In this document: positions 1-64,000 of the stretch, piece by piece
How the letters are laid out: the number at the start of each line of letters is the position of its first letter
How positions within the stretch are numbered: the first letter of the stretch is position 1
Assembly: GCA_015680905.1 (NCBI GenBank)
Contig: CM027377.1
Span: 28,172,501 to 28,236,500 of the forward strand
Source of the DNA: Coptis chinensis
Lineage: Eukaryota; Streptophyta; Magnoliopsida; Ranunculales; Ranunculaceae
Direction: 5' to 3'
Length of the DNA: 64,000 nt
Made by a program: the position numbers and the translations under genes
Notes under the pieces: model-generated
Told to the model about the DNA's origin: nothing
The model's database searches: none
Seen by the model: only the letters and a program-made list of their open reading frames with translations

Positions 1-543
1 TCCAGATGAGCAACATGTCATGGATCCCCCATCAACTAAAGTGGTCTGCCTTCTTGCCTTTCTTTTTTTCTTTCTTTCTATTTGACAATTTAAATTTATA
101 CAGTTACACCTTTAATTATTCGAAGTCAGGGTTGTCTGTTTTCACCCTAGCATGGTGCGATCTGCACTTTTGGTTAGGTCAATCACCAGAGTCCCACATT
201 GCACCCACCCAAATCAGGGCTGTACTGAAATAATCAATTATTTGAAAAGTGAATGAGTCATAGTGATGACGATGTGCATCATACATGTAACACAAGTAGA
301 AGATTTTTAATTTTGCAATTACATACTATATTTAGTTTCAGAACTTTTCCTGAATATTTAGATTTTCTTGAAATAGCCTTAGTTTTTCTGAATTGTCCCT
401 TTGCCAAACTATAATTGAATCTGAACGTGTTAATGTGCTCCCCCACCTTTGTACTAGTTGCAGAAATGATTTGCTTCGTAGTATGTGGAAAGTAGCATTC
501 ATCTTAGTTTTAGCCATGATGGATTTTAGTTTCTCATTTGCAG
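1..543. other. No recognisable gene
   Basis: AT-rich DNA with only short chance reading frames. A splice-acceptor-like CAG stands at 541-543 just before the V-ATPase-like exon, so part of this stretch may be decayed intron of the same pseudogene. I see no upstream exon of that gene here. Confidence 0.5.
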
Positions 544-697
544 GTGGAGAAAGTAGTTTTTGTAGTCTTCTTCTCAGGAGAGCAAGCTAAGACAAAAATA
601 ATGAAAATTTGTGTGGCATTAGGTGTCAACTATGCACTCTCCTATTCCGTCTCGTCCAAAAATTTATGAAGCCATGACAAAGCTCACAAGTTTTAAG
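544..697 (+). pseudogene. V-type H+-ATPase subunit a-like exon remnant
   Basis: The segment lies between a CAG acceptor (541-543) and a GT donor (698). Its first ~35 codons read VEKVVFVVFFSGEQAKTKI followed by MKICVALGVN, which closely follows the plant vacuolar ATPase subunit a N-terminal region (remembered as KNVFVIFYSGERAKSKI then LKICEAFGAN). In an intact protein this lies in the cytosolic N-terminal half of the membrane subunit that couples ATP hydrolysis to proton pumping into vacuole or trans-Golgi. Here the reading frame meets stops before the exon end and no transmembrane part is visible nearby. It is therefore a fragment of an old gene copy or of a captured exon. Family call moderately sure, function as a gene excluded. 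Confidence 0.55.
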
Positions 698-1833
698 GTA
701 TGGAATCTTTTTATGCAAATTGTATTGCCATTTAATTTTTATTTTCTGGTAATTAATAGTGGAGGTGGGCTCATGCAACAATGGAATCAAGTTTTTTGTG
801 GAGGATGGGTTTTGATTCAGCAATGTAAATGGCGTTGTAGATGCAATAGGAAATAATGTGTTCCTCAGCTTTTACAAGGGAAAGGTGTTACTAATTGTCA
901 TTGTTTTTTCATAATGTGTTTCATATTTGAATAAGTTTTGTTAGTGCTTTGTGAGTTTACAATTTGTGGGCATGTGTTAAATATTAGGAATGAATGAGGC
1001 TTTAGTTGCTACCTTAGCAGTTACACAGGTAATATTCTTTTCAATTACATGGGTAGCCGATATTTATGCCTTATCACAGGTATACTACTTTAATATTGGA
1101 AGATTTGGTGTGTATAACTTATACACTTGCTTAGCTGCCCACTTGTGTATTTTTTTTCTCTTGCATGTTCCAATGTCATTGAACTTTGCTTTTTGTCGCT
1201 TCTTCATAGGTCATGACAAAGAAGGTTCTACATGGGAACATGTGCTGCCTACTTTGACCTTGCAAAAGTATTGAACTTCCTGTGTCTTTGTGTGGAAAGG
1301 TTCACACTAACAAAGGATAAGCTGAAGTGGTTGGTCGCTCAACTGAATTTTGTTTTGATGTGTTTAACAATGACTCAGGTATACATTCTTTTGATATATT
1401 TCGTACTTAGTCGACCACAATTGGGTCAAGTTTGTTAGATATTTAACTAGTTCATATGGTGGAATTTATATATCTATGTCTTCTAGCGTGGAATTCGACC
1501 AAAATAACCAGTAGGAGTGTTGAATGTATGGTTTGTCAAATTTTGTTTTAAAGGTTACTTTAGATTGATGGAGTGCTCCTGATTTTTTTACTAGTTCCAT
1601 TGTAAAGTTTGAGATGAAACTAGGCAGCGGTTCAAGCATAGGTATATACCATTCATTTTCTTAAAAAACTTCTATTTAAGTGTTCTCTAATGGGTATGTT
1701 TAAAGGCGAGTAACATGGCTAGTATTGACTTAGTTGGGACCTTAAAGTTTGCATATATAGGATTTTCGCTTCTTTACATTAATTTTGTGCAGTCTTGCGT
1801 TTCCTTAAGTATAATGAGATTGTGTGATACCAT
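698..1833. other. Exon-like scraps, unidentified
   Basis: Contains short stretches that end in splice-donor-like sites, for example one ending before the GTAATA at 1030 (reading GMNEALVATLAVTQ) and one between about 1210 and 1378. I cannot match them to a family. They may be further decayed exons of the V-ATPase-like copy, but I could not align them to it. Confidence 0.3.
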
Positions 1834-1905
1834 GGATCCATAAGCTCGAAATGGAAGAGCGCTCAAATAATTGAGAGGTTGATGGTTCGAATCCATCTGG
1901 ATCCA
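1834..1905 (+). tRNA. tRNA-like sequence, probably a tRNA pseudogene
   Basis: A 72-nt cloverleaf can be drawn. The acceptor stem is a perfect 7 bp (GGATCCA at 1834-1840 with TGGATCC at 1898-1904, discriminator A at 1905). The D-arm stem is GCTC/GAGC, and the T-arm is a perfect GATGG/CCATC stem with the loop TTCGAAT. The anticodon stem CTCAA/TTGAG closes a loop of only four bases, ATAA, instead of seven. No normal anticodon can therefore be read. A run of nine T at 1907-1915 would serve as a Pol III terminator. The loop could be explained by loss of three bases from CTCATAA, as in CAT-anticodon tRNAs, but this is a guess. It could instead be an organelle-derived copy or the head of a SINE. Confidence 0.6.
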
Positions 1906-1906
1906 A

Positions 1907-1915
1907 TTTTTTTTT
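1907..1915 (+). terminator. T9 run after tRNA-like sequence
   Basis: Nine T directly after the discriminator base and one A. This is the usual RNA polymerase III stop signal position. Confidence 0.5.
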
Positions 1916-1959
1916 CATTCACTAATTTAATAAATTTAATATATATTTGAATTTTTTTA

Positions 1960-2260
1960 ATTTTATATTGACAAAACAATAGCATTTTCCCAACGCTATA
2001 AAAGTTTAATAGCATGAAAAAAATGCTATCGTTTTGAGGTAGAAACACTATGGAATTTATTGCATTCTTGGCAAACACTATAAACAACTCTATCGTTTTC
2101 ATAGCGTTTTAAGACAATAGTACTATCAATTTGATAGCGTTTTGGACACAAACGCTATCTTAAAAAGCATAGCATGGCCATAGATAGCATTTTGTAAATG
2201 CTATCAAGTAAAATTCATAGCGTTTTTCCTATGCTATCTATGCACTTTTCTGTAGTAGTG
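1960..2260. mobile_element. One end of a CACTA element (fragment)
   Basis: The right edge reads CTGTAGTAGTG, the inverse of the CACTACTACAG terminus found on many plant En/Spm transposons. Inside it lie many direct and inverted copies of an ATAGCGTTTT/AAAACGCTAT motif between about 1977 and 2247, as expected of CACTA subterminal transposase-binding repeats. I find no matching left terminus, so the left boundary is approximate and the copy is partial or a decayed MITE. Its motif differs from that of the large CACTA element at 3513. Confidence 0.6.
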
Positions 2261-2272
2261 TGAATAGGTAGT

Positions 2273-2774
2273 CATCTTGTTTTTTATAATGAATTTGATA
2301 TAAAATCGATACTAAATGAGTTTTGATTGAATTTGAAATCAAATGCTTGATTTCATCAAATATTTGTGACTATTAATATGAATTTGACGAAACTTATCTT
2401 GGAATTGAAGATTGAATCACTTGATAGAAACAGAATGAAGAATAACCGAAGATTCTTGAATACTTATTGAAGAAGAAGCTTGCTTCACCATTAATGGAGC
2501 TTTATGCAGAAGAAGAAGACTCGTTATTTTGAGTTTTGAGGATTAGGATTTTTTCTTGTCTTTAGACATAACGCTCTGATACCATGATAAACTTCTAATT
2601 CTTATTATCTTCAAGAATGAATTGTATGTCGTATTTATATGCAATGATCACAACATAATAACAAACTTCTAATTGAATTCTAACTGCCTAACAACCTTGA
2701 CTCAGATAACTAACTCTGACTTTGTTTGTTACAGAGAAACTTCTAGACCATACTTATATATCTAATAGTTATCA
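2273..2774 (-). mobile_element. Copia-type LTR retroelement fossil (5' end)
   Basis: On the minus strand a 190-bp LTR-like unit (2585-2774, TG...CA ends TGATAAAC and TAGTTATCA read on the plus strand) is followed directly by TGGTATCAGAGC (2573-2584), the primer-binding site for initiator Met tRNA used by most plant Copia elements. Leader and possible start of gag continue towards 2273. It is a broken, old copy with only this end present. Confidence 0.65.
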
Positions 2775-3283
2775 CGGACTTGATCCAAAGACAAAATAAT
2801 AAACGACAAAAAGAATTCAAAATACATCGGATGATAAACAAGTATAGCTGAGCCACAAATGTTTCCAAAGAACTGAAACTTAACCTATAATGATGGCAAA
2901 CGCCAAAAAAATCACACATACATACACCATAAAATCTGTAGACCGTTTTTGTTCAACTTTATCACGCTAATACAAACAACATAAAACTTTTGTCGTGGCT
3001 CGCGCCATGCTAGTTCAGACGGACTAAATTGTGAAGATAATAACTTGTTTTCTAAAAGATGGCTATTAAAATATATAAAATCTTTATAATACATTATTAT
3101 AGTTGTAATGAACATCACGCTCTAGCTGAACTATGCTATTACATTTTAAAGTCGGTAAGGAAAAATGATAAACCTGAATCGATAGAAAAAGAAAAGGAAA
3201 TAGATCAATTTCAACCCCCAAGACAAAGACCCCGTTTAATAAAACAAGTAGAAAGGGACATGCCATCATATTTTCATTTGTAC
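2775..3283. other. No recognisable gene
   Basis: This is decayed sequence between the Copia fossil and the SKOR-like exon. As the SKOR gene runs on the minus strand, its next exon (toward the cyclic-nucleotide-binding region) would be expected here, but I do not recognise one. Confidence 0.4.
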
Positions 3284-3512
3284 CTTAAGCGAATAGAGAT
3301 TGGAATATCCTCGAAGAAGTGAAGAAACGAAGCCTCGGTGTAACTACTCTCATCTAGAAACTCAAGTGGCCTTTGATTTGATCACGAATATCCTTCCCAA
3401 GTTTGTTGCAGTTCATATACATAATCATATCTGTCATTTTATCCCTGAACCTTTCTGTCCTTGATCCTTATACAATAAGCGCAGTCATGTTACCAATCAG
3501 ATGAGCTCCAAT
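3284..3512 (-). pseudogene. SKOR/GORK outward K+ channel exon, 3' part (split by CACTA)
   Basis: Minus-strand reading gives GAHLIGNMTALIV, then FRDKMTDMIMYMN and NKLGKDIRDQIKGHL, then ESSYTEAS and EDIPISIRLR before a GT donor. This is the region just after the pore of plant Shaker outward K+ channels (SKOR/GORK), covering the end of S6 and the start of the C-linker. A TAA replaces the expected Lys codon after TALIV, and the frame changes between GHL and ESSYTEAS, so it cannot make a channel. The exon begins at 21802, on the other side of the 18.2 kb CACTA element. The intact protein would export K+ from root stelar or guard cells. Confidence 0.85.
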
Positions 3513-3720
3513 AACTACCAAAAAAACGACTTTACCCGACAGACTCCAGAAAGATTACCCGACGGTTTATAACCATAGGAAGTTACCAACGCCTTTTATC
3601 CGTCGGGTATTAGTTGGCCATCCGTCCCCGATTGTTTTATTCTGTCCGACGGTTGCACGAGAGTTTTTAGCTATCGGCTAGTTCGACGGGCTTTATATGG
3701 CAGTACTACTTAACCGTCGG
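3513..3720 (+). repeat. CACTA left terminal and subterminal repeats
   Basis: Terminal inverted repeat from 3513, then several CCGACGG/CCGTCGG-like units spaced by 20-40 bases (about 3534-3720). In En/Spm elements such arrays bind the TNPA protein and bring the ends together. Confidence 0.85.
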
Positions 3721-3727
3721 CATATCT

Positions 3728-3793
3728 ATTCAATTATCAGGCGGCAAAGATTTCACTTCCATTCAATTATCAGGCGGCAAAGATTTCACTTCC
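3728..3793 (+). repeat. 33-bp direct duplication
   Basis: Two adjacent, identical 33-bp copies (3728-3760 and 3761-3793) beginning ATTCAATTATCAGGCGGCAA. They sit just inside the CACTA subterminal array, perhaps in its leader or promoter region. Confidence 0.85.
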
Positions 3794-4756
3794 CACGCCC
3801 AAAATTTCATGAAAACTTAAACCACCCTAAAATTAAGCCGACTCTAAATAACTCTAAAACTTCCGACTTTTCAGCTTCTCCTTCTTCTACTATTCGCCTT
3901 CTGCAATAGCCCAAACTCTTGAATTTCATTGGCGCCACAGTCACTTCGTTCTCAACCTGAACAGGTAATTCAATGTTTGAATATTTAGTTAATTTCAATG
4001 AGTTCTAGTCAACATAGTAGAAGTAGAAAACCAAATACAAAACAGTACGTTTCTCTTAATTTCTCTGGTGAAAGAACTTAAGAACAAGATCTTTTTTATC
4101 AAAAAAAAAAGAATAATATATTTTCTATGCAAGTGATTCTACGAGTGTGCAGTCTGTCTGCAGCACTGCCATGACTCTTGCGTGCCTTTTCCTCCCTGAA
4201 TTTCCAAGAATTGAGTGGGGTATATCTTTCTAGTCATCCCCTCAAATCGAATCGAAATCTTTGTCCTTCCCTCTTACTTGCGGCTAGAGGAAAGGCTCAA
4301 CATAGTCAGTTGGCACTTCACTCCCGACCAAAATGAACCTAACGCACTGTTGCATGGGGGTCACTACGGAAGTTAGGAGTTTTATAAATTTCTATCTCAA
4401 TCTTATAAATTTAAGTCAGTGAAGGCCGGATTGACGGATTGTATGAAGAAGGAGTCCCATTTCCAGTGGACGGAGGCGTACATATTCCAATATTATATTA
4501 GATCTTTACTAAGGTTATTTTAGTTGATTCAGGACTAAATGAGGGTAAAAATTCAACTAGTTGTTACTTAATCTTGTTTTTAAGTACTTTTAAGTACTGG
4601 GTTCTTTATAGTTTCAGCTCTTAATGTTTAATTGTAAAAGTGATGAACGTAATATTGGAATTTCCTGTTCAATACGCGCGGCCGGTTACAGCATACAAAA
4701 AATCTTCTAATTGTTGGAGTGATATGTAACACCATACATATGGAAGGGTGTTTGCA
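3794..4756. other. CACTA left arm, no clear gene
   Basis: Unrecognised interior sequence of the transposon. A short plus-strand piece near 4430-4480 (LTDCMKK, FQWTEA) faintly resembles retroelement polymerase but is too short to name. Confidence 0.35.
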
Positions 4757-5104
4757 TTACAGACTTGTCCAGGCAGACAAGCATCCAACAACATCTGTAA
4801 TCTGTTCACCACTTATATTCCCCCTGATTTGGGTTGCTAAATTTTCGCTTATTACCAAAATTTGAGAAGCTGGTTTGCCTTGTGAAGAAGCTTCTTCGAT
4901 TTGGAGTATTTTGTTGTACTTTTTTTTCAGTGCCCTTAATCTTTTGTTCACGAAACTCATCACTGGTCCATCTGTTGTAGTAGTGTTGACGTCATAGTTG
5001 GCTTGTGGTGGTGATGTTGTCATCGTGCACCTGCCCCCAGTGGAGAGAAGGTGGAGGGTAGTTTTTGCATGTTTAATCCTTAAAAAATCTTCACTTTCCT
5101 TCAC
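4757..5104 (-). pseudogene. Unidentified minus-strand coding fragment in CACTA left arm
   Basis: An open frame of 115 codons. Residues from about 45 on read DGPVMSFVNKRLRALKKKYN then KILQIEEASSQGKPASQ, a basic, helix-prone segment that looks like genuine plant protein with a short charged coiled coil. I vaguely recall a conserved plant family with a similar FVNKRLRAL(R/K)KK motif, but cannot name it. It is the only captured-looking piece on the opposite strand to the transposase genes and the only one upstream of them. It could be a captured exon or an old element gene. Confidence 0.35.
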
Positions 5105-6380
5105 TACAAAGCCACCACCTCATCTCTCTGCCACCACATATCTCCTCCTCCACTTCCACTACCACTCGTTTGAACACCGGCTTTTAAAAGATGGAAACTT
5201 AAGTTATTTATTTAAAATTTGTGTTCGATAAGTGTAACATGATTTCTTTTCTAGTTGTTTTATTAAAACTTGTGTTTGATTAATTTCAGCTCTGAGAATA
5301 TTCGTCTAAAGACCATATTACGTCGCCATAATTTCTGGTAAGTTTGTCCAATTTGATTTGTGTGGTTCGACAAAGGGCTTCTTACATAATGTCTGATCTT
5401 CTTGTTTAAATTGCTTTGGATGACAAGCAGGGTTCCTTGGTTGTTTTTCTTTGCTTTCTGTAAGTGTGTATTCTATATTTTAGTGTCGGTGAAAATTTAG
5501 TATTCTATATATGTGTACTGGCTATCTTTTTTTTTTGTCTCTTATACGAATTCTGAAAGCTCTATTTTATATATAACCAACTGTAAGAATGCATTTTTAT
5601 TTTTCCCCATATTCTATTTTTCAGTTCCCCATATTCCACATTTTTATACGACATTGTTTGATGAAACACGATAGTTAAGCGGGCTTTATACTAGTGGTAA
5701 TGCATTTTGTGGAATTAGAAATGTCGTGTTTATATAGCTTTACAATTGTAGTAGACTAGTATTATATACCTTCAATGCCTAAAAAATATCTAACGAAGAA
5801 GAGGTGTATGGAGACTAGTATCATATATAGCATACTAGTATCATACCTTCAAATCAAAGGCTACTTGACTTTGATTTGGTTTAAAGCAACTCATTTTATT
5901 ATTATTTGAGTAATGCTTTAATCAAATGTGTTAGTCAAATGAGGATGATGTATCAAAATAAAATTGCCACATTGTGTTTGGTTCTGTAAAAAAAATTCTA
6001 AGGTAGTTTGAGAGCAATCTAGTTAACTAAGTTCAACTATTATACCTTTTTACTCTTTGAAAACGAACTGATTTTTCAAATAGAAATGTCTTGCTAGCAT
6101 TGTAGGATTGATGTCTTTCTTATTACAACACCAATATGTTTGTGTATGTATTGCTGATTATATAAGATGCATGAATATATGTGTTCGACTCTAGTTTCAT
6201 CTAACTTTGGTAATGAATATTAGGTTAGTGTATCGCGTGAGAGTTAGCTTGAAGTCGGTGTATGCTTAGAGTTAGCATTGTAACTCCTTGGCCTAGTTAG
6301 TGTATGCCTCTACATAACTATTTAGCTATTTTTCTAGTTCTGAGTTTCATTTATTCTTTCTTATCTCTTAGAAGTACATC
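5105..6380. other. Leader region of the CACTA transposase gene
   Basis: AT-rich sequence without a coding signal. It probably holds the promoter and untranslated leader, perhaps with introns, of the TNPD-type gene that begins at 6381. Confidence 0.4.
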
Positions 6381-9300
6381 ATGGAGTCAACGTGCTTGAT
6401 AGATAAGAGTTGGATTGATCTAGACGATTTCCGGCATCCCCGTTTTATAAGAGGTGTTACAGAGTTTGTAACATTTGCCTCGGAACACCACGTTAACAAG
6501 AATGTCATACCATGTTCTTGTCGAAAGTGTCGAAACCAAGGCGCAGCAATGAGTCATGATAATGTTGCCCTACACTGTTTTAGCTATGGGTTTGACAAGA
6601 CATATAAAATGTGGTTCTTGCACGGTGAGAAAGAAGTGGAAGAACAACATAATGAAAGAGGGCCGGGATTTCAAGAGAACGTGCATGTGGTTGACATGAA
6701 TGCTGCTTTCCACACCATTGCTCAAGAGTTTAGTCTTGACAACTTGGACACTTTTCTTGGAGATGATCCAGGAGGTTGTACAGAGGGGAGAGAAGTTGTA
6801 GACGGTGTTGCTTTTAACGCTAACTTGCGTGAAGCAATGACTGCATTATATCCTGGATGTGACTTCAGTGTTCTTAGATTTGTCGTGAAACTCCTTAACC
6901 TGAAGTACACAAATGGGTGGAGTGATAAGAGTTTTACCGTATTGCTTCAACTACTCCGCGGTGTTGTTGTTGCTGGTAACAAGATACCAGAGAATAACTA
7001 CAGGGCAGATAAGATGATTAAAGACTTGAAACTGAAATGCAAGAAGATTGATGCATGTAGAAATGACTGCATCTTGTATTGGGAAAAGAATGAATTTAAG
7101 GTTACCTGTCCTACTTGTGGAGTTTCTAGATACAAAACTCCAACCATTGAGGATTTGAGGAAGCGAACTAGGGTGCCTGCTAAGGTCTTGCGATACTTTC
7201 CACTTACGGAAAGGTTGAAGCGATTGTATAGTGTGCCTTGGGTGGCAAAGGAGATGCGGTGGCATTCTACTGGAGAATCAAAGCCTGGCACGATGAGGCA
7301 TCCTGTTGACTCGGCAGTGTGGAAGCAAGTCAATTTAAAATATCCAGACTTCTCTGTAGAGCCACGGAATGTTTGCTTGGGACTAGCCACTGATGGTTTT
7401 ACTCCTTATGGCAACTTTGGAGCGCAACACAGTTCATGGCCTGTTATGCTTGTGAACTATAACCTCCCGCCTTGGCTATGCATGAAGTCTCAATTCACTA
7501 TGCTTTCAACTCTCATTGAGGGTCCAAAGCAACCAGGTAATGATATTGACGTTTATTTGCAGCCGTTGGTTAAAGAACTCCAAGAATTGTGGCGTGATGG
7601 GGTGATGGTTAAAGATGCATTTAAAGGTGAAGAGTTCCATATGCGTGCCATTTTATTGTGGACAATCCATGATTTTCCAGCTTATGGGAATATCTCTGGC
7701 TGTAGAACTAAGGAAAAATTTGCTTGCCCTCCTTGTGGTCCGAAAACTGCTTCTATAAGACTTCACCATGGAAGTAAGCATGTGTATATGAGAAGTAGAC
7801 GGTGGCTTCCATTGAGATCCGAGGCTAGAAATGATACAAGAGAAAGCACCTATGATAAGACAAAGGAAGAAGGTGAGCAACCAATAAGGTTGACTGGAGT
7901 TGAAGTTAAGAGAATGACTAAGAGTTTGAAAAATCATCAATTTGGGAAGCTCGGCAAGAATAAGGAAGGGAATAAAGGAAATTTGTGGTTTTCAAAGCGA
8001 TCTATCTTCTTTAAGCTCAAGTATTGGAAACACATTCTCGTCCGTCATAACCTTGATGTCATGCATATTGAAAAAAATGTATGTGAAATTCTTCTTGCTT
8101 TGATGTTGAATACGAAAGGGAAAACTAAAGATGATGTCAATGCACGCAAAGATTTAAAGCGCATGAAGAGAAAGAAGAAATATTGGGTGACTAAGCTTGG
8201 CGGGAAACAGGTTATGCCTCAAGGTATCTTTTGGCTTCGAAAAGAGGAGAAGAAGTTGTTCATCCAAACCTTGCGCAATCTTAGTGTACCTGTTGGGTTT
8301 AGTGGTAACTGGTCTAATATTGTCAAAGGAGATTCAATGGATTTGAGACAAATGAAGTCACATGACTATCATATTCTAATGCAACATTTGTTGCCGGTAT
8401 TATCTGAGATGCTTATAGAGATGGCAACAGAAAAGAAGCTCGAACAATTATTACTACCATTTGTACTTTCTTTAGTGCTTTGTGTTCGAAGAAAGTAGAG
8501 ATTGAAACACTTGATGTACTGGAAAGGGGTATGGTCAAGGCATTGTGCGCGCTGGAGAGAATCTGCCCACCATCATTGTTTGTTACTATGATGCATCTTC
8601 CTATTCACTTAGCCTGTTTTCTTTAGGTGGATGTATTGTTTTGAAAGGTACGTAGCCTGATTTTTGTTACTTATTTTATTTATTTATTTTCTCATTTTCT
8701 CATTTTTAAGATTCTATTGCTTCTAAAATACTTTTTTAAGGTACATGAAATATTTTAAGGATTATGTTACCAACAAAGCGCGCCTGGAAGGGTGTATTGC
8801 AGAGCGTTACTTGAAGGAGGAGACACTAATGTATTGTGCTGGATATAAAGGAGGAGGTGGTCTTTTAGATAAACTTGATAGGATGGCTGAAAATGAACCT
8901 GATGTTTTACCAGATTTTTTGGATAGTGTAGACGACAACCACACTGCCAATGAGGGTGGGCCACTTGGCCCAAGTGCAAAGTATTTATTGGAAGGTGTGG
9001 AGTATGAACAAGCACGCCAATGGGTATTAAGAAGTCATCCCAGTTATGACAGATGGCACACGTAAGTATATCACGTCATATTAAAGTTGTTAGAAACTTA
9101 ACACAATCTAAATTATATACATAATCCTAACTGACTTTATTACTTCAAAAATCATTTAGGAAGTACACTAGCTTCATTGAGGACAATAGAACAAGTGCAA
9201 GGAGGAGGACTGGGAACACTAGGGTGGCATTGTGTTTTGATGATTTCATCACATGGTTGACAAAACAGCAGGAGTTCCTCGAATCCACTGATGATCACTT

Positions 9301-9935
9301 CAAGGATTTAGTTAGGGGACCTACACGCTTTGCTACAAAGTACCATAAGTATTGTGTCAATGGGTTTCTCTTCATCACCAAAGACTATCAGAAAAATAAA
9401 AGGAACCAAAACAAATGGTGTTACCACAAGTTGCCCTACAACTTTCCGTTCTAGTTCTAAGGATAAAAATCCAATTGATGAAGATGCAGATTACTATGGC
9501 GTTCTAACAAACATTGTTCAACTAAATTATCGTGAAGACTATAAGACTGTTTTGTTCAAGTGTGATTGGGCTAAGTGCACACAACTTGGTGTGAAAGTGG
9601 ATGAGGAAGCAAAGTTGAGGTTGGTCAACTTATCCAATCAACTCAGTTCGGACCATATATGTGATGAACCATTTATTCTTGCAGAGAAGGCTACTCAGGT
9701 TTTCTATTCCCAAGATCCCAAGAATCTTGAATGGCATGTAGTGCTGGAGGTTCCAAGAAAAGTGTATTTTGATGAAGGTGGACCGTGTCTCTCAGAGGAA
9801 AGATTGGTGAATGATTCAGATATAGGGCCTAACAACCTCGACATTTCTATGGTGGATGAACTGATATTCAATGACCCAGACGACATGTTTGAAGTTGTTG
9901 AGAGTAGCAGAAAAAGAAAGAGATCTAGAACATAG
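6381..9935 (+). pseudogene. CACTA transposase, TNPD type (decayed)
   Basis: The longest open part (6381-8498, 705 codons) starts MESTCLIDKSWIDLDDFRHP, a plant transposase-associated domain with a Cys cluster (PCSCRKCRN, near residues 43-51). A TNP2-like catalytic region follows with conserved blocks RHPVDSAVWK, LGLATDGFTPYG and HNLDVMHIEKNV; Asp residues in the latter two are candidate catalytic positions. MKSHDYHILMQHLLP opens a DUF4218 region, continued at 8745-9065 (YFKDYVTNKARLEGCIAERY), and 9470-9800 resembles DUF4216 (YYGVLTNIVQLNY). Breaks: frame change near 8440, and another near 9420. Introns are likely at about 8640-8740 and 9063-9158. The intact enzyme cuts and pastes CACTA ends in the nucleus. 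Family sure; activity unlikely. Confidence 0.9.
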
Positions 9936-10439
9936 TCCATTTATATTTTGTGTTGACTTAGTGGTGTGAGTTTTGTGGTATTAAAATTTTGGTAGTTCTT
10001 TGATTAAGTGGAACTTTTTGTTTGAACAGAGTATGTCTGTACTTGAATCTTTTTCTTTTCCGGATGTATTTTTCATGTGTGCATAATAGGCCTTTTATGG
10101 AATTCTTTCTCTTGCTAGTTAAATAGAAATTTAAATAAAAAATTAATTGATCTTGATCTTTGCACCATGGACATGCATACTTGTTGTATTGTATTATAGC
10201 TCTTTGCACATGGACGAGGGACAAACACATAACAGCTCACATTCACTAAGTGACAGCCTTGGTGATGACTTAGGTAATGGAGATGACTTTTAGTTTTCAG
10301 TTTTCCGTACCATTGTTTTGATCTTACTAACAAATTTGGTTGATATATGCAGGTGAGACACACATTTCTGGTGCATCAACTTCCTCTTCTAAGGAAACAA
10401 GAGGTCCTTCGATAGGTGTTTCGGAGGAGCCCGAAAGGC
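9936..10439. other. Spacer between transposase genes
   Basis: No coding signal that I can support. Includes short intron-like AT-rich DNA; the start of the TNPA-type gene may lie near 10205-10360. Confidence 0.4.
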
Positions 10440-11954
10440 TATGAGAAGGTAATCATTAAGCTTAATGAATGGGGTCAACCGATGAGCCCAAAGAAGAGGT
10501 TGACCATTTCATCACCAAGCTTGGTCACATTGCTCGCCATGACATCCCAATTAAGCTATGATAGCTGGAAACCAATTAAGTTCGCATGAGAGCATCATAC
10601 CCAAAAGCTATTAAAACTTTAGGAAGAATGTATGTGTTTGAAAACATCGATACTATTGACACGGATTGGACAATAAGCAAATTCGAAAAGCGTGGAAGGA
10701 GTACAAGCATGAGTTGTTCAAAAAATACGTCAAAGATCAACCTCCTTCCTTTGTGAGGGAACATTCCAAACAAGGAATTCCTCTGCAAGATTGGCGACAA
10801 TTTGTGGATAATTGCAATTCCGAGAAATTCAAGGTTAATGGATTTTCTGTTTTCTTTCATGGTGATTAGGTATATGTGTTTTGATATAAATTAAAGTGCA
10901 CTATTACTAACTTTAACATGTGCATGCTTCTAGTTTGAGGAACACAGAAAATCGTAAGCAACAAAAAAACTCTTCGTGTCTTGGGAGGAAATCTGCAAAC
11001 AGAGCTAAAGTTGAAATGGCAAAGGAGAAAGGGGTCCCTGTGTCATCTATCACTAGATTGGACCAATATATGCACAATCATAAAAGAAAGAATGGGGAAC
11101 ACCAAGACCCGGAGCTAGTTGTTAGTGTACTGACTTAATAAGAATTGAGATACTAAATTATTTTTAAGATAGTAATTTGAGATATTTTTGTTTATCTGAT
11201 TTACTAGGAAAAGCTTAATGACTACACTGCTTTGCACCCGGAGTCACGAGAGACGTCGGTGAATGATGCCCCACAAAGGTCTCATATTGAATCATAGTTA
11301 TTGTAATTAATTGTTGTTCGACATGATTTTAAGGGTATTAAATCAATTGTCCATTAAGTCTGTGTTCTTGGGCGGATAGTAGGGGTTGTTTTGAGGCTTG
11401 GGTGAAGGGTCCGCAAAACATCGGTGAAGAAGAGTGAAAGTTGTGGCACAACAGAATTTAGCTTTGAAAGAGATGAACACGGACCTTGTGAAGAGGGTAG
11501 ATGTGCTTCCGAAATCTGATGTTGGAGAATTCAGCTTTGTTGAGAGAATTTATGAGCCAAGGAAGAATGCCTATGGCAGATGTTGAATCGCCACGTTCTA
11601 GTCATGCTTCCCGGTAATTATTCGAAGTTATTTTTGAAAAAACATCTCTTATAAGGAAAGACCCGATAACACAATTTAAATTTGTAGGTTGTCAATGAAT
11701 ATATTGGTAAAGAATGTGATCTTAAGTGGTGGTTGGCCACTTAGAGTTAAATGGCGAGAGGTATCGTGCAAGATATTGATCCTAATACCGAGTTTGGTAA
11801 TAGGAGATTGGAAGAGGGGAACTTCAAAGTTCATGTGAACGTGGTTTATGACGGTGGTGCTGTACTACCATTGCCTCATGATGATTGGAGATCAAAGCTT
11901 GGCGAGGTCGCTCAAGGGAGTGTTATCTGGCCCAAAGAACTGCTAATGTTGTAA
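10440..11954 (+). pseudogene. CACTA TNPA-type / Ptta-En-Spm DNA-binding gene (decayed)
   Basis: Pieces in order: REKVIIKLNEWGQPMSP (10440-), IRKAWKEYKHELFKKYVKDQ and PPSFVREHSKQGIPLQDWRQ (10666-), NTENRKQQKNSSCLGRKS (10935-), KLNDYTALHPESRETSVNDA (about 11213), VVAQQNLALKEMNTDLVKRV (about 11440) and a C-terminal block ARGIVQDIDPNTEFGN to GSVIWPKELLML (11754-11954). This order matches the Ptta/En/Spm family, the TNPA-like protein that binds subterminal repeats. Several in-frame stops and frame changes separate the blocks (for example between 10560 and 10670 and near 11340-11440), beyond what introns explain. It lies in the usual place, after TNPD, on the same strand. Confidence 0.85.
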
Positions 11955-12227
11955 TCATTGGGTCACCTTCTTGAAACACTGCTCATTTACTTAAATGTTT
12001 TTTTTGGCTTTTACCAGTGCCAAGTACTAAGGAAACTATTGGCATTTTGTTATTTCCTTTTGGGTTTCGTGGTTGTGATGTATATTTTTTATCACTATGT
12101 AATATGGTTCTTAGGAAAGCAATAATTGAGTTGTGTTCTACCAACCCCCTTGGTAACTCCGCCTGTGCAAACTTAAGATAAGTTTGCATTGCTGGTCCCA
12201 AGCCCAGATAAAGGAGGAGGGAGAAGG
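11955..12227. other. Junction between transposon genes and captured block
   Basis: No coding signal. This is where element-specific sequence gives way to captured host sequence; the exact edge is not visible. Confidence 0.4.
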
Positions 12228-12884
12228 ATGGCAGATGTTTTGTTTTCTTTGGATTCACCTACGTTAACTGAAGTCTGCTTTGCTGCTATTATAGATGTAA
12301 GTAATTCTTTTTTTTTCTTCTAATGATTTACTTGCTTGTTTCTATTCATGGCGAAAACTCATATTTTACTCCATCTTGTTTCTTAGGGCAATATGGAGCT
12401 TTTATATGTTTTGCATGGACAAGAAGGTGGAGTTACACATGTAAGTGAATACTATCATCCTTTCCCCCTGATATTCATCATATATGTGTTGCCTATGTTT
12501 TTTTCCTTCTAGTGGATGCATTTTGAAATTTGATTGTATGGTTATGAGGTGTATGTTGGTGGTATTCCCGTGATGATGCTTCTAGGAAGGATCCGAAGGA
12601 ATTCTTCGTGAGTCGATAGGAGAAGTCACTGAGGTAATGTTTATGGTTTTTATCGTGGTTTTACCTCTCTTCATTACGCCTACAGATTTAAGATTGACTT
12701 TTTTGCTATTGCAGGTCAGGATGATGAAAGGCAAAGATTTCTTGTATATTTTAGTTTCTCTATTTGTATGTGTACTGTCTTACTTTGGTTGTTAATTGTT
12801 TTTTTTTGTTTTCAGTCGAGTGAAGAGGCTTTGGAAACAATGAGGTTACTTCTAGAAGGAAATATAAAGGCGGCCCAACATAAG
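12228..12884 (+). pseudogene. Captured chain of short host-like exons, unidentified
   Basis: At least four well-formed exons with GT/AG borders: 12228-12296 starts with ATG (MADVLFSLDSPTLTEV then CFAAIID), 12387-12440 (GNMELLYVLHGQEGGVTH), 12586-12633 (EGSEGILRESIGEVTE) and 12836-about 12884 (SSEEALETMRLLLEGNIKAA). All stay in one frame when joined by their splice sites, which is strong evidence for a real host gene. I do not recognise the product; it looks like a soluble acidic protein. It lies downstream of TNPA on the same strand and is probably the 5' portion of a captured gene. An alternative acceptor at about 12718 leads to a stop. Confidence 0.55.
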
Positions 12885-13154
12885 ATAAGTTTGATTGTTA
12901 ATTTGTACCCACAGAGCAAGTAATATTGAATTTCCATTTCCTCATTCCCACACCTTTTGTAGTGTTTTCGTTTTCATTTTTTGTTTCTCATTTTTGGTTT
13001 TTGTCTGCTTAGATACTTTTGCTGGATTCTCAACGATAAAACCCGCTGATTTGGATCAAAAGAGAATCAGTTTCAATTTTATCGATTCCCCCGTCTCACC
13101 TTTTCTGCCTTTCATCTTCGTAATCTCCATTCCTTTATTAATGTTTCTTGGCAG
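12885..13154. other. Captured intron or transit-peptide remnant
   Basis: T-rich DNA with a possible decayed reading frame that ends at the AG before 13155. In plastid aspartate aminotransferase genes the preceding exon encodes the transit peptide, but I cannot recognise one here. Confidence 0.35.
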
Positions 13155-13285
13155 GATAACTATGACTGTAGCAGTAAATGTTTCTTGCTTTAAGGGTGTA
13201 TCAATGGCCCCTCCAGATCCAATTCTTGGAGTTTCTGAAGCGTTTAGAGTAGACACAATCTCGGAGTTAGTGCCTACATGTGGTT
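13155..13285 (+). pseudogene. Captured plastid aspartate aminotransferase fragment
   Basis: Directly after a CAG acceptor the frame reads ITMTVAVNVSCFKGVSMAPP then DPILGVSEAFRVDTI. This matches the mature N-terminus of chloroplast aspartate aminotransferase (Arabidopsis ASP5 type: SRFEG then MAPPDPILGVSEAFKADT). The intact enzyme is a pyridoxal-phosphate protein that swaps the amino group between aspartate and 2-oxoglutarate in plastids. Similarity stops around 13265, before the LNLGVGAYR block, so only about 37 residues remain, with none of the catalytic or cofactor-binding residues. It stands inside the CACTA element, on the transposase strand. Confidence 0.85.
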
Positions 13286-13511
13286 AATTATGGAGATGCT
13301 GCCGTCATGCCTGGCTTAATTGATGTGTAAGAAGCTGATTTCTCCCTCTGTCTTGTATACTTGAATGTAATTTTCCTTTGAATTCACTTGTATTTGCATA
13401 TAGATTTCATGTAGTTAAGTTCATCACAATTATTATGTCGATGAGGCTAAGGAGACATCAATAGTGAATTGAGGCATGAAGTAAAGGCGAATAGGAATCG
13501 TGAATTTCTGA

Positions 13512-13838
13512 TTGTTTTATGTTGGTGGAAGGAGTGGGGCATCAGTACTCTTTTTAGGGGTCATGAAGTTGGTTTTGGGACTGGTTTTTGGGAATTCATT
13601 TGTGAGGATATTGAGTCAATTTCCTATTGGGATTTTGGGAGTGCTTCTGTTATTTTCTGGGATTGAATTAGCTATGGCTGCAAGAGATATGAACAGTAAA
13701 GAAAAGTCTTTTGTAATGTCGGTTTGTGCTGCAGTGTCTTTAACTGGGTCTAGTGCGGCTTTGGGTTTCGGATGTGGGATTTTACTGTTTTTGGTCTTGA
13801 AGTTGAGAGAGATGAATTGCTATGGTCCTAGAGATTAA
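13512..13838 (+). pseudogene. Captured MOT1-type molybdate transporter C-terminal end
   Basis: An uninterrupted 108-codon frame with its own stop. It contains GGRSGASVLFLGVMKLVLGL, FGNSFVRILSQFPIGILGVL, LLFSGIELAMAARDMNSKEK, SFVMSVCAAVSLTGSSAALG and FGCGILLFLVLKLRE. This is the last quarter of plant MOT1 (sulfate-transporter-like molybdate transporter of about 450 residues), with three predicted hydrophobic segments. The intact protein imports molybdate across the plasma membrane or organelle membranes. There is no N-terminal transport core here. The frame being fully open suggests recent capture or retained translation. An ATG at 13512 could start a membrane micro-protein. The aspartate aminotransferase piece lies 230 bases upstream. 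Confidence 0.85.
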
Positions 13839-14043
13839 ACCATTTTGTTTCCTGATCCATCAATTTTAATCAACTAAAAAGTCCTAGAGATTCACAAAAC
13901 ACTTATTAAACTACCACGCGTAAGGCACAAATCAAAAGTACACTCTGGTCATGAAGTAGACTTGCTAACTAGAATTACAACTACCAAAGTACTCTCAACT
14001 CTGAACAAGTTGAAAAATGAGGTGAGAGCTAAAAACAGAGAAG

Positions 14044-14410
14044 ATGGGCTGTTCATTTTCTGGTTTAAATGCATTATATGATGCAGTAAATGGTGGTGAA
14101 GATGTTTGGATAAATGAGAATCGTTATAGAATATTAAGACAACTTGGTGAAGGTGGTTTTGCTTTTGTTTTTTTGTTCAAAGAAGTTGCTTCGCATTCTT
14201 CTTCTTATGCTTCTTCTTCTGTTGGTAAAAAACTCAGAGACCCATCTCTTATTTCAGGTCAGTGTTTTCTTTCATGTTATAAGTTTGACAATATAGTGTT
14301 TGGGTGTTAAGAATTTGAGATTGTGTAAATTTTCAGATGATGGAAACTAATGTGGTGAATGCATTTGGAAAAGGGCACCAAATTGAGCTTCTAAGTGAGT
14401 CTGAGGTGCC
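14044..14410 (+). pseudogene. Captured STK16-like protein kinase 5' end
   Basis: ATG at 14044 opens MGCSFSGLNALYDAVNGGED then VWINENRYRILRQLGEGGFA and FVFLFKE, the N-terminus of plant serine/threonine kinases related to human STK16, including the glycine-rich ATP loop GEGGFAFV and a Gly2/Cys3 start suited to myristoylation and palmitoylation. The first exon ends at a GT donor (14258). A decayed second exon begins after the AG at 14335 (DDG), and then soon runs into stops. The catalytic Lys, HRD and DFG motifs are absent. It is the third recognisable captured gene and again lies on the transposase strand. Confidence 0.85.
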
Positions 14411-14969
14411 TTAGGATGGGTCAGTAATCGCTATCGGTCCCCAGAAGTTTACATAACACAGAGTTCAAGAATCACTCAAGTCTTTCTGCCAATTGAAAAG
14501 TTTTTCAGCATCACCATCAATGTGAAAGGTTGCCCATTGAAAAGTTTTTCAGCATCACCATCAATGTGAAAGAAAAGACCTCGTATCCTTCAACACTTTA
14601 CTTGTGAGCATCTTCTTGATTCTTTCCATGCTCTTATTATATGCAACATTTTCTTTATTTTATACAATTTGCCATTTAGCTCCCATGAATAAGTAACATT
14701 ATTTTCTCACTTGAGCAAAAAAAAAAAAAAAAAAACTCTTTGTTAAACTACGACCAGTTTAGTAATATAATACTGGCTTTCCATTTGACAAGAACAATGC
14801 TACTGCAGTGATTGTTAAATAACGACTTGACTGAGTTTATTGCTCGCTAATTCAGGCCTGGGTGAAACTTGACTAATGAGTCACTTTCAAACGGAAATAA
14901 ACCGAGTTGAACTCATCTTGAATTTTGATCCTTTCTCTTGTACCAAATTGAACCAAATAATGTGGCTGA

Positions 14970-15340
14970 TCACAGGCCTCATCTCCTCGAAGTCTGCCTA
15001 GAGACCACAGGCCTCATCTCCGGAACCCGGACATGCTTTCCCCAAAACTTGATCTCGTAGGAGAGTATTCCTCTCTCAAATGAGGTGATGGTTCTCACTG
15101 CTGCTACTCTGAGTTGATGGATCACTTCCTCCTCTCGAAGTCGCCTAGGGGCACCAACCTCTCGAAGTCCGCCTAGAGCCACAGACCTCACGATTCTGCC
15201 CGGTGTCACGGGACCTCACGAAGTCCGCCTAGAGTCACAGACCTCACGAAGTCGCCTAGAGACACAGGCCTCATCTCCCAACCCAGACCATCTTTCCCCA
15301 GAACTTGATCTGTAGGAGAGTATTCCTGTTCTCTATCATA
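14970..15340. repeat. Local direct-repeat patch with CGAAGTCCGCCTAGAG units
   Basis: Repeated short units (CGAAGTCNGCCTAGAG, ACAGGCCTCATCTCC) occur six or more times. A longer ~75-bp unit containing CTTTCCCC, AACTTGATCT and GTAGGAGAGTATTCCT is present at about 15018-15080 and again at 15290-15335. GC content is higher than in the neighbourhood. On the minus strand some of it reads as protein (ILSYEIKFWGKHVRVPE) but I cannot identify it. It may be a minisatellite that grew within a captured gene fragment or element piece. Confidence 0.6.
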
Positions 15341-15768
15341 TTGCTGCACATATCCATAATCTACTTGAACACCCCGAAAATACCCCGAAGTCTCGGTGTT
15401 TGCTCATGACCAGAAGCTTCTTGCTCATGCTGAGAAAATCCAAGATCAGATGCGGAACTTGTAGGAAACTTTGCTGCCTGGTCAGAGACCATATGTTCCT
15501 GATCCTCTATAACATGAACCTCTTCCACTTCTCTTAGCCCATCAAACCTGTTCTGGACATCAACCCCTCTATGTTTCTCCGAGGCTTTTGGTCTCCAGAA
15601 AGTCTCCCCTTGCTTGATTTATAAGGTTGGTGGGTTATACACCTCGTAGGGCAAGAGGGCATTATTGATGTTGGTGTTTTTGGCTAGTTGAAATCAACTC
15701 TTTTTAGCTCTTCTAGTGTCCATGTACTTATTTGTATCCTGTTTGATATTTGATCTTCTAATTTGCAG
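15341..15768. other. Unidentified captured sequence before ARGONAUTE block
   Basis: Minus-strand reading gives a decayed protein-like stretch of low complexity that I cannot assign. The last ~100 bases lead into the acceptor of the first ARGONAUTE exon and are likely captured intron. Confidence 0.35.
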
Positions 15769-16730
15769 AAAATGGTTAATGGAGGTACTATACATCATTG
15801 GATGTGTATCAACTTTTCACGCCTGAACCAAGATTGTGCTGGGCGTTTCTTCATTGATCTTGTTTCCATGTGTAACAGTAAAGGAATGGTATAGCTTTCT
15901 TTTCCAATATCTGTACGTACAATTATTCATGTGTATAAATTACATTAACTCTTTTGATCGTCTTGTCAGAGTATCAACCCAAAACCTTTGCTCCCATTGC
16001 TCTTCACACGGTCTGCTGATCATATTGAAAAGACTCTGATTCAGGCTCACACCCAATCAGTTGTAAAAATTGCAAGTTCATGTCAGCAGGGGCATCTCCA
16101 ACTTTTGATCATTATATTACCAGATTGCACTGGTTCATATGGTGAGTAAAAGCTTAGTAGATTTATACAGTCTCATGCATATTATTAATATGCTTGGTTT
16201 TCACTCTCTTACAGGTAAAATTAAAAGAATTTGTGAGACAGAGTTGGGTATAATCTCCCAGTGTTGTCAGCCTAAGCAGGCGATGAAATGTAACAAGCAG
16301 TATCTTGAAAATGTGGCTCTTAAGATTAATGTGAAGGTTGTTCTATTCATTTCAGCTAGTGTATTTACACTAGACTATTGTGTGGTGGTGTGTTAGTCTC
16401 ATGGTTTGCAATTTGGTGTAGGCTGGTGGAAGGAACACAGTTCTGGTGGATGCGCTCTCCAGGAGAATGCCAATTGTCTCAGAAAAACCAACGATTATTT
16501 TTGGTGCCGATGTTACACACCCCAGTCCTGGGGAAGATTCCAACCCTTCTATTGCAGCTATAAGTCACTCTTTTCTTCCTCTACTTGCTGATGTGTTACC
16601 TAAGTCCTTCCATATTTAAAATGTATCTATTGGCAGGTGGTTGCTTCCATGGACTGGCCAGAGATATCAAAATACAAAGGTCTGGTCTCAGCACAACACC
16701 ATCACCAGGAGTTTTATAATAGTTTACTGT
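15769..16730 (+). pseudogene. Captured ARGONAUTE fragment (MID/PIWI region, five exons)
   Basis: Exons with introns kept: 15769-15888 (KMVNGGTIHHWMCINFSRLN), 15970-16141 (NPKPLLPLL ... [14 protein letters not shown]), 16215-16336 ([31 protein letters not shown]), 16422-16559 ([40 protein letters not shown]) and 16637-about 16725 (VVASMDWPEISKYKGLVSAQ). This matches MID end and PIWI start of AGO1/5/10-type proteins. The first catalytic Asp (FGADVTHP) is present; the other catalytic positions lie beyond the fragment. The fourth donor is AT instead of GT (16560). Intact AGO loads small RNA and slices targets. Lies on the transposase strand in the CACTA element. Confidence 0.92.
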
Positions 16731-18880
16731 TCTAGCATTTTGACTCATTTTATTACAGATATCACTAGGGAGTTGACAATCCGAAGGCAATCAACGTTTG
16801 TCAATCTCCACACATCATATTGTTGGGACCGAAACAGATTTTTGGTTTGGGTGGTAATTTCTCTATCTTGTTACATTCTCCAAATAATTGTGATCGTGTT
16901 TTTATGTGCATATCTATGTTATAAGTAAATTGTCATCATGACAACGACTCAAGCAGCGCTAGCTGGGTATCTGATATGTCCCTCACGTATAAAGAGTTAT
17001 GCTGCAGTAGTCTATATTCTAATTCATACTCTTAACTTGAGTCATCATCATTATCTTGTTTATGGTATTAAATGCTACAGCTTTTAGAGTTCAAAGACTT
17101 ACATTACTTGCTTCCTACAATCCTACATAGAATGTGTGCCTTGAGAAAAATGCCTTTATACCTTATTGGAGAGAGATGTTATATTGGAGTCATGTCATAT
17201 GCTTCTAGGATGGAATTTCCATTCATAGTTATTCTAAAACTGTTTAATCATACATTCATGCAGACTTGTTTTTTCCGCCAATTTGGTCGCTCAGTGGTTC
17301 GTGCCGATTACCTTACACTTCGGATGGGATTTATCATGGTAAGCATAAACTTTGTATATATTCTATATAACAAATTGATAGCGGGTTTTCTTGCACCTAA
17401 CTCTTACCTTCAGATCTTTTTATTTTACTTATACATGCTCTGATATTATGTAAGAGTAACTTTGCTTGATCTTTTCATTCAGTACTAAAAGTACTTATAC
17501 AGTATGTTCCTGATATAATTTTTGCTTACCAGTCTCTAGCCTAATTATCGGTTATCGCGGGAAGTACTATGTTTCTTGTGTTCTTAATACCAACCAAGAG
17601 CATGTTGTTCCTAATACCTCGTGTACTTACCTAGCTCCATCTCGAACCTTAATCTATTGTCCGTTTCAATGTTTTCCTTAATGCTAAACAACTTTTAAAT
17701 CAGATTATTGTCGATGGGTCGAGATTTCAGATATTTGTTCTCTCTATTTTCCAATAATTATTATTTACATTCAAAGCCCCAAAAATCATTGTGTTGAGCG
17801 GTCCCCGTGTAACCATTTTGCGGCTTTTAAATGGTGATCATCTACGCATTAATCGATCTTTTAAATGGTAACGATCTTCAAACCACCGAAGCTACCGGTA
17901 TCAAACAAAAGGTCAATCCTAACATGTAAGCTTCTTTATACCCTATACAAGTATGCCACACATTAGAGTAAAACATCCCTCATGGTAACGAACATAAAAC
18001 CGCCTAATATCGTCTATTAAGGTATTGTGTAGGGACTTCAAATGATGCCGAAGTAGAATGGTAACCTTATTTCTCTTTGGGGGTAGCCATTAAGTAAGAT
18101 CCGAGGAAAATGTTCCGAAAAAGTAGCCATTATACAAGGTATGAGGAACCACAAAGATTGTTCACTAATTCTCATACTGTTTGGGTTTCCTATCCTCTCT
18201 TCGGCACTTTTCTCTTCTTCAATTAGGGTTCTTAATCTCCACCCTAACCTTGTTTAGTCTGTTTGGGGATCAAACTTAAGGTGCATGTTTCTGGCTTTGT
18301 GTGTTTGAGGAGTGAGGGAGTGTGTGTGCTTGTGCTTCCTTCAAACCTGTTGAGTAACGATAATACCAGACACAACAGGATTGCACATAGTGCCTAGACC
18401 AAGTGCTAGTAAGGGTATACGGACAAGAGGTAGCACAAGCAGCTAACTAGAAGAGACTGATCGGTCTTCAAACTCTACTTAACAATAAACCTTCTCAGAG
18501 AAGGACAAACAAGATCTTCAAAATAACAATCATTATGGATACAATAAACAAGGCCAAAGATATTAAAACCACCTTACTTCTCAATTGGAACCGTAGAAAG
18601 CCATTTAGTAACTTCATGCTACAATTTTGCACCTTGGCTTCCTAAAACTACAGTTTCATTGTAAGCTCTCAAGGGGCAACAAAGAATCGACACATCATTT
18701 GTGAGAGATAGAAATGAACATCAAGTTCGACCGACAACTGCTTGTGTTCTTCACACTTTTCAAGATGAACTACTTTTCTTCTCTTACTGTCTTTTTACTT
18801 CATTTCAAGTTGCTTTGAATAAGTAACCCGACCCCTTTGTTTGTTTTTTTTTTTTTTTTTTAATGATCAGTCTTTGTGAA
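16731..18880. other. Captured or decayed sequence after ARGONAUTE block
   Basis: No clear gene. Downstream PIWI motifs that should follow are not recognisable. An exon-like piece at about 17264-17338 (CFFRQFGRSVVRADYLTL, then RMGFIM before a GT donor) weakly recalls the ARGONAUTE segment before the PAZ domain, which would be out of normal order. The rest is AT-rich. A T-run lies at 18841-18861. Confidence 0.4.
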
Positions 18881-20620
18881 ATGGGTCGTTGGAGAAAGTG
18901 GTTTTGTTCGTCAGAGAATGGTTATGAGAGTAATGTTATAGTGACAGAATCTATTTATCATAAAGTTACTAATCCAACACTTTCACCTATTCATCTTCAA
19001 GGTTAGTTAGTTATAATACTACGACTTAAAGTTTGTATCTTTGGTATTATATTTTCATTAGAGAAAAAAAGAAATGTTGGGGTTGGGGAAGGACTTTTTT
19101 TTTTGTTTTGTTTTTAGTGTGAATTGGAAGCGAGTATTTAAGTAATTGAATGTTTAATTTAGTTCAATATTCATCACAAGTCTTGACATTAATTTGAAAA
19201 TTAAAAATGCTATAAGAGAAGCTTTTGACTTGGCCAATAGTATTGGAATGGTGTGAAGATACATGGGGTTGTTTGTAAAGTGAACATATTAGTATTACAA
19301 TTAGTGACATATAGATTAGCCATGTAAGTGTCACGGATATTTTGAATATATCCCAACAAAGAAGTTCATAAAAAATTCGGCAAAGATAAGCGATGTAGTA
19401 TAAAAGAAAATCTCTGGAAAGACTTAAAGGGTGATCATAGGCATTAATATATGGTTGGTATAATTTTCTTTGTGGAATTGTCTCTACAAGCGACACAATA
19501 ACACGACTCTAATATCAATAAAGTTCCGGGAATGTACTTAAATGAGTTGGGAGAAGGCTAAGTAGGTATATCCCTGAGAATTGTTATTGCAATGAAATGT
19601 TCTCAAAAATATTTTAGCTAAGTTACTATTTAACTTTGACAGACTTGCCGGGTTTTACTCGTAGTGTTTACCGAGAAGATCATGCAGTAATCACACCTGA
19701 AAGTCATGTATTCAGCCCTCTCCCCCGTGGTAAGTCCCGCTTTAGTTGATGTCCGGAGACTTAGAAGAGAGACTGTTCATGAATATATGGTTTTGCGTCT
19801 TCGCAGGTCTAATACAATGGGCTTATCTAATCACTCCTGCAATGGGTTCACACTTTGTAATGTACCTAGCCAAGATGCAAGGTCCATCAATTCTTTGGTT
19901 TTATGTGGATTTGCTAAATAGACATGTTTGTAGTTTATTGTCATTGGAAAACCCTCGTAGTCAATTTCATGCACTTGAAGAATACACGTCCAACCGAGGT
20001 TTGCTTCCTCATCTAGTCTAAGGTTGTGGTGATATGATCTAGGTAGTTTTATTACTTTTGACTTGGACCCTAACCATGTGATTAGAGTCAATGTTGGAGA
20101 AATATGATGAACTCTCATTTTTCTAGTGCACCTTTTATCATCACTTCACCTAAAAAAAATGCCTTGACATACTTTGACAGCTTGTAGTTCCAGTTCAAGA
20201 AACTGATAATGTCAAAGTCACAGCTTAATTTGGTATTGTGACTACAAAAACTGAACTGTTTTCTTTTATAGTCTTCTTCCTCTCTTCTTTCTCGATATTC
20301 CTACGTCAAGTTCTCTTTATGGTCGCATGACTTCTGTTTCTTTCTCTGCTGATGCAGTGCTTTCGCGGTCTGGGATTAACCAAGAATTGCTGGTGTGTTC
20401 TCTTCTCAGTTGTTAGTTTGTTATGAATTTATACCCAGTGAATTATTTGCGGTTACGTGAATTCTTAAGTATTGTATTTTTCATCCTTTAGAATCGAAGA
20501 ATAGATTTTGATGTCTTTCATGTTTAATGCAGGTTGATTCATATGCATACCTACCTCTAATTTTGAGCATTCTGTTAGGTGTGAAACATTAGCTACTCTT
20601 GTAGTGTTTGAGCGGAGGTA
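18881..20620 (+). pseudogene. Captured (S)-ureidoglycine aminohydrolase fragment
   Basis: Exon 1, 18881-19001, ends in VTNPTLSPIHLQ. Exon 2, 19643-19729, reads DLPGFTRSVYREDHAVITPE then SHVFSPLPR. Exon 3, from 19806, reads AYLITPAMGSHFVMYLAKMQ. A later decayed exon (about 20531-20617) reads VDSYAYLP and, in a shifted frame, TLVVFERR. The order and content match plant UGLYAH, a cupin enzyme of the endoplasmic reticulum that releases ammonia from ureidoglycine in purine (ureide) breakdown. The C-terminal cupin with most metal ligands is absent. Introns and GT/AG borders are retained. This is the last captured gene before the right arm of the CACTA element. Confidence 0.88.
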
Positions 20621-21309
20621 GGCTTTGATACTCTCATATGTCTGTATGTCTTTTAAACATAGTTTGTGCTCTACTGCAGTCTGATTTGATACTATTGGTT
20701 TTAGAATGTAGAGAGTAAATTAAGATCGATATGTTGAAGTGGACTGTTGTTCCTTCCATCTGTCAAAACACTTCAAATTTTTGTCTCATCAAAATCAAAA
20801 AGATTTTCATTCAAAACACTATGATAACACAGCTAGAATTATTTCTAGTTCCTAAGAGAGTACTTCATGATCTTCTTCTGCTTCTTTTTTTTTGGTCAGC
20901 AAAACTCACTTCAAGATCTTGGCAAATGGATTACCAACTTGGTGAGACGCTTTGGACCTTAGTGATTTTGTTGAAGGGTTGAATCAAGGTTGCGATGATG
21001 AATCTATTGTGTGGGATATGCAAACTTCATCTATTTTGGTTTTTTGAGTATGTTTGTTGTAAGTAATGGTACTAGAGATTACTAGGACTGGTTGTTAGAC
21101 AGATGGTGTACGTGGTGCTGATTTTTGGTTTCTAAAGGAAGTAATATGTATACTTAGTGAACATGTCTTATTCTTGTTTTTTTTTATGAACACATTGTTT
21201 CTTTATGAATACATTGGCGTTTGTAGCATTTGAGTGGGAACTTGCAAGAATGTAATGTTGGGATACCTGAAACAATTATTATAAAAAATATATTTTTTTA
21301 AATAAAGAA
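20621..21309. other. CACTA right interior, no clear gene
   Basis: Contains a short plus-strand frame at 20731-20982 without recognisable similarity. Possibly the 3' flank of the captured aminohydrolase or native element sequence. Confidence 0.35.
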
Positions 21310-21725
21310 CTAATACCCGACGGATGAAAACTGTCTAGTAGCAAACTACCCGACGGCTAGCAGCTGGCATATCCGACGGCCCGATGATAATTTGGTCTAA
21401 CCGACGGTTCATAACAGTAGAACTATCCAACGGTTTTTAACAGCAGGAATATCCGACGGTTTTTAGTAGCAGGAATATCCGACGGTTTTTGACAGCAGGA
21501 ACTATCCGACGGTTTTTGACAGCCGGCATATCCGACGGTTATTAACAGCGGGAATGTCCGTCGGCAAAGATCTTCAACCCCGACAGCCTGTTTTGACCAA
21601 TAAAAACCGTCGGAAGGCTATGCCGACCGAGCATTTTCCGACGGTCTTGCGGCAGTTTTGGTCTGTCGGGTAATACCTTTCGCGACAGCCATAGTCAGTC
21701 GGGTAAAGTCGTTCTTTTGGTAGTG
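21310..21725 (+). repeat. CACTA right subterminal array and terminus
   Basis: At least nine units of CCGACGG followed by about 20 bases (TTTTTAACAGCAGGAATAT type), spaced regularly at 28-32 bases between about 21316 and 21560, then inverted copies (CCGTCGG) and the terminal inverted repeat ending GGTAGTG at 21725. Expected binding sites for the element's TNPA protein. Confidence 0.9.
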
Positions 21726-21802
21726 AATAATCATATCAAATGAGACATAAATAATAACAAATATCATTTGCCTCACATTGACTGCATGTACATCTCCATA
21801 AC
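21726..21802 (-). pseudogene. SKOR-like K+ channel exon, 5' part
   Basis: Minus-strand exon from 21802, after a CAG acceptor, reads YGDVHAVNVRQMIFVIIYVS then FDMII and stops at the CACTA terminus. The exon continues at 3512 (GAHLIGNMTA). With the preceding exon it forms the pore signature TVGYGD, whose Gly codon is split by the intron. This half covers the outer pore and S6 helix. The AAT at 21726-21728 is the target duplication. Confidence 0.88.
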
Positions 21803-22261
21803 CTGTGGCAAAAAGAGTAAAATTTTAAAATGTTTTTGACCACCATAGGGTGATAGATGATAGAAGTAATCAATGATCTTGAAACACGATATTGTCAAAT
21901 GCAAATCGACAGAACATATAAGTGTTCTTCATAATTTTTCCATTTTCTGCATAATTATACTAACATAATTGAATATGATGAAACTATTAAGTAGTAGCAC
22001 TCTAAGGACTAATGCATCAACAAGACAGCTCTAGCAATGCAAATGTAATAATAGCCATACTGAATGTCTTTTCCCACTGATGAAAATTCCATACACCTTC
22101 TTGCAAAGTCGTTCAAAGCTGTAAACGTCCAAAATATGATTACTTATCTATTACAGTTTATTTTACTGAAAGTTGATCGTAATTTCACATTTGCAAGTCA
22201 AATTCACGGTATTCTGAATCCTTAAGTTACTTCGGTAAAAATAAAAAGGAAAACAGCTTAC

Positions 22262-22496
22262 CAACAGTAATCATGGTAACAATGGCAAAATATAGAGATT
22301 TTAAATAACGCTTTCCAAGATCGAGTAACTCCCCAAGCTTTAAGCTTCCTATCCAAGTGTAACCTTCATGGGAAGGAGGCAGAGTAGTTGCCAAGTAGTA
22401 AAAGATGCAGACAGCTGTATGAGTGCAATAGAGTTCAACAGCAATAAGTTTCACCATCCTGGTAAACAGATAGTTGATGCGGATATCCTTCTCCAT
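22262..22496 (-). pseudogene. SKOR-like K+ channel exon (S5 and pore helix)
   Basis: On the minus strand MEKDIRINYLFTRMVKLIAV, ELYCTHTAVCIFYYLATTLP, PSHEGYTWIGSLKLG and KRYLKSLYFAIVTMITVG match the S4-S5 linker, S5 and pore helix of SKOR/GORK channels. It ends at a GT donor so that TVG joins YGD of the next exon. Compared with the family about eight to eleven residues are missing between SLKLG and KRY (normally containing DYSYS..FREIDLW), in frame. The exon start is at 22496 or 22499 depending on which AG is used; using the CAG would place a stop before Met. No further exons upstream were recognised, so the copy is a partial pseudogene. Confidence 0.85.
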
Positions 22497-22499
22497 CTA

Positions 22500-23653
22500 C
22501 TGAAAAAATCTTCCTTTCTCTCACTGACCTGAATAGAGAACACTATCTAAGTTGCCAGATGAAAGTTGATGAAATTTCCCACCATATAGAATCATGAAAC
22601 ACAAAGAGAATGTGACGTAGTGACATCCTAAAACTGATCCAATTTTTCCATACTGTACACCTTACGTAGCCTAATGCATCCATGCATGTGGGCAGCCCAA
22701 CGTACACAACTACCCATGATCATGCATATAGTGAAGTAAGAGAGCCCCCTCTCCTTAAAAATAAATATATATTACCAATAACATAACAAGTTTATACACT
22801 GTGCACCAAGTTAAACAGTTTTTATTCAAGTTATCGGACGAAACTCTCATTCAAGTTTCAACAAGTTCACCTAATCAGAATTACTAAGTGAGATTGCATA
22901 ATGCGCAATTTTTGTAATTTATAAAATGTGTTCAAATAATAATTCTTTTATAACAATATATATCTGCGTGAAAACAACACTTGTAATTTCAGCTAAACTA
23001 AACGCAAAATAATAAGAGGTAAAAGAGATAACATCCATATGTAATAATATTTGCAATTTGATTTCAGTAAACTTTGAATGTTTATACAGAATTATCAGAG
23101 GAGCACCAATGAATATACTGCCATACTTGATACTTCCCTAGGTGTAATAATATCGGTCCAAAATATCAATGTCTCTCTTCCGGAATATAGGTATCTTCCA
23201 ATATATCGTATATCTGGAGTTCTAATACCGATTGGGTTATGAAATTTTCAGCTAATTGCTCTTTTCAGCTCCGGCTTTTGATGAGTATCCCACCAATTTT
23301 GTCTGTTTTTACTTTTTACTATTGCTAACAGATTTGGCACTACTATCGTCTATGGCCTTTGTTTTGAGTTTGGCACTATGGGCCATTGTTTTCGCTATAT
23401 GTGGCTTGGATGCCACTTGACTGATCTTTTTTGTGTTACAACAATGGCCATGCTTGGAATATCATTCCACTCGAAAATTTTCCAAAATACAGGAATATTG
23501 GTGTGGATTTTTATAGTAATATGAAATGAAATAGTAGTCCACGTTTGTCACACACCATCTCTTTTCATTTAGACAACTAAATCAATATAACATAATAGGA
23601 CTGGTTTTGGGAAAAGCTATGTGGTGGCTGAGATTTAATCTCATGCCCCTCAA
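22500..23653. other. No recognisable gene
   Basis: AT-rich DNA downstream (in plus coordinates) of the SKOR exons. Earlier SKOR exons (S1-S4) would be expected here on the minus strand, but I see none. Confidence 0.45.
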
Positions 23654-23915
23654 GATTAGTATTCTCAAAAAAAAAATTCTATATTAAATCAAACACTTAC
23701 TGCCAAGGTCAATAAGGAAACTAAGAGTTTCACTCCAGCTTCTTCTCCCAAGTGCCCCTGGAGATTAGCATTCTCAAAAAAGAAATTCTATATATATTAA
23801 ATCAAACACTTACTGTTGGGGTCAATAAGAATTAGTATTCTCAAAAAAGAAATTCTATATTGAATCAAACACTTACTGCCGGGTCAATAAGGAAACTAAG
23901 AGTTTCACTCCAGCT
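23654..23915 (+). repeat. Three-copy direct repeat
   Basis: Units start near 23654, 23763 and 23830 and share ATTAGTATTCTCAAAAAA, TTCTATATTAAATC and AAACACTTACTG followed by GGTCAATAAG. The first and third units also share AAACTAAGAGTTTCACTCCAGC. A T-run (23916-23940) follows. Unit lengths differ because parts are missing in the second. Confidence 0.8.
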
Positions 23916-24197
23916 TTTTTTTTTTTTTTTTTTTTTTTTTCACGCATACGCAAAAGAGAGGCACTCCCACAAAAGCACTCCAAGTTCAACTCTTCTTCAG
24001 TAACCGTTTTCAAACAATGGAGAAAACTTTAATCATAGATAATTAGACAGTAACTCAGCCACATTGTGACTGAGCAGAGCAAGTAATTTTGAAGCAATAG
24101 GTGAATAGCAATAATTTTCTAACTTCTCTTCGCTGCATCTCTTTAATCAATTGAGGTACGATTACCGTTTATTTTTGAAGTTAAAGGTATAATCATC

Positions 24198-24634
24198 ATG
24201 GAACAACAAACAGAAGTAGAAATTCATAGAGCAAGACTTCGGGAGCAATTGCGCGCTCAAAATGCTGATAATATTGAGGTATCTTTTTTTACTCATAACA
24301 CATCTTCTCCAGTTCTTCTGTACTTTTGTTAGCATCTACAATCTAAAAAGTAACAAACTGATTATGAGTTGTTATTTTTTATATTATTTATCTTATTCCT
24401 TATATTGTTTGTTTAAATCAATTTTTGTCACTTTTTGGATGAATGTATTACTATTAGCATTAAGGAAGGAAAATAAATAACAACATAAACGATTACAATG
24501 TTTCTCAGAGTTCAACTTCTTTAGCTCTTTCTCAACATTCCATCTCACAAGGATTAGTACATCAAACGGAAGTAGAAATTCATAGAGCAAGACTTCGGGA
24601 GGAATTCCGCGTTCAAAATGCTGAGAATATTGAG
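24198..24634 (+). repeat. Duplicated first exon of the Helitron protein
   Basis: Exon 24198-24278 (ATG; MEQQTEVEIHRARLREQLRA) is repeated inside exon 24509-24634 (QTEVEIHRARLREEFRVQNA). The introns after each copy also match (GTATCTTTTTTTACTCATA against GTATTTTTTTTTGTTCATA). A further matching block around 25085-25215 (TCTCAACATACTATCTCACG) copies 24408-24555. So a unit of about 350-390 bases was duplicated in tandem, with later insertions into the second copy. Confidence 0.8.
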
Positions 24635-25168
24635 GTATTTTTTTTTGTTCATACCACTTCTCCACTTCTTCTGTACTTTTGTTAGCCTCTACAGTCGAAA
24701 AAGTAAAAAAAACTGATATCTTGGTGAACTAAGCTATAAAATACCTGTTTCTTTCTACCGTAGTATGAAGAATTTTTCATCTAATTCATGGAATATTAAT
24801 CATCATGTATTAATAATTGAGAGATAATTGCTACTGGACATGTCATGATATCAATTTTTTAATACCACGAAGATTATTCTATATATTGTGAAGCAAAGAT
24901 TTGATATACTATGTTTGTTTTTGTAGTTATCTCATTTGTAAGTTGTTGGTTAACTATTAATTATGTTTAAAGCAGTTTTTGACAATTTTCAGATGCATGT
25001 ATTAATATTAGCATTCATGTTTTTTTTTTCTTTTTTATAAAAGAAATATTCTTCATTTTATTCCTTATATTGTAAAGTATATGTTTGTTTAAATCAATTT
25101 TTGACACTTAATTTCTCTATTAGCATTTAGGAAGGAAAAGAAATAATAACAGAAACGTTTACAATGTT

Positions 25169-28100
25169 TCTCATAATTCTACTTCTTAAACTCTTTCTCA
25201 ACATACTATCTCACGAGGGTTAGTACCTACTCAGCGACAATTGGCTCAACGCGCTTGCCAAGAAAAGAATCGCATGCAATAAGTATTCACCTCTCCAATG
25301 GATGTAGATGTACCTACTCTACGGAAAGGACAATATTATCTTGGTCGAATGGATGTGGATTCTGTTCTGCCATACATTGGAAAGATGAACAACTATATCA
25401 AAGTCAACTGATAAACGTAAAATGAATAGTTTTACCTACGAATAAAAGATTGAACTCTAAACGCAAGTAAAACTAAAACTGGACTTTACGTGTGATGTTT
25501 ATCAAAGATTTATTCTACTCTCGAATCTATCGAAATAGAGTGGAGTAAAAGATTCGTTCCACTCCTAGTTATTTAGCATTCAATGTTTTCTAATATTATC
25601 AGTCCTAGCCAAAGTTAGTGAGAGTAATGGTGGGAATTTTATACTACGATGCAAATTTAAATAACAAGATACGCTAATTCAAACTACGGAATTTCTAAAT
25701 TGACTATATGATAAGGAATTAGGGGGGATTGATTCCACTTTAACTCGACTTAATCAACTAACAAAGATTCGTCGTGATCCAAATTTCAATGCTTTCGCAT
25801 GTCAAAATGGTATTTCTAATCCCTAATTATACATGGTAATCTCTACCAATTAATAACTAGCATGTGAAGCAACCAAACCCAATCTCATGGTGAACTAATT
25901 ATTTTCTAGAATTGAATAGATTATCACGACGATTTCTAAGTTAACAAAGATCAAGCTTCATCAAGGCTTCTTCAACCCCCTCTAATGGAGGGTTAGCCTA
26001 GAATCATTATGCTATCATTTCCACATGGAATTAAACAAGACATGGTATAAAGATTCTAACTTTACTTGTTTGAATTCAAATGGAAACTACTCATGCAAGA
26101 TTTGATTGAAACTAATAATGACAAATAACTAAATCTATGAATTGAAATTAAATACTTAATGGAAAATGAAACTAAATTATGAAGAACAACTAACTTTATT
26201 GATCTAATAAATAAATAACAAGCGATTCAAATCCTAAATTAAAACAAGATAATAAAAAAACTAATTAATTTAATTGAATCTAAAATCTAGATCTAGAACT
26301 ATCTCTAATGGCTACTTGCTACCTAAACTAACTATTTCTTAAGAGTTAAGTTTTGTCTATTCAAATGGAGGAGACAAGATCCACATTTTCGTGAATAGGC
26401 TAAGGAGCCATGTTTTGGGCCAGAAAATCGAGCCCAAAGCCCAATTTCTTCAGTCCACAGACCCTTTTCCAGTTGGATTTGACTTCAGCAGACTTTTCAT
26501 CTACTTCTGCTCCTCTGATTGGGTTAAGGTTTGGACCATTGAAAATCTCTTTCCGAGCCGGTCGTTTTGACATAAAGTAGGCCCGATTCCGAGGTATGAG
26601 CCCAAAGATGCGGTCTTCGGAAGTTCTACTGACTTTTGTGTTCTGTTTCTGCCCGCGTTGACTTTGACTTTTCAGCTTTGACCGGGCTTTTTAAAGGCTT
26701 TTTCTCCTTGAATCTTGGCCTTTAATCACAGAACTCCTTAGCAACCAACCCTTGCTCCTTTATCTCGCCAAAGTAACACATTTCTCGCGCATAAATTGAC
26801 TCCAAAGCCCGAAATGCATAAAAACACGTGTCAAAGATTAACTCTTATTTATTACTCGTGATAATTGGTCTAAAAGTATTATTGTTAAGGGGTTAAAACT
26901 ACAGTTTTGGGCTCTTATCATCAACCAAAAATAGACCTCTATTTGGGATGTGTTGTTTACAAGGAAAGATCAAATTGCCTTTGCTTTCTGAACTGCCCCC
27001 TGCCTTTAAATCATTGTATGAAGGATTTGATGCCAATGCGAGGTCATTTCGTGGGCACATTCGGTCATACAATGCGTGTAATTCTTTTACAAGCCTTGGT
27101 GTTAATCCGAACATGCGTGTATTGCATAGGCGTGGTCCAATGTCATTTGTTATACACGGAGGACTCTACTATATTCAACGATCTTGCAGGTAGGGCCTCT
27201 ATGCCAGGAATTTGTTGTTGACGGTTGGGCTTCAACTGAACAGAACAAGTTGTGCTATTTTAGAGATCATCAAGCTGAGATTCGTGCAAAGTTGTATTCA
27301 GGATTGACAGATGTTGTAGCACTGGGACTGAATCTAGATCAAGTGGGCCAGCATCTTATTCTGCCATCGTCTCATACAGGGAGTCCAAGGCATATGTATG
27401 AGATTTATCAAGATGCAATGGCAATCACACGATACAATAAACATCCGAATGTCTTTGTTACGGTCACTGCAAATTCGAATTGGCCAGAAATTCAAAATGA
27501 GCTTAATTGTTACCAGACAACATTTGATAAACCTGCGTTGGTCGCTCGAGTATTTGAGATGAAGCGAAAAGCGATAATGAATGAAATCTTAAAAAATGAC
27601 ATGTTTGGACGTGTAGTGGCACATGTTTACACCATTGACACCATTTAATTTAAAAAACGTGGCCTCCCACACATGCATGCTCTCATATTCCTTCAACATG
27701 AGGATAAGATTCGCACCACTGAACAAGTGGATAATCGAATAGTTTTTGCCAAGATTCCAGACCCAGACACTCAACCTGCACTCTTTCAGACCGTTATGAA
27801 GTGAATGATTCATGGTCCGTGTGGTGCTGAAAACCCAGAAGCACCGTGTATGCAAGATGGCAAGTGCATGTTCCATTATCCACGAAATTTGTTGAAAAGA
27901 CAATGATGGATCGAGAAGGGTACCCTCTTTCTATGTGTTACAACACAGGAAAAGTGTACAAGGTTAAAAGCAAGATAAAAGATGAGCATACCGTTGACAA
28001 CCAAAATGTCACTCCGTACAATCCATATCTATCTGAAATGTTCGACTGCCACATTAACGTTGAAGTATGTGCATCAGTTCGGGCGGTCAAATATATCACT

Positions 28101-28640
28101 AAGTATATTTACAAGGGATTTGACAAAATAACTATGGTGCTAACTAGAGCGAATGACGAGTTCCAATAGTACATCGACGGGAGGTATATCAGACCACCAG
28201 AAGCTGTGTGGCGTCTATTAGAGTTTAGAATGAACGAGGAGGTACCAAATGTTGTTCGCTTGGCAGTCCACTTGCCTGGAATGCATCGGGTTATTTATAA
28301 AGCAACATAACCAATGGAAGAAATTATTGCTTGAGCTAAGCGTCAGAAATCAACTCTAAATGCATTTTTCGAATGTTGTGCTAAATATCCATATGCCAGA
28401 AAGTACACTTCTCAAGAATTCCCTCAACACTTTGTTTACGACAAGTCTAAGAAAATTTGGACACTCAGGAGCAAAAGTTGTTATGCTATTGGTCTAATGT
28501 ATTTTGCAAGTCCAAATGCAGATGAACATTTCTATCTTCGCTTGTTGTTAACTGTTGTAAAGTGCCCGTAATAATTTGAATCATTAAAATTTGTAGATGG
28601 TGTTCCATATAGTACATTTAGAGTCGCATGTATAGCACTT
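25169..28640 (+). pseudogene. Helitron Rep region (decayed)
   Basis: Order: PTQRQLAQRACQEKNRM (25220-), RKGQYYLGRMDVDSVLPYIG, then after the LTR-like insertion MCCLQGKIKLPLLSELPPAF (26948-), HLILPSSHTGSPRHMYEIYQ (27352-) and FVTVTANSNWPEIQNELNCY (27455-), GLPHMHALIFL (27661-27695; HMH is the HUH metal-binding motif) and VEVCASVRAVKYITKYIYKG (28063-28122), with two Tyr flanking Lys as in the two-Tyr nicking site. The stretch 28374-28570 (FVYDKSKKIW, YLRLLLTVVKCP) matches the region between Rep and helicase. Stops and frame changes occur, for example near 27645 and at 28167. Activity is not expected. Confidence 0.85.
25409..26920. mobile_element. LTR-like insertion A (probable solo LTR)
   Basis: A 1,512-bp unit with TGATAA at the left and TTATCA at the right edge (TG...CA) and the 5-bp duplication TCAAC on both sides (25404-25408, 26921-26925). 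Contains no coding signal. It is about 80-85% similar by eye to insertion B at 29665. Both are noncoding and old. Read on the minus strand it begins TGATAAGAGCCCAAAACTGT. Solo LTR of an LTR retroelement is the best reading; a small noncoding relative (TRIM or LARD type) is possible. Confidence 0.75.
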
Positions 28641-28964
28641 TGTTAGAAGATGATGAAGATGATGGAAAGCGAAATTAGATTAGAGGAGGAAACTATGATG
28701 CAAATTGGGTATCAACTACGAAGACTTTTCAGTGTTATCCTTCTAGAGTCCACTCCAACATGTCCAAAACTATTGTGGGATAGATTTGCATTACAAATAT
28801 GTGATGATCTTGCACCCAAGATGAAAACATTGTTTCTTATTTCAAAACCATCTGATGACCAAGTAAAAGACTACGACTTATTTTTATTGGACCAAATCCT
28901 TTTTGAGAGTGGTAAGAAGCTTTCAGATTTCCCAGACATGCCACTACCAAGAGAAAATTAGAAT

Positions 28965-29332
28965 GGCAAATTGGCATATTTCACCCTCGAACTTGTCAAG
29001 TTTTACCACTTACCCCCCTAAAGTTCAGTTTAGGCAATTTTAACCCTGTACTTGTAAAACGTATCCACCTTCATATTTCCGGTACATTTCCGGCACCTGA
29101 AGAGTGACGTGGAATTATATTTTATGACGGGAATTTCTAATTTTGCCGTGTCAAATTCTAATTTTGCCACGCCGGAAAATATAATTCCACGCCACTTTTC
29201 AGTGCCGGAAATGAACTGGAAAAAAATGGAGCTGGATACGTTTTACAAGTCCGTGGTTAAAATTGCCCGGTGAAGTTTAGGGGGGTAAGTGGTAAAACTT
29301 GACAAGTTCGAGGGTGAAAACTGCCTTTTTGC
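28965..29332. mobile_element. Mutator-type MITE with long inverted repeats
   Basis: A 368-bp foldback element. The ends GGCAAATTGGCATATTTCAC and (inverted) GGCAAAAAGGCAGTTTTCAC continue as a nearly perfect inverted repeat for over 100 bases (CCTCGAACTTGTCAAGTTTT, ACCACTTACCCCCCTAAA and beyond). The nine bases AATTAGAAT flank it on both sides (28956-28964 and 29333-29341), the target-duplication length of Mutator-like transposons. It has no coding capacity and lies inside the Helitron coding region, between Rep and helicase. Confidence 0.9.
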
Positions 29333-29664
29333 CAATTAGAATAAGGTAGTTGGCAATAGACTTATTTTGGAGCAACAACAACTTTAGTATGAGGGACTAC
29401 AACAGGTGGCAAATGATAATGTCAGTCGTCTCAATAAAGAGCAATGCCAAGCTTTCAATGCAGTGACGGATTCTGTGCACAATGCTAAAGGAAAATTATT
29501 TTTCTTAAATGGAGCTGCGGGTACTGGAAAAACATTTATATACAATACAATTGCAACATCATGTCGTCGTAATATCAGTAATATCGTGATTATGGTGGTT
29601 TCTTCTGGAGTTGAGACTTTATTATTGTCCGGAGGCCGAACTGCCCACTCAACATTTAGGTTAC

Positions 29665-31153
29665 TGATAATATGATAAAATTGAATATAACTCTACTCCA
29701 AATAAATAATGAATATCAAACGGAAGTAAAACTATTTCTTTTTCGTAACAGTTCTTATCAAAAATTTCTACTCTCGATACTATTGAAGTAGAGTTGGAAT
29801 AGAAGATTCGTTCCACTCCTAGTTCTTTAGCATTCAAAGTTTTCTACGACTATCAATCCTACCAAAGTCAATGAGAGTTTTATGAATTATACTACGATGC
29901 AATTTATACTAACAAGATAATGAGATTCAACTACGAAATGCTACGGGTTGAATCTATGATAAGGAATTAGGGGGGATTGATTCCACCTTAACTCGACTTA
30001 ATTTACTAACGACGAATCGTCGTAATCCGAATTGAATTGCTTTCGCAAAACAATTAATTCTTCCTAATCCCTAGTTGTTCATGGTAATCTTTACCAACTA
30101 ACATCTAGCATGTGAACGATCAAACCCATTCTCATTATGAACTAATCGTTTCTAGAATGGAATGGAAATTACGACTACTCTATGCTAACACAAATCAAGT
30201 TTCATCAAAGCCTCTTCAACCCCCTCTAATGGAGGTTTAGCCTAGAATCATCATGCTATCATTTCCATATGCAATTAAACAAGTCATCATAAAAAGATTG
30301 AAATTTTGCTTATTTAAACTCAAATGGAAACTACTCATGCAATAATTGATTTAAACTAATAATGACAAATAAGTAAATCTAAGAATTGAAGCTAATAATT
30401 AATGGAAAACGAAACTAGATTATCAAGAACTAAATATTTTATTGATCTAACAACTAAATAACAATCATTTAATACTGAAATTAAAACAAGAATAACAACT
30501 AATTAATTAATTGAACAACTAGATCTAGAACTAAGCTTTAATGGCTACTTCCTATCCTAACCTAATTCCTACTTAAGAGCTAAGTCTTGTGTGTAGAAAT
30601 GGAGGAGACCAGATCCACATTTTCGTGCATGGGCCGAGGGTCCATGTTTTGGGCCAGAAAATCGAGCCCAAAGCCCAATTTCTTCAATCCACAGGGCCTT
30701 TTTCAGCTGGCTTTGACTAAAATAGGCTTTTCGTCCACTTTTACTCCTCTGATTGGGTCAAGATTTGAAACATTGGAAAGCTCTTTTTGAGCCGGTTGTT
30801 TTGACATAAGGTACGCCCAATTCCGAGGCTTGAGTCCAAAGATATGGTCTTCGGAAGTTCTAATCGACTTTTTGTCTTTGTTTACGTCAAGGTTGACTTT
30901 GACTTTTCAAATTTTCCCGAGGATTTACAAAGGCTTTCTCTCCTTGAATCTTGGCCTTTAATCACAGAACTTCTTAGCAACCAACCCTTGCTCCTTTATA
31001 TCGCCAAAGTGGTGCATTTCTGCACATAATTGACTTCAATGTCTGGAATATATAAAAGCACGTAATTAGCATTAACTCTTATTTATTACTTACATAATTG
31101 GTCTAAAAGTATTATTGTTAAGGGGTTAAAACTACAGTTTTAGGCACTTATTA
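29665..31153. mobile_element. LTR-like insertion B (probable solo LTR)
   Basis: A 1,489-bp noncoding unit, related along its whole length to insertion A at 25409. Edges TGATAATATG and GGCACTTATTA, with the 5-bp duplication GTTAC on both sides (29660-29664 and 31154-31158). It interrupts the helicase coding region between TAHSTFRL and PLDVLEDTV. Old, probably a solo LTR of the same family as A. Confidence 0.75.
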
Positions 31154-32385
31154 GTTACCACTAGATGTGTTAGAAGACACAGTATGTGGATTTGATAAAG
31201 AATCATTGCAAGTCGGACTTTTCAAAGAGACGAAACTTATTATTTGGGATGAAGTCCCCATGCAACATAGACACTGTGTAGAAGCTGTTAATTGATCGCT
31301 CTAGGATATATGTTGCAATAAGCAGCCATTTGGTGGAATCACAGTGATTCTTGAAGGGGATTTTAGACAAACTTTGCATGTTGTACCGAAAGGTGTCCGT
31401 GAAGAATTTGTCAATGCATCATTAAGACGATCTCCGCTCTGGAGACATGTGGAAGTCTTGCATCTGGTTTAAAACATGCGGCTTGATATGACAGAGCCAG
31501 ATAACATCGACTTTGCAAATTATTTGAAAGAGGTAAATATTTACTTTAACCATATATTTTGAACTGTATTTTTGCAAATAATCTTATATAGTAGCTCATC
31601 GTCTAAGTTTAACTGATTTGTTTAGATTGGAATGAATCCGAAAGATACGGTAGAGCTTCCATTTGGGATACGACATTGCAGAAATATCGAAGAACTCATT
31701 TACTCTGTGTAACCGTGGAGGGCACAACTTCAGCTGATTTACTAAGAGAGCGTACTATTCTAGCTGCACGTAATGACGATGTCAAGAAAATTAATGACAC
31801 TGCCTTAAAATTATTTCCTGGAGATGTTATTGAATATTTAGCAGCAGATAAATCAGTTGAAAAAGATGGCAACTCTCCTGCGAATGGAGGTGATTATCCA
31901 AGTGAGTTTTTGAATTCACTTGATCCTTCAAGTTTACCTCCTTTCCAACTAAAGCTAAAATGTGGGAGCCCGATTATGCTGCTCAGAAATATAGCACCAA
32001 GAAATGGACTTTGCAATGGAACACGACTAATAGTTCTTCAATGTGTCCTAAAGTGATTCAGGCTAGGATTTTAACTGGAGACAAAGCAGGTGAGCCGGTA
32101 CTTCTCCCGAGAATTTCTTTGACGCTTTCATCTAATGACATGATAGTTCCAATGACACGACATCAATTCCCTATAAGACTCGCGTATGAAATGACGATAA
32201 ATAAATCACAAGGACAATCAGTCAAGTACGTTGGGATAGATCTACAGACACTTATTTTTAGTCATGGACAATTGTATGTGGCCCTCTCAAGATGCACATC
32301 ATCAAAAAGAATTAGTGTCATCCTTCCACCAGATGCTTCTAATTACACTAAAAATATCGTGTATCCAGAAGTTTTGTTGGAATAA

Positions 32386-34914
32386 ACCTATATGTCATCC
32401 TTATTGGTGGAAGTTGTTGTCTTTTGGTTACTTTATTTCATAATTTTGTAACTTAAATAATTCTTTTTTTTTTTTTTGTGATTCTGCAAAATATGTTGCA
32501 AGTTTTTTTTCCCTTATTTTTTTGTATAAAGATATTAGTGTGGTGGAAATTTAACTTTATGCGCCTATATCATATGAGAAAGCTTTATTAGTATTTCGAT
32601 GTGGTGCATTGAGATTTGAGGTGAAATCAGTGTATGGTCCAAGTAGTGGCCTGTTGTGGCTGGTGAATGGACAGACACAGCCTGTTGGTTTTTACACTGG
32701 ATTTCGCAAAGTTTATTAGGACATTCACATAGAAGTTCTATAATTCTATTGACCATGATTATCTGAAGTGATAACATAAGATAATTTCTCACTTGCAGGT
32801 GATTTCTCAATACACTGACGTAAAGACGGTGTTGCCAGTCCATGCAGGATGCAGGTGATGGCAAACTTAGATTCAACATGCATAGAAAACTATTTTATAA
32901 TTTTTGATTTGTAATTTAGTCTGTTGTTCACAATATATTCAATTGCTATGTTGAAAAGATCAACGTCCATGGAGTGGCCTCCTGATAGCCTATTGTAGTT
33001 GTTGAATGGTTTGTCACGTTCTATTGGTGGCCTCTATATGACCTTTAATTGCTTGTAGGTGGCCTCATATAGAAAAAAAAAGGTTGGAAATTAACTCTTT
33101 GCCTAATTTTATTGACCGTGGTTAGTTGAGCATTAATGTTTGGGTAAAGTAAAATAAATATGTATACTTATCCAAAAAAAAATGTTTCTCATCTATAATC
33201 TTATATACCGTAACAATTAAGTGCAAAGGTTAAATGTACAAACAAAAAACAATTAGGAGAACAATTATTTTTAAAAGCTTAGTGACAAAGTCACTAACAA
33301 TTTCTAGTATTTTTACAATACATAAATTGTTCTCCATGATATCACTAATAGTAAATAGTCTAATACTTGTACTAATGGTTACATCAGTTTCATGATTCAA
33401 GGAGCAATTCCTTAATTAATCTAATAATCTTTGGAGTTTGGATGATGACTGGTCAACTATCATAGTAACAACGAATGAATTACTGTGATTTCAACTAAAC
33501 AAATGGAGATCACAATTTACAAATGTATAATAATTAACAGTTCCACCATTTCCTCTTAATATTTGGATGCTTGGTTAATTTAATATAGAAAAATACGAGG
33601 ACCCACATCATGAACAGCTCAGTTTGAATTATGGATGCTACGTGTATTTGTCATTATAGACATCAGCAACCAAAAACAGACCTCGCAAATACGATTTCAA
33701 CTCACAATGTCTTTCCCAATCTATTAACTTGCAGCTTTGGATAATCCATCTCAAATATCTCATCCTATTGGCAGCAAAAAAATTCAATAAACGCATGTGT
33801 ACTTAAAACAATCACCTCACTGTTGTAGTGTTAGTGTGGTACTCAACTCCTCTTTGTCCAATAACCCATTAGTGGTTAATTGGCTATGGCTAAAACTTAA
33901 TGGGCGCTCCTGAGGTTGAAGAGCAAATCAGTTTAAATCAACATGTCACTGTCTGAAGTCTGAACCAGACCCGAGCTCCGGTTCAGGTTGGTGGCAAGAA
34001 GTCCAACTGACACGCTACCTTTGGGCTTTCTTAGTAGTTATATTCGGGAGCACCAAAGTCCAGCCCTAGGTAAAACTTGGCATCTTCACAAATCAGAATA
34101 CAGGGTGATGCGGAATATACGAGATTTAGAAGAAAAGATGCGGAGATCTTCAAAAGGGAGAATTGATTTAAGGAGGAAGAAGATTGAATTGAAGAATTGT
34201 AGAAGTTGAAGGAGAAAAGTATGTTAGGTTTTGGAGATTTGATAGTTGGATAATTGATAATTCAAATCCTGAACTAAACTACAATGACCTCCTTATATAG
34301 ATAAGCTATATTTGATAACCAAAAAACCTAAACTTCTATATCTAACCTACACTTTTAAAGTTAATTAAACTCTAAATAGAAAATACTAAATATTCAAAAG
34401 TCCTAATAAATAATAATTCTACTTTAAAAATAATAATTTTAATACAAAAGAAGGAATTATAGTTAGAAAGAGAGGTTAGTAATCTTACATCACAAAGTTC
34501 AGAGATCCAATTCTCGCCTACGTTGGGTAAGTAATTTGGAAATGAATAATGAGTGGAACTGCCGACAACCAGTCACATGTACCCTGCCAAGGTCCCAGGT
34601 TGGATACTTTGACAGATACATGTCACAACTCAGTAGCTCACAACGCCATGCTTCACCCTCTCATTTTTTTTCAGTCCTAAAGTCCTATGCATGCAACTAT
34701 ATAATGACAAAATCTAGATCTTCACATTTTGGCATGTCATCGTTATTTCATGATGTATCGCTTAATTTGATAAGATTTTGTTCAGTTTACAGTAACTTAC
34801 AAGTGGTGGCAATAATTCACATGCTCTACAAAACAATATACAAGTAGCGGCAATAAGGACTCAAAGTAGGTTCGCAAGTGACAAATTTTCTAACTATCAT
34901 GGGTGTGTCTCTTA
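32386..34914. other. No recognisable gene
   Basis: AT-rich sequence after the Helitron helicase. The Helitron 3' end must lie somewhere here, but no convincing hairpin plus CTRR is visible. Two loosely similar stretches mention TGGCCTCCTGATAGCC (about 32975) and GTGGCCTGTTGTGGC (about 32645). The reading frame at 33988-34209 has no recognisable similarity. Confidence 0.45.
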
Positions 34915-35386
34915 GGGCATTACCAATGGGAGCTTTATATGTCCTTCTATTTTCAAATTTAAAGGAACAATACAAAAATAGGCTTTCAATATAGCATCTA
35001 TATAGGCTCCTATAGTTACTATCTTTCAAAACTATCTCTATTTCTATCACATTTATAGAGGGCCCGGTCCGTTTTGCGAAATAAAAAAATATGTCCATAA
35101 ACATTTCGATGGCCAAAAACGTTTAAGTTACAAAACACTGGAAACGTGGATTTAAAAACATTGTTATTGCTAAGACTCAAATCTTGCACCCAGCCCATCC
35201 ACACGATTTTCCCAAACCAAACTTTGCCACTAGTCCACTATCAAATGGATGATTTTAGTTTTGATTATAAAGGCTGCGGTTGTACAACCCATCATTTAAA
35301 AGTCCTTCATACTAGATCTCTTCTTCAACCTAATCTTTAAAATGGTGATGTGGCCTTTTATTTTGATAGCCTGCATTGGTGATTCC
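34915..35386. mobile_element. Tourist-like MITE candidate
   Basis: A 472-bp noncoding unit with imperfect inverted ends (GGGCATTACCAATGGGAG on the left; the right end inverted reads GGAATCACCAATGCAGG) and TTA on both flanks (34912-34914 and 35387-35389), the target duplication of PIF/Harbinger elements. End similarity is only about two thirds, so the call is tentative. Confidence 0.45.
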
Positions 35387-35389
35387 TTA

Positions 35390-36249
35390 TGAACGTAGAT
35401 TTGGCTCCTTTTATGAGTTGTTTCCAGAGCCATGGTTATTTGAATATTTTGGAAGTGATTTAAACACTATTTTAGTTGGCTATCTTTAAAACTTATTCCA
35501 AGGAAGATAATTTGATGTATAAAGTAGACTAACTATTATTTTGGTGGGACACCTACTGACCTACATTTATATGTAGTAATGTGTCATGTCTATCCTTGTT
35601 TTCTCTTTCTTTTGGCATATTATTTAGTCTTTACACAATGTAAAAACTCTAGGGACATGCACATGTTGCATGTGGCACAATGAAGAAGAGAATTGAGAAG
35701 GATCAGACAAGTAAAACAAAAGCCTGAGAATCTGGAATTTTGAGTGGCACAGTCAACTAAGCATCTCCAACTTCCCCAACCCATATGTATGCCCATCGAG
35801 TTCACTAAACGAGCCAATCCCATATAACTTCCATTCAACTACCCAACTCTTAACTTACCCAGGCGCCCAGCACACAGCCCATACGCCTGATTTCAAATTT
35901 CTCACATCAACCAAAAATACAACGAAAGACAAGAAAGAAGAGAGACAGAGACAGATAGGGTCATAATTTTGTGGTGGAGCAGATACTAACCATCAGCTCC
36001 TGGTGCAGATTATCGGCTATCAGAAGCGAAAAACGAAAATTAAGGTACAACTGGGGAAAAAATCTAACATGTAGCACAAGTGCAGCTCTTCATGAAAAAC
36101 CCCAACCAGCAAGACTTCTTACCAAGCGTAAATTTTCATTCACCAAAATTGTTATAAAAACATTAATTATTAGTTTTTAATATGTATGAAACATGTTTTT
36201 AGTTGGATTTGAACCCATGATTTGTTCTTACACTTAAGTGTGGGACTTA
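35390..36249. other. No recognisable gene
   Basis: I see no gene, RNA or clear repeat. A tRNA-like B-box sequence (minus strand GGTTCAAATCC, near 36210) stands alone without an A box I can support. Confidence 0.4.
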
Positions 36250-37392
36250 CGTTGTAAAAAAGAACTTGAGGTCCTTATGTTTACAAGACTTATGTCTTTG
36301 TGTATATGTGTAATTGTGTAAAGAGATATAAGGGTGCTTGCGCCCCCACAAAGCCACATGGGTTTAGAGCCCCCAAATCTAGGGGAGCGTTAGGACAATC
36401 TACTACTCTAATAAAAAATTCTAATATTTCACTACAGCCAACAATTACAATTCTAAACTATGGATATAACTATCACAAAACAGGCAATAGAAATATAGAA
36501 AAAGTAAAACATATCACAACACAAAGATGTACCGTAGTTCGGTCAATGATGTCTACTTTCACAAGAGCTAATCCTTTTATAAGTATGGGAAGAAATATTA
36601 CAATCACTTATCTCAAGTCTCTCCACCTTACTAGATCTCTCTTATCTCCTTATAAGTTTTTCTCTTTGCAAGGGTTTTCTCTCAATTTTGATTGCTCTCA
36701 AAATTGGGTCTCTATTCAAGACTTTGTTTTCCAAAACCTAACTTTTGTTTTTATAGTAATCTAAAATTTCGGCGCGTCTGTAAAATTTCATGCATACTGT
36801 AGAAAAATCAGAACTCGGCATGTTTAGGCATGAGAGCGGGCGCGCTCTTGGCAATGCCAATCTGAGCGTGCGTGCCCTCTTATTTTTCTAACATCCAGAA
36901 TTTCAGTAGACATGTTTTGTGAGAAGCTGAAAAAAAACTATCTTCTTTTTCACAGTAAGGGCGCGGGCGCGCCTTAGTCACGACCAATCTAAGTGTGTGC
37001 GCACTCTGACTTATTCACATGAACAGTACATATTTCTCCTTCTTCCTCATGTGAGGGATAACTCCAACAATCTCCCCCTCCCGAACAGTGAAGGTGGATA
37101 CCTCCATACATTCCTAAATCAACAGGAGGAATCTGCTACCATTCCGGCTATAGCATAACAAACATCAAACATACCTTTCGGTAAAACTTTGGTCATCATA
37201 TCCGACTTGTTCTTGTTGGTATGGATTTTCTCAATGCACAATTGCTTGTATTCGAGAACTTCTCTAATCCAATGATAGTGCACATGTATGTGTTTGGATC
37301 TAGAATGAAAACTTGGATTCTTGCTTAAATGGATGGCGCTCTGACTGTCACATATAACTACAAATTGTTTCTGTTTTAGCCCTAGTTTATCG
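36250..37392 (-). mobile_element. Copia LTR retroelement fossil (3' end)
   Basis: On the minus strand, 37392 to about 37130 encodes the typical end of Copia polymerase (RNase H part; VVICDSQSAIHLSKNPSFHS, KHIHVHYHWIREVLEYKQLC). It is followed by a purine-rich tract (37070-37085) and an LTR that starts TGTTGGAGTTATCC at 37069 and runs to roughly 36250-36300; its far end is not certain. The rest of the element is absent from this side. It is broken and old, and the CACTA-like sequence starts exactly at its upper edge. Confidence 0.75.
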
Positions 37393-38654
37393 CACTAATA
37401 GAAAAAGGGCTTTTTGTGACTATTTTAAAATGTTATTTGTTACTATTTTGTTCGAAACGGTCACAAATGGTAGAAAAGGGTTTTTGTGACTGTTTTAAAA
37501 AGTTTTTTGTGACGTGCGTTTTCGAAACGGTCACCAATGATTTTTTTTTCTTTCTAAAGAAGGTGTATATATGTGGAGAACTATTTGTGACTGTCATATC
37601 CAAAAAGAAAGAAGATATTAATAGCATAAGCATAAACCCTATTCTATACTTCCATCCCCTGGTGTGGGCAATGGAACTAATAACTAAAAACATAAAGAAC
37701 TAACCTGATTGAAGAATACTATGAACCAGAAGAATCATTAAACCTTAAGCATCAGCTTCATCTCCTCCCTTGAAGAAGAAGATTAGCCTTCCATATAGAA
37801 GGAAGAACACGAAGAACGAGAAGAAGAAGAGTCGAAGAACATAAGACTAGAAATACTAACTTATTAAGACTCGGCTAGTTAAAACCGAATCTTTTATTAT
37901 TAATCTCTCTCTGCCTCAAGTTCTGGAGACAAGAGTATAAGTGAATTGGCCAATTACATGAGGTACTTAAGTCCTCTATTTATAGGGGTTACAATGAGTT
38001 ATAGAAACATTCCAAACCGCCATTTGTTTCCTAATACAAATCAACTTTTTTCAGAGTCCAACTTCGTCTCCAAAACTGAGAAGGAATTGGCTACAGTGTC
38101 GTTTCATGCATCTAGACGCACGATCCATGCATCTCAGACACGAGCAATGCGTCTGGACGCGCGATCCATGTATCCCAGACGCGGAAGTCTATTTTGTCTC
38201 TTCTGCTCTATCATTCTATCCTCTTTTGCGGGCTTTGGTCTAAGCAACAAATCCTTTGGCCTTGGGCTTCCAAATAGGCTTTAAAATAGGTCCAAGTCGC
38301 ATCTTTAATAACTTCAATTCCTTGGCCTTATCCATGATTGTCCACGGACTTCCCATGTGATCCTTAATGCTCTAAATTGCTCCGTTTTACCCTTTTTTCT
38401 CTAATATTCCACAAAACTCTCTTTTTCACCTATAGAATCATAACACATAACTTACAAACACTATTAGTCTACTAAGATGGCTAAACAAGAGGCATAATTG
38501 AGGGTTAAATTGCACTTCTTGAGCACTTATCATGTGACAAATGGTTTTTTCTAGGTTGTGGAGTATAATTTGTGACTGGTCTTCAAAAACAGTTACATAT
38601 TCCCGGACTTTATGTGACAGTCCTAAAGACCCAAGTATTTTTCGCTCCCCCAAC
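37393..38654. mobile_element. CACTA-like element end, interrupted
   Basis: Starts CACTAATAGAAAAAGGGC directly at the Copia fossil and carries repeated TTTGTGAC and GAAACGGTCAC motifs in direct and inverted orientation (37393-37591 and 38539-38640), typical of a CACTA subterminal region. An LTR-like insertion (37592-38532) splits it, and the Gypsy element at 38655 begins where it ends. The right terminus is not seen, so it is partial. Confidence 0.6.
37592..38532. mobile_element. LTR-like insertion C
   Basis: A 941-bp noncoding unit with edges TGTCATATCC and GCACTTATCA. The six bases TGTGAC stand on both sides (37586-37591 and 38533-38538). On the minus strand it opens TGATAAGTGCTCAAGAAGTG, alike to the start of insertions A and B in the same orientation (TGATAAGAGCCCAAAACTGT), so it may be a relative. 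Probably a solo LTR or short noncoding LTR element. Confidence 0.6.
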
Positions 38655-39261
38655 TGTAGGGGAGTGATATCCTCATTAAGGATTATCACACACGCGTAAA
38701 GCATAAAGCGAACTTCGGAGACGCCGACCTCCAAGATCGACTGTGGCGGAGCTCCCTTAATGAAGACATACGCGCGTAGCATAGGTGAACCCGAAACATC
38801 GACCTCCAAGACCGATCTATGAGTAGCTCCTTTCATGTAGGTGGTATGAACTAAGATGTCTCAGTACGAACACATGGCCAAAGACAGAATGACTCAAATA
38901 AGGTCACCACCAGGGGTAATCATTACCAAAATCTTACTTGTATTTCCCACCACCGGGAAATAGGGACTACCGCACCAACTCCCAATCAGCACACGACTTA
39001 TACCAAAACCAGCCCAACACTCATTCACAATCTCCACCTTACACGTGTGCAGGTAGCACACGTGCCTCTAGGATTGAAACTTCACAAGCCTATAAATACC
39101 ACCTATTTGAACTACGTGAGGCCTGATTCCTCTCTCCCCTAGAAAATCAAGAGAGGATACGTAGGTAGCTCGCTCATCAGCGAACTCGGTCTCTCCAAAA
39201 AATCTCAACCTATTCCCTTCTTTCTACGACCTGTAAAGCAAAACCAAAGCACCCCTTTACA
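38655..39261 (+). repeat. Left LTR of the Tat-type Gypsy element
   Basis: 607 bp, starting TGTAGGGGAGTGATATCC and ending CACCCCTTTACA. A TATAAATA promoter-like box lies near 39091-39098. Followed directly by the primer-binding site. Confidence 0.9.
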
Positions 39262-39342
39262 TTGGCGCCGTCAGTGGGTTCGATTACTTGAGAAATCACA
39301 TTAACCCAACTCAAAAATCTACAATTCTCAAGCCCACGAAGC

Positions 39343-40900
39343 ATGGTCAGCCTTGAAGCTCAAGTTCAAAACCTTGCAGAACAACCGGGTTTAACAAGCG
39401 AGCATTTCCTTGCTCGGGCAAGAAAATGCTTTCGCTTTCGCCCAAGTTGGCGCTTACCAACAACCCGAACCGGTAATGTTGCTGAAAACGGCATCAACAA
39501 GGTTAATCAGCAGATTAACGAATTGTCACACAGGATAGACCAGAGTGCAGTCAGAAAGGATGCGACCCAAATTGTTCAGAAGGTGCTCAAGACATACCGC
39601 ACGTCCCCGTTCAGTGCTGACATTCTCAGTAAACCCTCTCCTCAAGATTTCATCCAGCCACGCTTCCCCATGTATGATGGCAGCACATGCCCCGGTCAGC
39701 ATGTGGCTCGATACATTCAAAGTCTGGCCCTCTACAGTTCTCCTGAGTTTGATCATCTTCACTGTAGACTATTTCCGGCCAGTCTCAAGGATGGCGCACT
39801 TGATTGGTTCTTCTCTCTGGAACCTGATTCTGTTAAAACTTTTGAGCAGCTTACTGATCTGTTTGCTAGCCAATACGTGCACAACAGACGCAAGAAGGCA
39901 GATCTTGATTCGCTGTTCCAGTTATCATTCAGGGAAGATGAAACCATTCGCCAATTCTTAGGACGGTTCAAGGCTGAACTGTTGTGTATGGAAAGCGGAC
40001 TGAAAGAGTCTTTTGCCACACTGGCATTTTCTAACGCCTGTCGAGTGCGTAATACCGACCTCTCCAGATCGCTGATGAAAGAACGCCCAGAAACGCTATC
40101 CGAACTGTACGCCAGGGTCGACAAGTATATCAAGTTACAAGAAAGTTTGCAGTCCAGTGGTTTAGCCGAGGTCCAGGAGGTGGCGGTGGTTTCGATCCCA
40201 GCGTGCCAAAAGCGATCCAGTCGGCCGGTACCGGGCGGAACTTCGGCAGGATAACAACAGAGAGTTCGCTGTCTTGACACGCTCCCCTAGTTACATACTG
40301 GACAAGATCTAGCGAGCCTCATACTTCCGCCCAGATGTGAGGCAGCCAATAGATCGACCCGACAAGCCATACTGTGCATTCCACAAGGCAAAATGCCACG
40401 AAACCAATGCGTGCTGGGGGCTTAAGCACTATCGCCAAGACCTTATTGAAGCTGGTCATATTAAACAGTACACCAACATTTCTGATGGTGATTTGTGTCA
40501 TAAGCTCATGGCTCGCCGGGTGCACAGTCGATCTCCACCTCGCCGTCACCATCAAGACCTTCCAGCTCGCCCCCACAGTAGAGGACGTCCCAGAGATCGT
40601 TCTCACCACGAGCGAAGACAACACTCCTCAGATCGTGACAATGCTCGAACAATTCACATGATTACTTTCCCCGATGATTCTGTCACCTCATCCAGAGAGA
40701 AAAGACGTCGTGGTCGGGCCTCCGGAAGTGTATCATTTTACTTCCCGGCGGCACGCTCAGCGATTCAATCGCCATTCGGAGATATCATTTTCACGAGGGC
40801 CGACCTCAACAAAGGTCTGCCTTCCTCACAACGACGACCGGTCGCCCATGTCAAGATCAGCGGACCGACAAGAAAAGCGCGTCTGATCGACCGGAGTTCA
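39343..40900 (+). mobile_element. gag region of the Gypsy element
   Basis: The Gag-type capsid homology (DFIQPRFPMYDGSTCPGQHV, DGALDWFFSLEPDSVKTFEQ, FREDETIRQFLGRFKAELL) begins after ATG 39343. Further decayed gag sequence follows to about 40900, with a Cys/His-like patch around 40375-40430. Fossil coding sequence, not functional. Confidence 0.85.
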
Positions 40901-40938
40901 TCGTTCATGCATTTTTATTCTATCACACCATCAAAGAA

Positions 40939-43900
40939 ATGAGTTTGCCCAAGTCAGTTCTTATAGATCCGATTGCCCCCCTTTATGTGTTCAATGGCTC
41001 CAGGGCCAACCCCGTCGGTGATATCATCCTCCCAGTATCAGTCGAATCTAAAGAGGACAAAGTCAGCTGCAATACACGCTTCAGTGTCCTGGACATCAAG
41101 TCGTCCTATAACGCCATACTAGGACGACGATGGATCCACCAAATGCAAGCTGTACCGTCAACATTGCATCAAGTTCTCCGTTTCCCAAGCCCCAGAGGAA
41201 TGATGGAGCTCAGAAGCAATCAACTGGAAGCATATCATTGTAACCAAATCTTGTCAGCAGGTAGGAATGACAGTGGACCAATCCACACAAGCAAAGAGCC
41301 CACCAGTTATACCATGGCTAAAGATCTGATTGCCGAGGTCAGAACCAACAAATCCAAGCAGCAAGCTGGGGGCTCTAGTAAGAAGATGCAGTCGCCTATA
41401 TCCACCCCAGAAGTAAATCCAGCCACTGTCCCTCCATCAGAACGGATCCCAGAAGTAGCGTCAGTTGATGTCAATACAGTGGTCACGCCCCCAGTGGACC
41501 CCTCCACCATTGTTACCTCATCAGTTAGCATCCCAATAGCCTCACCGCCATGTGTCGCACAACAAATCTCCAAAGGCGGTTTACTCCATTTCCTGCTATC
41601 ATGGCCACAGACGCCATTCCAATCCCTGTTCTCGTCACCACAGATACCGATCCAGTTCGGGCGAATAAGTTCACTCTCCCTCAGATCGCTGAAATGTCAC
41701 CACACGAAGAAGCGTCGCCACCCAAGCCAGCACCTCACCAAGTCGACAGAGAGCGGGTGAACTTAGGAACTGATAATGATCCCAAGTTTGTGTATGTAGG
41801 GGCTAACCTTGACCCCACACTCAAGGCCCAACTTGTAAACTTTTTGGCTATGAATAAAAATGTTTTCGCCTGGTCGTATATCGATGTGCCCGGTATAGAC
41901 CCTAGTGTAGCATGTCATCGATTAAATGTAAATCCTAATGCTCGACCGGTTATGGCGACGACCTCGCCGGTTATCCCCGGTTTTGAAAGCCATTAATGGC
42001 GAATTCGACAAGCTCGAAGCAAGTCGGTTTCCTCGAAAAGGTGGACTATCCCGATGGATCGCCAACATCGTTCGCGGTCCCCAAAAGAATGGAACAGTTT
42101 GCACGTGTAATGCGATTTCACAAATGTCAATCAAGAAACACCAAAAGATAGCTTTCCCCTACCTCGCATTGACCGACTGGTCGACCAGACCTGTGGGCAT
42201 GAACTTCTTTCCTTTATGGATGCGTACAATAGATACAACCAAATCCCACTCGCTGAGGAAGATCAAGAGAAGACCTCGTTCATTACCGAGCAAGGAATTT
42301 ATTGTTACAACGTCCTCCCGTTCGGCCTTAAGAACGCCAGATCGACATATCAGCGTCTGGTAATTGACATGTTCCAGGACATGTTAGGAGAGACCATGGA
42401 GGTTTACATCGACGACATGGTCGTCAAAAGCAAGAAAGCCGGCGACCATATTAGTCACCTTGAGCAGGCGTTCTCCAGATTGCGCCTCACTCGAATGAAG
42501 TTGAACCCAGAGAAATGCCTCTTTGGAGCGTCCTCTAGTAAGTTTCTCGGATATCAGGTGTCACAGCGCGGGATCGAAGCCAATCCAGACCAAATCCGAG
42601 CGTTCTTAGACATGCCTGATCCACAGACGAAGAAGCAGATACAGAAGTTGTTAGGCATGGTCGCTGCACTTAACAGATTCATATCCAAGGCGTTCGACAA
42701 ATGTCGCTCATTCTTACAACTCCTCAAAAAAGGCGAACAGTTCTCATGGAACGATCAATGCTACCAAGCATTCGCCACTCTTAAAGAATACCTCACCACG
42801 CCTCCTGTCTTAGCCAAACCAATAGATGGAGAAACACTGGGGCTATACCTGGCAATATCAGACTTCGCCATCAGCTCAGTTATCTTCAAAGAAGAAAACA
42901 ACTCAGAAAAGCCGATCTACTTCACAAGTAAGACGCTCACGCTAGCTGAGACGAATTATTCTTTCCTTGAAAGAGTTGTACTTGCTTTGGTGTATTCGGC
43001 AAGAAAATTCAGGCCGTACTTTCAAGCACATCCGATCAAAGTACTGACCGACCTCCCGTTGAAGAAAATCCTCCACAAAGAAAACAAGACTACTCGTATG
43101 ACAGTATGGGCCGAGGAGCTCGGTGAACACCACATGGAGTTTGTATCTCGCACCTCTCAAAAAGGTCAAGTCGTCGCCGATTTCCTAGCAGATTTCCCTG
43201 CTCAGGACCCACACTGGGAACCAGCGATGGAGCTCGCAGGCACCAAGGAACGTGTCACACCAGTCTGGTCTCTCTTTGTAGATGGTTCTAGCAACCCGGG
43301 AAGGAGTGACATCGGGGTCGTCTTAGTGTCTCCCGAAGGAATTATGGTTGGAAAATCAGTTCGACTCGACTTCGCATCTTCCAACAACGAGGCGGAATAC
43401 GAAGCGTTGATCATGGGCTTTCGTATGGCACTACAGCTCGGTGTGCAAGAGCTTCAAGTCTTTAGTGACTCGCAACTGATTGTTCGCCAGATTGCTAAAG
43501 AGTACACTACTCAGGAAGGTAACCTTTCGAAGTATCTTCAAGTCGTTCATCATTTGTTGCCTTCTTTTAAGAGATCTATCGTACACCATTTTTTGCGTGA
43601 TGAGAACCGTCACGCAGACAGCCTAGCTTACCTAGCCACTCAAACACCGAGTTGCGTTCCACGACAACTCCTCATTGAGGTAGTCGACCGACCTGCATAC
43701 CAGGTCGAACATGCCCTAGTTATAGCCGATCTGTTCCCTCTCTCCGAAGATCAGTTGAGCCAGACTTGGATGCAGCCCATCATGGACTACATCCATCAGG
43801 GCATGCTCCCTGTAGAGCGTGCCAAAGCCAGACAAATCCAATATCAAGCACGTCGTTATTGCGTGTTGCACAATAAGTTGTTTAGAAAATCTGCTGGTGG

Positions 43901-44990
43901 ACCGCACTTGCGATGTATTACTCCAGAGCAGGGCCAATTGATATTTGCCGAAATTCATGAGGGAGAATGTGGAAACCATGTCGGAGGTCGCTCTTTAGCC
44001 CACAAGGCAATTTCCCAAGGCTACTTTTGGCCCCGTATGCAGATCGATGCCAAAGCATACGTCCTCAAGTGCTTAAAATGTCAAACGTTCGGCCACAACA
44101 TCATTCAGCCCGCTCGAGAACTGATCAGTATAGCAAGCCCATGGCCATTTCATATGTGGGCTATGGACATCATAGGCCCATTCGTCCCACAGAAAAGCAC
44201 TGGTTTTCGATTCGTCTTAGCTGTAACAGACTATTTCACCAAGTGGGTCGAGGCCATTCCTTTAGTACATGTCAAAGAATCACATGTCCGAAACTTCATC
44301 TGGACTCACATCATCACCAGATTTGGTTTGCCACATACGTTAGTGATGGACAATGAACCCCAATTCAAAGGCAGAACGGTTAAAGACTTTCTAGCCAAAT
44401 GGAAGAAAGTTCATGCGTTCTCTACTCCACAATAATATGCTCAGAGTAATGGTTAAGCAGAAGCCAGCAACAAGGCCATCTTAGAGAATTTAAAGAAAAA
44501 GATTGAAAGAAACAAGAGCCAATGGCCAAATCAGTTGGAGAACATTTTGTGGGCTCATCGCACCACAGCGCGGTCTAGTACAGGCGAATCTCCATTCTCC
44601 TTGTGTTATGGCACAGAAGCTGTAATTCCTACCGAGCTGACAGTCACCACGACTCGATCTGAGCTAGTCGAAACGGGAAACAATGATTTTGTTTTAGCAC
44701 GAGAAGTCGATTTGCTAGAAGAACGGCGTGACTTAGCCGCCATCAGAGTCGCCTCTTATCAGCAAACCTTGAAGAACTCCTACAATAAACGGGTGCATCC
44801 TCAATCTTTCCAGCCCAGCGATCTAGTGCTAAAAAAGACGCAAGACGACTCCAAGCTAGCCCCTAATTGGGAAGGCCCATACATCGTAGAACGCGTTGTA
44901 GGCAATGGAGCATACTGGATAAAAAATCAAGAAGGGAAATTGTTACCTCGCCCATGGAATACTTATCTGCTGAAAAGATTTTATCAATAA
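40939..44990 (+). mobile_element. pol region of the Gypsy element
   Basis: Order visible: aspartic protease-like (about 40960-41130), reverse transcriptase (about 42000-42560, with YIDDMVVKS), RNase H (about 42760-43190), archaeal-type RNase H (about 43265-43640, VDGSSNPGRSDIGVVLVSPE, DENRHADSLAYLA), integrase zinc-binding part (about 43960-44090) and core (about 44140-44480), with a C-terminal part to 44990. The long open stretch 42216-44435 (739 codons) covers RT to integrase. Broken as a whole. Confidence 0.9.
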
Positions 44991-45175
44991 AACCTTTGTT
45001 GTTGTATATTCTATTTTTTAAGCACTGTAAGTTTAAGGTTAAATTTTTATGTTACCTAGTATAAGGTTTTCCATTTGCTGGCATCAAAAAGTCCTACAGC
45101 TCGCATCAGAAGCACGACCAGTATACTTCCCTGATCTAACACGCTTAGCGCGCCATACGCTCTCATAAGCGAAAG

Positions 45176-45905
45176 CGCTCTCCGCGAGCAAACAGCTCTC
45201 TGGAGCTTACAGGCTACATAGCCTCTCCAATTCTTGTCATGTCGAGGACCTATATTTCTAGGATCGACTAAAAGAGAACGCTCTCCGCGAGCAGACAGCT
45301 CTCTAGAGCTTACATGCTACATAGCCTCTCCAATTCTTGTCACGTCGAGGACCTATATTTCTAGGATCGACTAAACGAGAACGCTCTCTGCGAGCAGACA
45401 GCTCTCTGGAGCTTACAGGCTATATAGCCTCTCCAATTCTTGTCACGTCGAGGACCTATATTTCTAGGATCGACTAAACGAGAACGCTCTTCGCGAGCAG
45501 ACAGCTCTCTGGAGCTTACAGGCTACATAACCTCTCCAATTCTTGTCACGTCGAGGACCTATATTTCTAGGATCGACTAAACGAGAACGCTCTCTCGAAG
45601 CGCACTCTGGGAGCTTACAGGCTACATAGCCTCTCTAATTCTTGTCACGTCGAGGACTTATATTGCTAGGATCGACTAAACGAGAACGCTCTCCGCGAGC
45701 AGACAACTCTCTGGAGCTTACAGGCTCCATAGCCTATCTCATTCTTGTCACGTCGAGGACCTATATTTCTAGGGTCGATTAAACGAGAACGCTCTCCACG
45801 ATCGAATTGCGACTCTGCGAGCTCGCAGGACTTTACAAACCCTCCCCAGCAGCATCGTTCGTCCACGATCCTATACTCCTAGAGTCGACTATACGAAAGC
45901 GTTCT
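45176..45905 (+). repeat. 103-bp tandem repeat in the Gypsy element
   Basis: Seven units with starts at 45176, 45279, 45382, 45485, 45588, 45687 and 45790, followed by decayed sequence to about 45905. Unit content: CGCTCTCCGCGAGCAGACAG, CTCTCTGGAGCTTACAGGCT and CACGTCGAGGACCTATATTT. The spacing is 103 bp except one 99-bp unit. Such arrays between pol and the 3' LTR are known for Tat-type elements and can seed satellite DNA. Confidence 0.93.
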
Positions 45906-46481
45906 CCATGTGATTCACGCTTATACAGGCCCACACGTTCGACCTGACTATAACATTCTTCTGAGTCTTACTTCTACAACTCAGCGCAACGCACTTAAGG
46001 AAGAACTCTCAGTCCTAGACTCAAGGCAGCTAGCATACTCCTAATATCTCTGCTCTTATAACATGATAAATAAGACAGACAGCGCTAAGCACAAGCAGAT
46101 CATGTTTCTAAACTAAATTTCAAGCTCCTCAGATATTCCATGCCACATGCATAATAAGCAAGACGCTAGCTACACACAAGTCAGCAGCAACATGCATTCG
46201 GAACATAACCAGTAACAATATGTGACCAATCGCCACAACAACTACATCCACCGATCTGCTGGGATTACCCAGAAAATCCAGATCGGTGTCTATTACAAAA
46301 TTAACAAAGTATAGAACTGCCACTTTCGTGGAAACCAGTTCTCTGAATAAAAAGCCGAATCTTTCGAGCAAGCCTCGAAGACACGACTATTGTTAACTCT
46401 CATATAAGAGAGGAAAATGTAAACAACACTTACAATTTCTGGCTGACAGAGACAAAGGTAGTTCACATCATCAAATCTCAG

Positions 46482-47169
46482 TTACGACATGCTTATCTTA
46501 CGGTGCGGCGGTAGAAAGAAGCAGATCTCAAGGCGGATCTCGGCATCACCCGCATCCCGCCCCTTGTTCGCTACGATTAAAAAGCTTTCTTGAGTGCCAT
46601 ACTTCGGTCCGAACGGCGTAGGCCACAAAGGCTTCGGTATACGCCTTCTTCGCTCTGCGCGCCACCTTCTGACATTTCTTAGCATAAGCAGTCACTACAT
46701 CTAATTCCCTTTCTAGCTCGATCCACGTCGGCCACTAACCACAAATTCTCGGCAGCGAACGCTTACGGTACTTGGTAGTCATCACTTCCAGCTTCCTCTT
46801 GTCAGCCCCCCACGTAGCTCGCATACACCCTAGCTCGACGTGAGGGTTATCATCCGTCTCGGTGTTTTGTACAACATCTTTCAACTTATCATATCCTGCA
46901 AGAAACTGCATGAACGAAGTTAAAGAATCATATTGCCTTGGAAACCGACATAACAACCTAGTATTTCATGAACTCACCAAACAAGCGGCCATGTCCATCG
47001 TCCCCAACAGCGTCTCCATGTCCTCATCCTTCACCTCTGCCTTGTCACCATCCAGCACGATTCCCTTCAGAATGCTAGTCGCTATGGGCGCCGAGTGGAA
47101 GCTACAGTCTGAGCGTTTCACCATACGTTTCTTCCCCGTCTTCCCCATGTAGTAGAATTCGCTCCCCAC
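46482..47169 (-). mobile_element. Antisense reading frames of the Gypsy element, copy 1
   Basis: Minus-strand frames read KRSDCSFHSAPIATSILKGI (from 47110), MDMAACLVSS, then FMQFLAGYDKLKDVVQNTET and KLEVMTTKYRK. They follow the same order as SDYSFRSSKVSACLLEQIAL ... MEIAQCLV and LVSGFQKLKEIAQFAK in copy 2 (48538-49538), so the two regions look like diverged versions of one antisense gene. Further short frames up to 47822 may belong here. Fossil, function unknown. Confidence 0.6.
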
Positions 47170-48537
47170 ATCCCCACATCGGGGGACGAACTCTCACCGG
47201 ACCGGGCGACCTTTGCTCCGGCTAGTCTACACTCCACCGTGGCGATCGATCGTTGCCTACCCGATCTTGGCGACCTAAACACAATGCCACCAAATGGACG
47301 TCCGACCCTCCTAGGTCGTTTATGATGATCCTTCCTCTACAAAGAAGCAGCTTTCCTCTTACCGCGATCACCATGCACGCGTGAGGTTCAAACTCCATCC
47401 TCTCTATTATCAGAGGAGACATTTCCCTCATGTTTTCTTCTCCCCTCGTGTATGGACGACATCTAGCCATGCTCAAACCTAGGAACAAACATACTGTCGC
47501 GTGAGCTAGAATTTTAATACAAGCCCTTTTCAACGGAATAACATTCACAGATGCGAATGAACGTACCTAAAAGAGCAGCAATGAAGGTAGTGCACAGCGA
47601 AAGGGCAGAGCGAGAAGACAGAGACAAGCTTCGGCAAGAAGATGAGCAAATACTTTTTTGGTATTCGATGAGCAGTTTTATTTGATAGGAACGCTTTTCC
47701 CTAAAGCGCTCATAATTACCTTGAGACGCCAAATGCCATCTGCCCGCCATCATTATGTTCCTTGAACCGCTCGTTTCCCTACACGTGTCACGCACGCGAG
47801 GGAACACTGCCGTTTGCGGCACTTAACACAATACAATTTGGCCTGCTTCATGAACCAAAGTCCAGCGATCTGGTGGCATAGTTACAAGCAACGCCTAACA
47901 GCTGAACACAACTTCACAACATGACGCTCATGCAAGCTTACCAGTCATTTGCAGGGTAGTTATCACCGCAATACAACAGCCATGCTTTGTTATACGCAGT
48001 ATAATCATGCACAAAAATAATCACATAAGCGACTCACACATAACAGACAAACAAACAACCAGCGTAGCATACAAATAAACAACGACCTGTTCTAACAAAC
48101 TTGCAACACAGTTCGTTAGCTGAGTTGCTGAGACTACTCAGGAAATCCAACCCGGCTAAACTATGTTCGTCATCACATGGTTACCTCAAACCAGAATGAG
48201 GTACCAGATCGCTCACAGTAATGGCTCATACAAATAAAAAGATGAACTGCCCAGGTTACCCCAAGAAACCAGCTCTATTGTATCACAGCTTATAAGCTGA
48301 CAACATAACAAATCAAATTTACAGCTCGTCCTCTCTAGGCATGACGGTTAATTCTCCAGGCACGAGCGATTCATCAATTTCAAAGATCCTCCCATCCACC
48401 ACAAATACCACTCCATCAAAGTTCAAACTCATTAGCATATCGAGGCCGCACCGGCGGCATCAACTTCAGCGGTACCACGACTTACGAATGATCGCGAAGG
48501 AGCAAGCACAACCGGCGGCATCTCCCTCGCTTTTGTT

Positions 48538-50690
48538 CTACCATGCTCGAGATGTACAGCGTGCATGGTCTTCCTTCAAAGCGTTATAGTCCGCTTCCAG
48601 TTCAACGAAGTCTGCATCCAGAATGTCATAGGCCTTGGTAGCGTCCTGAGCAACCTTCTTGCAGTGAATGGTATAGTCGTTCAGCCTACCAATTTCCACA
48701 GTCCCTGCCAGAACATTCTCTTCTGCTCCCTGTAGCTTTTGCTTTAGTTCTTCTGGTTCGGTATCTTTCAGCATATTGGCAAGACTCAGAGCTTGATGTG
48801 CTTTCTTCAGATCTTCCAGTTCCTCGCGTTCCATCTTCGCGGCCTCCTGAACATTTTTCAGCTCGTCAGACAGCTTCACTACAGCTTCTCTATCTGCTTT
48901 TGCGAACTGAGCGATCTCCTTCAATTTCTGAAATCCACTTACCAGCTGCAATTACACACATATGGTTAATAACCACAACGTAACAGCATGTATAGGTGAG
49001 CAATTATATTAAAAGAAGACAAACTTCGGCAAACCAAACATTGCGCAATTTCCATTCGCTTCAGGTTATCAGCTAGCCCTTTCTCATCCAGCTCCTTACG
49101 GTTGCCGTCCAGAGCTATCTGTTCCAACAGACAGGCTGATACCTTACTCGACCTAAAGCTATAATCACTTAGCTTCATAGTACATTGTGCCCCATGCTCA
49201 TCCAGATACACAAACTGTCCCTCTAGGTCGTCCGCGATCACAACAACTTTTCCACTCGCTTTGCTCGGCGCCTTTGCTTTCGCCAGCGGACTCGGTTCAC
49301 GCCCCCATGACGGACTAGGCCCTGCCCCAAAAGTGGCCAAGTCCATCACCCTTCGTCGGCGCCGACTCCGAATGAAGCCAGTAGCCCCAGCCGGGCCACC
49401 ATCAGAACCGTCCCCTGCGCTGGAGCTTTCCCCAAGAGCGTGTCGCGCTGCTTTTAAACTTTCGGACCCTCTTGATCGAGGAGGCCTCACACTTGCCTCT
49501 TCTCCGACCTCGCTCCTTCCGACGGGGGTTGAAAACAATCGTTTCCAACTCTACCGGAGCATCGATCGAACCCCTTCCCGTCGGGAGCTTCGACCCCCGA
49601 CTCCGAGGGCACCACCCCCTAACGTTAGCCTCGCCGCCATCGCCCGATTCCTATCTTCGTGTTACCAACTCACTCGTTCGGTCTCCATCACTTCTGCCTT
49701 TGTCGACCTCGAAGCTCGGTCTTTTGAACTTTTCTTTTTCCCGGATCGCACTCCACCCTTTTCCACAAAGAAATGAGCAACCTCGTGGGCAACCGGCTTT
49801 CTTTTCTTCTCGAGTCACCCGTGCGAACCTCTCTATCTCCCCGCGATCGGTCCGCCTCTTCCAGAGAAATCTACGCAAGGCAAAACATGGGCTGTTAGAA
49901 TAACTATCACTTTCGTTAAGTAAAGCAACAAAAGAAAAATATTCCTACCCACGGATATGTTACAAATCCTAGTTTGTAACCTACATCCGTTAGCCGCGAT
50001 GGTTGCCCAGCAAAGCGCAGCGACCTCTTTGTCGAGCCTGGCGTTGCTTACACCGCAATCAATCCAGCGAAACTAACGCTCGTCATCGTTTGCAAGCTAA
50101 AGTTCAAATTACCAGATTGCCTCACAACATAGTGCTCAACTATGTCGGACACCCCTATGTTGTATTCCCCACTCGCATTCAACAGGTCAAACACCTTAAA
50201 CAATCGCCAGGTGTTACCAACGAACTGACAAGGCGACTTCCAACAATGGGCCAAGAAGTCACATACCAGTTTCGAGAACGGTATATGCATATGCGCTCTC
50301 AGCTGGCCCTCACAGATGATTATTCCACCATTCGGTGGGTTGTACTCCTCACTACGTATATTTTCACTCACCCGTGGCTCGTATATCTCCAGGTCGGGGA
50401 TAGTGATCCCATACGCTGCCCTCAGTTCGGGGAACGAGTTTGTAGCACGACGATTTACCGTTCTAAGGGGCAACTCATTTGATGATGACATCTCCCCTCG
50501 ACCTGACGTACTGGCCACGCCACCTTCTGACCTAGATCGGGTATTACCCTCATCTACCCTAGTTCCCTCATCCAACTCAGCCTCAATGCCAACACTCACC
50601 GATTCTTCATCCTCATACTCTCCACAACTTAATGATATTTCCCGAACCTCTTCCGATCTAGTATCATCAGACTCAGACATTATAACGTTT
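48538..50690 (-). mobile_element. Antisense reading frames of the Gypsy element, copy 2
   Basis: Three minus-strand frames: 50048-50680 (acidic N-terminal part, then a block with LRAHMHIPFSKLVCDFLAHC and NTWRLFKVFDLLN that resembles the plant 'gypsy-type transposon' domain), 48966-49538 (basic RRRRRV patch, DDLEGQFVYLDEHGAQCTMK) and 48538-48951 (137 codons of charged heptad-like sequence, a likely coiled coil: VVKLSDELKNVQEAAKMERE). Tat-lineage elements are known to carry such antisense genes of unknown role. Fossil here. Confidence 0.7.
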
Positions 50691-51222
50691 CCTTTTTATC
50701 AACTACTCACGCTTTAAACACTCAAACCTTACACTGCCCTACCTACTTAACAAATCGCGACTTGAAAGAGAGGAAAGCAAATTGAAAATGGAAAGCTAAC
50801 GGCAAAGAAAAGCACTCACCGAGGAACCACAGCTTGCGCTTTCTTTGCGGAAAAAAAGAAAATAGGAAATACCTTTTTGGTTGTCCCAAATTTGATTTTG
50901 TACAAACCGCCTGCGCTCAGTTACCAAGAAGTTATGATTACAGCCCTATGCTCTAGCCGCGCACATGTCCTAAGGACCTGTCTTTTCAGCCAGTTCGAAT
51001 AACGCGGCGGTGACACGCGTTCTTCGCCAATCGCTACTTTCACGATTCTATTCCGCGTGCCAATTACGGGACAACTTCCCTTTCCCCGCCAAATCATTAT
51101 GCCACGATTCAAAATTTGTGCCATCTCGGTCGGATCGTCCGCGGCTTCATCATGCTCCACACGTTCTTCCATTTTTTCTCTCAATGATCGTTTCCGCCAC
51201 ATAAACAATCATCGAGGGGTCA

Positions 51223-51569
51223 TGTAGGGGTGATATCCTCATTAAGGATTATCACACCGCACGTGAAGCATAAGCGAACTTCGGGACGAACAACCTCAAA
51301 GATCGACTGTAGCGGCTCCCTTGTGAAGACATACGCTGGCAGTAGCATAGGTGAACCGAAACATCGACCTCCAAGACTGATCTATGAAAGCGCTCCTTTC
51401 ATGTAGGTGGTATGAACTAAGATGTCTCAAGATTTAACACATGGCCGAGACGAACGACTCAAATAAGGTCACCACCGGGGTAATCATTACCAAAATCTTA
51501 TTCGTATTTCCCACCACCGGAAATAGGGACTACCGCACCAACTCCCCAATCAAGAAATGACTTATACCA
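51223..51569 (+). repeat. Right LTR of the Tat-type Gypsy element (partial)
   Basis: Starts TGTAGGGGTGATATCCTC after the purine tract and aligns with the first part of the left LTR with many differences. At 51569/51570 the sequence passes straight into the trehalose-phosphate synthase pseudogene. Confidence 0.88.
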
Positions 51570-52028
51570 GAGGCCACAACTGCTGCTTGCAAAATCCATG
51601 GTAAAAATTTCTTCTGAAGGTCAGCAGGTAGAAATGTTGGGACACAACTAAACTTCTCCAGCAGTTGTTGAGAAACCTCTTCTTGTTCACCAGCATCTAT
51701 ATCCGCCATCCTCAGTTTCTGATGAAAACCCATCCTTCATTTGCAACAATATTGAGTCCTCGTCTAAAGTAAAACACCACTTTCCGGTTACAGCATCTCT
51801 TTGTGCATGCAATGGTAGCCGATTTGCCACTATAATTTTACGCTCACGACAATCAATTGAACAAATATCTGAATCTTCACTGTTACTTCCATCACCATCT
51901 ATGTCAGTTATAACCCCAGGAACAGTCATCACTCGTGGAAGGGTTCTTCTAGGCGTTCTTGGAATATCAAGTAGATCCCCAGAAACCAAATCCAAAAAAT
52001 CTGCACATGACACCATGCTTCGTACCAA
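51570..52028 (-). pseudogene. Class II trehalose-phosphate synthase, 5' end only (pseudogene)
   Basis: From ATG 52026-52028 the minus strand reads MVRSMVSCADFLDLVSGDLL, DIPRTPRRTLPRVMTVPGVI, CRERKIIVANRLPLHAQRDA and WCFTLDEDSILLQMKDGFSS, then in another frame ADIDAGEQEEVSQQLLEKFS and CVPTFLPADLQKKF. This is the start of plant class II TPS proteins (TPS5-11, about 860 residues), which fuse a glycosyltransferase-like and a phosphatase-like domain and act in sugar signalling. Relative to the family about 20 bases (a VIYVGSLK-like block) are lost near 51710, and one extra T near 51610 shifts the frame before YHGFCKQQLWP. The gene ends at the Gypsy LTR edge after about 150 codons. Confidence 0.9.
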
Positions 52029-53653
52029 AAATTTTCTTGTCCAAATACTCAGTCATACAACTTCCAAATCAGTCTATAGACAGTACTAAGATTTCCAACA
52101 GAAATGACTTCAAACAGGTAATGACACTACTGCTGCAAGCCAAAGGAAAAGAAAAAAACATGTCAGATGATGTATGAGTGAGAAGCCACTAGACAACTTT
52201 CCAAACTGTTATGTTTGTCACCCATTTAGTACAAAGATGCACATGCGTTAAACTCAATGCATATTATAAGGGAACAGGGTAGAAAAATTGAGATGAAAAT
52301 GAAGAAATACCGCAAAAATATGCAATTTGCATGCCTAATTCCACAACTTCTCCACGCTAAGAAAAAACAATGTCTTGAGAATTTTTTTGGTAAGCAATCC
52401 ATGTGATACTATAGGACCAAGAACATCAGGAACTGTCATCAATAACTAGAGAGAGTATCAACCACACCCAGCTAATAAAACATTTTTCAGCAGTCGCATA
52501 AGACGAAGAACATCAGGAACTGTCATGAATAATTACACATTTATCGAGTCACACTATCTCTAATCAATTAAGCAAACTTAGACTACTTTTGTACTATGGC
52601 TGATATTCAGTCCAATTGCACTATGGCAAGAATCAATATGCTCCAAACATCAATCTTTTGTAAGACCAAGATTCGTCAAAAATTTCTCACTTATATCTAC
52701 AACATCCTGAAGCAACAAAATTTGAAATGGATAAAACTAGCCTTACACAGACTCAACCCCAGACCTCCCTAATAATGAAACAGCATGTGTGTAATGAACT
52801 TGTAACTGCAGCTGACCTCAAAGAGATGTGGGACTTTAATGACTCAGGCCCCTTTTTTACTAGATTAATCCACTTCTACCAACTGAAATCCCCTTTTCCC
52901 CTTTCCACATTGAGGACAACTGGAATCCCCTTGTCCTCACTCCTCAATGTCAAGACCAGCTATCTCATTCTCCAGTTAAAACTATAAATGGACCTCGAAA
53001 TACAGTAATCATTAGGACAAGATCAAAAGTTCTATTTTAACATCCTAGCTGAGTCTTGCACAAAGATTTCTAGGCAAAAATCTGTTTAACCAATGTTCAT
53101 ATACTTGCAATAGAAAATACTTGCCAAAGTTACTAATAAAGAGGATAAAACCCTAACATATAAAAAAAAAAAACAAAAAAGAAAAGTAACAAATTTTTCT
53201 TTTTGTAACTTCAAAACCCATCTAGCACAAGAAAATTCACCTAACATTCCAATTCTTTACTAACAACAACAAAAATAATAAAATAACAATAAATTGAAAT
53301 AAGTTTATACACTATACAAGATCACACATACCCAATAGAAAATTTTGCATATACTCAAAACTCTCCAGCCAACACTAGTTCATAACTTTCTAATATGAGC
53401 ATGCAAGTTACTCACAAAATCAATAAAAGTAAAAAAATTTACGGTTACTATCACAATTAATTATACAAAAATATATCAAACCAGGATTCTCTTTATATAT
53501 TCCCACTTGATTTCTTTCCATATTTAGCTTGTATGATTTCAAAAAAGAATCAAACTTTAACTTTTAGATCTCTAATACTTAAATAATCAACCAATTTCCC
53601 TGCAAACACAAGATTAAAAAAACTGAAAACTGGGATCACAAAAAGGTTTACCC
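52029..53653 (-). other. TPS leader intron and 5' UTR
   Basis: Non-coding, AT-rich. Class II TPS genes commonly have a long intron in the 5' UTR. A donor GTAAAC follows ATCATGG at 53654/53653 on the minus strand, and AG acceptors lie shortly upstream of ATG 52028. It includes two copies of GAACATCAGGAACTGTCAT (52424 and 52508) and an unassigned frame at 52727-52987. The intron is inferred, not proven. Confidence 0.55.
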
Positions 53654-53845
53654 ATGATATTTCGACGAGTTGTAACGGAATTCGATGAGAATGTGAAGTT
53701 TTTTCAATGTTTTAACGGCGCGAAAGAAAAATTGAGGAAGAGTCTCAAAAGATGGAAAAACAGAAGGTGTTGCAAATTGAGTTTATCTTCTTTAACTACG
53801 GTTTAGTGTTTGTGAATTTACTGAATTAGCCTTCTGTGTGTTGTT
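53654..53845 (-). other. Probable TPS first (untranslated) exon
   Basis: Minus-strand segment between a putative transcription start (about 30 bases from the TATA box) and the donor GTAAAC at 53653. The sequence is pyrimidine-rich and carries no coding signal. Confidence 0.45.
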
Positions 53846-53870
53846 TGATGGGTGGCCTCAAGTCCTCAAC

Positions 53871-53880
53871 ATATATATAG
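53871..53880 (-). promoter_or_regulatory. TATA box of the TPS pseudogene
   Basis: CTATATATAT on the minus strand, about 220 bases before the inferred leader-exon donor. Position fits a core promoter for the truncated TPS gene. Confidence 0.5.
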
Positions 53881-53899
53881 CTAAAAGAGTCATTCTTTC

Positions 53900-55939
53900 A
53901 CGTTGAATGCTTCAAGCTCATTTGACGTTTCCTAATGTAATTGATTCGAAATTGGCAAAGTAATCACGATGTAACACATACCTAGCTACTAGTGACTTGG
54001 AGCTATATATTGTTATTTCAATTTTATAAATGATATACAAAGTAAATAGTTTGGAACTTGCTTAGAGGGTGAAATGAGTATATCAGAGTAGTTTACCTGC
54101 GTTAAGTTGCCGATCATCATTGAAGTAGAAATATTCATTGTATCTTGGTTGTCTTACACAAACAACATTATCCTAAGTCCGAACTTGAGGAAGTAAGTTT
54201 GAAATTCCATTTTTTTCATTAAGTCAACAAATTTATTAGGTCAAATGCAGGCAACTAGAATTTCAGACCCACTAAAAGTTGTCCTTAACAGCTGATTCCA
54301 ACCCATAAATATGGATGCATGCATCCGTGTTTAGCCTTAAACGATACTTCTTAAATTAGCTAATCATATATTATCAACCCAGAGATTCATCATTCGTACC
54401 TTCATTAAATACTTTAAGCTCTATTAAAATAATTAACATCATCCCTCTTATCCTCTTAGGAATATATATACTTTGATCCTTAGTGCGTGGTGTTTAAAAA
54501 ATTGACTACCAACTAAGATAGTTAGGTCTTTACCAAAACAAAAAAACTAAGATAGTTAGGTATTGTGATGGCCTTGGGTAGGTGCCCATAATTAGTTCAA
54601 GTTCAGCACTAGTCTTCAACTTATTAATTATTGTACTGATTGTTGAGATACATATTGTTGATGCGTCTACACTCCAGAGTCCAGACTACCAATGGTTACA
54701 GGTTGTTTAAGTAAATTCAAAATTGGTTCCTGAGTTTTAATTTCAGAGAATGCAAGAGAAATTATTAAAGTGTGAACGAGCCCAATGAGGCAGCACGCCG
54801 CACTATTGACCTCACCACGCCTTTTCTTAGTTGGACTGATTGGATAAGCATTTATCTTTTTGAGTGTTTTTTTTAAGAGAATGCATGCACCACATCAACA
54901 TTAGTGAATAATTTATGGAGTTGCTTTTTAAATGGAGGGCTACTAAAAACTTTCATAAGTCAAAGATTAAAAATGAGAAGTTTGTAAATTTGAACGTTTG
55001 TAAAATTCACATGCATCAGAAAATACGTAGAAACCACAAACTTTATTGCAGTAATGCACAATCAACAAGTAACACCCAATTAATTGTAGCCTTAAAACCG
55101 AATAAGTACTTAAAGTTAAACAAGGGATAACGTCAACTGTTAGAGAAAGTATTGTATCAACCATCCATATCAGCAATCTACGGATCTAAATGAGCCACGT
55201 GTTTCAGTAGCAGAAAGCACGTTCACAATGTAAAAGCGAACAAGTGGGACCCATTTGGCTTTATCCAGTCGCCGCGGTTTACGCATAAATAAAATAGGGA
55301 TTGTTGTTGTTCTGTAATAAAACAGGTGAAGAAAAACTGTTTGGTTTTCGTCCTTATCCAAAACATTTAAGTGGGACCTACTCTAACTGAATGTCTTCAA
55401 TCTTAATAATCTTTTTCTTGGACGATGTTATCCTCATTCAACTTCAATTTCGTGTCTAAATTGATTTGCACGTTTGATAGAGTACGTACGCAATTACGCA
55501 CAGCGCAGAATTGACATTTTAACGATTTTCTCACTTGATTGGACAATCAAGAAATTGGGCTAGAGAGTCTCATTTAAAAAAAAAACAACTCTAAAGCCCT
55601 ATCCATAATTTTTTTGGGTTTTAATACCCCTACATTGTTTTTATTAAATATAAGTGTTTTTTATAGAAAATCTTTTAGAATCTAAGCTTTTGACTTCGAG
55701 ACTAGGTGCCACACGTTATTTTTTAATATAAATTATTCTTTTTTCACCCTTCCAAAATAACTAACTTGTAGATAAGATAACTACCGAATAAAGATTGAAT
55801 AAGATAACTACTTTTAGATAAGATAACTACTGTAACAAAAAGAGTATATTTTGGGTTTGAATAGAATTTAGCAAAAAGTCGTGTATTGTCCAAAAGTTAA
55901 ATTTGACACTACTACCTTGCTTTTCATCCTAATGTGGGC
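53900..55939. other. No recognisable gene
   Basis: TPS upstream region and beyond. Only short chance frames; no repeat or RNA structure that I can support. Confidence 0.5.
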
Positions 55940-56125
55940 GTTATAAACTTATACATTTTAAAATCTTTTTGCACCATGTTATAAACTTATATATTTTAAA
56001 ATCTGAGATGCAACCAATGTTATAAACTTATATATTTTAAAATCAGGATGCACCACGTTATAAACCCTATATATTTTAAAATGCATACACACCACGCATT
56101 TTAAAATACAGATACAAAATGCATT
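55940..56125. repeat. AT-rich tandem repeat, about 40-46 bp
   Basis: Four units beginning GTTATAAACTTATATATTTT, then AAAATC and a variable GATGCACCA-like tail (starts near 55940, 55978, 56020 and 56059). A decayed end follows to about 56125. Confidence 0.8.
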
Positions 56126-56214
56126 TGATTATTTATTTTGTGGGTTTGATTAACTACTATTAAATGAAACGGGTTGGTTTAGAGTTTATTGTTTATAAAT
56201 TTAGAATATAGGGA

Positions 56215-56326
56215 TTAGGGTTTAGTGTCTTAAGGTTTAGGGTTTAGGCTTAGGGTCTAGTTTATAGGGGTTAGGGTTTAGTGTCTTAAGGTTTAGGGTT
56301 TAGGCTTAGGGTCTAGTTTATAAAGA
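56215..56326. repeat. Telomere-like 56-bp repeat (two copies)
   Basis: Two adjacent 56-bp units starting at 56215 and 56271, each containing TTAGGGTTTAGTGTCTTAAG and GTTTAGGGTTTAGGCTTAGG. The unit is built of variants of the plant telomere heptamer TTTAGGG. A looser third copy continues to about 56370. An interstitial telomere-like patch, not a chromosome end. Confidence 0.85.
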
Positions 56327-56379
56327 TTTTGGGTTTAATGTCTAGTGGTTTGGAATTTAGACTTAACGACTAATGTTAA

Positions 56380-57399
56380 ATGCCTCCACAAAATATTGGA
56401 GACATAATATTTTAGTTTTTCATTACCGAAAAGCTAGTGCCGCTAGTATGTGTACTTCAGATATAGCATCTCAGGCCACTCATAGGCATAAGCACAAATC
56501 TTGCAAAGTAAGAAAAAGTATTGTCCAAGGGCTCTCATTCCTGCAAGACTCATACACTCCGATGCACCCTAGATGCCCTCTTTTCATTATATGCATTTTT
56601 AAATGTGAAGGCGGTAGTTATAAGTGAATTTTTTTTAAGAAGAAATTTAATTTTTTATTTTGTATCCCACTATATTACTTTCGGTAGATAGTCGGTTATG
56701 TTTGTTTCCAAGTGAGGATATTTTCGCCTATTCTTGGTAAAGTTGGATAACAGTGGTTAGTTCCATATTCTGGTCAAATTGGGGTATTAAATTCTAAACA
56801 AATTTAAGAAGAGTCTTAGGACTACTAAATATTTATAACTAAGTCCTCTAGACTAATTTTCTGATTGGACAATAGTAATTTGTAATTAACTTGCATTTCT
56901 CTTTTTTATTTTCTTTTTAACGACATAGAATAATAAATTTGAGACTTTTCATAGAGCCCTACTTGGCTACTCGGTCACATATTCATAACTGCATAAAAGT
57001 AACTCCAAGAAATTCGCAATTGCAAGCTCGAAGGTGATAGATGGTGCAACATCCTCTACTCCATTATTTGCCCATGTACAATAAGCTATCTTTGTAAAAA
57101 GCCCAGCCAAGTCCGCCGACTTAAAAAGCCTACTACAGCTCAAATAGTCCAGCTCAAATAAAAAGTCCATACCAAATTGATTGGAACCGGGAAAAATCAC
57201 TTGGGGCAAAACATATATACAACTTGTGACCAATATAACAGATTATTTGGGGACAAAAATTGTATTGTCGATATAAGGCTAATCACTTCGGGACCAATAT
57301 TTCATTGATGATTTAAGGTGAGGAAGGATATTTTAAAAAACCAATATTTGAAGTTATCACTTGGGGGCAACTTTTTAATGGCAATATGGATGGATTAGT
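56380..57399. other. No recognisable gene
   Basis: Short chance frames only. No structure that I can support. Confidence 0.45.
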
Positions 57400-57665
57400 T
57401 GAAATTGGATGAAGAGCTCAAAATTTTCTTTTATCAAAAAATTTCATTTATCAAATCCTATTTCGAATTCAAAAATTTTAATTATCAAAATCCTAATTTT
57501 GAATTCAAAAATTCATTTTATCAAAATCAAATCTTATTTTAAATTCAAAAATTTCTTTTATCAAATTTTATTCCAAATTCAAAAAAATTAATTGTCAAAA
57601 TCCTATATTTTGGATTCAAAAATTATTTATATCAAAATTCTACTTCAAATTCAAACTTCAAAATT
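57400..57665. repeat. AT-rich imperfect tandem repeat
   Basis: Five or more units of about 45-60 bases built from AATTCAAAAATT, TTTTATCAAA and TCCTATTTC-like pieces. Low complexity; no coding meaning. Confidence 0.75.
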
Positions 57666-57666
57666 T

Positions 57667-57850
57667 TCAATTTTTTTTAGTTGTGGAGAATCCTTGAGAG
57701 TGCTCTACGCATCGTCTCCGATGTCAAAGAGCAATGTATGGGCAAAAACAAAATCCTAGCTAAAGTTCAAATTTTTTTTGAGTTGTGGAGAATCATTGTG
57801 AGTGCTCTATGTGTCGTCTCTCATGTCTTCAAGAATGACGTATGGCCAAA
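57667..57850 (+). repeat. Two-copy direct repeat, about 100 bp
   Basis: Unit 1 from 57667 and unit 2 from about 57766 share TTCAATTTTTTTTAGTTGTG (with one or two changes), GTGGAGAATC, GAGTGCTCTA and CGTCTC, so the pair arose by a local duplication. It directly follows the AT-rich array. Confidence 0.75.
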
Positions 57851-58482
57851 GGCGGTTGTTGAGGTATAACAAAAACTTTAGTTAGTTATGGGGTATGGGA
57901 GTGCGTTTTATGGGTGATTGGGTGTGCAGTGTCCAAAATCATCCTTATATAATTTCATTTTGTTATGCGTAAGATGTAATTTTTGTGGCATTTAACATGT
58001 TTTTTTTTTTTGCTAAAGATAACATGCATTTAACATTTAACATCTTAATTAATGCAAAAGTAAAGCTAAGGCTAAGTCCAATGGTTTGGTGCAAAGAAAA
58101 ACGCAAAACACAATAGCACAAATGATACTTGTTAGTGGGATAGCCGAAATCAAACCCAATGGTTTATTTTTCAGCCGCCCGATATCTTGGCGTCGCGTTC
58201 CAAAATATTTAATATCGTTATTTGTTTCCAGCAATAATATCGACTTTTGTTATCCGCCATCGGCCAGCATGGCGGCAAGAAAAAAAAAGGTTTTTATACG
58301 CCGCTCCCACAGGTGTGTAGGTAATTATCTCCCCATTTTACCCTTTCAAAAAAAAACACCTAGAACACCAAAAAAAAAATCACTCACTCTCACTCTCACT
58401 GTTCAACACCACCGCACGAGAAAAATAGAAGTCCATAAATTGGCGCCGAATTTTGGATTTTTCATCGCCACTTCCCACAAAA
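57851..58482. other. No recognisable gene
   Basis: GGCTAAGTCCAATGGTTTGG near 58070 and AAACCCAATGGTTTA near 58155 recall MITE-like ends, but no paired terminus was found. A pyrimidine-rich CACTCACTCTCACTCTCACT tract (58380-58400) resembles a plant 5' UTR. Confidence 0.4.
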
Positions 58483-58522
58483 ATGGCTGGAAAGAAAGAG
58501 GGAGGCAAAAAAATTGCAGCAG
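58483..58522 (+). CDS. Possible first exon of an unidentified gene
   Basis: ATG at 58483 in a good context (AAAAATGGCT) after a CT-rich leader, then MAGKKEGGKKIAA and a GTAATT donor at 58523. A short basic N-terminus such as this is seen in nuclear or ribosomal proteins, but the sequence matches none I can name. A following exon would have to lie before 59026 or beyond the 4.17 kb insertion, and none is recognised. Low confidence. Confidence 0.25.
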
Positions 58523-59025
58523 GTAATTCTACAAGCTTGTTTATAATACTCTTGTACTTTACACTGTTGTAAATGTGAATCAAGAAATCCATTTGTTTTG
58601 ATTTATAGTTGTTTTTATGATTGCACACCAATTGTTTGTTCAATTTCCTTCAAAGCATGTTTTTATGGTTAGAATAGACACTAGCATGTTTCCTTCAAAG
58701 CATGTTCAATTTCCTTCAAAGCATATTACCACTCTGAAAGTAAAACATGTAGAAGAAAATAGACACTAGCAAAATAAAATGTAAATTTTGCTTATTTAAA
58801 ATTTAAACTAATTTTCAGATCACAAGAATAGTGCAAAAATATCATGCTATTTAAGGGAGTGCATATACATTCTCTTGCAACATTGTACATATAAATGCGT
58901 GAAACTTGGGCCAACTTAAAATGAGTGAGTGAGTGCAGCTACACAAATAATCACCCCCCCCCCCCCCCAGAAGTCGGAAAGTATCAGTTCATTGCATTGT
59001 TTATGACCTTACTAAAAGTGGATGT
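58523..59025. other. No recognisable gene
   Basis: AT-rich, with short repeats (CTTCCTTCAAAGCAT, ATAGACACTAGCA, two or three times each at 58640-58790) and a C-run near 58957-58970. Confidence 0.45.
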
Positions 59026-62000
59026 TGTCACACCCCAAATTTCCAGAAAATTTAAAATAGGGAATTATCCACACCCTATTCCATATTCTGAAAATCCAGG
59101 ATGAAACCAAACCCTAATAACCCATTATTAACCACGATATTAAAATATGAGATCAAATTAAAACCAAAAGAACAACTCTTAATGTACAAATTCAAGAATT
59201 TCGAAACAACTCTATTACATCTGTTTCAAATCAAGACTTTATACTTCATATAACTTATACCAGTAAGACTCCAAGAGCGAATCCAAATCAAGCGTCTTCA
59301 TCCACTGCATTTTACCATCTATGTTTCCAAGAACACACCCACGTTGCAAAATAAAGCAAACATGGGTCAGCAAATTGAATTTGATGGTATGAGTAGTCCA
59401 ACAACATAAAAACAATTCCATACTTTAATTATCTAAACAAACACTTTATATGTACCCATAACTTAACCATTCTCAGCTTGGAAGACAGGTAGTTCCGTCA
59501 TTTCAACTAGCATAGTTTCTTCCCAAGCAAGACATCCATTCTATTAACTCATGATAATAACTCATTTTAATAACTTAGTAATTGAATTAAATCTTACCGA
59601 TATCCCCTTCTGTATAAGAGGGTAGGACATCGCCCCTCTGACAAAATATCATTAAGTCCCACCTCCTCAAAAACAAAGTTAGGTTTCCCAAACCTAAACA
59701 TTTAATTCATATATCTACTTCTCTCATAATATCTATGAAAATATACAATCTGACATAATATATCATCAATATTAACATTCAAGTCCAACAACTCGCTCAT
59801 ACTTAAAGCCAATATTTTTCTTAAAAAGCACTCGTCTACTTATGAGAACGAGGAAATATATCACAACTAGGGAGTACATTCATCCCTCGTGAGTATTAAC
59901 TCACACAAACCATGTATACATTTCTCATAAGATATCATGTACATCATAATACATAAATATTCATATGCAATAACTCAGTCACACATAGAAATCGATATTT
60001 TACTTTGCTTATTAATTATCTCGTTGACTCATTTATTAAAAGACACAGCCTAACCTTTAGTTCCCACTCCACGAGTTGCACTACACACATTTGCCAAATC
60101 ACACATATTCGTGTGCCTCACTCACACTGAGTACCACTACAAGACATATGTCCCAAGCGGGATACCGCCTCTAGGAAATATACTTTCATCTTGTAAACTC
60201 GTAACTTGTGAGTCACAGCCATCTCTGGGCTTCCATACACATAATCACAAAGCCTCCTTTGGGCATAACAAAATATCAGGTCATTCATGGCACATTCAAT
60301 GAATACCTTGGGTCATTCCCGCCACATTCAAGGAATACCCATCATAATACTAATAGGTCATTCATGGCACATTCAATGAATACCTTAGGTCATTCCCGCC
60401 ACATTCAAAGAATACCTATCATAACATTAACAGGTCATTTATGGCACATTCAATGAATACCTTGGATCATTCCCGCCACATTCAAGGAATACCCACCATA
60501 ACACTAACAGGTCATTCATGGCGCATTCAATGAATACCTTGGGTCATTCCCGCCACATTCAAGGAATACCCACCTACATTCCCGTACATTCAAGGAATAC
60601 AGCCAACCCGCAAGGCGACTGCCTTAGTTCCTTTTTAAGACGGTTTTTCACATGACATCATTAGTTATAAACATTTCTTTTCATCAAAGAGGCGTGGAGA
60701 GATCTAAAGATGTGGGCGACACATTTAATTTTCACCGGACACTTTTACCCCGAATTTTAACACTCAAGAGTTCTCATTTATTATAATATTTTTATTACAA
60801 AACAAACATCGTCTCAAACAATAATTCATTACTAAAGATTCCAAACACAATAACTAATCAACTCACCTCATTATCAATTATATAAATCATAGATATCAAA
60901 AGGTTCAATCAAGAATAACACATTAGTTAAATGTCTCGTGAATACATTTTAAACTACCACAATCACGTACACAATTAAGTACTAACATTGTACACATATA
61001 GTTAATTATCACAATAACTAATAACTAATATATAATATATAATATAGTGTAGTGTAGTGGCTGCACTTTTGCTCAAAGCTGCCTACGTATCCAAATCTTT
61101 CAAGATTGGAATCAAGCCTTCGTAGTTCTTATCAGCCATATAGTCAATACTATATTTTTTCCTACATTCATCCAAATGACATGTAACTTAAATATTTAGA
61201 AACTAAGGTATGTAGATATACCTTTTCATGTAGAACTCGAAGTCCCAACCTCAGCCCATCTAGAAGAAAACTTAGGTCGAAAATGGTAAAAATCCTAATA
61301 TTCAGCAAACTAGATTTCTGACGGACTATCTTCCGAATGACACAACTCTTTCCACAGGTATCCAAACGCATTGAGGCTTTTTGTGTTGAAAAGCTGACAC
61401 ACAAAACTTACTTTCTTATGTTTTACAAAAATACCCAATCTCATTCTAAATGTTCGATAACTAAGCTTGAACACAGTGCGCAGAAACTAATTTCTGACGC
61501 ACTATTTTCTGCCAGTCAAACTTCCAAACATCATAATTAATTCCACGGGCCTCGGAATGTGATGAGGCCAATTGGAATAGAAAGAAGACTTCTAGATCTT
61601 ACTCTTTTATGTTTTATAAAAATACTAACTCTCAATATAACTATTTTAAAACTGGACTTGAACACAGTGCGCAGAAACTGATTTCTGACGCACTGTTTTC
61701 TATCAACCAAACTTCCAGGCATTAGATTTGCCACCACAGACCTCGGAATATGACGAGGACAATTGAGTTAGAAAGAAGACTTATAAAACTCACATTTTCA
61801 TGTTTTACAAAAACTCTAACTCTTCCCCTAGCTTTATGCAATTTGGGATCAAACCCTATGCAGAAAATTGTTTTATGACGAATAGAATTTCTGACGCACT
61901 AGAATTGTCGAGGTCATATCTTTTTCGTAACTCATCCAAATTAAGTAAGGCTCACTGCATCCGATAAACGACTCTCTAAGATTTTATTAGGTTTTGGTTT

Positions 62001-63194
62001 CCCACAAATCTACAAAGTATAGTGTCCTATACACTTTCTACAATGCAACATATCCAGAATATGTGCACAAATAGTTATCATATATTGAAGTCAGTTTTCA
62101 TAATCTTAAACATGAGTATGAACTCGGGTCAAAGTATGAGGTTGCTTCTCGGTAAGTCTAGATTCTAATGGTTTTGGAATCAACACAAAAGAGTAAATAT
62201 TTTATTTTATATGATTTTATTACTGCAGACTGCTCAGTTTCAGTCCCAGTTTCTGCGTCAGACTTCAACTTAAATTTCAGTATGCAAAAACGACTAGATA
62301 TGAAATTTTACAAAACACGAAAGTTGTAGATATGTGTGTCTACAGTAGACAGGCGTTGGATTCATATAAAAAAGATCAAAAACGAATTTTCTATGATTAA
62401 ATTACTAAGAACAGTTCTGAAATTCTAAAAATCAAATCCCTATAACACGAATTCAATGACTTCACATCATTCAAAATAGTTGCAGGCCTATATAATACTA
62501 CCAATCAATCAATAAACACATGGTTTACTCACTACCGTATGCAAGTACTCTTGAACACAACAACCTATATATCAAAGCTAAACTTTTGGTGCCAGTAACT
62601 CAATATACCGACAGTCTCTGATTAAACAAATAATTTCGATCTCAAAGTTCTATATCATTATAGAGAATTAAATACGCAACTAATCTAAACCATAGTAATA
62701 AATCAATTATATGAAAATAAGGTTTAGATTACTCACCCGAAATTGAATTTGCAAAAGAATATCCATATATGTTTCCTTTTCTCCAATCCCTTTTCTTTTT
62801 CTTCCCCTTCTTTTTATTTCTTTCAATCAAAAACATTATTTTTAATGGAGGCTAGGGTTTTGTTTTTGAATAATGAGATTTTTTACAGAGGAAATTCACA
62901 GGTCTTGTTTATTCAATGTTTTAAATCTGTTTAAGTTAACCTATGGGCCTCAAATGGGTCTAAGAACACCCAAGGTCCATGCCTATATCAATGGGTACAT
63001 TTTAACAATGTTTTCAATCCCAACAGTAATTCTAAAATACCTATACAAGTTCTAGCAAATAATTCAAGTAAAAACAATTTTGAAAAATCAACAACAACCA
63101 GACAAATTCTAGAACAAGCTAGACTTCATAATATAATAATTATTTTTAATTCAAATAATGTAATCTATGTTGTTTAAAAATTGGGGTTGTTATA
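59026..63194. mobile_element. 4.17 kb LTR-like insertion (probable solo LTR)
   Basis: Edges TGTCACACCCCAAATTT and AAATTGGGGTTGTTATA (inverted TATAACAACCCCAATTT) with the 5-bp duplication GATGT on both sides (59021-59025 and 63195-63199). There is no coding signal over 4.17 kb, and it carries a tandem repeat block. TG(T/A)..ACACCC-like starts and multi-kilobase LTRs are typical of chromovirus (Tekay/Del) Gypsy elements, which I infer here. Orientation uncertain. Confidence 0.6.
60279..60600. repeat. 77-bp tandem repeat within the LTR-like insertion
   Basis: Units start at 60279, 60356, 60433 and 60510, each exactly 77 bp apart, followed by a partial copy. Content: GGTCATTCATGGCACATTCA, ATGAATACCTTGGGTCATTC and CCGCCACATTCAAGGAATAC. 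Each unit contains two related halves, so the array grew from a shorter ancestor. Confidence 0.92.
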
Positions 63195-63199
63195 GATGT

Positions 63200-64000
63200 C
63201 AACTCCAAACAATCAAATCAGTCATGCATGATCAAGCTAAAGAGAACTCCCCAAACGTATTATTCTCTTTTATTTCTCTGAATTATGCATATATCTAAGT
63301 GTTATAGTATGTACAATCAGTCATCTTTATGTGATAGCCGAAATGTTCAACTCTTATATTGTCTGAGGTATTTTTACCTTTGTATTGGATGAAAGACCAT
63401 ATGGTTCAATGGCGACGATCAAATCTTCAAATGTCAATTGCATATTTGTGTGGGGTGACCTATTAAAAATTTCGATGAATTAGGTCTGTGATTATGATTT
63501 ATGATGTGAGCCTTTTTTTTTTTTGTTATCTTGTTGTAATGAATATAATTGATTTTGACCCTTTACCAAATTGTTGAAACTAATGAAACCATCAATACTA
63601 ACATTACGGTTGCATTATAACACCCCCAATAAAAATGGCACACGTTTTTTTTTCTCTCAGAGACTCGGAGTCTTGAGAAATGGTGATCTGGTTTTGCTTT
63701 TATTCCTAATTGCGATGTTCAGTTGTTCATCTGTGAACATTTCCATGTGATATGAAATTATGAACCTAGAACTCAACAGTTTTGAACTAGTATTTTGCAT
63801 ATTTGCAAGTGTAGGTGTTTGAGTGTTTCCACCCACTGAAGAAAGGGTGCAAATTTAGCGGACTTCAAATTACCAGGTTTTTTGTGTCTCTTTTAAGTAG
63901 AATTTCAAGATAACAACACCTTGGAAGTTGGAACATTTGTATCTACACTGAAATCTTTACAGTGTGAGCCTGAATGTCGTGTAAGCAAAATGGAAGTGAG
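63200..64000. other. No recognisable gene
   Basis: AT-rich tail of the window. I see no gene, RNA or repeat that I can support. Confidence 0.5.

Follow-up and report, generated by a model that had tools for sequence, protein, structure and literature searches.

A transposase-bearing CACTA element with pieces of several unrelated host genes in a potassium-channel exon of Coptis chinensis

Element boundaries and insertion site

The analyzed window (64,000 nt of Coptis chinensis DNA) holds a CACTA (En/Spm) element of 18,213 bp with exact coordinates, inserted in a gene for a potassium channel. The element, its ends and its flanks are the following.

3513..21725, plus strand (set by the transposase genes): CACTA element, delimited by terminal inverted repeats (TIRs), target site duplication (TSD) and the reading of the empty site
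3513..3545, plus strand: left TIR, starting with AACTACC (first base changed from C to A)
21693..21725, minus strand: right TIR, ending with GGTAGTG (CACTACC when read inward)
3559..3720, no strand: left subterminal repeats of the CCGACGGTT type, from a motif census
21314..21672, no strand: right subterminal repeats of the same type, with an array of 26-bp period at 21401-21564
3350..3512, minus strand: left flank, second half of a SKOR/GORK-type potassium-channel exon, with stop codons (PDB SKOR, 5.1e-19)
21729..21806, minus strand: right flank, first half of the same exon, from the reading of the joined flanks

The TIR arms are 32 nt long with 94% identity, 26 of the 28 outermost positions being identical, and the right arm has the typical CACTACC terminus, the left one differing from it by a single base. 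The trinucleotide AAT is found at both 3510-3512 and 21726-21728, in agreement with the 3-bp duplication characteristic of CACTA transposons. Subterminal repeats in both orientations, also a feature of this group, are present, with CCGACGG repeats at both ends. Between positions 3720 and 21317 the subterminal motif CCGACGGTT has no match with at most one mismatch, and thus no traces of other copies are seen between the pieces described below. Short matches to the terminal motif do occur inside the element (e.g. ACTACCAAAA, exact, minus strand, position 9987); since their density resembles that outside the element, we read them as chance. A scan of viral contigs with the TIR pattern gave no matches.

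The interrupted gene is that of a SKOR/GORK-like potassium channel, and the insertion lies within one of its exons. When the flanks are joined with a single copy of the TSD, an uninterrupted channel reading, GYGDVHAVNVRQMIFVIIYVSFDMIIGAHLIGNMTALIV, is obtained that continues until a stop codon. Both flanks match one PDB chain (SKOR, 8jet), at residues 205-289 for the right flank and 315-365 for the left one; the PDB queries covered these two sides, and the 26 residues between the matches are covered by the joined-flank reading. Moreover, the neighboring exon of the right-flank half (22263-22496) matches GORK in PDB (1.7e-33). As the insertion site is a coding exon, the ends of the element are proved without a second assembly.

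Transposase genes

A transposase gene and a TNPA-like gene, both on the plus strand, lie in the left part of the element.

6381..9935, plus strand: TNPD-type transposase gene, from open reading frames and the Pfam domains Transpos_assoc, Transposase_21, DUF4218 and DUF4216
10200..11955, plus strand: TNPA-like gene, extent set by eye, with a Transposase_24 match below the curated cut-off

The domains of the first gene are those expected of a CACTA transposase (Transposase_21, 7.5e-84; DUF4216, 2.6e-18; Transpos_assoc, 3.8e-17). For the TNPA-like gene the Transposase_24 match has 17.2 bits, and 23.7 bits in the segment 10917-11153 (cut-off 28.7). The proposal of a CACTA transposon at this place, made in the first-pass annotation, is confirmed by the TIRs, the TSD, the subterminal repeats, the transposase domains and the restored exon. 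In viral contigs, six pattern matches to TNPD were found, none of which is a relative.

The reading frame of the TNPD gene changes near 8440 and 9415, and by eye no intron is visible that would account for either change. Because of these two breaks and the altered left terminal base, the element probably is no longer able to move by itself.

Captured gene pieces

The cargo occupies about 8 kb on the 3' side of the transposase genes, ahead of the 3' subterminal repeats. Host genes that are unrelated to one another, six at the least and probably seven, have contributed pieces to it, and there is one further candidate exon end.

12540..12749, plus strand: RRM (hnRNP-like) piece, decayed and spread over three frames (Pfam RRM_1, 6.7e-5; RRM proteins in PDB)
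13155..13255, plus strand: aspartate aminotransferase exon piece, 36 aa (PDB mitochondrial enzyme, 6.3e-4)
13277..13328, plus strand: candidate exon end before a GTAAG donor
13512..13838, plus strand: piece of molybdate transporter MOT1, 108 codons open (Pfam MFS_MOT1, 7.2e-8)
14044..14258, plus strand: putative first exon of an STK16-like kinase, 72 codons open (PDB GAK, 0.011; STK16, 0.59)
15769..16714, plus strand: MID-PIWI piece of an ARGONAUTE gene (AGO1/5/10 type) in five exons, the introns being kept, 210 codons open
16759..17338, plus strand: MLO family piece, exons 16759-16853 and 17264-17338 with an intron (Pfam Mlo, 1e-15)
18871..20618, plus strand: ureidoglycine aminohydrolase (UGLYAH) piece, five exons with introns (PDB 4e2q, 1e-42)

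The best match is that of the ARGONAUTE piece (AGO10 in PDB, 7sva, 5.6e-71; Pfam Piwi, 1.4e-30). The UGLYAH piece lacks a part of the protein between exons 3 and 4 and has a frame break in exon 5, and its match to NCBIfam TIGR03214 (3e-6) is below the cut-off of that model. The aminotransferase piece, presumably of the plastid type, has no match in Pfam. The exon end at 13277..13328, which we take to be possibly from an allantoinase, matches nothing in Pfam or PDB. No kinase family of Pfam is matched by the exon at 14044..14258; its assignment to plant STK16 is largely our assumption, and the kinase identity is weak. The RRM_1 match was obtained with a query in which three frames had been joined by hand; this decayed piece is additional to those named before. 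Four other plus-strand stretches, 12208-12440 (two exons joined), 12816-12919, 14337-14411 and 20946-21044, gave no Pfam match, and the second of them no PDB match either.

Thus, of the five pieces that the first-pass annotation had named, those of ARGONAUTE, UGLYAH, MOT1 and aspartate aminotransferase have database support, and the STK16-like exon is weak; the MLO piece probably accounts for some or all of the exon chain that it had left unidentified. That several unrelated host genes contributed to a single CACTA element stands, as does the retention of introns for the ARGONAUTE, MLO and UGLYAH pieces. In these three, AG precedes all 12 exons and GT follows nine of them (one more if the end is moved by one base), these counts not being independent, as GT and AG were used to place the exon ends.

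The last ARGONAUTE exon (end at 16714) and the first MLO exon (start at 16759) are only 44 bp apart. The retained introns, together with such adjoining of unrelated pieces, rule out both retro-copies and a simple segmental duplication. More generally, that the locus is a segmental duplication or an assembly artefact rather than a transposon with captured genes is hardly credible: nothing was found in favor of it, and the TIRs, the TSD, the restored channel exon and the 44-bp junction contradict it.

The cargo block could also be a Helitron nested in the CACTA element, as maize Helitrons are described, in the consulted part of the source, to carry several gene fragments acquired stepwise (PMC3288121), and a Helitron-like stretch with a PIF1-type helicase and a good 3' end (at 33304) lies 5-10 kb away. 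However, neither a 5' TC end nor a 3' hairpin with CTRR was found at the cargo edges. The scan for a hairpin with CTRR-T yielded two plus-strand candidates in 11000-22000, of which that at 12192 precedes the named pieces and that at 17510 is inside the block. On the minus strand it gave a single candidate, at 9222, and no candidate was found beyond the last piece. The scan of the window for the Helitron 5'-end motif gave nothing on the plus strand at the cargo. Both scans were simple, so that diverged ends could escape them; still, we consider a nested Helitron improbable.

Orientation of the pieces

All seven pieces (RRM, aminotransferase, MOT1, kinase, ARGONAUTE, MLO and UGLYAH) are on the strand of the transposase genes. 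The earlier claim that the whole cargo is in sense orientation holds for them, but two minus-strand candidates remain, and exclusively sense orientation is only partly secure.

15361..15618, minus strand: coding-like open reading frame, candidate antisense piece, codon score 23.7
4757..5119, minus strand: candidate antisense piece to the left of the transposase gene, 120-aa open reading frame (shuffle p for length 0.035)

In a coding test of both strands, applied to 11 stretches with MOT1 and ARGONAUTE as controls, the codon score of the former candidate, taken over 15364-15615, slightly exceeded the maximum of 200 shuffles (23.4), the training set having included cargo exons. Its length is ordinary (p 0.505), and it has no match in Pfam or PDB. 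The frame at 4757..5119 does not have the best codon score at its place, and its Pfam matches (0.028 and 0.053) are both under the cut-off; it may come from a gene for a Caprin-like plant protein.

With Pfam, the minus strand of 12001-21725 (three frames, unspliced) showed no families. On the plus strand, however, the same type of scan picked up only Piwi, in two frames, MOT1 marginally (29.6 bits against a cut-off of 30) and a single match at chance level, so that the minus strand is not proved to be empty. In a splice-aware search for exons, with training data from outside the cargo, the 24 best candidates were divided into 15 on the plus strand and nine on the minus strand; the top scores, 16.1 and 15.6 respectively, were within the range of Markov null maxima (12.2-17.3).

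The orientation could be set by selection or mechanism, if antisense pieces are lost (due to poly(A) signals or antisense RNA) or if capture is directional. The count of named pieces, 7/7, is in line with this (two-sided p 0.016), as is 8/9 (0.039), which takes in the putative allantoinase piece as well as one of the antisense candidates, while 7/8 and 8/10 yield 0.070 and 0.109; the value hence depends on which weak candidates enter the count, and the pattern was noticed post hoc. The fragments of soybean Tgm-Express1, spliced as sense exons according to the consulted part of its description (PMC1947982), speak for this explanation. Against it are a grapevine CACTA described, in the part consulted, with an antisense PPR piece (PMC2528002), the exon scan, and the fact that the plus strand is where the pieces were first noticed. 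Selection for sense read-through or directional capture, suggested before, is thus not established, and we regard either as unlikely. Most likely, the mostly-sense orientation would reflect chance plus weak retention of pieces that permit read-through splicing. Our search of the literature for CACTA gene fragments combined with sense orientation returned nothing. A sense bias that held up in a large number of copies would suggest that retention depends on orientation, and would thereby indicate a way in which transposons build new multi-exon genes.

Comparison with known gene-carrying CACTA elements

Capture of several genes by one CACTA element is already known from soybean and morning glory, and the Coptis element is a further example; the statements on published elements follow the consulted parts of the cited papers. 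A close parallel is Tgm-Express1 in the soybean wp allele of F3H, which carries five unrelated gene fragments with introns kept, like the element considered here, and whose fragments are spliced as exons into chimeric sense transcripts of the host gene (PMC1947982). Given these five fragments in one sense transcript, calling the present cargo unusual was an overstatement. Tgm-Express1 is 5.7 kb long, not considered autonomous (PMC2613891), and located in an intron, whereas the Coptis element has 18.2 kb, TNPD and TNPA-like genes, and an exonic position.

Members of the Tpn1 family of Ipomoea nil contain captured genic regions, some of them found in chimeric RNAs, and the gene-carrying ones, likened here by description, are non-autonomous with a replaced interior (PMC5105172). 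Jozin elements of Chenopodium combine coding sequence with captured gene fragments (PMC8978399), but there the fragments are 5' of ORF1, while the Coptis pieces are 3' of the transposase genes and more numerous. Pack-CACTA elements of Arabidopsis have captured coding DNA between CACTA termini (PMC8903248, PMC13317346), as is the case here; they are defined as non-autonomous and Pack-TYPE elements as lacking a transposase, whereas a transposase gene, albeit with a broken frame, is present in the Coptis element. It therefore belongs with gene-carrying CACTA elements of the autonomous type and not with Pack-CACTA: a well-bounded, transposase-bearing element with many host gene pieces, ARGONAUTE and MLO among them.

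Origin of the cargo

Our main reading, with a probability of roughly 0.85, is that of an autonomous-type CACTA element in a potassium-channel exon, whose cargo arose by multi-gene transduplication, probably through patchwork repair. Host gene pieces would have been copied at the DNA level, introns included, and their uptake may have taken several events. Most likely, gaps left by transposition would be repaired by synthesis that switches to unlinked host templates, and there may be weak retention of pieces with splice sites suited to read-through splicing, which is known from soybean Tgm-Express1.

Instead, a ready-made chimeric locus could have been captured once and then moved by the CACTA element, which would explain the single orientation by one event. 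Against this, the pieces are decayed to different degrees, from the open frames of ARGONAUTE, MOT1 and the kinase exon to the RRM piece scattered over three frames, and this inequality suggests different ages; we give a single capture little credence.

Beyond multi-gene transduplication by repair, it is conceivable, though a long shot, that large CACTA elements with a transposase collect exons in one direction only: pieces with splice sites matching the direction of the transposase transcript would be preferentially kept until a mobile multi-exon gene results. The ARGONAUTE MID-PIWI piece would then also be a source of chimeric or small RNAs with an effect on the host silencing pathway.

Two stretches of the cargo, 14487-14572 and 15131-15273, are short tandem duplications, which would be consistent with slippage in repair synthesis.

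Ends and insertion site

The CACTA (En/Spm) transposon, proposed in the first-pass annotation at 3513-21725, is borne out, with exact ends given by the terminal inverted repeats, the target duplication and the flanking channel exon. The element is real and well bounded, and its kind is already known from other plants. The terminal inverted repeats (32 nt, 94% identity, 26 of the first 28 positions identical) read inward as CACTACC at the right end and AACTACC at the left end, differing in one base; the target duplication is AAT (3 bp). According to a motif census of the whole window, exact CCGACGGTT repeats are confined to 3559-3720 and 21401-21613.

The strongest proof of the ends is the sequence outside the element. 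On the minus strand, the left flank reads IGAHLIGNMTALIV, a stop, and GSRTERFRDKMTDM..., matching the potassium channel SKOR (PDB, 5.1e-19), while the right flank, by reading of its translation, is the preceding part of the same channel exon; the exon upstream of the interrupted one matches GORK (1.7e-33) and SKOR (1e-32) in PDB. Joined via a single AAT, the flanks give GYGDVHAVNVRQMIFVIIYVSFDMIIGAHLIGNMTALIV and then a stop; thus the element interrupts the coding sequence of a SKOR/GORK-like gene copy within an exon. This copy has stop codons and now looks like a pseudogene.

3350-3512 and 21729-22496, minus strand: split SKOR/GORK-like potassium-channel gene copy, interrupted in an exon by the CACTA element, with stop codons

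Transposase region

Pfam domains follow in the order Transpos_assoc, Transposase_21, DUF4218, DUF4216 on the plus strand at approximately 6400-9745. The reading frame of TNPD, a CACTA transposase gene, shifts at about 8440 and again at about 9415, with no intron to be seen at either place (as read from the ORFs), so the gene is apparently broken at two places; a third shift, within DUF4218, coincides with an apparent intron. The second gene (approximately 10200-11955) matches Transposase_24 with 23.7 bits, under the cut-off of 28.7.

Cargo pieces

To identify the cargo, i.e. the host gene pieces 3' of the transposase genes, plus-strand exons were spliced and searched against Pfam, PDB and NCBIfam.

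Cargo pieces, all on the plus strand
ARGONAUTE (AGO) MID-PIWI: five exons, 210 open codons; PDB AGO10 5.6e-71, AGO5 5.7e-45
Ureidoglycine aminohydrolase: 18871-20618, five exons; PDB 1e-42; NCBIfam 3e-6, under the whole-protein cut-off
MLO: two exons; Pfam 1e-15; missing from the first-pass names
MOT1: Pfam 7.2e-8
Aspartate aminotransferase: 36 residues; PDB 6.3e-4, no Pfam match
RRM, decayed: Pfam 6.7e-5, query joined by hand
STK16-like first exon: weak PDB matches, GAK 0.011, STK16 0.59

Six pieces have database support, and the seventh, STK16-like, is likely. The first-pass annotation listed five named host genes and an exon chain left without a name. Among the five, ARGONAUTE, ureidoglycine aminohydrolase, MOT1 and aspartate aminotransferase are supported by database matches, the STK16-like one being weak by tool: the Pfam search gave no kinase family, and its identity is mostly presumed. 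In the AGO, MLO and ureidoglycine aminohydrolase exons, AG precedes 12 of 12 and GT follows 9 of 12 as placed, these counts not being independent of the placement, which used GT/AG. AGO ends with its last exon at 16714, and MLO starts with its first at 16759, so pieces of unrelated genes lie within 44 bp.

13277-13328 may be an allantoinase exon end (no match in Pfam or PDB). If so, the cargo holds two ureide-pathway pieces, this one and ureidoglycine aminohydrolase (18871-20618), most likely by chance.

Orientation of the cargo

As had been claimed, all pieces lie on the transposase strand (7/7 sense). Still, there are two minus-strand candidates.

15361-15618, minus strand: ORF of ordinary length; codon score 23.7 vs a shuffle maximum of 23.4 (n=200); no match in Pfam or PDB
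4757-5119, minus strand, left of the transposase: ORF of 120 residues; shuffle p 0.035 (length), codon score unremarkable; two Pfam matches only, under the cut-off (0.028, 0.053); perhaps resembling a plant Caprin-like protein

Depending on the count, the two-sided p is 0.016 (7/7), 0.039 (8/9), 0.070 (7/8) or 0.109 (8/10), and the sense bias is suggestive, not established. The minus strand of 12001-21725 yielded no Pfam family in an unspliced scan and nothing nameable in translations read by eye; this control has low power, since the same scan of the plus strand recovered little beyond Piwi and marginal MOT1. In a splice-aware exon scan, trained on a set from outside the cargo, 15 of the 24 highest-scoring candidates fell on the plus strand, neither strand exceeding the Markov null. 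The orientation claim merits a family-wide count before any mechanism rests on it.

Origin of the cargo and comparison with known elements

Fusion of neighbouring Pack-CACTA elements by terminal deletion, with uptake of the intervening chromosomal DNA, is described as a model in the available part of a review that also allows an undiscovered route for unlinked genes (PMC13317346). Here the pieces come from different source genes with introns kept, and the motif census found no subterminal repeats of other copies between them. Repeated template switching in gap repair fits best, and would build up the cargo over several transpositions. Decay is unequal (AGO and MOT1 open, RRM broken), which fits different ages of the pieces. 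Two tandem duplications within the cargo, 14487-14572 (44 bp x2) and 15131-15273 (27 bp x5.2), could reflect slippage during repair.

Closest to this element is Tgm-Express1 of soybean, a CACTA in intron 2 of F3H, whose five gene fragments, according to the accessible text, are co-spliced into chimeric transcripts with canonical splice sites at all marked introns (PMC1947982); being spliced with F3H, all five are therefore, we infer, sense to the host gene. Accessible portions of other papers describe gene-carrying CACTA elements in Ipomoea nil (PMC5105172), Chenopodium (PMC8978399) and grapevine, the latter with one antisense piece (PMC2528002). Among the cases described in these portions, it is rarer for an element to unite a TNPD gene, a length of 18 kb and, 3' of TNPD, at least six gene pieces. 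The same cargo was not found among the open-licence papers listed, argonaute being the sole cargo gene searched by name.

Neighbouring features

Other features in the window
1-2270: apparent right end, judged by eye, of a second CACTA-like element from a different family, ending ...CTGTAGTAGTG, with AACGCTAT-type repeats
approximately 544-668, in this apparent second element: V-ATPase subunit a piece, Pfam 1.6e-5, under the cut-off
1834-1905, beside that end: tRNA match, Rfam 44.1 bits, no ARAGORN tRNA call
27130-33307: Helitron-like stretch, PIF1-type helicase (Pfam 4.6e-57), hairpin and CTAG-T end at 33304
39292-45801: Gypsy-like retrotransposon (named by eye) with long gag-pol ORFs, followed by a 103-bp tandem repeat (6.1 copies)
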